Made by a program: the position numbers and the translations under genes
NCBI GenBank assembly: GCA_016180575.1
Contig: JACPAY010000007.1
Location: 77,642-126,043 of the forward strand
Direction: 5' to 3'
Origin: Candidatus Omnitrophota bacterium
GTDB lineage: Bacteria > Omnitrophota > Gorgyraeia > Aquiviventales > Aquiviventaceae
DNA: 48,402 nt
In this document: piece after piece, positions 1-48,402 of the stretch
How positions within the stretch are numbered: position 1 is the stretch's first letter
Layout of the letters: every line of letters begins with the position of its first letter
Notes under the pieces: generated by a model
Seen by the model: only the letters and a program-made list of their open reading frames with translations
The model's database searches: none
Told to the model about the DNA's origin: nothing

Positions 1-99
1 GGCACGCTGGCCTACGGCGCGCATCTGGGCGGCCGCCTGGTGTATGAGTTCGGCGTCGGAGGGGCCTTCGGCGCACCGGGGGTTGTGCTCCGCCGGTGA
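1..99 (+). CDS. C-terminal fragment of a membrane protein, possibly DUF2231-like (truncated by window start)
   Basis: Frame 1 open from base 1 to TGA at 97-99: GTLAYGAHLGGRLVYEFGVGGAFGAPGVVLRR; HLGGRLVYEFGVG resembles the C-terminus of DUF2231-type membrane proteins. Confidence 0.4.
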   Translation, partial: GTLAYGAHLGGRLVYEFGVGGAFGAPGVVLRR

Positions 100-111
100 A
101 CCGTGTACACT
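83..111 (+). promoter_or_regulatory. Candidate sigma70-type promoter TTGTGC-N17-TACACT
   Basis: -35 at 83-88, 17 bp spacer, -10 at 106-111, 9 nt before ATG at 121. Confidence 0.4.
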
Positions 112-120
112 TTTGAGGCC

Positions 121-1206
121 ATGGAAACCCGCCACGCCTACACGACCCACAACAGCGCCGTCGACGCGCAGATCGCGGCCCTCGTCAACTCCTTCGGCGA
201 CGACCTGGACCGCCGCCTGCTGGCCGAGATGATGGTCTCGGTCTACCGCCTGGGCGCCGACAGCTCCACCCATGGCGACCTCAAGCTCCTGAATTCCGCC
301 CTGAAGGAGCTGCGCTATGCCTTCAAGATCTTCCGCCCCTACCGCGCGATCCGCAAGGTCGCCATGTTCGGGTCCTCCCGGGTGTCCCGCCACCACCCGG
401 CCTACGCGATGGCGAGGGCGTTCGGCCGCCTGATGGCCCAGGCCGACTGGACGGTGATCACCGGCGCCGCCAGCGGCATCATGCGGGCGGGGCATGAAGG
501 CGCCGGGCGCGTGAAGAGCTTCGGGCTGAACATCCGGCTGCCGTTCGAGCAGGAGGCCAACCCGGTCATCGCCGGCGACACGAAGCTGATCAACTGCAAG
601 TACTTCTTCACCCGGAAGCTGCTGTTCATCAAGGAATCGCACGCCACCGCCCTCTTCCCGGGCGGGTTCGGGACGCTCGACGAGGGATTCGAGTCGCTCA
701 CCCTCGTCCAGACCGGGAAATCCGACCCGCGCCCCATCGTCTTCGTGGACCTGCCCCACGGCAGGTTCTGGGCGCCGCTCATCCGGTTCTTCGAAGAGCA
801 GCTCGTCGCGGGCGGCATGATCGCGCCCTCCGATCCCGCCGTCTACCGGGTCGTGCACTCCGCCGAGGAGGCCGCCGAGGCGATCCTGCGCTTCTACTCG
901 GTGTACCACTCGCTGCGGTACGTCGGCGACCGGCTGGTCCTGCGCCTGAACAGGCGCCTGCCGGATGAGGCGGTCGCGCGCCTTTCGCGCGAGTTCCGCG
1001 ACATCCTGCGCGCCGATGGGATCGAGCAGGGGCACGCCCTGCCGCAGGAAGCCGATGAGCCGCAGCTGTCGCACCTCGCCCGGCTCATCCTGCGGTTCAA
1101 CCGGAAGGACTTCGGCCGGCTCCTCCAGTTCATCCACCGGCTCAACGACCTCGGAACAACAAGCGAAGTCACAAGTCACACGTCACAAGTCACACGTCCG
1201 CGCTAG
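121..1206 (+). CDS. LOG family (lysine decarboxylase-like / TIGR00730-related) protein
   Basis: MFGSSRV..., GAASGIMRAGHEGAGR, PGGFGTLDEGFE motif typical of the LOG family; alternative GTG start at 103. Confidence 0.8.
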   Translation: METRHAYTTHNSAVDAQIAALVNSFGDDLDRRLLAEMMVSVYRLGADSSTHGDLKLLNSALKELRYAFKIFRPYRAIRKVAMFGSSRVSRHHPAYAMARAFGRLMAQADWTVITGAASGIMRAGHEGAGRVKSFGLNIRLPFEQEANPVIAGDTKLINCKYFFTRKLLFIKESHATALFPGGFGTLDEGFESLTLVQTGKSDPRPIVFVDLPHGRFWAPLIRFFEEQLVAGGMIAPSDPAVYRVVHSAEEAAEAILRFYSVYHSLRYVGDRLVLRLNRRLPDEAVARLSREFRDILRADGIEQGHALPQEADEPQLSHLARLILRFNRKDFGRLLQFIHRLNDLGTTSEVTSHTSQVTRPR

Positions 1207-1297
1207 AGCCCCGTAGAACAACTTCCCGCTTTCCAAGAACCGTTTAACCCTTTAGACTGGTACCCGTAACGTGTGACCTGTGACGTGTCACCTGTGA
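1167..1297. repeat. Heptamer inverted-repeat element, GTGACGT-type: left arm 1167-1198, right arm 1270-1297
   Basis: Left arm agtcaca agtcaca cgtcaca agtcaca cgtc; right arm cgtgtga cctgtga cgtgtca cctgtga; both in exact 7-bp register and mutually complementary. Confidence 0.8.
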
Positions 1298-1309
1298 CGC
1301 TCTTCGATC

Positions 1310-4300
1310 ATGCTCCACGCCGACTTCGTCCACCTGCACCTCCACACGAACTACTCCCTCCTGGATGGCGCCTGCCGCATCGGCCCGCTCGTGAAGCGCG
1401 CGGCCGAGCTGAAGTTCCCCGCGATGGCGATGACCGACCACGGCAACCTCTTCGGGGCGATCGAGTTCTACGAGACGTGCACGAAGGCGGGCATCAAGCC
1501 CATCATCGGCGTGGAGGGCTACATCGCCCCCAAGAGCCGCTTCGACAAGTCCGGGACCGGCATCCGGGACACCAACGCCCATCTGGTGCTGCTCGCCAAG
1601 GACGAGGCCGGCTACGCCAACCTCATGCGCCTGGTCACCGCCGGCTACCTCGAGGGGTTCTACTACAAGCCCCGGATCGACAAGGAGATCCTGGCGCAGC
1701 ACAAGGAGGGGCTGCTCCTCCTGACGAGCTGCCTCAAGGGCGTGCTGAACGTCCACCTCGCGCAGGACCAATGGGACCTCGCGCGCAGGGAGCTGGACGA
1801 CTTCATCCAGATCCTCGGCAAAGAGAACGTCTACGTCGAGCTGCAGCGCCACGGCCTGCCGCTCGAGGACAAGGTCCGCCCGCTGCTGCGCCGCCTGGCG
1901 CAGGACGCCGGGGTCCGGTGCGTCGCCACCAACGACGTCCACTACATCGAGCAATCACACGCCGAGGCGCACGACGCGCTCATGGCCATCCAGACGCAGA
2001 CGACGGTGGACGACCCGCACCGCCTGCGCTATGAGCAGCCGGCGTTCTTCCTGAAGTCCGCCGAGGAGATGAAAGCGCTCTTCAGCGAGGAGCCGGACGC
2101 CCTGGCGGCGACGCTGGAGATCGCGGAGCGGTGCAACCTGGAGCTGGAGTTCGGGAAGATCCACCTGCCGCACTACGAGCCGCCGGCGGGGAAGAGCCAG
2201 CACGCGTACCTGGAGGAGCTCTGCGCCAACGGCCTCAGGGGCCGCTACGGCGAGGCCACGCCGGCGCTCGCGGAGCGGCTCGAGCATGAGCTGGCGGTCA
2301 TCCAGCAGGCGGGCTACACCAGCTACTTCCTCATCGTCTGGGACTTCGTGCGGTTCGCCAAGGAGCGGGGGATCCCGGTGGGGCCCGGCCGGGGCTCCGC
2401 GGCGGGGAGCCTGGCGAGCTACTGCCTCGGGATCACCGACATCGACCCGCTGAAGTACGACCTCCTCTTCGAGCGGTTCCTGAACCCCCAGCGCGTCACG
2501 CAGCCCGACATCGACATCGACTTCTGCTACGAGCGCCGCAACGAGGTCATCGATTACGTCGTCCAGAAATACGGGAAGACCAACGTCGCCCAGATCATCA
2601 CCTTCGGGACGATGCAGGCGAAGGCGGTCGTGCGCGACGTCGCGCGCGTCATGAAGCTCTCCTACGCCGAGGCGGACCGGCTGGCCAAGCTGATCCCGAA
2701 CGAGCTGGACATCACCCTCTCGCGCGCCCTCGCCGAGGTGCCGGAGCTGGTCCACGCCTACCGCACGAGCGAGCAGGTGCAGCAGCTCATGGACACGGCG
2801 CTGGTCCTCGAAGGCCTCACGCGCCACGCCTCCACCCATGCGGCGGGGATCACCATCGCCGACAAGCCGCTCACCGAGTACGCGCCGCTCTTCAAGAGCC
2901 ACGACGGCCAGATCACGACCGGCTTCGACATGACGGCGCTGGAGCACATCGGGCTGCTGAAGATCGACATGCTCGGGCTGCGCACCCTCACGGTCATCGA
3001 CGAGGCGGTCAAGCTCATCGAGCGGCGGCACGGGACGCTCATCAACATCGACGCGCTGCCCCTCGATGACCCGGAGACCTTCCAGCTCCTGGCGCGCGCC
3101 GAGACGATGGGCGTGTTCCAGCTGGAAAGCTCCGGGATGCGGGACCTCCTCAAGAAGATCAAGCCCACCCAGTTCGAGGACATCATCTCGGTCATCGCGC
3201 TCTTCCGGCCGGGCCCCATCGGCTCCGGGATGCTCGATGAGTTCATGAAGCGCAAGCACGGCGAGATCGCGATCCGCTACGAGCACCCGCGCCTCGAACC
3301 AATCCTCAAGTCGACGTACGCCGTCATCGTGTTTCAGGAACAGGTCATGCGCATCGCGAGCGACCTCGCCGGCTTCTCGCTCGCCCAGGCCGACCTGCTG
3401 CGCCGCGCGATGGGGAAGAAGATCCCCGAGGTCATGGAGGCGCAGCGCAAGGCGTTCGTCGACGGGTGCAGGAAGAACGGCATCACCGAGCGCACCGCGA
3501 GCCGCATCTTCGACCTGATGGAGCACTTCGCGGGGTACGGCTTCAACAAGAGCCACAGCGCCGCCTACGCGCTCATCTCATACCGCACCGCGTACCTCAA
3601 GGCGCGCTATCCGGCCGAGTTCATGACCGCACTGCTCACGAGCGAGATGGGCAACACCGACAAGCTCGTCGTCTACCTGGACGAGGCCAAGCGCACGGGC
3701 CTGGCGGTGCTCCCGCCGGACGTGAACGAGAGCCAGGCGTTCTTCACGGTGGCGGACGCGCGCACGATCCGCTGCGGCCTGGGGGTCATCAAGAACGTGG
3801 GGTTGGCCGCCATCGACTCGCTCATCCAGGCGCGGGCGGCCCGCCTGTCTGCCGTCCCGTCCGGGACGGGACAGGCAGGCGGGCGGTTCCGGACGGTGCA
3901 GGAGCTCTGCCGCGACGTGGACCTGCGGCTCATGAACCGCAAGGTGTGCGAGAGCCTCATCAAGTCGGGCGCCTGCGACAGCATGGGGCTCTCGCGCGCG
4001 GCGCTCCTGGCGAGCCTCGACCAGGCGATGGAAGAGGCCACGAGCCTGCAGAAGGACCGGGTGCGCGGCCAGCTCACCTTCTTCGACTCGCTCGCCGAGA
4101 GCCCGCCCGTCACGCCGGCGGGCGGCGCCCCGGCCCATGGAAGCCTGCCAGCGGGGGTGAGCCGGCTGCGGGACTGGCCGGAGAGCCAGAAGCTCGCGTT
4201 TGAGAAGACGCTGCTCGGCTTCTACGTGTCCGGGCATCCGCTGGCCCGCTATGAGCGCACGTTGAAGCTGTTCGCCACCGCCACCTCCCGGCAGCTCCTC

Positions 4301-4870
4301 CAGCTGGAGGAGGGGGGCATGGCCACGGTCGGCGGCATGCTGACCAAGATCAAGCACACGACCACCAAGAAAACCAACGAGCAGATGGCGGTCTGCCTGC
4401 TGGAAGATCTGCAGGGCGATGTGGAGGTGCTGGTGTTCCCCAACAGCTTCGCGCAGCTGGCGCCGCAGCTGAAGCCCAACGCCATCGTGTTCGTGGAGGG
4501 CCGGGTGGCCATCCGGGAGGACCGGCCGCGGCTCATCGCCCAGCAGATCATCCCCATCGAGCAGGGCGGCAGCAAGCTCGCCCAGGGGATGGAGCTCATC
4601 CTGCGCCAGTACGAGCAGAAGGAGATGCTCGAGCAGCTGAAGGGGGTGCTCGCCCGCTTTCCGGGAACGGTGCCGATCACGCTCCGCCTCGAGGTCCCCA
4701 ACCAGGCCGCGGTGCGCCTGCGCCTGGCGGAGCAGTTCAAAGTGGAGCCGCGACAAGAGCTTCTCGACGCGCTCGACGAGCTGCTGGGCCAGGAGGCGGT
4801 GCTCATCAAGCGGCAGCCCCCCTCGATGGGGGTGCGCGGCGGCCGGGGGGCAGCCGTTTCCGCGGCTTGA
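1310..4870 (+). CDS. dnaE: DNA polymerase III subunit alpha
   Basis: 1186 aa; PHP N-terminus (FVHLHLHTNYSLLDGA), GPGRGSAAGSLASYCLGITDIDPL, PDIDIDFCYERR, OB-fold C-terminus. Confidence 0.97.
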   Translation: MLHADFVHLHLHTNYSLLDGACRIGPLVKRAAELKFPAMAMTDHGNLFGAIEFYETCTKAGIKPIIGVEGYIAPKSRFDKSGTGIRDTNAHLVLLAKDEAGYANLMRLVTAGYLEGFYYKPRIDKEILAQHKEGLLLLTSCLKGVLNVHLAQDQWDLARRELDDFIQILGKENVYVELQRHGLPLEDKVRPLLRRLAQDAGVRCVATNDVHYIEQSHAEAHDALMAIQTQTTVDDPHRLRYEQPAFFLKSAEEMKALFSEEPDALAATLEIAERCNLELEFGKIHLPHYEPPAGKSQHAYLEELCANGLRGRYGEATPALAERLEHELAVIQQAGYTSYFLIVWDFVRFAKERGIPVGPGRGSAAGSLASYCLGITDIDPLKYDLLFERFLNPQRVTQPDIDIDFCYERRNEVIDYVVQKYGKTNVAQIITFGTMQAKAVVRDVARVMKLSYAEADRLAKLIPNELDITLSRALAEVPELVHAYRTSEQVQQLMDTALVLEGLTRHASTHAAGITIADKPLTEYAPLFKSHDGQITTGFDMTALEHIGLLKIDMLGLRTLTVIDEAVKLIERRHGTLINIDALPLDDPETFQLLARAETMGVFQLESSGMRDLLKKIKPTQFEDIISVIALFRPGPIGSGMLDEFMKRKHGEIAIRYEHPRLEPILKSTYAVIVFQEQVMRIASDLAGFSLAQADLLRRAMGKKIPEVMEAQRKAFVDGCRKNGITERTASRIFDLMEHFAGYGFNKSHSAAYALISYRTAYLKARYPAEFMTALLTSEMGNTDKLVVYLDEAKRTGLAVLPPDVNESQAFFTVADARTIRCGLGVIKNVGLAAIDSLIQARAARLSAVPSGTGQAGGRFRTVQELCRDVDLRLMNRKVCESLIKSGACDSMGLSRAALLASLDQAMEEATSLQKDRVRGQLTFFDSLAESPPVTPAGGAPAHGSLPAGVSRLRDWPESQKLAFEKTLLGFYVSGHPLARYERTLKLFATATSRQLLQLEEGGMATVGGMLTKIKHTTTKKTNEQMAVCLLEDLQGDVEVLVFPNSFAQLAPQLKPNAIVFVEGRVAIREDRPRLIAQQIIPIEQGGSKLAQGMELILRQYEQKEMLEQLKGVLARFPGTVPITLRLEVPNQAAVRLRLAEQFKVEPRQELLDALDELLGQEAVLIKRQPPSMGVRGGRGAAVSAA
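3841..3882. repeat. Palindromic element inside dnaE (in frame)
   Basis: ccgcctgtctgccgtcccgtccgggacgggacaggcaggcgg, imperfect palindrome; encodes an extra RLSAVPSGTGQA. Confidence 0.75.
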
Positions 4871-4895
4871 CAAACTCCGGGAAGCGTGTTAAGGT
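4867..4895 (+). promoter_or_regulatory. Candidate sigma70-type promoter TTGACA-N17-TAAGGT for the HU gene
   Basis: TTGACA 4867-4872, TAAGGT 4890-4895, 17 bp spacing; overlaps the dnaE stop codon. Confidence 0.65.
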
Positions 4896-4905
4896 AAGCC
4901 TTCCT

Positions 4906-5184
4906 ATGGCGCTGACTAAGAAGGACTTAGTGTTGGCGGTGGCGAAGGACACCGGGATCACCCAGGTGGACGTCAAGCGGGTGGTCCAGCGGACCCTGGA
5001 CCATCTCGTGGAGAGCCTGAAGGAAGGGAAGACCATCGAGTTGCGCAACTTCGGCGTCTTCAAGGTGCGGCAGCGCGCGCCCCGACGCGGCCGCAACCCG
5101 AAAACGGGCCAGGAAGTCCCCGTGCCGCCCAAGCGGGTCGTGGTCTTCAAGCCTGGCCTGCTCATGCGCCAGGACATCAAGTAA
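4906..5184 (+). CDS. HU/IHF family DNA-binding protein
   Basis: MALTKKDLVLAVAKDTGITQ...ELRNFGVFKVRQRAPRRGRNPKTGQEV. Confidence 0.93.
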   Translation: MALTKKDLVLAVAKDTGITQVDVKRVVQRTLDHLVESLKEGKTIELRNFGVFKVRQRAPRRGRNPKTGQEVPVPPKRVVVFKPGLLMRQDIK

Positions 5185-5225
5185 CGCTCCACACGAGTAG
5201 CTCCATCACCTTCCTGAAGTAGTTC

Positions 5226-6548
5226 ATGGGATTCCAGGCCGTCCGGGGCACAACCGATCTCCTGCCCGACGAGGTGGCGCGCTGGTCCGCGGTGGAGCAC
5301 ACCGCCAGGCGCCTGTCCCGCCTGTACGGCTACCGAGAGATCCGCACCCCCATCATCGAGGAGGCCGGCCTCTTCCTGCGCTCGGTCGGCGAGACCACCG
5401 ACATCATCCAGAAAGAGATGTTCCGCTTCGAGGACCGGGGCGGGCACGACCTCGTCCTGCGGCCCGAGGCGACCGCCTCCGTCGTCCGCGCCTACCTGGA
5501 GCACCACCTCCACAAGACCGAGGGGTTCGCGAAGCTGTTCTATCTTGGCCCCATGTTCCGGGCCGAGCGGCCGCAGGCCGGCCGGTTCCGGCAGTTCCAT
5601 CAGTTCGGGGTGGAGGCGATCGGCTCCGGCAGCGCCTGGGTGGACGTCGAGGCGATCCTGCTCTGCGCACAGATCCTGCGCGCCTGCGGCCTGCCTGCCG
5701 CGCTACCGTCGCAACCGACTGGCGCGGCGCAGGCAGGCGTCGCCGGCGCGACCGTCTGGCTCGCCAGCATGGGATGCCGCGCGGACCAGAAGCGCTCGGC
5801 CGAGGCGCTGCGCAAGCGGTTGAGCCCGCACCGCGCCAAGCTGTGCAAGGAGTGCCAGGCGCGGTTTGACAAGAACGTCTTCCGCGTCCTCGACTGCAAG
5901 AACCCCTCCTGCCGCGCGATCGCCTGGGAAACACCCGGCTCGCCCTTCCTGCTCTGCGACGCCTGCGCCGCGCACTTCGACGAGGTGCGCCGGGGTGTGC
6001 GCGAGGCCGGCGTGGCGTTCGACGACACCAAGGTCTTCGCGCGGGGGCTGGACTACTACACCCGCACCGTCTTCGAGGTCCGCGTCCAGGGCCTCGGCGC
6101 CCAGGACGCGGTCGCGGCGGGCGGGCGGTACGACCACCTCGTCGAGGAGCTGGGGGGGCCTCCGCTCGGCGCGGTGGGATTTGCCGCCGGCATCGAGCGG
6201 CTCCTGATGGCGCTCAAGCAGGGCGCCGCCGAGGCCCCGAGCCCCGCGCGGCGCGGCGTGTACCTTGCGGTCGCGCAGGCGGCGCTGCTGGGCGACGGCT
6301 TCCGCCTCGTGCACCGCCTGCGCGAGCGGGGGGTGGCGGCGCTCATGGACTACGACGGCAAGAGCCTCAAGGCGCAGCTGCGGGAGGCGGACAAGCTCGG
6401 CTGCCGGCTCGTTGCGATCCTCGGCGAAGCGGAGCGGACGCAGGGCGCGATGACGCTCAAGGACCTGGAGCAGGGCAGCCAGCAGACCGTCGCGCTCGAC
6501 GCCTTTGTGGAGGAAGCCGCGAAACAGGCCAAGGCTACATGCCATTGA
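5226..6548 (+). CDS. hisS: Histidyl-tRNA synthetase
   Basis: RGTTDLLPDE, class II motifs, ARGLDYYTRTVFEV. Confidence 0.96.
   Translation: MGFQAVRGTTDLLPDEVARWSAVEHTARRLSRLYGYREIRTPIIEEAGLFLRSVGETTDIIQKEMFRFEDRGGHDLVLRPEATASVVRAYLEHHLHKTEGFAKLFYLGPMFRAERPQAGRFRQFHQFGVEAIGSGSAWVDVEAILLCAQILRACGLPAALPSQPTGAAQAGVAGATVWLASMGCRADQKRSAEALRKRLSPHRAKLCKECQARFDKNVFRVLDCKNPSCRAIAWETPGSPFLLCDACAAHFDEVRRGVREAGVAFDDTKVFARGLDYYTRTVFEVRVQGLGAQDAVAAGGRYDHLVEELGGPPLGAVGFAAGIERLLMALKQGAAEAPSPARRGVYLAVAQAALLGDGFRLVHRLRERGVAALMDYDGKSLKAQLREADKLGCRLVAILGEAERTQGAMTLKDLEQGSQQTVALDAFVEEAAKQAKATCH
5689..5738. repeat. Palindromic element inside hisS (in frame)
   Basis: gcctgcctgccgcgc...gcgcggcgcaggcaggc inverted repeat; encodes an extra PAALPSQPTGAAQAG segment. 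Confidence 0.7.
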
Positions 6549-6582
6549 ACACGATTGGCTGCTCCGCCGAACACCTACGTGT

Positions 6583-6681
6583 GGCCGCGGGTGACGCGGA
6601 GCCGGGGACCCCGCCGCCTGCCCGCAGGCCGACGAGGCCGAGGACAGCCGGCGGGGTGGCGGCGCGGCAGGACCCGCGGCC
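6583..6681. repeat. About 100-bp palindromic element, copy 1 (hisS-aspS spacer)
   Basis: Terminal inverted repeat GGCCGCGGGT...ACCCGCGGCC; near-identical to 8661-8764 except the apex. Confidence 0.88.
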
Positions 6682-6701
6682 TTTGGATTTTGGATTCCGT
6701 C

Positions 6702-8108
6702 ATGATGCGCACGCACGGCTGCGGCGAGCTGCGGGAGGCCGACATCGGGCGGGCGGTCACGCTCTGCGGCTGGCTCCACCGGCGGCGAGACCACGGCGGC
6801 GTGAGCTTCCTCGACCTGCGCGACCGCTCGGGCCTGGCCCAGGTCGTCTTCAACGCGAAGACTCAGCCCGCGCTCCACCAGCAGGCCAAGGGGTTCGGCC
6901 CCGAGTACGTCCTGCGCATCGAGGGCGCCGTGCGCGCCCGCCCGAAGGGGTCGGAGAACCCCAAGCTCCCCTCCGGCATGGTCGAGGTCGAGGCGACCGC
7001 GGTCACCGTGCTGAACCCCGCCGTGGCGCCGCCGTTTGAAATCGACGATCAGGGGGACCTCTCGGAGGACGTGCGCATGCAGTGGCGCTACCTCGACCTC
7101 CGGCGGCCCGCGAGCCAGCAGAAGCTCATCCTGCGCCACCGCGTCATCCACCGCATCCGAGACGTCCTGGACCGGCTGCAGTTCGTCGAGGTGGAAACGC
7201 CCATCCTCACGAAGTCCACGCCGGAGGGCGCGCGCGACTACCTCGTGCCCTCGCGCCTCAACCAGGGGCGGTTCTTCGCGCTGCCCCAATCGCCGCAGCT
7301 CTTCAAGCAGCTCCTCATGGTGGCGGGCCTGGAGCGCTACTTCCAGATCGCCCGCTGCTTCCGCGACGAAGACCTGCGGGCCGACCGCCAGCCGGAGTTC
7401 ACCCAGCTGGACCTGGAGATGTCCTTCATCGAGGAGGAGGACGTCTTCGCCGTCATCGAGGAAATACTCGGCGAGGTGTTCCAGGAGGCGCTCGGCGTGG
7501 CGCTGCCGCGGCCGTTCCCCCGCCTGACCCACCGGCAGGCGCTGGCGGCCCATCAGACCGAGAAGCCCGACCTGCACACCGAGCGTCTGCCGTGGGCCTT
7601 CTGCTGGGTGACCGAGTTCCCGCTCTTCCAGTGGGATGACCAGGGCAAGCGCTGGGAGGCCGCGCATCACCCGTTCACCTCCCCGCACCCCGAGGACCTT
7701 TCGCGGCTCGCCGGCGAGCCGGGCACGGTGCGCGCGCGGGCCTACGATCTCGTCCTCAACGGCGTCGAGCTCGGCTCAGGGAGCATCCGGATCCATGACG
7801 CGGCGCTGCAGCGCCGCGTGTTCGCGGTCCTGGGCCTTGAGGAGGCGATCGTGCAGGAACGGTTCGGGTTCCTCCTGCAGGCGTTCACGTACGGCGCCCC
7901 GCCGCATGGGGGGTTCGCCCTGGGCCTCGACCGGCTCGTGGCGCTCATGACGCGCACCCCCTCCATCCGAGATGTCATTGCGTTTCCGAAAACCCAAAAA
8001 GCCGTGGACCCGGTCACCGAGGCGCCATCGTCCGTCACCGAGACGCAGTTGAAGGAATTGGGGATCGCCGTGCTCACCGCAAAAGCCAAAGGAGGTCGTG
8101 ATGCCTAG
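6702..8108 (+). CDS. aspS: Aspartyl-tRNA synthetase, bacterial type, GAD domain apparently absent
   Basis: MRTHGCGELREADIGRAVTLCGWLHRRRDHGGVSF, HHPFTSPHPEDL, GSIRIHD, GYG-like APPHGGFALGLDRL, RDVIAFPKTQ. Confidence 0.95.
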   Translation: MMRTHGCGELREADIGRAVTLCGWLHRRRDHGGVSFLDLRDRSGLAQVVFNAKTQPALHQQAKGFGPEYVLRIEGAVRARPKGSENPKLPSGMVEVEATAVTVLNPAVAPPFEIDDQGDLSEDVRMQWRYLDLRRPASQQKLILRHRVIHRIRDVLDRLQFVEVETPILTKSTPEGARDYLVPSRLNQGRFFALPQSPQLFKQLLMVAGLERYFQIARCFRDEDLRADRQPEFTQLDLEMSFIEEEDVFAVIEEILGEVFQEALGVALPRPFPRLTHRQALAAHQTEKPDLHTERLPWAFCWVTEFPLFQWDDQGKRWEAAHHPFTSPHPEDLSRLAGEPGTVRARAYDLVLNGVELGSGSIRIHDAALQRRVFAVLGLEEAIVQERFGFLLQAFTYGAPPHGGFALGLDRLVALMTRTPSIRDVIAFPKTQKAVDPVTEAPSSVTETQLKELGIAVLTAKAKGGRDA

Positions 8109-8649
8109 AGCGAGTTGGACCGTGCTCGGCGCAGGATGCGCGCTGCTCCTCGCCGGGTGCCGCGCCGCTACCAAGGTGGTGGACGTCCCGCGCGTGGATC
8201 TGGAGCTGGCGGGCGGCAACCGCGGCTATCTCATCGGAAGCCCCCCTGAGGCGGGCGAGCTGAAGACGACGCGCCAGATGATGGAGGCCACCGTCGAGGT
8301 GCCGAGCTTCTATAAGCCCAAGCGGCTCGGCGCGCCGGTCGGCGGCGGCGTCCCGGTCGCGCCGGAGGGCCTGATGCCATCCGAGCCGGAGACGGCCGGC
8401 GAGCCACAGGCCCCTCCGCAGCGGTACGACAGCTACGTCGTCCAGAAGGGCGACAGCCTCTGGTCCATCGCGGCCAAGCCGGAGGTCTATGGCAAGGCGA
8501 CCTACTGGCGGCGGCTCTTTGACGCCAACCGCGACCTGCTCAAGAGCCCGGACCACCTGAAGGCCGGCATGACGCTCAAGATCCCGCGCGGCGGCGAGGG
8601 CGCCGGCGAGACGATGTACGATGACGAGGGCATCAGCTATAAAAAGTGA
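8101..8649 (+). CDS. LysM domain lipoprotein
   Basis: Lipobox LLAGC; YVVQKGDSLWSIAAKPEVYGKATYWRRLFDANRDLLKSPDHLKAGMTLKIP LysM module. Confidence 0.85.
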   Translation: MPRASWTVLGAGCALLLAGCRAATKVVDVPRVDLELAGGNRGYLIGSPPEAGELKTTRQMMEATVEVPSFYKPKRLGAPVGGGVPVAPEGLMPSEPETAGEPQAPPQRYDSYVVQKGDSLWSIAAKPEVYGKATYWRRLFDANRDLLKSPDHLKAGMTLKIPRGGEGAGETMYDDEGISYKK

Positions 8650-8660
8650 GCGCGGGGAGG

Positions 8661-8764
8661 GGCCGCGGGTGACGCGGAGCCGGGGCCCCCGCCGCCTGCC
8701 CGCAGTCCCGCCGATGGCGGGACGAGGACAGCCGGCGGGGTGGCGGCGCGGCAGGACCGTGGTC
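8661..8764. repeat. About 100-bp palindromic element, copy 2 (5' end of phoH)
   Basis: Same as 6583-6681 except apex gtcccgccgatggcgggac replaces ggccgacgaggcc (+6 bp) and a diverged 3' terminus. Confidence 0.88.
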
Positions 8765-9613
8765 TCCCGCGGCGATGAGATCAAGGTCAGCGGCGAGGAG
8801 GCGGCCGTGGGCCAGGCGATGCGGCTCTTCGATGACCTCCTGATCGTCATCCGCTCAGGCGCGCCCCTGCGCAAGGACGACGTCGACTACGCCCTGCGCG
8901 CGCTGCGGGATCCCCGCCTGATCCAGCTGCGCCAGGTCTACGAGGAGCGGATCGAGGTGCCCTCCAAGCGGCGGTTCGTCATCCCGCGCACGCCGGGGCA
9001 GAAGGCCTACGTGGACGCGATGCGCTCGCATGACATCGTCTTCGCCATCGGGCCTGCGGGGACAGGCAAGAGCTTCCTTGCGATGGCCATGGCGGTCGAG
9101 AATCTCACAAAGGGCGAGGTCTCGCGGATCATCCTCACGCGGCCCGCGGTGGAAGCGGGTGAGCGGCTCGGCTACCTGCCGGGCGCGCTGGAGGAGAAGG
9201 TCCACCCCTACCTGCGGCCGCTCTACGACGCGCTCTACGAGATGATGGAGATCGACATGGTCCAGCGCTACCTCGACCGCGGCATCATCGAGGTGGCCCC
9301 GCTCGCGTTCATGCGCGGCCGCACGCTCAACGACGCCTTCATCGTCCTGGATGAGGCGCAGAACACGACGAGCGAGCAGATGAAGATGTTCCTCACCCGC
9401 CTCGGGTTCGATTCCAAGGCGGTCATCACCGGGGACATCACCCAGATCGACCTGCCGGCGGAGAAGCCCTCCGGGCTCATCCAGGTGCAGAAGCTGCTCG
9501 CATCGGTCCCGGGCATCAAGTTCGCCCTCTTCAGCGGCCAGGACGTCGTGCGGCACGAGCTGGTCCAGGCGATCATCCGCGCGTACGAGCAGGGCAACCA
9601 TCAGCCGGGCTGA
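8669..9613 (+). CDS. phoH: PhoH family ATPase with N-terminus encoded by a palindromic element
   Basis: [58 protein letters not shown] 8669 has GGAGG at 8656-8660. Confidence 0.9.
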
Positions 9614-10134
9614 TGGGGATCATGACGGTGCAGATCACCAACGCCCAGCGCGAGGCCCCGGTCAGCACCGCCCGCATGACGCGCCTGGCGCGCCGCGCGG
9701 TCCGGCGGCTGGGCATGCGCGAGCCGGGACGCCTCGCCATCACGTTCATCGGGCAACACCGCCTGCGCGCCCTCAACCGCCGCTTCCTGCGCCGGGACCT
9801 GCCCACGGACGTGCTGAGCTTTCGGTATGACGATGAGCCCATCGTCGGCGACATCCTGATCGCCCCCGCCCAGGCGCGCGCCTACGCCAGGCGCCACGGG
9901 ATTCCGTACGCGGAGGAGCTGGCCCGCTATCTTGTCCACGGCCTGCTCCACTGGCTCGGCCATCTCGACTCGACGCCGCAGCAACGGCGGAACATGCGAC
10001 AGCGGGAAGACGATCTCTTGGCCGCTTGCGGCGTCCTGACCTCTCGAGACAGGAGACAAGGGACGGGGGACAAGCGAACTCGAAAGAACCCCCTGTCTCC
10101 TGTCTCCCGTCTCCTGTCTCAAGAGTGCGACTAA
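9613..10134 (+). CDS. ybeY: Endoribonuclease YbeY (16S rRNA maturation)
   Basis: TDVLSFRYDDEPIVGDILIAP and HGLLHWLGHLD; C-terminus extended through the heptamer repeat. Confidence 0.85.
   Translation: MGIMTVQITNAQREAPVSTARMTRLARRAVRRLGMREPGRLAITFIGQHRLRALNRRFLRRDLPTDVLSFRYDDEPIVGDILIAPAQARAYARRHGIPYAEELARYLVHGLLHWLGHLDSTPQQRRNMRQREDDLLAACGVLTSRDRRQGTGDKRTRKNPLSPVSRLLSQECD
10046..10120. repeat. Heptamer inverted-repeat element, GAGACAG-type
   Basis: gagacag gagacaa gggacgg gggacaa / loop / cctgtct cctgtct cccgtct cctgtct c. Confidence 0.88.
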
Positions 10135-10868
10135 TGGGGCTCCATACGGCGGAGGCGATTGTGCTGCGGCGCTATCCCTTCCGGGAGACCAGCGTCACGC
10201 TGACGTGCCTGACGGACCGCTTCGGCAAGCTCAAGGGGCTCGTGAAGGGGCTGCGCGCGCAGCCCCCCCGCCATCGCAGCGCGATGGAGCCGATGACGGT
10301 CAACCGCATCGTCTTCTACGACACGCGCGCGAGCCAGCTCCACCTCATCAGCCAGTGCGAGCTGCTCGAGCCGCTCAGCGGGCTCCAGGGCGACCTCGAC
10401 GTGATGCGGCTGGCGGCGCTGTGCGTGGACCTGGTGGACACGGTCGTGCCGCTCGAGGAGCCCCAGCCGGCGCTCTACGCCCTGCTCAAGCAGACGCTGG
10501 CGCATCTGGCCCTCGGCGGGACGGACCGCGCCGCCCTGCGGCTCCATTTCATCATCCGGCTCCTGCGCCTGGCCGGGTTCCACCCCCAGCTCGATGAGTG
10601 CACCGGCTGCGGCCAGCGGGTCCATGCCGGCGCCCGCTGGAGCGCGCGGCAGGGCGGGATCCTGTGCCCGCGCTGCCTGCCGGAGGATCCGCACGCGGAC
10701 CATGCGCCGCCCGAGCTGCTGGAGGCGCTGGACGCGCTCGCGGACGCGGACACGCCGCCGGCGCTTGCGCCGGCGGCGATCCCGGCGCTCACCGAGCGGC
10801 TGGACGATTTCCTGCGCTGGCGCCTCGACCGCCCGCTCAAGACGCTGGCAGGAATGCCAGAACGCTAA
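10134..10868 (+). CDS. recO: DNA repair protein RecO
   Basis: TAEAIVLRRYPFRETSVTLTCLTDRFGKLKGLVKGLR; C..C zinc site CTGCGQRV...GILCPRC. Confidence 0.9.
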   Translation: MGLHTAEAIVLRRYPFRETSVTLTCLTDRFGKLKGLVKGLRAQPPRHRSAMEPMTVNRIVFYDTRASQLHLISQCELLEPLSGLQGDLDVMRLAALCVDLVDTVVPLEEPQPALYALLKQTLAHLALGGTDRAALRLHFIIRLLRLAGFHPQLDECTGCGQRVHAGARWSARQGGILCPRCLPEDPHADHAPPELLEALDALADADTPPALAPAAIPALTERLDDFLRWRLDRPLKTLAGMPER

Positions 10869-12124
10869 TGGTTCGGGTATGGTTCGTTGGGATCGCCGTG
10901 GTCGCCGTCCTTGCCGTGTTGATCGTGTTCGGCTTGTCGTCTCGTGTGAAGCCGACGGTCAAGCCCTTCGTCTCACCGCGCCAATTACTGCCCTACGTCT
11001 CTCACGCGCAGGCGCGGGAGGCCATTTGCGCCACCATCACCACACCCCCATTTGGGGAGATCTGCCGGTCGGAATTTGATCACGTGGCGAAAGATGACAC
11101 GGAACGCATCGACCGGCTGTTCCTGATGCTCACTGCGGCCAAAGCTGACAAGACCCTTTCGGACTATGAGCGGTGGCTGCTTGCTCAGTTGGTCGTGGCG
11201 ACATTGCCCGTCAGTGAGAGCGGTAACAGCCCCCAAGCGTTCCGTGCTCGTCGGCCTTCACTCTTAGCCGATATCGGCAACGTCTTCGGTACGCCTCTCT
11301 TTGCCCAGGAGATCAAAACGGGCATGAGTCGGGCAGAATATCACGACCACTTGCTGCGCGATTTGAAGGCCGTCAAGGAGCACTGCCCGCCAGCCGGCGA
11401 CGATGCGTGGGTCTTCACGGCCATGTGCTCCGAATACTCATGGGTGAATGGTCTGCGACAACCCCTCTACTCCAAAGCGTACGGCGAGCGGGGCGGTTGG
11501 TGCGTCGACACCGATGAGGGGGAATCGGCTGCGCGCAGACGGTATCATGTCCGGTCTGTGACCAACACAAAAATGAGAAGCGAGAACAATTTTTCAGATG
11601 CCGCCCCTGGCGTGTCCAATCACATCTTGTGCCACTTCTCCTGCGGTTCATTTGCATGCCCCGAGAGGGGAGACACGACGGCCGCCGACCGCGTGAGCCA
11701 GGACTACACCGAGCGCGGGTATCAAGGTCCCGATTTCCTTCAACAGCTTCTCACGGCGGCAAGCACGACGGCGAGAGCTGAGCATGAGACCCCCCGCATC
11801 GAAATGGGTTCCGGCGGTGCGGCTGACCGCCAACTAAGCGATTGTGAAGAAAAATTTGACCGTGCCAGAGATCGATGTTTTACCATTCCCCCGGTGGCCG
11901 GGGAACATACGTTCAACGCCTGCTCGCGACAGGCGAAGGCGGATTACCTGGCGTGTCTGGAACACGAGGACCCTGTCCAGCACGCCACCATCAAGTGCGA
12001 TGACGTCTATCACACCATCAGCGCCAAATGCATCCCGATTCCTAGTGAACGGTATGACACCTGCCTCAGCGATGCCAAAGCGCAACATCAGGCGTGTCTC
12101 CAGGCCTCAACACGAAGGCCATAA
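10868..12124 (+). CDS. Cysteine-rich hypothetical protein with N-terminal TM/signal anchor
   Basis: [23 protein letters not shown]; visibly lower GC than neighbours; two C-terminal Cx10C repeat modules. Confidence 0.7.
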
Positions 12125-12125
12125 G

Positions 12126-13010
12126 ATGCCTGGTTCTCGCACGTTCCAACACATCGTCCGCGCGCTCGACGCCTTCTGGGAGCAGGAGGGCTGCGTCATC
12201 GTCCAGCCCTACGACATCGAGATGGGCGCCGGGACGTTCCATCCGGCCACCTTCTTCGGGGCGCTGGGCCCGGCCCCGGTGCGCGCCGCCTACGTGCAGC
12301 CCTCGCGCCGGCCCACCGACGGCCGCTATGGCAAGAACCCGCTGCGGATGCAGCGCTACTACCAGTACCAGGTGCTCCTGAAGCCCTCACCGGAGGATGT
12401 CCAAAGCCGCTACCTCAAAAGCCTCCGGGCCGTGGGCCTGGCGCTCGATGACCACGACCTCCGGTTCGTCCAGGACGACTGGGAATCGCCCACCCTGGGC
12501 GCGTGGGGCCTGGGCTGGGAGGTGTGGCTGGACAGCCTCGAGGTGACCCAGTTCACCTACTTCCAGCAGGTGGGCGGCGTGGACCTGGACCCCATCTCCT
12601 GCGAGATCACCTACGGCCTTGAGCGCATCGCCATGTTCGTGCAGGGGGCCGCCGACGTCTACAAGCTCGCCTACGGACCGCGCACCACCTACGGCGACCT
12701 CCACCTCGCCAACGAGCGGGAAAGCTCCGCGTACAACTTCGAGCACGCGGACGTCGCGCTGCACCAGCAGCTCTTCGCCAGCTGCGAGCAGGACGCGACG
12801 CGGCTGCTGAACGCGAAGCTGCTCCTGCCGGCCTACGAGCAGCTCCTCAAGTGCAGCCACACCTTCAACCTGCTCGATGCGCGCGGGGCGGTCAGCCAGT
12901 CCGACCGCCCGCGGTTCATCCTCCGCATCCGGGGCATCGCCAAACGATGCGCGGAGCTGTATCTTGAGCGGCAAGCGCCCGAGACAAGAGACAGGGGACA
13001 GGGGACATGA
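12126..13010 (+). CDS. glyQ: Glycyl-tRNA synthetase alpha subunit
   Basis: [52 protein letters not shown]. Confidence 0.97.
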
Positions 13011-13050
13011 AACGGCGAACACCTGTCTCCCGTCTCCTGTCTCCTGTCTC
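12981..13050. repeat. Heptamer inverted-repeat element, GAGACAG-type, spanning the glyQ/glyS junction
   Basis: gagacaa gagacag gggacag gggacat / loop / cctgtct cccgtct cctgtct cctgtct c. Confidence 0.88.
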
Positions 13051-15168
13051 AAGAGCGACGGATCTGCTCCTCGAGATCGGGACCGAGGAGTTGCCGGCCG
13101 CCTACCTGCCGGGCCTGATCGAGCAGCTGGGCCGCGAGGCCGCAACACTCCTGCAGGCGCACCATCTGCCGTATGAGCGCGCGGAGAGCGCCGGCACCCC
13201 CCGGCGCCTCGTCCTCATCGTGCGCGGGCTCTCCGCGACGCAGCGCAAGCCGGCCGAAGAGGTCCGGGGCCCCTCGAAACAGGCCGCCTACGACAAGGAC
13301 GGCAAGCCGACCGCGGCGCTCCTCGGGTTCCTGCGCGCGCAAGGCGGCAGCCTCGCCCACACGAAGGTCGTCTCCTCCGAGCGGGGCGATTACGTCTATC
13401 TCGTGAAGGAGCCGAGGGCGACGCCCGCCTCGGCGGTCCTGCCGGAGCTCCTGCCGCAGCTCATCGGCCGGCTGCGAGCGCCGAAGACGATGCGCTGGGA
13501 CGCGTCCGGCGTGCGCTTCGCGCGGCCCATCCGGTGGCTGTTGGCGCTCTACGGGACGTCCGCCCTCCGGTGCTCGCTCGGGACGCTCCAAAGCGCCTCG
13601 GCGACGCGGGTCGGCGGGCCGCTGCGCCCCCGGGCCGTCCGGGTCCGGTCGCTCGAGGGGTACCTGCGGACGCTGAAGCAGGCTGGGGTCGCGCTCGACC
13701 AGGCGCAGCGCCGTGCCTGGATCGAGCAGGCGGTCGGGCGGATCGCCGGGCAGGCCCGCGGGGCCGCCGCCCCCGAGATGGTCAGCCACGGACTCCTGGA
13801 TGAGGTCACGCACCTCGTCGAGCGGCCGACACCGCTCGCGGGGCGGTTCGACCGCACCTACCTCTCGCTGCCGCGCGAAGTGCTCCTGGCGAGCATGGCG
13901 AAATACCAGCGGGTGTTCGCGGTCGAGGCCGGGGGAACCCTCCTGCCGCAGTTCATCGCGATCCTGGAAGGCCCGCCCCGCCGCCCGGCGGAGGTCCGCA
14001 AGGTGATGGAGCGCATCCTCAACGCGCGCCTGGCGGACAGCCTGCTCTTCTGGATCGAGGACCACCAGCGCCTCCCGCTCCAGCGGATGGCGGAAGCGCT
14101 CTCCGGCGTCACGTTCCATGAGCGGCTGGGCTCCATGGCCGAGAAGACGGTCCGGCTCCGGGCGCTGGCCGAGCCGCTCGCCGAGGCCTGGCAGCTCACC
14201 GAGGAGGAGCGCGCGCACCTGCGGCGGGCGTGCCAGCTGGCCAAAGCGGACCTCGTCAGCACGATGGTGAAGGAGTTCCCGACGCTCCAGGGGGTCATCG
14301 GGAAGCACTATGCCCGCGATTCCGAGGAGCCCGCGCCGGTGGCGGAGGCGATCGAGGAGCAGTACCTGCCGGCGGGGAACCAGCGCCCCCGGACGCTGCT
14401 CGGCGGCGCCCTGGCGCTCCTCGACAAGTACGACACGCTCAGCAGCTACTTCGGCCTCGGGATCATGCCGACCGGCGACCAGGACCCCTTCGGCCTCCGG
14501 CGGGCGGCGCAGGGGATCGTCGAGATCGCCTGGACCGTCCACCGGCCGCTCCCGCTCGGGGCGCTCTTCCGCACCCGGACCTCGATGGAGCCGTTCCGCA
14601 GCGTCCAGCCCCGGGCGGCCGCGACCGCCGGCAACCAGGTCCAACGGTATTTGCTGGACCGGCTGGACACGTTCGAGTGGCCAACGCCCGCGCCCGCGCC
14701 GGACACCATCGATGCGGTGCTCGCCGGGCCCTGCGATGACCTCGTGGACGTCATGGACCGCATCGTCACCCTCCAGGGGCTGCACAATCATCCGGCCCTG
14801 CGCAAGGCCGCCAAGGTTATCGAGCGCACGCGCAATATCCTGCGGGGCGCTGCGCTGCGGCAGCCCCAGGTCGACCCCGCCCGCCTGGCCGAAGCCCCGG
14901 AGCGGCAGCTCTGGGAGCTCTATCGCGCCCACGAGCCCCGCCTGGCCGGGCTCGCCCAGGACAAGGCGTACGCCGAGGCCACGACGCTGTTCGGCGAGGT
15001 GTTCTTCGAGCCGCTGCACCGGTTCTTCGACCAGGTGATGGTCAATGTCCCGGACGAAGCGCTCCAGCAGAACCGGCTCGCCTTGATGCAGGCGATTCAG
15101 GCGTTGTATACTGACCGCATCGCCGACCTCTCGAAACTCACGTTACTCCACCACGAGGAGCCAGCCGC

Positions 15169-15172
<4 letters not shown>
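13007..15172 (+). CDS. glyS: Glycyl-tRNA synthetase beta subunit
   Basis: [36 protein letters not shown]; start codon lies in the heptamer repeat. Confidence 0.96.
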
Positions 15173-17952
<2,780 letters not shown>

Positions 17953-17956
17953 TCCT

Positions 17957-18024
17957 GAGACATGGGACATGAGACAGGTGTGACGTTCACTTGTCCCCTG
18001 TCTCCCGTCCCCTGTCTCCTGTCT
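17957..18024. repeat. Heptamer inverted-repeat element, GAGACAG-type, ppdK-sigma factor spacer
   Basis: gagacat gggacat gagacag / gtgtgacgttca / cttgtcc cctgtct cccgtcc cctgtct cctgtct. Confidence 0.85.
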
Positions 18025-18029
18025 CCGGC

Positions 18030-19019
18030 ATGAGCGATCCCATCCGGTCCTACCTCCGGGACATCAAAGAGATCCCCCTGCTGACCGCCAGGCAGGAGAT
18101 CGAGCTCGCCACCAAGATCCGCCGGGGCGACACGAAGGCGAAGCGCCAGATGACGCTCTCCAACCTGCGCCTCGTCATCAACATCGCCAAGCGCTACGCG
18201 CACCTCGGCGTGCCGCTGCTCGACCTGATCGAGGAAGGGAACCTCGGCCTGATGAAGGCGGTCACCAAGTACAACCCGAAGAAGGGATTCCGGTTCTCGA
18301 CCTACGGCGCCTGGTGGATCCGCCAGTACATCACCCGGGCGATCGCCAACCAGGGAAAGACCGTCCGCATCCCGGTCTACATGACGGAGCTGCTCTCGAA
18401 GTTCAAGCGCATCACGGAGGAGCTCTCGCAGAAGCTCGCTCGCCGGCCCACCGCCTCGGAGCTGGCCCGGCGCATGCGCCTGCCGGTGGAGCGCATCGAG
18501 CGCTTGCAGGAGCTGGTCACCTCCTCGCAGGCCACGTCGCTTGAGACGCCGGTCGGGGAAGAGGGCGAGACGGAGATGATCGACCTGCTGCAGGACGAGA
18601 CGACCCCCTCGCCGCAGGAGGACATCGGCCGGTTCCTCCAGCACGAGCGCATCGGGGCGCTCCTCCAGCAGATGGGCGAGCGCGAGCGCCGGGTGCTCGT
18701 CCTCCGCTATGGCCTGGAGGACGGCATCAGCCGCACCCTCGGCGAGACGGCGAAGTTCTTCGACATCACGCGCGAGCGGGTGCGGCAGATCGAGGCGGTC
18801 GCCATGCGCAAGCTCCGCGCGCTCATCGCGGCGGAGGAGACCCCCGGGGCCCCCGCTGCAGCGGGCGTCCCCGCGTCCCCCCCGAAGCGCCCCGCACCCA
18901 GGACCCAGAAGCGGAAGCGCCGGACGCGCGCGGCCCGGCGCCACCGTGCGGCCCGAAGGCATGCCGCCGTAGCCCGCCCCCACACCAAACGGGTGGGTGT
19001 GGGGGCCCGCCGCCGCTGA
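18030..19019 (+). CDS. rpoD: RNA polymerase sigma factor, RpoD/SigA type
   Basis: DPIRSYLRDIKEIPLLTARQEIELA, FSTYGAWWIRQYITRAI, ERVRQIEAVAMRKLRAL; about 59-aa basic tail. Confidence 0.92.
   Translation: MSDPIRSYLRDIKEIPLLTARQEIELATKIRRGDTKAKRQMTLSNLRLVINIAKRYAHLGVPLLDLIEEGNLGLMKAVTKYNPKKGFRFSTYGAWWIRQYITRAIANQGKTVRIPVYMTELLSKFKRITEELSQKLARRPTASELARRMRLPVERIERLQELVTSSQATSLETPVGEEGETEMIDLLQDETTPSPQEDIGRFLQHERIGALLQQMGERERRVLVLRYGLEDGISRTLGETAKFFDITRERVRQIEAVAMRKLRALIAAEETPGAPAAAGVPASPPKRPAPRTQKRKRRTRAARRHRAARRHAAVARPHTKRVGVGARRR
18976..19006. repeat. Perfect 11-bp-stem hairpin at the 3' end of the sigma factor gene
   Basis: gcccccacacc-aaacgggtg-ggtgtgggggc; no following T-run. Confidence 0.7.
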
Positions 19020-19032
19020 CCCGGCCGAGCGT

Positions 19033-19106
19033 GCGCCTGTAGCTCAAATTGGAAGAGCGGGGGCGTCCTAAGCCCTGCGTTGCAGGTTCGACTCCTGCCA
19101 GGCGCA
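19033..19106 (+). tRNA. tRNA-Arg (anticodon CCT)
   Basis: Acceptor GCGCCTG/CAGGCGC + A; D arm GCTC/GAGC; anticodon arm GGGGC-GTCCTAA-GCCCT; T arm GCAGG-TTCGACT-CCTGC. Confidence 0.95.
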
Positions 19107-19180
19107 CTCTTCATTCGTCTGCAGTCCAACAAACCCGCTTAAAATCGCATAGGGGTTGTTACCCCTGCATGAAAAAATGC

Positions 19181-19209
19181 TTGACAAGGGTGGCGTAAGT
19201 TCCTATAGT
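19181..19209 (+). promoter_or_regulatory. Strong candidate promoter TTGACA-N17-TATAGT
   Basis: TTGACA 19181-19186, TATAGT 19204-19209, upstream of the outer-membrane protein gene. Confidence 0.75.
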
Positions 19210-19222
19210 AAGCGCAACTTCT

Positions 19223-19234
19223 GAAAGGAGGTGA
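19223..19234 (+). promoter_or_regulatory. STAB-SD-like element GAAAGGAGGTGA near the predicted 5' mRNA end
   Basis: Near-perfect anti-SD complement with no ATG/GTG/TTG at start-codon spacing; the separate gene RBS is AAGGAGG at 19331-19337. Confidence 0.5.
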
Positions 19235-19343
19235 CCTCATCAGGCGCAGCATCTTCCTGAGGGTCCTTCTTGAAGACATCACGAGCACACGAGGTCTGAT
19301 GCACCAGCTTGGGGAGTGGGGACGCACAACAAGGAGGGTGGGC

Positions 19344-20813
19344 ATGATGAAGGCTACGCTTCGCAGCGCAGTCCTTCTCGGCATCGCCGCGCTTGGAATG
19401 GGCGTGGCAAGCCTCCCGGCGTTTGCGGAGGTGCAGAACGTCAAGGTGAGCGGGGACGTGACCGTCCGCGCGTTCCACCGGGAGTGTCTCGACCTGAACT
19501 GCGGGGACGACAACCTCGGCAGCACGGGGGCCTTGGGCGCGGGCAAGCCGCTGGAAAGTGAAGATGATTTCTTCATGCACACGATCGGCGTCAATGTCGC
19601 AGCCGATCTCACCGAGAATGTCTCGGCGTTCATCCGCCTGGCGAACGAGCGGGACTGGGACAGCACCATCGGCGGCAACGCCGCATCCCAGGACGTCGAC
19701 CTCAGCCAGGGCTACATCACGCTCAAGGAGCTGTTCTACTCCCCGCTGACGCTCCGCGTGGGGACCCAGCCCATCGTGTGGGGCCGCGGCTTCGTCCTGG
19801 GCAGCAACCTCCTGCCGACCATCCTGGGACGGCCGAACGACGCCAACGCGTCCATCACGGCGAACGAGTTCACCGACTTCACCTCGTTCGATGCCCTCCG
19901 GGCAACGCTGGATCTCTCCGGCGTGACGGGCAACCTGCCGGTGACGCTCGATGCCGTCTACATTAAGCTGGATGAGAACACCACCACGGCGGCGGACGAC
20001 GTCAACCTCATGGGGGTGAACCTCGGCACCCGGTTCGACGACACCATGAACTCGGAGCTCGAGACGTACTACCTCAACAAGCGCGACAAGGTCGCCACGA
20101 GCGCTTTGGACCCGGACGGGCGCGACGGCTCGGTCAACACGATCGGGCTCCGGGGCAGCGCCAGGCCGGTCGAAGGGTCTTCGGTCTGGGGCGAGCTCGC
20201 CTACCAGTTCGGCAGGCGCGCGACCGACTTCGAAGCCATCCTGCCCAGCGGCGACTCGCAGCAGGCATGGGCGGCGAACTTCGGCGCCGACATGACCTTC
20301 ACCGACGTCGCGATGACGCCGAAGGTCGGGGCCGAATGGAAGTTCTTCTCCGGCAAGGACGTCGATACCGCCGTGATGGGATGGCATCCGATCGCGCCCG
20401 GCTACTTCACGACGGCGCTGCGCGAGTTCCAGACCCGCAGCACCATCGCCGCGACGCGGTTCTACCCCAACACGCAGGCCGGCGTCACCTCGGGGCAGAC
20501 CAACCAGCATGAGCTGGCGGTCTTCGGCAGCTTCAAGCCGATCGAAGACCTGACCGTCAACCAGCGGCTCTCCTGGTTCGTCCTGCCGGTCGGTGCGCGG
20601 TTGGTCGACACCACCTCGGGCCCTCACCGAGAGAGCTTCCTCGGCACCGAGTGGGACACCATGCTGACCTATGACTACACGGATGACGTGCAGTTCGGGC
20701 TCATCTACGGGTTGTTCCTTCCCGGCTCCGTCTACCGCGAGGATGCGGTGGGGGTGGCCGCAGGGGATGACACGGCGCAAGAGCTCATCACCTCGGTCAG
20801 CGTGAAGTTCTAG
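19344..20813 (+). CDS. Outer-membrane beta-barrel (porin / alginate-export-like) protein
   Basis: Signal peptide MMKATLRSAVLLGIAALGMGVASLPAFAE; amphipathic strands; C-terminal aromatic ...ITSVSVKF. Confidence 0.8.
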   Translation: MMKATLRSAVLLGIAALGMGVASLPAFAEVQNVKVSGDVTVRAFHRECLDLNCGDDNLGSTGALGAGKPLESEDDFFMHTIGVNVAADLTENVSAFIRLANERDWDSTIGGNAASQDVDLSQGYITLKELFYSPLTLRVGTQPIVWGRGFVLGSNLLPTILGRPNDANASITANEFTDFTSFDALRATLDLSGVTGNLPVTLDAVYIKLDENTTTAADDVNLMGVNLGTRFDDTMNSELETYYLNKRDKVATSALDPDGRDGSVNTIGLRGSARPVEGSSVWGELAYQFGRRATDFEAILPSGDSQQAWAANFGADMTFTDVAMTPKVGAEWKFFSGKDVDTAVMGWHPIAPGYFTTALREFQTRSTIAATRFYPNTQAGVTSGQTNQHELAVFGSFKPIEDLTVNQRLSWFVLPVGARLVDTTSGPHRESFLGTEWDTMLTYDYTDDVQFGLIYGLFLPGSVYREDAVGVAAGDDTAQELITSVSVKF

Positions 20814-20834
20814 ACCGGTTTCGCGGGGTTCTCC

Positions 20835-20870
20835 AGCCCCCTGCTTCGCAAGAGGCAGGGGGCTTTTTTT
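20835..20870 (+). terminator. Rho-independent terminator
   Basis: agccccctgc-ttcgcaagag-gcagggggct followed by TTTTTTT. Confidence 0.93.
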
Positions 20871-20880
20871 AGGCTCAAGG

Positions 20881-23076
20881 ATGGCCCAGCCACTCTACGT
20901 TGCCTTCGTCTGGCACATGCACCAGCCCTACTACCGGGACCTGGCGACCGGCGGCTGCGCCCTGCCGTGGGTCCGGCTCCACGCCGTCAAAGACTACCTG
21001 GACATGGTCGAGCGCCTGTCGCGCTTTCCCGCCATCCACCAGACCTTCAACCTGGTCCCCTCGCTCCTGGACCAGCTGGAGGAGTACCTGCCGCCCGCCA
21101 GCCGCTCCGACGCGTTCCTGGACCTCTCGCGCAAGCCAGCCGCCAGCCTCTCGGGAGAGGAGCAACGGTTCCTCCTGCGGTGGTTCTTTCTCGCCCACAT
21201 CGAGCGGATGATCAGGCCGTCCCCGCGCTACCATGACCTGCTCGCCAAACGCGGCCTGGAGGTGCGGGGCGAGGATTGGCCGAGGATCCAGAAACGCTTC
21301 CACGCCCAGGACTATCTCGACCTCCAGGTCTGGTTCAACCTGTCCTGGATCGACCCCTGGCTGCGCCGCCAGGAGCCCGGGCTGGCGGCGTTGGAGCAGA
21401 AAGGCGCCCACTTCACCGAGGAAGAGAAGGGCCGCGTCCTGGACCATCAGCTGGCGCTGATGGCGCGGGTCATCCCCGCCTATCGGGAGGCGGCCCGGCG
21501 CGGGCAGGTGGAGCTGACGACCTCGCCCTACTACCACCCCATCCTGCCGCTCCTGTGCGACAGCCGCGCGGCCCTGTCCGCCCTGCCGCACCTGCCGCTG
21601 CCGGCACGGCTGTTCCGGCATCCCGACGACGCCCGGTGGCAGCTCGGCGAGGCGCTGCGCCGGCACCAGGCGGCATTCGGAGCGCCTGCCGCCGGCGTCT
21701 GGCCTTCGGAGGGCAGCGTCAGCGAGGAGACCATCCAGCTGGCGATCGAGGCGGGGGTGCGCTGGGTCGCCACGGACGAGGCGATCCTGTGGCGGACGCT
21801 CAAGAGCGCCCGCGCCCCCTCGCAGCTGTACCGGCCCCATCTCCTGCGCCGGAAGGGCGGGCAGACCGCAATCGTCTTCCGCGACCGGGAGCTCTCCGAC
21901 GTGATCGGCTTCGTCTACAGCCAGTGGGACCCCGCAACCGCCGTGGGCGATTTCCTCAACCGGCTCGGCGCCATCCACCAGCAGTTCCGGTCCGCCTCCC
22001 AGCCGGCGCTCGTCACCGTCATCCTGGACGGCGAGAACGCCTGGGAGTTCTATCCGAACGACGGCCATGAGTTCCTGGAGCGCCTCTACGGGGCGCTCGC
22101 CGCGGATGAGCGGTTCCGGTGCGTGACCGTCAGCGAGTTCCTCGCGAGCCATCCGGTCGAGCAGGCTGAGTCGCTGCCGGACCTCGCCAGCGGGTCATGG
22201 ATCGACGGCAACTTCGCCACCTGGATCGGCCATCCGGAGAAAAACGCGGCCTGGGCGCTGCTCGCCCAGGCGCGGGAAACACTCGCCCCGCTGCGCCGGG
22301 ACGATCCCGCCACCGTCCAGGCGTGGCGGTCGCTGGGTATCGCGGAAGGCAGCGACTGGATGTGGTGGTTCGGCGACACCCACTTCTCCGCCCAGGCCGA
22401 GGAGTTCGACCAGCTCTTCCGGACGCACCTGGCCAACGTCTACCGGCTCGCGGGCCTTGAGCCGCCGGCGGAGCTGCAGCAGCCGATCCGGCGCCGAGCG
22501 GCGGAAGCCCCCCATGGGCCGACCGGGATGCTGCACCCCACCATCGATGGGCGGGAGACGTCCTACTACGAGTGGCTCTACGCGGGCCGGATCGACCTGA
22601 CCCAGCAGTACGCCGCCATCCAACGCAGCGAGCAGTGCCTCCACCGGCTTGCCTACGGATTTGACGAGACGCACCACTATTTTCGCCTCGACCTGGACCG
22701 CGCGGTCCTCAGCCGCGTGACCGCCTGGGCCATTGAGCTGACCCTCGCTGAGGAGGTCGAGGTCCGCATCGCCCCGGCCCCTGGCGCGCCGCCCGGCGAA
22801 TGGAAGGGAACCTCCGGCGTGTTCCCGATTCATGCCGAGCTACGGCCTGCCGAGTCCGAAACGACCGCAGCATCTCGCGAGCTGCGGTGCGCCCTGGGAC
22901 GCCTCCTGGAACTGGCCGTTCCCCGGCACAGCCTTCCGCTCAAGCCTGGTGAGAAGCTCCGGCTGATCGTGACGCTCAGGGCAGGGAAGGACGTCCTCGA
23001 GCGCTACCCCGCCGAAGGCGCCTTTGAGCTCAGCGCCTCTCCGGCAGACCTGGAGGCCCAGGCCTGGCCTGTCTAA
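20881..23076 (+). CDS. Glycoside hydrolase family 57 protein
   Basis: MAQPLYVAFVWHMHQPYYRD, FNLVPSLLDQL, GVWPSEGSVSEE, LDGENAWEFYPNDGHEFLERLY. Confidence 0.9.
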   Translation: MAQPLYVAFVWHMHQPYYRDLATGGCALPWVRLHAVKDYLDMVERLSRFPAIHQTFNLVPSLLDQLEEYLPPASRSDAFLDLSRKPAASLSGEEQRFLLRWFFLAHIERMIRPSPRYHDLLAKRGLEVRGEDWPRIQKRFHAQDYLDLQVWFNLSWIDPWLRRQEPGLAALEQKGAHFTEEEKGRVLDHQLALMARVIPAYREAARRGQVELTTSPYYHPILPLLCDSRAALSALPHLPLPARLFRHPDDARWQLGEALRRHQAAFGAPAAGVWPSEGSVSEETIQLAIEAGVRWVATDEAILWRTLKSARAPSQLYRPHLLRRKGGQTAIVFRDRELSDVIGFVYSQWDPATAVGDFLNRLGAIHQQFRSASQPALVTVILDGENAWEFYPNDGHEFLERLYGALAADERFRCVTVSEFLASHPVEQAESLPDLASGSWIDGNFATWIGHPEKNAAWALLAQARETLAPLRRDDPATVQAWRSLGIAEGSDWMWWFGDTHFSAQAEEFDQLFRTHLANVYRLAGLEPPAELQQPIRRRAAEAPHGPTGMLHPTIDGRETSYYEWLYAGRIDLTQQYAAIQRSEQCLHRLAYGFDETHHYFRLDLDRAVLSRVTAWAIELTLAEEVEVRIAPAPGAPPGEWKGTSGVFPIHAELRPAESETTAASRELRCALGRLLELAVPRHSLPLKPGEKLRLIVTLRAGKDVLERYPAEGAFELSASPADLEAQAWPV

Positions 23077-23090
23077 CCCCGAATCGCGCC

Positions 23091-23119
23091 TTGATTTACC
23101 GACGGCGGTGGTCTATAAT
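23091..23119 (+). promoter_or_regulatory. Candidate promoter TTGATT-N17-TATAAT
   Basis: TTGATT 23091-23096, TATAAT 23114-23119; ATG at 23140, no obvious SD. Confidence 0.65.
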
Positions 23120-23139
23120 GAGGTTTTCCTCTGACCCAA

Positions 23140-24243
23140 ATGAAGCCGATCCGAATTGCCATCGCCGGCGTGGGGAACTGCGCGAGCTCGCTCCTGCAGG
23201 GGCTGCGCTACTACGCAACCCCCCACGTCAACAACGGCCGGTCCGTGCGGGGCCTGTTGCATCCCCGCATCGGCTCCTACACCCCCTCCGACATCCAGGT
23301 CGTCGCCGCGTTCGACATTGACGCGCGCAAGGTCGGCAAGCCGCTTGAGGCTGCCTGCACTGCCCCCCCGAACTGCACCGCTCAGTTCATCCGGCGCTTC
23401 CCCCGCTACGGCGTCCGCGTCCAGATGGGGCCGGTGCTGGACGGGGTCGCCTCGCACATGCGCCGGTACCCCAGCGCCCAGACCTTCGTCGTCTCGAAGG
23501 CGCGCCCCGTCGATGTCGCCCGCGTCCTGAAGGAGTCCGGCGCCGAGATCCTTCTGAACTACCTGCCGGTCGGGTCCCAGCGCGCGACGGAGGCCTACGC
23601 GAACGCCTGCCTGTCGGCCGGGGTGAGCCTGCTCAACTGCATCCCGGTCTTCATCGCGTCCGACCGGCGGTGGGCGGCCCGCTTCGCCGCGCGCGGCATC
23701 CCGCTCATCGGCGATGACGTCAAGAGCCAGGTCGGCGCCACCATCCTGCATCGGGCGCTCGCCAGGCTCTTCCTGGAGCGCGGGGCGGCCATCGACCGGA
23801 CCTACCAGCTGAACGTCGGCGGCAACACCGACTTCCTGAACATGCTCAATCAGGACCGCCTGAAGATGAAGAAGGTGTCCAAAACCGAGGCGGTCCAGTC
23901 CGTCCTCCTCAAGCGCCTCGACAGCACCGATATCCACATCGGCCCGAGCGACTACGTCCCCTGGCAACGTGACCGGAAGGTCTGCTTCCTGCGGATCGAG
24001 GGCCGGGGGTTCGGCGATTGCCCGATCGAGCTCGAGGCGCGGCTCTCGGTGGAGGACTCGCCGAACAGCGCCGGCATGACGATTGACGCCATCCGGTGCC
24101 TGCGCCTCGCCCGCGACCGGCACCTGAGCGGGCCCTTGCTGTCCATCTCCGCATGGACCATGAAGCACCCGCCCCAGCCCATGCCGGATGAGCAGGCCAG
24201 CCAGCTGGTCGAGGCCTTCATCCGTGGCAGCAGCAACCGCTAG
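23140..24243 (+). CDS. myo-Inositol-1-phosphate synthase
   Basis: IAIAGVGNCASSLLQGLRYY, IGDDVKSQVGATILHRALARLF, NVGGNTDFLNM. Confidence 0.92.
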   Translation: MKPIRIAIAGVGNCASSLLQGLRYYATPHVNNGRSVRGLLHPRIGSYTPSDIQVVAAFDIDARKVGKPLEAACTAPPNCTAQFIRRFPRYGVRVQMGPVLDGVASHMRRYPSAQTFVVSKARPVDVARVLKESGAEILLNYLPVGSQRATEAYANACLSAGVSLLNCIPVFIASDRRWAARFAARGIPLIGDDVKSQVGATILHRALARLFLERGAAIDRTYQLNVGGNTDFLNMLNQDRLKMKKVSKTEAVQSVLLKRLDSTDIHIGPSDYVPWQRDRKVCFLRIEGRGFGDCPIELEARLSVEDSPNSAGMTIDAIRCLRLARDRHLSGPLLSISAWTMKHPPQPMPDEQASQLVEAFIRGSSNR

Positions 24244-25108
24244 CCCTCCCGAGTCGTCTCTCCACTCCGCGCCCCCTGAGACCTGCCGCACCGCCTGGTG
24301 GGCCGTGGGACGATTCGTCCTCTCGCTCCTGCTCATCAGCGCGATCCTGACCCTGCTCGCCGCGCCCTGGACATCCCTCTCCTGGTGGAAGGTCTTCCGG
24401 CGCTGCGTGTCCATCGCGGCGGCGCTCAGCCTTTGGCTCTGCATCCGGAGGTGGGAGGGACGGTCGCTCCGCGCCTACGGGCTGGGCGCCTGGGCGGGAT
24501 CCGGGGGAGGGAAGCGCCAGCTCCGCTTCGGCCTCGGGCTTGGCCTGGCGGCACTGGGGATGATGCTGGGGATCGGCGTGGCGAGCGGGGCGGTGCGCTT
24601 TGAGCTCACCCCGGACCGCGTGCGGCTCTGGCGCACCGTGCTGGGGTTCGTGCCGGTCGCGGCGCTGGTCAGCGTCTTGGAAGAGCTCGTCTTCCGCGGG
24701 CTCCTGCTCCAGCGCCTGATGGCCTGCTCCACGCCGCTGGCGGTGGGGCTGAGCAGCGCCTGCTATGCGCTCGTCCACCTGAAGGAGTCCACGTTCACGG
24801 CGCAGGCTTCGCGCGAGCTGGGCGGGCTCTTTCTCCTGGGGGTCGTCCTGTCGCTCAGCTACCTGCGCACACGGCAGCTGTATCTCGCGATCGGCCTGCA
24901 CGCCGTCCTGGCGTACGGCGCGAGGGTGAACAAGCTGGTGATCGCGTTCGCCGACCCGTCAAATGCGTGGCTCGTCGGGACAAGCCGGCTCGTGGACGGC
25001 GTGCTGGCGTGGGCGGCGCTGGCTGGGGCCGGCGGCTGCGTGCTGTGGTGGACCCGGCGGATGGGCGTCACGAATCCGGGAAGAGCTCTTTCTTCTGCGC
25101 GTCGGTGA
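24224..25108 (+). CDS. CPBP family intramembrane metalloprotease
   Basis: EELVFRGLLLQRL, HLKESTF, multiple TM segments; alternative starts possible. Confidence 0.8.
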   Translation: MAAATASPPESSLHSAPPETCRTAWWAVGRFVLSLLLISAILTLLAAPWTSLSWWKVFRRCVSIAAALSLWLCIRRWEGRSLRAYGLGAWAGSGGGKRQLRFGLGLGLAALGMMLGIGVASGAVRFELTPDRVRLWRTVLGFVPVAALVSVLEELVFRGLLLQRLMACSTPLAVGLSSACYALVHLKESTFTAQASRELGGLFLLGVVLSLSYLRTRQLYLAIGLHAVLAYGARVNKLVIAFADPSNAWLVGTSRLVDGVLAWAALAGAGGCVLWWTRRMGVTNPGRALSSARR

Positions 25109-25358
25109 GCGTGCGCTTGACCGCGTTCACGACGCGCGTGAGCTCAAGGTCGAGCGCGGTGATGAAGGAGAGCAGCCGCTGGGTGAGCCAAAACACGCCG
25201 CAGAGGGCGACGCCGAGCACCGAGGTCGCCATCTGGAGTTCGGGGGCGGGGACGAGGAGGAGGTAGAGGAAAACCCCCACCGCCATGAGGATGAGGTAGA
25301 TCTTCAGCCGATCCACCGTCTGCAGAAAGCGGCGGTCTCTCGGATTCAGCATAGCCAT
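25068..25358 (-). CDS. Small membrane protein of unknown function
   Basis: 96 aa with two hydrophobic segments; divergent from the HAD gene. Confidence 0.6.
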   Translation of the reverse strand: MAMLNPRDRRFLQTVDRLKIYLILMAVGVFLYLLLVPAPELQMATSVLGVALCGVFWLTQRLLSFITALDLELTRVVNAVKRTLTDAQKKELFPDS

Positions 25359-25372
25359 AGTATAACCAGCCG

Positions 25373-26083
25373 ATGCCTTCCGTGCAAGACCCCCTGACGA
25401 CGGCCTGCTTCGATTTCGACGGCGTCCTCATCGATACGATGCCGCTGCACGCCCGCGCGTGGCAGGAGGCGGCGAAGCCGCTCGGCCTCGGCGTCTCGCG
25501 GCGGGCCATCTACGAGTGGGAAGGGGAGTCCGGCATCGTCACGGCGCGCAAGCTCCTCTCCCGGCGCCGCCTCTCCCAGGCCTCGGCGGCGGCGCTGCTC
25601 CGGGACAAAGAGCGCCGCTTCCAGCAGCTGGCGCGCCGCGTCCGCATCAAGCCGGCGCTGGCCGCCCTGCTGGGGCGGCTCTCGCGGCGGGGCATCCGTC
25701 TTGGCCTGGTGACGGGGACGTCGGCCGGGGAGCTGCGCCGCGTGATGCCGCCTGCGCTCTTGGCGAGATTCCATGCCGTCATCACGGGGGATGAGGTGCG
25801 CCGCGGGAAGCCACACCCGGAGCCCTATCTCAAGGCCCTGCGGCGATTGCGGGCCAGCCCCCGCCGAACCATTGTGATCGAGAACGCCCCGTATGGCATC
25901 CGGTCGGCGCGCCGGGCCAGGGTCGGCGTCGTCATCGCCCTGGCCAGCTCGTTGCCGCCCCAGTTCCTCCGGGAAGCGCACGGCGTCGTCCGATCCGTGC
26001 GGGAGTTGTGCGCCGTCGTCGAGCGATTGACAATGCCGCAACACTCCCGATACAATAGCCGGGCCAAAGACAAGGAGACATGA
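25373..26083 (+). CDS. HAD superfamily hydrolase (beta-phosphoglucomutase-like)
   Basis: CFDFDGVLIDTMPLHARAWQEA, LGLVTGTSAGEL, ENAPYGIRSARRA. Confidence 0.88.
   Translation: MPSVQDPLTTACFDFDGVLIDTMPLHARAWQEAAKPLGLGVSRRAIYEWEGESGIVTARKLLSRRRLSQASAAALLRDKERRFQQLARRVRIKPALAALLGRLSRRGIRLGLVTGTSAGELRRVMPPALLARFHAVITGDEVRRGKPHPEPYLKALRRLRASPRRTIVIENAPYGIRSARRARVGVVIALASSLPPQFLREAHGVVRSVRELCAVVERLTMPQHSRYNSRAKDKET
26027..26056 (+). promoter_or_regulatory. Candidate promoter TTGACA-N18-TACAAT
   Basis: TTGACA 26027-26032, TACAAT 26051-26056; ATG at 26080. Confidence 0.65.
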
Positions 26084-26421
26084 TGGCCATGAGACGGCTC
26101 GCGCATCGGGCGGCGCTCGCGATCAGCCTGGTGGGGCTCGCGGGGTCGCCAGCCTGGGCTCAAGACCCGATCCACAAAATGGGGCGTGGGGTCGCGAACG
26201 TCCTGACAGGCTGGATTGAGCTCCCAAAACAGATCCACCTCGGCAAGCAGGAAGACAACCCGGTCGCGGGGATCGGCTGGGGGCTCCTGAAGGGCGCCGG
26301 ACTCACGGTGCTGCGCGCCGGCGTGGGGGTCTACGAGGCGGTGACGTTTCCGCTGCCGTATCCGAAAGGCTTCGCGTCGCCCTATGAACAGATGGAACTG
26401 ACCGATTACGCCTGGGAATAG
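26080..26421 (+). CDS. TIGR04073-like (exosortase-system-associated) small secreted protein
   Basis: Signal peptide; HKMGRGVANVLTGWIELPKQI...GAGLTVLRAGVGVYEAVTFPLPYP. Confidence 0.75.
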   Translation: MMAMRRLAHRAALAISLVGLAGSPAWAQDPIHKMGRGVANVLTGWIELPKQIHLGKQEDNPVAGIGWGLLKGAGLTVLRAGVGVYEAVTFPLPYPKGFASPYEQMELTDYAWE

Positions 26422-26458
26422 CTGCCTCGCGGCCCTGGCAACCGCTGGCCTGCTGGCC

Positions 26459-27232
26459 TTGCCGGGCCAAGCCTTGAGCGGCGAAGCGCCGGGAAGCCGC
26501 CTGCACCCGCGCGTCGGCGAGCGGCTGAGCTTCCATGGCCGGTGGATGGGGGTGCCGGTCGGCCACGGCTGGATCGAGGTCAAGGAGATCGTCGAGCTTG
26601 AGGGGCGGCGGGCCTACCATATCGAAGCCCAGGGCCACTCCAACGAGCTCTTGTCCGCCTTCTATCCCATCCACGACGTCATCCATTCCTACCTGGACGC
26701 GGAGACGCTCCAGCCGCTCCGCTTCGAGAAAAGCCAGCGCGAAGGGCACTACCGGGCGGATGAGGTGGTGGTGTTCGACCAGGGCTCGCGCCGCGCGACC
26801 TACCGGTCGCTCCTCAACCAGTCCGTGAAGGACATCGAGCTGCCAGGGGAGGTCCAGGACCTCATCAGCGCCCTCTACTGGTTCCGCAACCAGCCGCTCC
26901 GCTTCGACGAGACGCTCACCCTGGACCTCTACACGGATGAGAAGATTTACCGGACGGACGTCGCGGTCGGGGCGCCCTTCCTGCTGGAGCTGTTAAAGCG
27001 CGGGACGTTCCGGTGCTTCGCAGTGGAACCGCAGGCCTCCTTCAAAGGGCTCCTGGTGAAGCGGGGGCGGCTCTGGGCCTACGTGACGGCTGATGAGCAT
27101 CGGTTGCCGCTCCTCGTGAAAGCCACCACCCCCTGGGGGCAGATGACCGCCGTCCTCGATGAGACATCCATCCCGACGGCCCTGCCGGCCCGGATCCCAG
27201 CAGATGCGCGCCGTGGTGCAGCGGGTCCGTAG
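26459..27232 (+). CDS. DUF3108 family protein (5' end uncertain)
   Basis: VGERLSFHGRWMGVPVGHGWIEV...YHIEAQGHSNELLSAFYPIHDVIHSYLD. Confidence 0.75.
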   Translation: MPGQALSGEAPGSRLHPRVGERLSFHGRWMGVPVGHGWIEVKEIVELEGRRAYHIEAQGHSNELLSAFYPIHDVIHSYLDAETLQPLRFEKSQREGHYRADEVVVFDQGSRRATYRSLLNQSVKDIELPGEVQDLISALYWFRNQPLRFDETLTLDLYTDEKIYRTDVAVGAPFLLELLKRGTFRCFAVEPQASFKGLLVKRGRLWAYVTADEHRLPLLVKATTPWGQMTAVLDETSIPTALPARIPADARRGAAGP

Positions 27233-27338
27233 CGACGCCCTCCGCCAGCCTATTCCTTGAGCTCCATAAAACGTCTTATAATAGATATTCTGTAAAATAA
27301 TAGCTACCTTTGGCGCTCCAGTGGGTAACCATGAGGAG

Positions 27339-28226
27339 CTACGGCAGATTGGCCTGAAAAAAGCTGGCAAGACGCATGTGATACGCGTCGGGGTCGAGCG
27401 AAAACCCCTCGAGATGGCCGGCGTGGTCGATCACCCAGAGCTCCTTCGGCTCGCCCGCCCGGTCAGCGATGCGGTGGCTCCCCTCGAGCGGCATCCGGGG
27501 GTCCGTCGCGCCGTGGATGAGCAGCAACGGCCGTGGAGCGAGCCGGGCGGCGCTCTCCTCCGGTGAAACCTGCCTCGGCCAGACCCCGAAGCGCAGGCGG
27601 TAGGTCGCCAGCACGAACCATCGGAACGGCAGCCGCGGCAACAAGGGGTACATGAGGCTCATGTGCCGGCCGATCGACTCCTCCAGGTTCGGATAGGGGC
27701 TGTCGGCGGCCACCGCCCCGATGCGCTCGTCCCTCGCGGCCACCATCAGGGCCACGGCGCCCCCCATCGAGATCCCATAGACCCCATAGGGGGCCGCGGG
27801 GATGTCCGGCTGCTGTCCGAGGAAGCTCAGCGCCCCCTCCAGATCGCGCTGCTCGCGCCATCCGAATGAGGTCACCCGCCCATGACTGCCGCCATGGCCC
27901 CGGAAGTCGAACAAGAACAGGTTGAACCCCGCCTCGTGCAGCCCTGCGGCGATGTCCAGGAGGTCGGCGCGGTTGGCTCCCAGCCCATGGCACAGCAGGA
28001 TCCAGGGGCGGGACGGCTCACCGGGGATCTTCCAGCCTTCCAGCCTGGTCCCATCGGTGGCCTGGAACTCGACGGTTTCCGAGCCGAGGTGGAGGAGCTC
28101 CGGCGCCTGGGCGATCGGCATCCGCGGCAGGACGGTGTTGCGCAGGAAGAGGGCCGCGGAGAGACACCACGTCCAGAAGACCGCCAGGAAGAGGATTTCA
28201 AGGACGAGCACGAGCGGACGGCTCAC
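27339..28226 (-). CDS. Alpha/beta hydrolase with N-terminal TM segment
   Basis: LLCHGLGANRADL, DFRGHGGS, GISMGGAVA. Confidence 0.88.
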   Translation of the reverse strand: MSRPLVLVLEILFLAVFWTWCLSAALFLRNTVLPRMPIAQAPELLHLGSETVEFQATDGTRLEGWKIPGEPSRPWILLCHGLGANRADLLDIAAGLHEAGFNLFLFDFRGHGGSHGRVTSFGWREQRDLEGALSFLGQQPDIPAAPYGVYGISMGGAVALMVAARDERIGAVAADSPYPNLEESIGRHMSLMYPLLPRLPFRWFVLATYRLRFGVWPRQVSPEESAARLAPRPLLLIHGATDPRMPLEGSHRIADRAGEPKELWVIDHAGHLEGFSLDPDAYHMRLASFFQANLP

Positions 28227-28621
28227 TTGACGGTGCTGCCGGCCCGGATGGGCCGCTCGGGCGCGACCAGCACGATGGCGCCGCTGTCGGATGCCGCCAG
28301 GACCATCCCCTGGCTCTCCACGCCCCGCAGCGTCGCCGGCTTCATGTTGGCGACCACCACGACGTGCTTGCCGATGAGGTCTGCGGCCTGATAGGAGCCC
28401 TTGATCCCGGCCACGAGCCGCCGCGGGGCTCCCTCACCGATATCCACGGTCAAGACGAGCAGCCGGTCGGCGTTGGGGTGGTCCTCGGCGGCCGTCACCA
28501 CGCCGATGCGAAGCGCGAGGCGCTGGAACTCCTCAATGGAGATCGCAGCGGGCTGCGGCGCGGGGGCGGGCTTCCCTGCCCCCTCACCAATGGGATGGAC
28601 GGGGGGGCCTGCCTCGCTCAT
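28223..28621 (-). CDS. Stand-alone tRNA-binding domain protein (MetRS C-terminal / Trbp111-like)
   Basis: LRIGVVTAAEDHPNADRLLVLTVDIGEGAPRRLVAGI...GKHVVVVANMKPATLRGVESQGMVLAA. Confidence 0.88.
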   Translation of the reverse strand: MSEAGPPVHPIGEGAGKPAPAPQPAAISIEEFQRLALRIGVVTAAEDHPNADRLLVLTVDIGEGAPRRLVAGIKGSYQAADLIGKHVVVVANMKPATLRGVESQGMVLAASDSGAIVLVAPERPIRAGSTVK

Positions 28622-28896
28622 GTGGCGGCCGGGCCCGACGCCAGGACCGGGGCTTCCTGTGGGGGGACCATGGAGATGGCGTCCCAGGGGCAGATCTTCT
28701 CGCAGAGCCAGCAGCCGATGCACTTCGGCTGGTCGACGATGCACGTGCTGTTGAGACCGGCGTATTCCGGCCCCGGCAGCTTGTCGATGCAATCGACCGG
28801 GCAGACCGCCACGCACACCTCGCAGCCGGTGCAGCTGTCGGGGTTGATGAGCGCCTTCGGCCGTCCCTTCCTCGGCTGCAGGGTCGCGACCGCCAT
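28618..28896 (-). CDS. 4Fe-4S dicluster ferredoxin
   Basis: CTGCEVCVAVCPVDCI and CIGCWLCEKICPWDAI. Confidence 0.92.
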   Translation of the reverse strand: MAVATLQPRKGRPKALINPDSCTGCEVCVAVCPVDCIDKLPGPEYAGLNSTCIVDQPKCIGCWLCEKICPWDAISMVPPQEAPVLASGPAAT

Positions 28897-28898
28897 GG

Positions 28899-29345
28899 TC
28901 AGGTCTTGGGTTTCAGCCGCTCGGCCACAAGCCCGCTGACCATCTTGCCCTCGGCCGCTCCGGCCGCCTTGCCCATCACGTACTTCATGACCGGGCCCTG
29001 GGCCGGCCCCACGGCGGCGATCGCTTCCTCGATGAGCCGCTTCAGCGCCTCGGGCGGAAGCGGCTGCGGCAGATAGCCGTTCAGCAAGGCCAGTTCCTCC
29101 GTCGCTGGCGCCAGCACGTCGTCGCGGCGGCCCTGCTTGGCGGATTCGATCGTCTCGCGGCACTGCTTCGCCTGCTGGGCGATGACCTGGAGGACCTCCT
29201 GGTCGTCCAGGGCCGGCTTGCGCTTCTCAATGGCCGCGCGCTGCATGGCCGCCTTGATGAGGCGCAGGGTGTCCACCCGCCGGCGCTCGCCGGCCTTCAG
29301 GGCGGTCTTATAGTCGGCTTCAATCCGTTCCGTGAGCGTGGCCAT
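28899..29345 (-). CDS. GatB/YqeY domain protein
   Basis: LTERIEADYKTALKAGERRRVDTLRLIKAAMQ...NGYLPQPL...GPVMKYVMGK. Confidence 0.92.
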   Translation of the reverse strand: MATLTERIEADYKTALKAGERRRVDTLRLIKAAMQRAAIEKRKPALDDQEVLQVIAQQAKQCRETIESAKQGRRDDVLAPATEELALLNGYLPQPLPPEALKRLIEEAIAAVGPAQGPVMKYVMGKAAGAAEGKMVSGLVAERLKPKT

Positions 29346-29375
29346 AGCCTATTGTCGCATCAAAGGGAGAGAGCG

Positions 29376-29900
29376 TCAAATCAGATGCCGGGCAAACAGC
29401 ACGCCGATGATGGACTTGGCGTCACAGATGGCGCCGGAGCGGATCTTCGCCAGCGCCGCCCGGACCGACAGGACGACCGGCCGGACCGACTCATCCGGGT
29501 CCGGCCGCGACCGGACAGGGGTCAGCCCCTCCGCAAGAAAGATCGTGATCTGCTCCGTGGTGAACCCCGGGGCGGTGTAGAACGCCCCGAGACGGCGCAG
29601 CCGTCGGGCGCGCCACCCGGTCTCCTCTTGCAGCTCGCGCGCGGCGCACGCGCGCCTGGGCTCCCCAGGCTCCAGGGTGCCGGCCGGCAGCTCGAGCAGC
29701 TCCCGCCTGACGGCGCGGCGGTACTGGCGCACGAACACGATGTGGGAGCGGTCGAGCATGGGCACAATCACGGCGGCGCCCGGATGGCGCACCGTCTCGC
29801 GGACGATGCGCCGGCCGCGGACCTCCAGGACCTCCTGGACGAGCTGGATGATGCGTCCCCGGTAGCGGGTGGCGCGCCGGATGAGCCTGACGCGCGCCAT
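29376..29900 (-). CDS. Nudix hydrolase (ADP-ribose pyrophosphatase-like)
   Basis: Nudix box: RRACAARELQEETGW; ELPAGTLEPGE. Confidence 0.9.
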   Translation of the reverse strand: MARVRLIRRATRYRGRIIQLVQEVLEVRGRRIVRETVRHPGAAVIVPMLDRSHIVFVRQYRRAVRRELLELPAGTLEPGEPRRACAARELQEETGWRARRLRRLGAFYTAPGFTTEQITIFLAEGLTPVRSRPDPDESVRPVVLSVRAALAKIRSGAICDAKSIIGVLFARHLI

Positions 29901-30823
29901 CAGCGGCCTCCCTCGCCCGTGTAGCCGAGCTCGCGCAGGATGCGCTCGTCCCGCCGCCAGTCCTCGGCCACCTTCACCCACAGCGCCAGGTGGACCTTGC
30001 GCCCCAGGAGCCGTTCCAGCTGCCGCCGCGCCTCCTGGCCGATCCGCTTCAGCATCGCCCCGCCCCGCCCGATGACGATCGCCTTCTGGCCCGGCCGCTC
30101 GACGAGGATGGTGGCGTGGATCGCCGTCACGCGCTCCCCCGCCTCCACCTGATCGAGCCGCACCGCCACCGCGTGCGGTACCTCCTGGCGCGTGGCGAGG
30201 AGGAGTTGCTCCCGGATGAGCTCGCCGATGCGCTGGTCGGTGGTCTGGTCCGTCCGCTGCTGCGGTTCGTACCAGCGCGGGCCCTCCGGCAGATGGGCGA
30301 TGATCCGCCCGAGCAGCACGTCCAGCTGGTCGCCGGTCAGCGCTGAGATCGGGATGCACTCCGCGAACGTCTGCGCCTTCGCGCACGCCTCGAGGAGCGG
30401 CAAGAGGCGCGGCTTCTTGACGGTATCCACTTTATTGATGGCGAGGAGGGCCGCGCGCGGCGCGCCGCCTCCGCCGGGCTGCCGGATCGCCTGCCGGACC
30501 CTCGCGAAGAGCCGCTCATCCGCCTCGGTGAGGCCGGCCCGCGCGTCGATCATCGCGACGAGCACGTCCGCTTCGTCCATGACCGCCTTCGCGACCTCCA
30601 TCATGTAGCGGCCGAGGACATGCTCAGGCTCGTGGAATCCCGGGCTGTCGAGGAAGGCGACCTGGGCGTCCTCCCGCGTGAGCACGCCGAGGACGCGGTG
30701 CCGGGTCGTCTGGGGGCGCGGCGAGACGATGGCGAGCTTCTCGCCCAGGTAGGCGTTGAGCAGCGTCGATTTGCCGACGTTGGGCCGGCCGACGATCCCG
30801 ACGAACCCGGAGCGATGGCTCAT
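29900..30823 (-). CDS. era: GTPase Era
   Basis: GIVGRPNVGKSTLLNAYLGEKLAIVSPRPQTTRHR, NKVD, KH-domain VIGRGGAMLKRIG. Confidence 0.95.
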   Translation of the reverse strand: MSHRSGFVGIVGRPNVGKSTLLNAYLGEKLAIVSPRPQTTRHRVLGVLTREDAQVAFLDSPGFHEPEHVLGRYMMEVAKAVMDEADVLVAMIDARAGLTEADERLFARVRQAIRQPGGGGAPRAALLAINKVDTVKKPRLLPLLEACAKAQTFAECIPISALTGDQLDVLLGRIIAHLPEGPRWYEPQQRTDQTTDQRIGELIREQLLLATRQEVPHAVAVRLDQVEAGERVTAIHATILVERPGQKAIVIGRGGAMLKRIGQEARRQLERLLGRKVHLALWVKVAEDWRRDERILRELGYTGEGGR

Positions 30824-32547
30824 TTGTGGCGCTTCCGTCCGACCCATGCCAGCAGCTGGTTGAGGGTGAAACAGTTGAGGAGGTGGCGGGGCTCAAGCCA
30901 CGCGCGACGCGCCACCGCCAGCCCAAACGCGATCTGCTCCAATTGATCGACGCTGTGCGTATCCGTCGAGAGCGCCAGCATCACCCCCGCTTCCCTGGCC
31001 CGCCGGGCCGACGCATCGTTCAGATCCAGCCGGCGCGGATGGGCATTGAGCTCTAATGCGGTCCCGGTCGTCTTCGCCGCCCTGAAGACCGCCTCCAGAT
31101 CCACCGGGTACGGCTCGCGCTGGCCCATCAGCCGGCCGGTGGGATGCGCGATCAGCGTGACGTACGGGTTGCGCATGGCCGCGATGAGGCGGCGCGTGAG
31201 CGCAGCCTCGCCCTGCCCGAACCCCGAATGGATGGACCCGACGACGAAGTCGAGGTCCGCCAGCACCGCGTCCGGATAGTCCATCGAGCCGTCGCCAAGG
31301 ATATCCACCTCCGCCCCCATCAAGAGGCGCAAGGGCCCGCCGCGGGCGTTGAGCGCGCGGATCTCCCGCATCTGCTCGCGCAGCCGCCTGACCGGCATGC
31401 CGTGCGCCACCTTGAGCGACGGCGAATGGTCGCAGATCGCCAGATACTGATAGCCGCGGGCGGTACCCGCCTTCGCCACGCGGCTGAGCGAGTCGCTCCC
31501 GTCCGACCACCTCGTGTGGATGTGGAAGTCGCCCCGGATGTCCTCCGCCTCGACCAGCGACGGCAATCGGCCGGCTTTCGCCGCGTCGATCTCGCCGCAG
31601 TCCTCGCGCAGCTCGGGCGGGATCCACGCGAGGCCCAGCGCCTTGTAGACGTCCGCCTCTTCCCTGCCCGCAAGGCGCTTCCCGGTCTTCAATCGGAACA
31701 CGCCGTACTCGTTGACCTTGAGGCCCTGCCGCCCCGCCAGTTCGCGCAGGCGGACATTGTGCTCCTTCGAACCGGTGAAGTACTGCAGGGCGGCGCCGAA
31801 GCTCTCCGGCGGAACGACCCGCAGGTCGATCTGCAGCCCGTCCGGGGTCAGGATGGAGGACTTGGTCCTGCCGGAGGCCAGCACCCGGGCGCAGAAGGAG
31901 GACTTCCGCAGCGCCTCCATCGCCTTCAGCGGCCGGGTGGACGCCGCCAGCAGATCCAGGTCGCCGATCGTCTCCCGCATCCGCCGCAGGCTGCCGGCCG
32001 TCGAGACGCGGCTGACGCCGGGCGCCCGCCGCAAGAGCGCGAGCAGCTCGTTGGCCAGCGGCACGGCGATCCCCAGATGCATCCGTTCGCGGCCACGAGC
32101 CAACACGCCGATGCCCTTGAGGAGGTTCTCCTCTTTCTTCGCCCCGAACCCCGGCAGCCCCCGAATCCGGTGCGCCTTCGCCGCCTCCTCAAGCTCCCCG
32201 ACGGTGGAAACGCGCAGCCGTTTCGTCAGCAGCTTGGCCGTCTTGGGACCGAGGCCGGGGACCTCCAGCAGCTCCAGGATGCCGGGCGGGACCCGCCGCT
32301 TGAGCGATTCGACCGCGCGCATCTTGCCCGTCTGGAGATACTCCTCGATCTTCTCGGCCAGATCCGCCCCGATGCCGGAGAGCTCCCGCAGCCGCCGTTC
32401 CGCGGCCAGCCGCTCGAGGTCGCCGCTGAAGCTTTCCAGGTTCTGCGCGGCCCGCCGGTAGGCCCGGATGCGAAAGGGGTTCTCGTCGCGGTACTCCAGC
32501 AGATCGGCCATCTGGGTGAAGAGCGCGGCGATCTCGTGTTGTTTCAT
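30820..32547 (-). CDS. polX: DNA polymerase/3'-5' exonuclease PolX
   Basis: HhH repeats, beta-type polymerase region, C-terminal PHP domain DFHIHTRWSDGSDSL. Confidence 0.9.
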   Translation of the reverse strand: MKQHEIAALFTQMADLLEYRDENPFRIRAYRRAAQNLESFSGDLERLAAERRLRELSGIGADLAEKIEEYLQTGKMRAVESLKRRVPPGILELLEVPGLGPKTAKLLTKRLRVSTVGELEEAAKAHRIRGLPGFGAKKEENLLKGIGVLARGRERMHLGIAVPLANELLALLRRAPGVSRVSTAGSLRRMRETIGDLDLLAASTRPLKAMEALRKSSFCARVLASGRTKSSILTPDGLQIDLRVVPPESFGAALQYFTGSKEHNVRLRELAGRQGLKVNEYGVFRLKTGKRLAGREEADVYKALGLAWIPPELREDCGEIDAAKAGRLPSLVEAEDIRGDFHIHTRWSDGSDSLSRVAKAGTARGYQYLAICDHSPSLKVAHGMPVRRLREQMREIRALNARGGPLRLLMGAEVDILGDGSMDYPDAVLADLDFVVGSIHSGFGQGEAALTRRLIAAMRNPYVTLIAHPTGRLMGQREPYPVDLEAVFRAAKTTGTALELNAHPRRLDLNDASARRAREAGVMLALSTDTHSVDQLEQIAFGLAVARRAWLEPRHLLNCFTLNQLLAWVGRKRHK

Positions 32548-33743
32548 CCGACCGCCTCCTCGCGCGACGCGGGGACGCCCCGGAGGAGCCAGAGCCCGAC
32601 CGCCAGCTGCCCGACGAGCATCAGGACGGCGGGACGGTACCGCGCCGGGTCCCACACCACCACACCCCAGAGCAGCGGCCCGACGATGGCCGCCGCCCTC
32701 CCGAAGAGCCCGGCCAGGCCGAACATCTCCGCAAGCTGGTCCTTGGGCGACAGCTCCACGACCAGCACGCGGGCGGTGGCCCACGTGGAGCCCAGGCAGA
32801 ATCCGATGACCGGCCCGGCAAACCAATACCACCCCCCGGAGGGGGCCGCCGCCACGAGCGCCAAGGCCGCCATCCACCCCGCCCAGATGCCGGCCAGCGT
32901 CCGTTTCGCCCCCCACCGAGCGATCAGCCGGCCGAAGGAGAGCGACCCGGCCACGGCGAACAGCTGGCTGAAGACGAAGAACGCGATCAGCCGTCCCACC
33001 GTGAAGCCCATGACCGTCCGCGCGTAGACCCCCATGAAGACGAGCACGGTGTTGATCGCGGTCAGGCTGAAGAAGGCGGCCCAGAAGTACCGCCACAGGC
33101 CGGCCAAGGCCCGCGCGGAGCGCACGGTGCGGCTCATCCGCTGCGCGGCATTCCGCGCGAGCCGGCGCCAGTTCGTCTTCCCGCCGAGCGCCGGGGTCTC
33201 ACGGATCACCAGGAAGCTCGGCAGCGCGAAGAGCAGGAAGCAGAGGGCGGCCGGCGCGAACGCGGCCTGGTAGCCCCCGACGTGGACGAACGGCCAGAGC
33301 AGCACCAGGCCCAGCGTGCTGCCCAGGTAGCCGAAGGCCGCCCCGATGCCGGAGGCCTGCCCCAGCCGCCCGGGGGCCGCCACCGTCCAGAGCAGCGCGT
33401 CGTAGAACACCGTGCCGAGCTGGTAGCAGATGTTGGCGATCCCGAAGAGCACGAGCGCGACCCCCAGGTGCGTCGTCATGCCGACGAGCACGGTGGCGGC
33501 GGTGCAGCCGTAGGTGGTCCATCGGAGGAAGCGCATCCGCTCGCCGGCCGCGTCGGAGAGCGCGCCGCTGAGCGGCATGATGAGCGCCACGACGGCCATC
33601 GAGATCCCCAGCGCGAGGCTGAACCACAGCTCCTTGCCGCCGCGGGTCTCCACCACCCACAGGGGGAAGTAGAACGAGAGCATCGCCACGGCGAAGAACG
33701 TGTTGGCGAGATCGAAGAGCGCCCACGCCAGGAACTGCCGCAT
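32544..33743 (-). CDS. MFS transporter (UMF1-like)
   Basis: ALFDLANTFFAVAMLSFYFPLW; multiple TM segments. Confidence 0.85.
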   Translation of the reverse strand: MRQFLAWALFDLANTFFAVAMLSFYFPLWVVETRGGKELWFSLALGISMAVVALIMPLSGALSDAAGERMRFLRWTTYGCTAATVLVGMTTHLGVALVLFGIANICYQLGTVFYDALLWTVAAPGRLGQASGIGAAFGYLGSTLGLVLLWPFVHVGGYQAAFAPAALCFLLFALPSFLVIRETPALGGKTNWRRLARNAAQRMSRTVRSARALAGLWRYFWAAFFSLTAINTVLVFMGVYARTVMGFTVGRLIAFFVFSQLFAVAGSLSFGRLIARWGAKRTLAGIWAGWMAALALVAAAPSGGWYWFAGPVIGFCLGSTWATARVLVVELSPKDQLAEMFGLAGLFGRAAAIVGPLLWGVVVWDPARYRPAVLMLVGQLAVGLWLLRGVPASREEAVG

Positions 33744-33753
33744 CCGCTCGCCG

Positions 33754-35049
33754 CTACCGCGCAGACTGCAGGAACGCCGGCAGGCTGTCTTTCCAGTCGG
33801 CTTCGAGCCGCGGGAGCTTCCGGCGGAAGCCCTCCGCCAGGGCCTCCTCCCACGCCTGCCCGCCCGCAATCGCCTGGAGGAGCTTCCGGATCCGCCAGAA
33901 TCCGTACCGGTTCACGAGGTAGGCCGCGATCGTGTAGGACTCCTCATACGCCAGGCCCACCTCCTCGGCGGCGAGGGCCGGCGAGATGTGGTCGGAGAGC
34001 TCCGTCCATGGGATGAGCTGCTGCGCCTCGTAGGCCTGGGCCAGCCGATGGAGCGGCCGTGACGCCTGGGTCCGGCCCTCGTACTCCGCCAACCCCTCGT
34101 TCAGCCAGGTCGGGCACCGGCCCTTCGTCAGGTCGTGGATGAGCGCATGGGTGTATTCATGGAACAGGATGTTCCGGACCGTCGCCTGGTCGAACTGCTC
34201 GCTCGGCAGCGGCACGCGGATCTTCCCGTCGAACTGGCCGCCCAGCCACTCCGGCGTCTCCTCCCGCAGCTGGCGGAACTTCTCCGGGCTGTAGATGAGG
34301 ACGACGAGCTTGTACTTGGGCCAGTAGGCGAAGTCCGACCCGACCTGCCGCCGGGCGGTGATGAGGGCATCGCGGATGTCGAAGCCGACCGGCCGCTCCA
34401 GATGTTCTTCATAGCGCAAATCGAAATAGGATTGGGACAGCCGCTCAAACTGCGACTCGACCGGCAGCTCCTCGGTGACCTGGCTGAGCTGCTCCGCGAC
34501 CTCCGCCTGGCTGGGATCGAGGGCCAGCACCCGCTCCCAGGCCGCTTTGGCCTCCTTGAGCCGCTGCCGATCGTACTCGATCTTCCCGAGGAGGTGGTAG
34601 GCTTCCACCAGCTCCGGGTTGAGCGCGATCGCCCGCTGGAGCGCATCAACCGCGCCGGCGATGTCGCGCCGCTCATAGGCCTCATGCCCCTGCATGAGCC
34701 ATACCCGGCTGAAGTTCTTCTGCACCTGCTGGTCCTTAGCGTCGAGCCGCAGCGCCTCCTGGAACTGCTGCGCCGCCAGCGCCCACTGTCCCTGACCGCT
34801 CAATTCCACTCCATAGTTGTTGTAGGCGACCGCGAGCTGTTGGCGCGTCTGGGCGTGTCCCGGACGGTCGTAGGCCTGCTGCCTGAGATGGGTGATCACC
34901 GCCGGCCAGTCGACGGCCTCCTGGCCGTCCCCCGTTTCAGCATGCAGCGTGGAGCCGGCGGCGATCGAGAGCAGCGCAAGAGCCAAAAGCGCGGCGGGGC
35001 CGGCGGCGCGGTGCGGCGAACGCCTCCCTTGCCACCCGCCGCTAACCAT
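33754..35049 (-). CDS. TPR protein with peptidase MA-like metalloprotease domain
   Basis: TPR repeats; HEYTHALIHDLTKGRCPTWLNEGLAEYEG gluzincin motif. Confidence 0.85.
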   Translation of the reverse strand: MVSGGWQGRRSPHRAAGPAALLALALLSIAAGSTLHAETGDGQEAVDWPAVITHLRQQAYDRPGHAQTRQQLAVAYNNYGVELSGQGQWALAAQQFQEALRLDAKDQQVQKNFSRVWLMQGHEAYERRDIAGAVDALQRAIALNPELVEAYHLLGKIEYDRQRLKEAKAAWERVLALDPSQAEVAEQLSQVTEELPVESQFERLSQSYFDLRYEEHLERPVGFDIRDALITARRQVGSDFAYWPKYKLVVLIYSPEKFRQLREETPEWLGGQFDGKIRVPLPSEQFDQATVRNILFHEYTHALIHDLTKGRCPTWLNEGLAEYEGRTQASRPLHRLAQAYEAQQLIPWTELSDHISPALAAEEVGLAYEESYTIAAYLVNRYGFWRIRKLLQAIAGGQAWEEALAEGFRRKLPRLEADWKDSLPAFLQSAR

Positions 35050-35887
35050 TCGTCAGCGCCCAGTCGCGGACCCGTTGCAGCACGTCAGCCCGGACCGCCT
35101 CATGATGCAGCTCATGGTAGCTGTCCGGGAAGACCTCGCAGTGCTTCTCGCACGTCAGCCGGTCGAACCAGCGGCGGGCCCACTCGATGGAGACGACCCG
35201 GTCCGCGCCGGCGAGGAGGAGCAGGACCGGCGCCCTGATCGACGCGGCGCGGGCCATCGCCTCATCCCGCGCGCGCAGCAGCGAGCGATAGGTCCTCGCG
35301 GTCATGATATGGTGGACGAGGGGGTCGTCGCGGTACGCTTGAACCACGCCCGCATCATGGCTGAGCCGCTCGACATCGAAGCGCAAGGAGAAGGGGCAGG
35401 TCGGCCAGCACGCCGCCAGGAGCGAGGCGGCAGCCGTCTCCCAGCGCGGGAGCGGAAATCCGACCTCCAATAACGGCGATTGGAGGATGACGCGCCGAAG
35501 CTCCGCAGGCTGCTCCAGCGCCCACAAGATGGCCAGGAGCCCCCCGAAGCTGTGTCCGAAGAGCGCATAGGATGAGAGGCCTGACTGCGGCAGGAAGACG
35601 TCGCGGGTCACGCCCTGGAGCTGCCGCACGTAGTCGGCCACCTGCTCCACGTCCCCCCGCCGCCCGTCGGAGCGTCCGTGACCCCAGAGGTCAGGCACCC
35701 CGACCCAGATGCCCTGCCCTGCCAGCGCCTCGGCAAACGCCCGGTGCCGGCCGCCGTGCTCGCCAAAGCCATGGACGATGATCAGGAGGGCTCGCGGGGC
35801 CGCCGCGGGCCGCCAGCAGCGGTAGGCCAGCCGCCGCCGCGACGCCGGCTCGACCCACTCGCCGTCGAGCGAGGAGACGCCGTTCAT
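35042..35887 (-). CDS. Monoacylglycerol lipase-like alpha/beta hydrolase
   Basis: IIVHGFGEHGGRHRAFAEAL, DLWGHGRSDGRRG, GHSFGGLLA. Confidence 0.88.
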   Translation of the reverse strand: MNGVSSLDGEWVEPASRRRLAYRCWRPAAAPRALLIIVHGFGEHGGRHRAFAEALAGQGIWVGVPDLWGHGRSDGRRGDVEQVADYVRQLQGVTRDVFLPQSGLSSYALFGHSFGGLLAILWALEQPAELRRVILQSPLLEVGFPLPRWETAAASLLAACWPTCPFSLRFDVERLSHDAGVVQAYRDDPLVHHIMTARTYRSLLRARDEAMARAASIRAPVLLLLAGADRVVSIEWARRWFDRLTCEKHCEVFPDSYHELHHEAVRADVLQRVRDWALTNG

Positions 35888-37704
35888 GGAGCCGACTGGT
35901 AGAGGGCGTCCAGCGCCGCGGCGTACCGCTGGGCGATGACGGTGCGTTTCGCCTTCAGCGTGGGGGTCAGCTCGCCGGCCGCCTGGGAGAACTCCTGCTC
36001 GAGCAGCGCGATGCGCTTGACCTGCTCGAAGCTCGGGAGCCCCTGCTGCCTGGCTTGGACGAGGCCCCAGTAGAACGCCGCGACCCGCGGGTCGCGGACC
36101 AGCTCCGCCGCCGACGCCGCGGGAATCTCCTCCTGCTGGGCGTAGCGCCGCAGCTGGTCCATGTTCGGCACGATGAGCGCCACGCAGTACGGCCGCCGGT
36201 CCCCGTAGACGAACGCCTGGCTGATGTGCGGGTCCGCCACGAAGAGGCCCTCGAGCTTCTGCGGCGCGACGAACTTCCCTCCCGCGGTCTTGATGAGGTC
36301 CTTCTTCCGGTCCGTGATGACGAGGCACCCCTCCGCATCCAGATGGCCGATATCCCCGGTGTGGAGCCAGCCGCCGGCGAGCACCTCGGCGGTCGCCTCC
36401 GGCTTCCGGTAGTAGCCCTGCATGACATGCGGGCCGCGGGTCAGGATCTCCCCGTCCTCGGCGATCCGGACCTCGACGCCGGGCAGCAACGGCCCGACGC
36501 TGCCAAACCGCGGCACGGGCGGGCGGTTGACGGCGATGACCGGCGAGGTTTCCGTCAGGCCGTAGCCTTCCAGGATCGTGACGCCCACGCTGTAGAAGAA
36601 CTCCCCGATCTCTTTCGAGAGCGGGGCGCTGCCGGAGACGAAGAACCGCAGCCGCCCGCCGAGATGAGAGCGAAGCGTTCGGAACACCAAGGCATCGGCG
36701 ATCGCCCGACGGAGCCGGAGCGGCCAGGGGATGGGCCGCCCCGCCAGCTCGCATGCGGCGGCCGCCCGTCCCACGCGGAGCGCCCATTCGGCCACGCGCC
36801 GCTTCGCCGGCGGGGCCTGCCGGATCCCTCCCTGGATGCTGAAGTAGAGTTTCTCGAAGAACCGCGGCACCCCCAGCATGATCGTCGGCCGGACCGCCAG
36901 CATGTCGCGCGGGATGGTGTCCATGCTCTCCGCATACGCGATGCGCGCCCCCACCGCCATCATGAGGTACCAGCCGGCCATCCGCTCGAACACGTGGCAG
37001 AGCGGCAGGAACGAGAGGTGGGTGTCCTGCCCGCGGATGGAAACCACCTGCAGGCAGGCCTCGACGTTGGAGAGGAAGTTGCGGTGCGACAGCATGACGC
37101 CCTTTGGCTCGCCCGTCGTGCCCGACGTGTAGATGAGCGTGGCGGTCTGCTCCGGGCGCAGGTCGCCCAGCCGCCGGCCGAGCTGCTCACGCAGCTCCTG
37201 ACCCGCTGCCCTGCCCTGCGCGAGCGCCGCTTCCCAGGGCACGACCGGCGGTTGGCCGGCCTGCGCCGCCCCCTCCATTGCGACCAGCGCGCGGAAGCAG
37301 CCCATGTCCCGATTGACCGCGAGGAGCTTCGCGGCCTGCTCCGGCGTCGAGGCGATGCCGATGACGGCGCCGCAGTCCTGGCCGATGGCCCGGATCCCCT
37401 CCCCGGTCAGGCTGGGGTAGATCGGCACGGTCCACGCCCCGACGGACTGGATGGCCAGGTCCGCCAGGGCCCACTCCGGACGGTTCTCGGACAGGAGGAG
37501 CACCCGGTCGCCAGGCTCGACGCCTTGCTGGAGCAGGTAGAGGCTGAAGGCGCGCAGGTCCTCGGCCGCCTGCGCCCAGGTGATGGGGCGGTAGGCGCCG
37601 TCCCGCCTGGCGAGGAAGAGGGGGGCCGCCTGGAGCGCCTCGGCCTGACGGGCGAAGAGCGCGGGGATCGCCTCCCCGGTCACAGGATGCCCTCTTCCAG
37701 CCAT
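35884..37704 (-). CDS. Long-chain acyl-CoA synthetase (AMP-binding)
   Basis: LIYTSGTTGEPKGVMLSHRN, GYGLTETSPVI, TGDIGHLDAEGCLVITDRKKDLIKTAGGK. Confidence 0.94.
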   Translation of the reverse strand: MAGRGHPVTGEAIPALFARQAEALQAAPLFLARRDGAYRPITWAQAAEDLRAFSLYLLQQGVEPGDRVLLLSENRPEWALADLAIQSVGAWTVPIYPSLTGEGIRAIGQDCGAVIGIASTPEQAAKLLAVNRDMGCFRALVAMEGAAQAGQPPVVPWEAALAQGRAAGQELREQLGRRLGDLRPEQTATLIYTSGTTGEPKGVMLSHRNFLSNVEACLQVVSIRGQDTHLSFLPLCHVFERMAGWYLMMAVGARIAYAESMDTIPRDMLAVRPTIMLGVPRFFEKLYFSIQGGIRQAPPAKRRVAEWALRVGRAAAACELAGRPIPWPLRLRRAIADALVFRTLRSHLGGRLRFFVSGSAPLSKEIGEFFYSVGVTILEGYGLTETSPVIAVNRPPVPRFGSVGPLLPGVEVRIAEDGEILTRGPHVMQGYYRKPEATAEVLAGGWLHTGDIGHLDAEGCLVITDRKKDLIKTAGGKFVAPQKLEGLFVADPHISQAFVYGDRRPYCVALIVPNMDQLRRYAQQEEIPAASAAELVRDPRVAAFYWGLVQARQQGLPSFEQVKRIALLEQEFSQAAGELTPTLKAKRTVIAQRYAAALDALYQSAP

Positions 37705-39551
37705 GCGAACCGTCCGCTCATGACGTCCTGCGCCGTCCGGTAGATCTCGCGGTCGTCATTGGCGCCGAGCTCCCGGAAGGCCTGCGCGATCCGCCGGCGG
37801 CTCATGCGGCAGAAGAGATCCGCGAGCTCCACCGGGCTCTGCTCGGCGGGCTGCAGGCGGACCATCGCCTGGGCCCTGGAACAGGCGGCGGCCATGGCGA
37901 AGAGGTCGGCCCCGATGTCCACCAAGCGGCCGAGCAGCTGCTGGCGGTACGCGAGGCGCGCCTGATGCCGGACCGCGCTGTGGAACAGGGCGCGGGCGAG
38001 CCGATGGCTCGTGCATTCGACGAAGCGCAGGTGGCCGGCAAGCCGGCGCTCGAATGCCGCAGGGCGCATCCATCCGCTCCACGCCAGCCATTGGCGGGGA
38101 TACCAGAGCGCGTAGTAGCCGAAGGCCCTGAGGGCCGAGCCGACCTTTCGGCGCGGCGATTGGCGCGGGTCGAGGAGCTGGCTGACGAGCCGCATGTGGG
38201 CGTCGAGCACCTCGCGGGCGATGAAGAGCCGCATGATCTGGCTCGTCCCTTCGATGATGAGGTTGATGCGGCCGTCCCGCATCATCCGCTCGACCGGGAG
38301 GCCCGGCTCCCCGCGGGCGCGCAAGGACTGCGCGGTCTCGTAGCCCCGCCCGCCGCGGACCTGCAGCGTGTCGTCGATGAGGCGCCAGCAGGCCTCGGAG
38401 CAGAACAGCTTGGCGATGGCCGCCTCCAGCCGGACATCGGTCGCCTTGCGGTCCACCAGCGCCGAGGCGAGCCAGACCATGGCGTCCATGGCGAAGGTCG
38501 TGGCCGCCATCGCGCCCACCTTCGCCGCCACCGCCTCATGCTTGCCGATCGGCCCGCCCCACTGCTTCCGCTCCTTGATCCACGCCCGGGTGATCTGGAG
38601 GCATCGCTTCGCGGTCCCGACGCACGCCGCCGGGATGGCGATGCGGCCGGCGTTGAGCGTCACGAGCGCCAGCTTGAGCCCGAGTCCCATCCCCCAGACG
38701 ATGTTCTCCTTCGGCACCCGGACATTGGTGAACCGCAGCACGCCGTTCTGGATGCCCTTCAGCCCCATGAAGTCGCAGCGATGGACGACCTCGAAGCCGG
38801 GCATGGCGCGCTCGACGATGAACGCCGTGATCTGCTTGCGCTCCCTCCCGCCGACGGTGATCGACGGCGTCCGGGCCATGACGACCACCAGCTCCGCCAC
38901 CGGGCCGTTGGTGCACCACAGCTTCTCGCCGTTGAGGACGTACGCGGCTCCCCCGTCCACGGGCGTGGCCGTCGTCACCATGTTGGCGGGATCCGAGCCG
39001 ACCCCGGGCTCGGTCAGGGCGAAGGCCGACACGGCGCCGCGGGCGAGCCGGGGGAGGTAGCGGCGTTTCTGCTCCTCCGTCCCGAAGAGGAGCAGGGGCT
39101 GCGGGGCGCCGATGCTCTGGTGGGCGCTCAGCCACACCGTGGTGGAGCCGCAGTAGCTGCCGATCAGGGCGATAACCCGGTTGTAGTTCGTCTGGGAGAG
39201 GCCGAGGCCCCCATACGCCTTCGGGATCTTCATGCCGAAGCAGCCCAGGCGGCTCAACCCCTCGAGGACGGCGGCCGGCATCTCGCCGGTCCGGTCGATC
39301 TCATCGGGGTCCACGTGCTCCTTGAGGAACGGCTCAAGCTGCGCGAGGAACGCGTCCCCGACCCGGCGGTCCGCCTCGTCCTGCTCCGGGTACGGGATGA
39401 TGAGATCGGTCCGCAGCCGCCCCATGAAGAGCTCGGCGACGAAGCTGGGATACCGCCACTCGGTCTCGCGGGCGGCCTCAGTGACCTCGAGCGCCTCCGG
39501 GGCGCCGGATCCCATGAGCGGGTCCGGTCCGGCCATCGGGGAGAGGGTCAT
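37680..39551 (-). CDS. Acyl-CoA dehydrogenase (VLCAD/ACAD9-like, with extended C-terminus)
   Basis: FALTEPGVGSDPANM, GEKLWCTNG, IIEGTSQIMRLFIAREVL. Confidence 0.93.
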   Translation of the reverse strand: MTLSPMAGPDPLMGSGAPEALEVTEAARETEWRYPSFVAELFMGRLRTDLIIPYPEQDEADRRVGDAFLAQLEPFLKEHVDPDEIDRTGEMPAAVLEGLSRLGCFGMKIPKAYGGLGLSQTNYNRVIALIGSYCGSTTVWLSAHQSIGAPQPLLLFGTEEQKRRYLPRLARGAVSAFALTEPGVGSDPANMVTTATPVDGGAAYVLNGEKLWCTNGPVAELVVVMARTPSITVGGRERKQITAFIVERAMPGFEVVHRCDFMGLKGIQNGVLRFTNVRVPKENIVWGMGLGLKLALVTLNAGRIAIPAACVGTAKRCLQITRAWIKERKQWGGPIGKHEAVAAKVGAMAATTFAMDAMVWLASALVDRKATDVRLEAAIAKLFCSEACWRLIDDTLQVRGGRGYETAQSLRARGEPGLPVERMMRDGRINLIIEGTSQIMRLFIAREVLDAHMRLVSQLLDPRQSPRRKVGSALRAFGYYALWYPRQWLAWSGWMRPAAFERRLAGHLRFVECTSHRLARALFHSAVRHQARLAYRQQLLGRLVDIGADLFAMAAACSRAQAMVRLQPAEQSPVELADLFCRMSRRRIAQAFRELGANDDREIYRTAQDVMSGRFAWLEEGIL

Positions 39552-39555
39552 CGGC

Positions 39556-40578
39556 TCACGCCCTCCGGCCGGCACCGGCCACCAGGTTCACGGGGGCGTT
39601 GCTCAAGAAGCCGGTGATGTTCTGCACGGTGGTCTCCAGGATCCGCTGGAGCGCCTCCCGGCTGTCAAAGGCGATGTGGGGCGTGATGACGACATTTTCC
39701 CGATGGAGCAGGATGTGGTTGCGCAGCGCCGTGGCGAGCTTCTCCTTCGGGAAATCCTTGGAGAGCAGCTGGCGCTCCTCCTTCACCAGCTCCTCGCCCT
39801 CCAGCACATCCAGCCCGGCGCCGCCCACGATGCCCTCGTCCAAGGCCCACACGAGCGCGTCAGTGTCGATGAGCCCGCCCCGCGCCGTGTTGATGAGCAG
39901 CGCCCCCCGCTTCATCAGGCGGAAGGCGGCGCGGTCCATCAGATGGTGGGTCGAGGGCAGGTGGGGCAGGTGGAGGCTGATGATGTCGGAGCGGCGCAGC
40001 AGCGCCTCCAGCGGCACGTACCGGAAATCCAGCACCTCGCTGAGGAAGACGTTCCGGCGCACGTCATGGACCAGGACCTCCATGCCGAACCCTTTGGCCA
40101 TCTTGATGACGTGCAGGCCGATGTGCCCGCCCCCGACCACGCCGAGCGTCTTCCCCTTGAGGTCAAAGCCCTGGAGCCCCTCGAGGGAGAAATCGCCCTT
40201 GATCGTCTTCACGTACGCCTTGTGGATGTTCCGGGAGAGGGCGAGGATCAGCGCGAAGGTGTGCTCGGCGACGGTGTTCTCCCCGTAGGAGGGGATGTTG
40301 GAAACCGCAATCCGGCGCTTCCGGCAGGCCGCGAGGTCAATGTGGTCGAATCCCGTGGAGCGGGTCGCGATGAAGCGCGCGCGGGGCAGGCGGCGCAGGA
40401 GCGAGGCCGTGAGCGTGGAGTAGATGAACACCGAGAGGATCTCGGCGTGAGCCGCGAGGCGCCGCGTCTCCTCCGTCAGCGGCTCGGCGACGAAGCGGAC
40501 GCTCAGGCGATGCGGCGACAGCGCCCGCGTGAGGTAGCGGCGCTCCCAGGGCGCCGTCTCAAAGAAGACCGCCCTCAT
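39556..40578 (-). CDS. D-2-hydroxyacid dehydrogenase (LdhA/FldH-like)
   Basis: GKTLGVVGGGHIGLHVIKMAKGFGMEVLVHD, INTARGGLIDTDAL, ITPHIAFDS. Confidence 0.9.
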   Translation of the reverse strand: MRAVFFETAPWERRYLTRALSPHRLSVRFVAEPLTEETRRLAAHAEILSVFIYSTLTASLLRRLPRARFIATRSTGFDHIDLAACRKRRIAVSNIPSYGENTVAEHTFALILALSRNIHKAYVKTIKGDFSLEGLQGFDLKGKTLGVVGGGHIGLHVIKMAKGFGMEVLVHDVRRNVFLSEVLDFRYVPLEALLRRSDIISLHLPHLPSTHHLMDRAAFRLMKRGALLINTARGGLIDTDALVWALDEGIVGGAGLDVLEGEELVKEERQLLSKDFPKEKLATALRNHILLHRENVVITPHIAFDSREALQRILETTVQNITGFLSNAPVNLVAGAGRRA

Positions 40579-41366
40579 CGATCCCGGAACTGCGGCTGGC
40601 GCTTTTCCAGGAACGCGGTGACCCCTTCCCGGCTGTCTTCCGATGCCGCGACCGCCCCGAAGGCCTCCGCCTCCCTGGCCAGCCCCTCCTCGAGCGGCGC
40701 CTCGAGGCCTTGCTCAATGGCCCGGAGCGCCTGCGTGAGGGCAACGGCCCCTTTCGACGCGAGCTTCCTCGCCAGGTCCTTGGCGGCCTTGAGGACCTGG
40801 TCCTGGGGGACGACCTGGTTCACCAACCCCAACCGCAGCGCCTCCTGCGCGGTGACTATGTCGCCGGTCAGGATCCATTCAGTGGCCTTGGCTCGCCCGA
40901 TGAGCCGGGGCAGCCGCTGGGTCCCGCCCCAGCCGGGGATGATGCCGAGGTTGATCTCCGGCTGCCCGAACCGCGCCCGGTCGCCGCTGATGCGCAGATG
41001 AGCCGCCATCGCCAGCTCAAGGCCCCCGCCCAGGCAGACCCCGTTGATGGCCGCGATGACCGGCTTCGACAGGCGCTGCACCTTCAGGAACACCGACTGG
41101 CCGAGGGCCGCCATCGCCTTGGCCGCCTCCGCCGAACCGAGCTGGGACACCTCCTTGATGTCCGCCCCGGCCACGAACGCCAGCGACCCCCCGCCGGTCA
41201 GGACGACCACCTTCACCGTCGGCTCCGCCTGCAGCGCATCGGCCGCCTGTCCCAGCTCCTCAAGCGTCTTCCGATCGAGCGCATTGACCGGCCGGTGGTC
41301 GATGGTGACCACCGCGATGCGGTCCTCCACGGCGATCTTCACATGCTCTCCCGACGTCAATGCCAT
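40575..41366 (-). CDS. Enoyl-CoA hydratase
   Basis: FVAGADIKEV, AINGVCLGGGLELAMAAHLRI, FGQPEINLGIIPGWGGTQRLPRLIG. Confidence 0.95.
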   Translation of the reverse strand: MALTSGEHVKIAVEDRIAVVTIDHRPVNALDRKTLEELGQAADALQAEPTVKVVVLTGGGSLAFVAGADIKEVSQLGSAEAAKAMAALGQSVFLKVQRLSKPVIAAINGVCLGGGLELAMAAHLRISGDRARFGQPEINLGIIPGWGGTQRLPRLIGRAKATEWILTGDIVTAQEALRLGLVNQVVPQDQVLKAAKDLARKLASKGAVALTQALRAIEQGLEAPLEEGLAREAEAFGAVAASEDSREGVTAFLEKRQPQFRDR

Positions 41367-41376
41367 GGGGGCTCCT

Positions 41377-42603
41377 CTAGGATGCGGGGTGCTCAAAAAA
41401 TCCTTTCTTCGCTTTCCGTCCGAGATGGCCGGCCGCGACCTTCCGCTTCAGGAGGGGCGAGGGCCAGAAGCGCTCGCCGTGCGCCTTCGTGAACCGCTCC
41501 AATTCCGCGAGGACCGTGTCCAGCCCCACCTCATCCGCGTAGTGGAGGATCCCGCCTTTCGACTGGGGGAACCCGAGGCCCGCGATCACCGCGAGGTCCA
41601 CGTCGGCAGCGGTGCAGACATGCTCCTCGAGGCACCGGATCGCCTCGTTGACCATCGGCAGCACCAGGCGGTTCGCGGAGAACTCGCTCGGGGCCTTGCG
41701 CTGCCCGCGCAGCTCCTGCAGCACCGCCTCGAGCTCCGGATCCGGCTGCCCGGCCCGCTCCCCGTACAGGTAGAACCCCGCCCCCGATTTGACGCCGTAA
41801 CGTTTCAGCGCATAGAGGCGATCCCAGATGGGGGCGGGGTGCATCCGCGCGCCGTAGGCATCCAGCAGCACGTTGACCACCTCCCGGCAGACGTCAAAAC
41901 CGAGGCTGTCGACGAGCGTGAACGGCCCCATCGGAAACCCGAACTCCACCATCGCCTCGTCGATCTGCCGGGGGGCCGCCGCGCCTTCCTGCGCGCAGAA
42001 CGCCGCCTCGTTCAGGTAGGGCATCAGGATGCGGTTCACGAGGAAGCCGGGGCACTCGTTGACCCGCACCGGCAGCTTCCGGAGGCTCTCGGCGAAGGCG
42101 ATGATGTCCCCCGCGGTCTCCTCGGAGGTCTCCAGCCCTGGGATGACCTCGACGAGCTTCATGATGTGCGCCGGGTAGAAGAAGTGCATGCCGACGACTT
42201 TGTGCGGCCGCTTCGTCACGCCCCCCAGCGCGGAGATCGAGAGCGAGGAGGTGTTCGACGCCAGGACGGCCGACTCAGGCGTCGCGCCGTCCAGGTCCTG
42301 AAAGATCTGCCGCTTGAGATCCAGCCGCTCCGGGACCGCCTCGATCACGAGGTCCACGTCCTTGAACTCGTTGTAATCCGTCACGCCGGTGACCAGGGCC
42401 ATCTTCTTTTCCAGCTCGTCCTGCGTCATCTTGCCCCGGTCCACCCGCCGCTGGTAGATCTTCCGGATCACCGCGAGGCCCTGCTCGACCCTGGGCCGAT
42501 CCACGTCCTTGAGCAGGACCGGCACCCCGCTGAAGGTGATCGCCTGCGCGATCTCAGCGCCCATGGCCCCGGCCCCCACCACGGCGGTCTTGTAGATGTA
42601 CAT
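41377..42603 (-). CDS. 3-Hydroxyacyl-CoA dehydrogenase
   Basis: VVGAGAMGAEIAQA, ASNTSSLSI, GMHFFYPAHIMKLVEVI, GFLVNRILMPYLNEA. Confidence 0.95.
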   Translation of the reverse strand: MYIYKTAVVGAGAMGAEIAQAITFSGVPVLLKDVDRPRVEQGLAVIRKIYQRRVDRGKMTQDELEKKMALVTGVTDYNEFKDVDLVIEAVPERLDLKRQIFQDLDGATPESAVLASNTSSLSISALGGVTKRPHKVVGMHFFYPAHIMKLVEVIPGLETSEETAGDIIAFAESLRKLPVRVNECPGFLVNRILMPYLNEAAFCAQEGAAAPRQIDEAMVEFGFPMGPFTLVDSLGFDVCREVVNVLLDAYGARMHPAPIWDRLYALKRYGVKSGAGFYLYGERAGQPDPELEAVLQELRGQRKAPSEFSANRLVLPMVNEAIRCLEEHVCTAADVDLAVIAGLGFPQSKGGILHYADEVGLDTVLAELERFTKAHGERFWPSPLLKRKVAAGHLGRKAKKGFFEHPAS

Positions 42604-43796
42604 CAGACGCGCTCGAAGACCATGGCGGCGCCCTGCCCCCCGCCGACGCAGGCGGTCGCCACCCCCAGCGAGACCTGGCGGCGCTTCATCTCATGGAGCA
42701 GGGTGATGACGATCCGCGCGCCGCTCGCCCCCACCGGATGGCCGAGCGCGATCGCGCCGCCGTTGACGTTCGTGATGTCGCGGGAAAACCCCATCACCTT
42801 CTCGCACGCGAGGAAGGTCGCCGCGAACGCCTCGTTGAGCTCGAGGAGCTGGATGTCCTTGAGCGTGCAGCCGGCCTTCTTGAGCGCCGCCGGCACCGCC
42901 AGCGTCGGGCCCAGGCCCATGCGCTCCGGCTCCAACCCGGCGAACGCGTAGGCCCGCACCTTGGCGAGCGGCGTGTAGCCGAGCGCCTTGGCCTTCTCCG
43001 CGGACATCACGAGCACGACGGCCGCCCCATCCGCGTTGAAGCAGCTGTTCCCCGACGTGACCGAGCCCCCCTCCTTGAACACGGGCGGGTACTGGCTCAG
43101 GAGCTGCTCAGTCAATCCGGGGTTGATTCCCTCATCCTGGGTGAACGGCTCCGGCGGCAGGTCGCGGCCCATGGCCCGCTTCGGGACCATCACCGCCGCC
43201 AGCTCATCCTTGAACCGCTGCTCGCGGGTGGCGCGGAACGCGCGCTGATGCGAGAGGAGCGCGAACCGGTCTTGCTCCGCGCGGCTGATCGCAAACTCCG
43301 CCACGAGGTTCTCGGCAGTCTGACCCATGATCTGGCCGCACACCGGGTCGGTGAGCCCCTCCCAGATGGAGTCGATCATCTCGGCATGGCGCAACCGCTT
43401 GCCCCACCGGAGGTCCCGGCTGACATAGGGGGCGGCGCTCATGCACTCCGCCCCCCCGGCGAGCTGCACGTCGCGGTCGCCGCAGCGGATGTTCTGGCAC
43501 GCGCTGGCGATCGCCTGCAGGCCGGAGGCGCAGTTGCGCTGGACGGTGAACGCGGGCACCGGATTCGGGATCCCGGCCCGGAGCGCGATGACCCGGGCGA
43601 TGTTCGGCGCGTCGGATGCCTGCCCGACGCACCCGAAGATGACCTCCTCGACGTCCGCCGGCTTGAGGTTCGTGCGCGACAGGAGCGCGCGGACCACCGT
43701 CTCACCCAACGTTTGGGCGGTCAAGGACTTGAGGGCGCCGCCGAAGACCCCTTGGGGAGTGCGGACCCCGTCGACGATCACAATGTCATGCGCCAT
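42603..43796 (-). CDS. Acetyl-CoA C-acyltransferase (thiolase)
   Basis: VQRNCASGLQAIASA, NVNGGAIALGHPVGASGARI, ATACVGGGQGAAMVFE. Confidence 0.95.
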   Translation of the reverse strand: MAHDIVIVDGVRTPQGVFGGALKSLTAQTLGETVVRALLSRTNLKPADVEEVIFGCVGQASDAPNIARVIALRAGIPNPVPAFTVQRNCASGLQAIASACQNIRCGDRDVQLAGGAECMSAAPYVSRDLRWGKRLRHAEMIDSIWEGLTDPVCGQIMGQTAENLVAEFAISRAEQDRFALLSHQRAFRATREQRFKDELAAVMVPKRAMGRDLPPEPFTQDEGINPGLTEQLLSQYPPVFKEGGSVTSGNSCFNADGAAVVLVMSAEKAKALGYTPLAKVRAYAFAGLEPERMGLGPTLAVPAALKKAGCTLKDIQLLELNEAFAATFLACEKVMGFSRDITNVNGGAIALGHPVGASGARIVITLLHEMKRRQVSLGVATACVGGGQGAAMVFERV

Positions 43797-43832
43797 GCGC
43801 TCTCCTCGTGCTCTTGATCGTCATCTCCCACC

Positions 43833-43861
43833 ATCGTACTGGCCGTGTCAGGGGTTGTCAA
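43833..43861 (-). promoter_or_regulatory. Candidate promoter TTGACA-N17-TACGAT for the beta-oxidation operon
   Basis: Minus strand: TTGACA 43861-43856, TACGAT 43838-43833. Confidence 0.65.
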
Positions 43862-46022
43862 CGTCCCGCATCCCCGCAATTCGCTTCAGCTCAGCGAGAT
43901 AGCGCAACGCCTCTTCCTCGCCGCGCCGGATGAACGGCTCAGGGTTGAAGAACTCCAGCCAATGGGAGCCGGGCACGGTCGGCCGGAGGGTCAGGTCCGC
44001 CTCGCGGCACGCCACGTCCGCGATCTGATGCTCCATGGACTGCATCGAGCGCATGATGACGTCGAAGACCAGCGGCGACACCGACCGCACCAGCTCCTGG
44101 CGAATCCGGTAGAGGAGCCGGACGGGCAGGGGCCGCGACGCCAGCTGGGCATCCCGCTCCAGGCGCCGGCGCTGGACGATCTGCCGGTGCGCGGCCAGCT
44201 CCTGCGTGGTCGGGAAGACGTTGACCGCGATGACGTGGTGCGCCCCGGCCTGTTTGAGGACGCTCACCGGGATGGGGTTCACCACCCCGCCATCCAGGCA
44301 GATCTTGCCCTTCAGGCGCACCGGCTTGAAGATGCCCGGGATCGAGACCGATGCCCGCACCGCTTCCGCCAGCGGCCCGGACTCGAAGATGACCTCCTCG
44401 CGCGCCATCGGATTGGCGGCCACAATCTTGAGCGGCAGCCACGTGTCCTCGAACGTCTTGCCCGCAAAATCCTGCGTCAGCTTCGCCATCAGCCGCGCCC
44501 CCTGGATCGGGCCCCCGGAGAGCGGCCCCAGGAGGACGCCGAACGCGACGCTGACCATGAACCCGAAGAGCAGCCCGGTCCAGAACCCGCCAAGCCACCC
44601 GACGCCGAGGCCCGCCAGCGCCCCGAGCACCACGCTGAAGAGGGGAATCCCCAGGTCCAGGATGAAGAGCCGCCGGATGCTCCAGGGGCTTTTGAACTCC
44701 AGCGCCAAGCGCTCCAGATCCGCCGCGGAGCGGCCCGACGCCCACAGGCCGGCGATCAAGGCGCCGATGCTGGTGCCGGCTACCATGTCCACGGGAATCC
44801 GCTCCCGCTCGATAACCTTCAGGACGCCGATGTGCGCCAGGCCCAGCGCCGCCCCGGACCCGAGCGCCAGGCCCACGAGCGACCCGGCCAGCTCCCGGGC
44901 GATGCGCCGGATCGTCAGCGCGTACGGGGAGCTGCGGCTGCTCAGCAGATGCGCCAGCTCCGCCGGGGTGAACGACTTCTTGGCGGCGCTGACGTGGGGC
45001 AGCGTGAAGGCGAGCGGCTCCTCGAGCTGCTGCACGATGTCCTCCAGGCTGAGCCGCCATTCCCCCGGCCCGGCCAGCATGGTGAGCACCACCTTCAGCC
45101 GCTGCTCGGCCGAGCCGACCGCCGCCCGGACCTGCTTGATGAGGGCGTTGGTGCGGACCACGTGCTCCCGCTGCGGCCCCAGGAGCAGGTAGATGAGGTC
45201 GGACTGCGTCAAGGCCTTGAGGACCGCAGGATCGAGCCGCACGGGGAGGTCGATCAGCACGTACTGAAACCGATTGGTCAGGAAGCTGAGCAGCGGAGCG
45301 ATGGCCTGCTCCCCGCTGGGCGTCGTGAGGAGCTCGCCCGCCGAGACGACGCGGAACCCCAGCGGATGCGTGATGACCGCGGTCTCGAACGCCTCTTCGA
45401 TGGGAACCGTGAGCAGCAGGTCGGGCGTGAGGGAGGGCGTCGTCCCGCTGCAATCCACCACCACCACATCGCGCCCCGTCTCCCGGCCCAGGGTGGCGGC
45501 CAAGGCGGTCGTGAACGCAGTGCGGCCCACCCCCCGCTCGGCGCTGCAGACCGCCGCGATCATCGCCTCCGTGAACTCCCGTCCCCGGTTCCTCGCCCGC
45601 AGCCGCTTCGAGAGCAGCCGGCTGAGATAGAGCACGAGCGACGGGACGCGGTTGATGACGGTGTCGAACTCCCGCTTCTCCAGCTGGAGGACGAGCGTGT
45701 CGTTGATCGCCTGCACGTGCGCCGAATGGGACTCGCCGGTCAGCAGCGAGATCTCCCCGAAGGAGTCCCCGTTATGGAACACCGCTAGCGTCTTCTCCGG
45801 CCCATCGGCCTGCGTGAAGACGCGGAGCCTTCCTGAGCTGATGATGTAGAAGGCCTCCGCCGCCTCGCCCTCGCGGTAGACGAACTCCCCCTTCTTGTAC
45901 TCGACCAGCCGGGTGCGGTCGGCGATGAAGTGCAGCTGCTCCTCGGTGCAGGACGCGAAGACCGGCACCCGCTTGAGGATGAGGACCTTGTCCTGCGGGC
46001 GGGGCGATTCGAACGCGGTCAT
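43848..46022 (-). CDS. Cyclic-nucleotide-binding / MinD-like / patatin-like phospholipase
   Basis: CNMP domain FVYREGEAAEAFYIISSGRLRVF...GDSFGEISLLTGE; patatin GSGAALGLAHIGVLKVIE, GTSIGALIAGLWA, DGGVVNPIP. Confidence 0.88.
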   Translation of the reverse strand: MTAFESPRPQDKVLILKRVPVFASCTEEQLHFIADRTRLVEYKKGEFVYREGEAAEAFYIISSGRLRVFTQADGPEKTLAVFHNGDSFGEISLLTGESHSAHVQAINDTLVLQLEKREFDTVINRVPSLVLYLSRLLSKRLRARNRGREFTEAMIAAVCSAERGVGRTAFTTALAATLGRETGRDVVVVDCSGTTPSLTPDLLLTVPIEEAFETAVITHPLGFRVVSAGELLTTPSGEQAIAPLLSFLTNRFQYVLIDLPVRLDPAVLKALTQSDLIYLLLGPQREHVVRTNALIKQVRAAVGSAEQRLKVVLTMLAGPGEWRLSLEDIVQQLEEPLAFTLPHVSAAKKSFTPAELAHLLSSRSSPYALTIRRIARELAGSLVGLALGSGAALGLAHIGVLKVIERERIPVDMVAGTSIGALIAGLWASGRSAADLERLALEFKSPWSIRRLFILDLGIPLFSVVLGALAGLGVGWLGGFWTGLLFGFMVSVAFGVLLGPLSGGPIQGARLMAKLTQDFAGKTFEDTWLPLKIVAANPMAREEVIFESGPLAEAVRASVSIPGIFKPVRLKGKICLDGGVVNPIPVSVLKQAGAHHVIAVNVFPTTQELAAHRQIVQRRRLERDAQLASRPLPVRLLYRIRQELVRSVSPLVFDVIMRSMQSMEHQIADVACREADLTLRPTVPGSHWLEFFNPEPFIRRGEEEALRYLAELKRIAGMRDVDNP

Positions 46023-46747
46023 CCCCTGCCTCCGAGCCCGCGGCGGATCCGCCGGGGGTCGTTGGTGAAGAGCCCGTCAACGCCCCGGCGGGCGAGGCGC
46101 CGCGCCCGCGCGGGCTCATCGACGGTCCAGGCGTGGACCCGCAGACCGGCCGCATGCGCCCGGGTGATCCGCGCCGCGGTGGCCAGCGTGTGCAGCGGAT
46201 GCCAGGCGGCGCAGCGCAATTGGATGGCTTGGCGAAGCGACCGGTCCGGCTCCTCGCGGCAGAGCAAGGCGAGCGCGACGCGCTGCGAGCGCAGCGGGCG
46301 CAGAAGCGCGGGATCGAAGGAGGAGCAGAGGACCCGGCGGCCGGCGCGCGCGCGGCGGATGACGCGCACCAGGCGGCGCAGGAGCGCGGCTCGGCGAGTG
46401 GTGCGTTTCAACTCGAGGTTGATACGCAGACGAGCCGGCGCCAGGCGCAGCGCCTGGGACACCAGCAGGATGCGCTCGCCCGCGAACCGCGGATGGAACC
46501 ACGAGCCGGCGTCCAGCCGCGCCAGCGCCCGGAAGCGGGCCTCACGCACGCGGCCCGCGCCGTTGGTCGTGCGCTCGAGGCGCTCGTCGTGAAACACCAC
46601 CAGGCGGCCGTCCCGCGTCATCTGGACATCCAGCTCCACCATGCGCGCCCCGGCCCGCGCAGCCTCGCGGATGGCGGCGCGCGTGCCTTCCGGGGCGACA
46701 GCCGAGGCGCCGCGATGGGCGATGATGAGGATCCGGCGCCGGCTCAT
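46019..46747 (-). CDS. Glycerophosphodiester phosphodiesterase
   Basis: IAHRGASAVAPEGTRAAIREA, ELDVQMTRDGRLVVFHDERLERTTNG. Confidence 0.92.
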   Translation of the reverse strand: MSRRRILIIAHRGASAVAPEGTRAAIREAARAGARMVELDVQMTRDGRLVVFHDERLERTTNGAGRVREARFRALARLDAGSWFHPRFAGERILLVSQALRLAPARLRINLELKRTTRRAALLRRLVRVIRRARAGRRVLCSSFDPALLRPLRSQRVALALLCREEPDRSLRQAIQLRCAAWHPLHTLATAARITRAHAAGLRVHAWTVDEPARARRLARRGVDGLFTNDPRRIRRGLGGRG

Positions 46748-47544
46748 GAGCTCGTCCGCCGCAGCGTCACCGCATCGCCCCGCCTGGCGCCCAGCAGGCG
46801 CGCGGCCGAGCCGTTGCGCACCGCCAGTTCCATCAGCCCCAGCGCCCCGGCCACCGCCACCAATTGGCGCGGGCCGCCCTCGGCATACGATGATACCACA
46901 GGCGCGGTTCGATGACGGCACGCAAGCCGCGCGGACCGGGCCGCCGAGCCGGCCGGCAGCCACCGCTGGGCCTTGAGATTGGTGATCAGGTTGCCGAAGG
47001 CGTCGATGTGGATGACCCGGCCCGCCACGATCCGTCCCCGCTGCACGACAGGCGGCAAGGCCAGCGGTGTGGCGCGGTGCGGGGGGCCGAGGCGGCGCAG
47101 CGCGCCGCCCCGCGCGAGATACGCGGCGACCGGCGCCATGATGTCCCGTCCATGGAACGTCCGTCCGATCTCCGGCAGCCAGTAGCGGGGCTTCGTCAAC
47201 CGGACGACGCGGCGGCGGTTCGCCCGCGCGAGGGCGAGCCCCAACAGGCCGTTATCCGGACCCACGAGGAAGCGGCCGTCCGCCTGCGCGGCGAGCACGG
47301 CGCGGCCGGTCCCCACCCCGGGGTCCACCACCGCCACGACGACCGTGCCCGGGGGAAGCCACGGGAGCGCCGCCGCCAGGGTGAACGCGCCGGCCACCAC
47401 GTCCTGCGGCGGAATCTCGTGCGTGATGTCCACGAACCGGACGCGGGGCGCCCGGGAGGCGATCACCCCCTTGACGGCGGCGACGTACCAGTCCCGCGTC
47501 CCGAAATCGGTGAGCAGCGCGACGAGTCCCGGGCCCGCGGTCAT
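46744..47544 (-). CDS. SAM hydroxide adenosyltransferase (DUF62 family)
   Basis: LLTDFGTRDWYVAAVKGVI, VVDPGVGT, GPDNGLL, TFHGRDIMAPVAA, HIDAFGNLITN. Confidence 0.92.
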   Translation of the reverse strand: MTAGPGLVALLTDFGTRDWYVAAVKGVIASRAPRVRFVDITHEIPPQDVVAGAFTLAAALPWLPPGTVVVAVVDPGVGTGRAVLAAQADGRFLVGPDNGLLGLALARANRRRVVRLTKPRYWLPEIGRTFHGRDIMAPVAAYLARGGALRRLGPPHRATPLALPPVVQRGRIVAGRVIHIDAFGNLITNLKAQRWLPAGSAARSARLACRHRTAPVVSSYAEGGPRQLVAVAGALGLMELAVRNGSAARLLGARRGDAVTLRRTSS

Positions 47545-48395
47545 CGCAGCGTCCGATCGAAGAACTCGGCGACCCGCCGGCCGTATTCCTCCGGGTGGCG
47601 GGCGAACATGCCGACGTGCACGACGTGGGGCTCGAACCAGCGCTCTTTCGGTCCGGCCCACCGCTGGAAGAACTCGCGTCCCAACAGGGGCACCACCCGC
47701 CGGTCTTCCCCGCCCTGGATCGCCAGGAGCGGCTGGCCAAGCCGCGGGGCGAGGGCCGCCGGATCCCGGGGAGCCAATCGGGCGCGGAGGACGGTCTGCG
47801 CGCCCCACCAGGTCAGCCAGGCCCACGGGACAGCGGGCAGGCGGTACTGGCGCCGGATCGACCGCTGCACGACGGGAAACAGCCGGGAGTAGACGGAGTC
47901 CACCACGACGGCCCGGACGTCAGGATCGCGGGCGGCCACCTGGCAGGCGACCGCGCCCCCCATCGAGAACCCGAGCACCCCGACGGGGAGCGGGGTCCCC
48001 TCGCGCCCGCGCGCCCACGCCAGCGCCTGCAGCGCATCGTCCGTTTCCCGCACGCCGAGCGTGCAGGGGCCCGGCCGCTCGCCGTGGCCCCGCAGCTCAA
48101 CGAGGAGCACTTCGTAGCCCCGAGCGCGCAGGGCCTCGGCGACGTCCAGCACTTGGTTTCGGTTCGCGTAAAACCCGTGGCAGAGGAGCAGCCGGGCGCG
48201 CGGCGCGGGGCTGTCCAGCTGCCAGACCGTGAAGGGGACCCCGTCCCGAGCCGTGAGGGTGTGCGTCTTGAGGAGGGGCGGGCGGGCCGGCGGGGGGATG
48301 GCGCGCCGCTCAGGGTGCAGGAGCCGGCGAACCGAACCCGCGGTCCAGCTCACCAGCGTCAGCCCGACGGCGACGACAACGAGGAGGAGCCACAC
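47541..48395 (-). CDS. Alpha/beta hydrolase with N-terminal TM segment (paralogous in layout to 27339-28226)
   Basis: LLCHGFYANRNQVLD, ELRGHGERPG, GFSMGGAVACQVAA. Confidence 0.88.
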   Translation of the reverse strand: MWLLLVVVAVGLTLVSWTAGSVRRLLHPERRAIPPPARPPLLKTHTLTARDGVPFTVWQLDSPAPRARLLLCHGFYANRNQVLDVAEALRARGYEVLLVELRGHGERPGPCTLGVRETDDALQALAWARGREGTPLPVGVLGFSMGGAVACQVAARDPDVRAVVVDSVYSRLFPVVQRSIRRQYRLPAVPWAWLTWWGAQTVLRARLAPRDPAALAPRLGQPLLAIQGGEDRRVVPLLGREFFQRWAGPKERWFEPHVVHVGMFARHPEEYGRRVAEFFDRTLR

Positions 48396-48402
48396 GGGTT
48401 AA

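What the first reader, a model, noticed from the sequence alone, without database searches (positions are those of the whole stretch)
3841..15324. Family of palindromic elements with a conserved stem and exchangeable apex, five loci in 12 kb, four inside housekeeping ORFs
Seen directly: (a) dnaE 3841-3882 ccgcctgtctgccgtcccg-tcc-gggacgggacaggcaggcgg; (b) hisS 5689-5738 gcctgcctgccgcgc...gcgcggcgcaggcaggc; (c) 6583-6681; (d) 8661-8764; (e) ppdK 15266-15324 ccctgtctgc...gcaggcaggc. The dnaE copy aligns with the core of copy (d): CCGCCTGyCyGCmGTCCCG...GGGACGrGGACAGsCrGGCGGG. Copies a, b and e share the outer stem CCTGYCTGC/GCAGGCAGG but carry different inner hairpins. All leave the host frame open. 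Compared with remembered DnaE and HisRS sequences, the inserts add about 12 aa (RLSAVPSGTGQA) and about 15 aa (PAALPSQPTGAAQAG) at otherwise conserved positions. Established parallel: Rickettsia palindromic elements, which insert in frame into genes. No transposase is present here, so a source acting in trans is inferred.
Basis: partly seen in the sequence, partly recalled or inferred. Interest (0 to 1): 0.86.

Follow-up and report, generated by a model that had tools for sequence, protein, structure and literature searches.

The report
In-frame mobile palindromes in Omnitrophota genes
Tiny DNA palindromes (30-57 bases, always a multiple of three) have jumped without breaking the reading frame into at least 30 genes of this uncultured bacterium, including those for DNA polymerases, a tRNA synthetase and a ribosomal protein, almost always in the one codon phase that encodes a harmless loop, much as known from Rickettsia but in an unrelated phylum and in a new form.

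Summary
Confirmed and extended. The genome (an Omnitrophota MAG) holds 34 copies of a short palindrome CCTGYCTG...CAGRCAGG. Every copy is 30-57 nt long and a multiple of 3; the reversed control pattern gives 0. Copies a (dnaE), b (hisS) and e (ppdK) belong to it. A same-genus genome has the exact empty site for these three and at least nine others, with no target-site duplication. Pfam-anchored frames put 28 of 31 coding copies in one codon phase (xLPAAP-n-GAAQAG), 3 in a second, 0 in the third; all 14 anchored copies in other species of the family use that same phase. The outer stem is fixed; the apex is diverged and hydrophilic in the used frame. The 36-nt dnaE copy has an identical twin in carB. 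Copies c and d are a different, ~92-98 nt intergenic family (about 40 copies), so the five loci are two families and three, not four, lie inside ORFs. It works like Rickettsia palindromic elements but differs in sequence, size and phylum. No mover is identified: the single RAYT-type gene is flanked by another palindrome and does not track the element; Ku is absent. New variant of a known kind.

The parts
3844..3879 (+). SHORT element a, 36 nt, in frame in dnaE (1310-4870), phase 2, encodes RLSAVPSGTGQAG; identical 36-nt twin in carB (G000 C14:3131-3166)
   Evidence: exact empty site GGCCCG^CGGGCGG in same-genus L096; 37 DnaE orthologs aligned; twin
5690..5737 (+). SHORT element b, 48 nt, in frame in hisS (5226-6548), phase 2, encodes GLPAALPSQPTGAAQAG
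   Evidence: exact empty site CTGCGG^CGTCGCC in L089/L096; ortholog sequences lack it; E. coli HisRS lacks it; insert modelled as coil with pLDDT < 50
15267..15323 (+). SHORT element e, 57 nt, in frame in the N-terminal extension of ppdK (15169-17952), phase 2
   Evidence: flanks contiguous in G001 (L254 GCGGGCCAGGCCAAGTCC); PPDK homology starts at aa 53
6583..6681 (.). LONG element c (about 92-nt subtype plus outer stem), intergenic hisS-aspS
   Evidence: about 40 genomic copies; absent at this site in G001 (row L014)
8661..8764 (.). LONG element d (about 98-nt subtype), between a LysM-protein gene and phoH; the phoH 5' end present in G001 is missing here
   Evidence: row L001

Best explanation
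The three coding loci are copies of a non-autonomous mobile palindrome. Its outer stem CCTGYCTG/CAGRCAGG is held constant, probably because an unidentified enzyme acting in trans recognises the hairpin (inferred). It inserts bluntly, without target-site duplication and with a preference for G^C steps (shown by empty sites). Selection on the host protein then removes insertions that shift the frame or encode a damaging peptide (inferred). What survives is a multiple of 3 long and read in the one phase that gives a Pro/Ala/Gly-rich loop, xLPAAP-n-GAAQAG (shown). Being a palindrome, it gives nearly the same peptide in either orientation. The apex is not needed for mobility and has diverged, but its codons stay hydrophilic and stop-free. 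The effect on host proteins is expected to be close to neutral (untested).
For: 34 copies, all lengths multiples of 3, control 0. At least 12 exact empty sites in the sister species, no TSD. Phase 28:3:0 in this genome and 14:0:0 in other species, Pfam-anchored. G^C steps fall about equally in the three phases (602 of 1944 in phase 2), so target preference does not explain the bias (P about 1.6e-16 for 38/41). The plain 33-mers are stop-free in at least five of six frames, yet all anchored ones are phase 2. Apex codons: 11% hydrophobic in the used frame vs mostly 20-39% in the other frames, 0 stops. Stem 2% substituted while apexes are diverged with some related pairs. None of 38 target codons has T at position 2. 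HisRS insert modelled as a disordered loop. Two copies are nested in LONG elements, so insertion is not restricted to genes.
Against: No mobilising enzyme found. Three copies are in phase 0. In a pseudouridine-synthase gene (L266:2004) the frame changes near the element, and gatA (L214) has a frameshift about 50 nt upstream of it; both may be assembly errors or real damage. For the copies near the aldo/keto-reductase and dxs 3' ends the frame assignment is less certain. Whether the proteins are made and active is untested. The HisRS model has moderate confidence (mean pLDDT 73.5).
Confidence: 0.85

Rival explanations
1. The genome's own RAYT/IS200-type Y1 transposase moves the SHORT palindrome, making it an ordinary REP.
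For: One Y1_Tnp gene in G000, C24:16879-17208; no target-site duplication and an imperfect hairpin fit HUH transposition (established knowledge).
Against: That gene is flanked on both sides by a different palindrome, AAAGTACCGGGTACTTTT. SHORT and Y1 do not track each other across 27 genomes; G019 and G024 have 5 copies each and no Y1 found, though these genomes are incomplete. Target specificity is weak. Only 1 of 27 copies shows a CGTC tag, none GTAG.
Confidence: 0.15
2. Short DNA hairpins are captured at double-strand breaks by end joining rather than by a transposase.
For: Blunt insertion, no TSD, weak target preference.
Against: Ku not found in any of 27 genomes; end positions are exact and the same stem is copied repeatedly; a G^C preference exists.
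Confidence: 0.1
3. Chance GC-rich palindromes or ancestral protein segments in a 69% GC genome.
For: High GC makes short palindromes common.
Against: Reversed-pattern control 0; exact empty sites in a sister species; an identical 36-nt copy in dnaE and carB.
Confidence: 0.01
4. The phase bias comes from a codon-phase-aware insertion process (for example RNA- or translation-coupled) rather than from selection.
For: The bias is extreme and holds even for stop-free 33-mers.
Against: Copies nested in intergenic LONG elements, and in phage contigs near gene ends, show insertion outside reading frames; the favoured peptide is the mildest of the three, as selection predicts.
Confidence: 0.05

Closest known systems
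Rickettsia palindromic elements (RPE) and Wolbachia protein-coding palindromes
   Same: Palindromic, non-autonomous, inserted in frame into unrelated conserved genes; mover unknown; R. conorii DnaE also carries one (PMC3733652, PMC10969869, PMC2229807).
   Different: RPEs are about 105-150 bp; here 30-57 nt with other sequence, a fixed outer stem with exchangeable apex, one dominant codon phase, and host phylum Omnitrophota.
REP / REPIN elements with RAYT transposases, GTAG or CGTC tagged (Di Nocera et al. 2013, PMC3733652)
   Same: 20-40 bp imperfect palindromes, many copies; intragenic copies reported in several species, many in replication and repair genes.
   Different: No GTAG or CGTC tag; nearly all copies intragenic rather than extragenic; not flanking the local RAYT gene.
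Bacterial MITEs (ERIC, NEMIS, RUP)
   Same: Small non-autonomous inverted repeats, some fused in frame to ORFs (PMC2229807).
   Different: MITEs are usually 70-300 bp with terminal inverted repeats and, in most listed families, target-site duplications; none here.

Membership tests
Rickettsia palindromic elements (RPE) | Palindrome inserted in frame into conserved protein genes, absent in orthologs | tested here: met
Rickettsia palindromic elements (RPE) | Size about 105-150 bp (PMC2229807, PMC10969869) | tested here: not met
   34 copies, 30-57 nt
Rickettsia palindromic elements (RPE) | Sequence similarity to a named RPE family | not tested
   RPE sequences were not at hand; one original paper was not held
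Rickettsia palindromic elements (RPE) | CGTC at one end, as reported for R. conorii RPEs (PMC3733652) | tested here: not met
   1 of 27 copies
REP (GTAG/CGTC superfamilies) | Terminal GTAG or CGTC tetranucleotide | tested here: not met
   0 and 1 of 27
REP (GTAG/CGTC superfamilies) | Cognate RAYT gene flanked by the element | tested here: not met
   the RAYT-like gene of G000 is flanked by another palindrome
MITE of a DDE transposon | Target-site duplication | tested here: not met
   exact empty sites without duplication, clearest in L204 15192
IS200/IS605-type (Y1) derivative | Fixed 4-5 nt target at one flank | tested here: not met
   only a G^C preference

The most novel reading that the evidence does not exclude
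The element is a replicator selected at two levels at once: as a DNA hairpin for mobility, and as a coding module whose palindrome has been shaped so that, in either orientation, its dominant phase encodes the same harmless hydrophilic linker. Coding genes, not intergenic space, would then be its normal habitat.
Probability: 0.35. Interest if true: 0.8.

Novelty: new variant of a known kind. Interest (0 to 1): 0.66.

Why it matters
Protein-coding palindromes have been best known from Rickettsiales, where their mover and their effect on proteins are unresolved. Here is an independent system in another phylum, with a sister genome supplying exact empty sites, many copies in core genes, and a quantitative signature (phase 42:3:0 over 45 copies, no frame-shifting lengths) of protein-level filtering. 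It makes the questions of how such elements move and how proteins tolerate them testable by comparison, and it warns that loop insertions in MAG proteins can be mobile DNA.

Tried and rejected
Apexes as captured genomic DNA: searched in the sampled parts of G000 and G001, no convincing source. Apex as freshly random filler: rejected, since some apexes are related and share a weak consensus. RAYT as the mover: flank and co-occurrence tests negative. Ku-dependent end joining: no Ku. Known structured RNA: Rfam finds only a tRNA in window 1-20000. Homology-free codon scoring misassigned several frames and was replaced by Pfam anchoring.

Full report
Observation. The window is C25:77642-126043 of a 1.31-Mb, 84.6% complete MAG; the window is 69% GC. 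Its nearest relatives by DnaE are Candidatus Omnitrophota. All five reported sequences exist, but they fall into two families. c and d are copies of a LONG element of about 92-98 nt with about 40 copies in this genome, here intergenic. a, b and e are SHORT elements with ends CCTGYCTG...CAGRCAGG.

Copy number. The SHORT pattern gives 35 hits per strand in the genome, 34 distinct elements, with 0 for the reversed control. Lengths are 30, 33, 36, 45, 48 (17 copies), 51, 54 and 57: all multiples of three, although 26-64 nt was allowed. Inner parts differ: the CGCGCC-N-GGCGCGG type (b and most others), a GTCCC type (dnaE and an identical 36-nt twin in carB), and a GTGCC type (polA, rpoN and two nested inside LONG copies). 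In the same taxonomic family, 14 of 26 other genomes matched the pattern. In a phylum sample 38 of 334 matched, though outside the family most hits are other palindromes that share only the CCTGCCTGC stem and are often not a multiple of 3.

Mobility. The same-genus genome G001 has precise empty sites for dnaE and hisS, for ppdK and for at least nine further copies. Junctions show no target-site duplication; the step G^C is preferred (28 of 38 G on the left, 29 of 38 C on the right). None of the more than 40 other HisRS sequences aligned carries an insert there. DnaE orthologs lack this insert, but L097 carries an independent palindromic insert at the same spot. At three other gene sites G001 carries an unrelated stretch where G000 has SHORT (L196:7898, L203:1636, L212:8165; 78, 60 and 75 nt), two of them visibly palindromic, so some positions seem permissive and reused.

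Coding phase. Host genes named by Pfam include DnaE, PolA, SSB, PriA, RecX, ScpA, HisRS, PPDK, NrdJ, NadE, Der, NuoC, L25, CarB, FtsQ, RpoN, SucC, TrpE and PabB. Of 31 coding copies with an anchored frame, 28 are in phase 2, 3 in phase 0 (TrpE-like, PabB-like and an RNA-methyltransferase) and none in phase 1. In other species of the family all 14 anchored copies are phase 2 (OEP, Lnt, HolA, ComM-like, L3, a starch/glycogen synthase, a radical-SAM protein, EB_dh, Rho, a class I tRNA synthetase, a proton-antiporter subunit, S1, ClpB, SucC). G^C steps are about equally common in all phases, and plain 33-mers are open in at least five of six frames, so neither target choice nor stop codons explains the bias. 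The favoured phase reads xLPAAP-n-GAAQAG; the others bring Cys and Arg. In the apex the used frame is 11% hydrophobic against mostly 20-39% in other frames, without stops. Selection on the protein is the simplest explanation; it is inferred, not shown.

Apex. In 48-mers the stem is 2% substituted but the 16-nt apex is highly diverged, with related pairs (13/16, 13/16, 11/16 identical) and a weak consensus. This fits old lineages kept mobile by their stems while the apex drifts.

Structure. AlphaFold places the HisRS insert (residues 156-170) as coil with pLDDT below 50 between a helix and a strand; a fold search recovers HisRS structures. Model confidence is moderate, so this is support, not proof, for a surface loop.

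Mover. Unknown. The single Y1 (RAYT-like) gene is flanked by its own GTACC palindrome and Y1 presence does not follow SHORT; Ku is absent. Six IMG/VR phage-like contigs carry the 33-mer, so phages could carry it between hosts; this was not tested.

Comparison with the known. Rickettsia palindromic elements (PMC10969869, PMC2229807) behave the same way: palindromic, in frame, many conserved genes, mover unknown. Intragenic REPs are reported in several bacteria, including one in R. conorii DnaE (PMC3733652). SHORT differs in size, sequence, lack of the CGTC or GTAG tag, and in its single dominant phase. It works like an RPE; membership is not shown. Two literature searches for Omnitrophota or candidate-phylum reports returned nothing on point, in an open-access library only.

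Noticed in passing
window 1168-1298, 10041-10125, 12982-13055, 17957-18026: Hairpins built of 7-nt repeats (GAGACAGGAGACAAGGGACGG...CTGTCTCCTGTCTC, and a GTCACA-type one) at gene junctions; most of the one at 10042 is absent in G001.
   Followed up: partly
window 8661-8764 and L009: LONG insertions coincide with loss of the 5' end of the next gene (phoH; another gene at L009) relative to G001.
   Followed up: partly
L266:8846-9538 (G000 C24): RAYT-type Y1 transposase gene flanked on both sides by an AT-richer palindrome AAAGTACCGGGTACTTTT: a likely separate REP/RAYT system.
   Followed up: partly
L290-L295 (IMG/VR contigs): Phage-like contigs (terminase, tape measure, neck proteins) hold the 33-nt SHORT palindrome; in L291 and L293 (and similarly L290) it sits at the same place just upstream of a likely start codon.
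   Followed up: partly
L006 and L207:11313: A 33-nt SHORT copy is nested at the same place (CTCCG^CGTCACC) in two LONG copies.
   Followed up: yes
G055 (other family, same class): 47 hits of a CCTGCCTGCCTG-type palindrome with lengths mostly not multiples of 3.
   Followed up: no
L214:7746-7814 and L266:2004: gatA and a pseudouridine-synthase gene change frame close to a SHORT copy; sequencing error or real damage not resolved.
   Followed up: no
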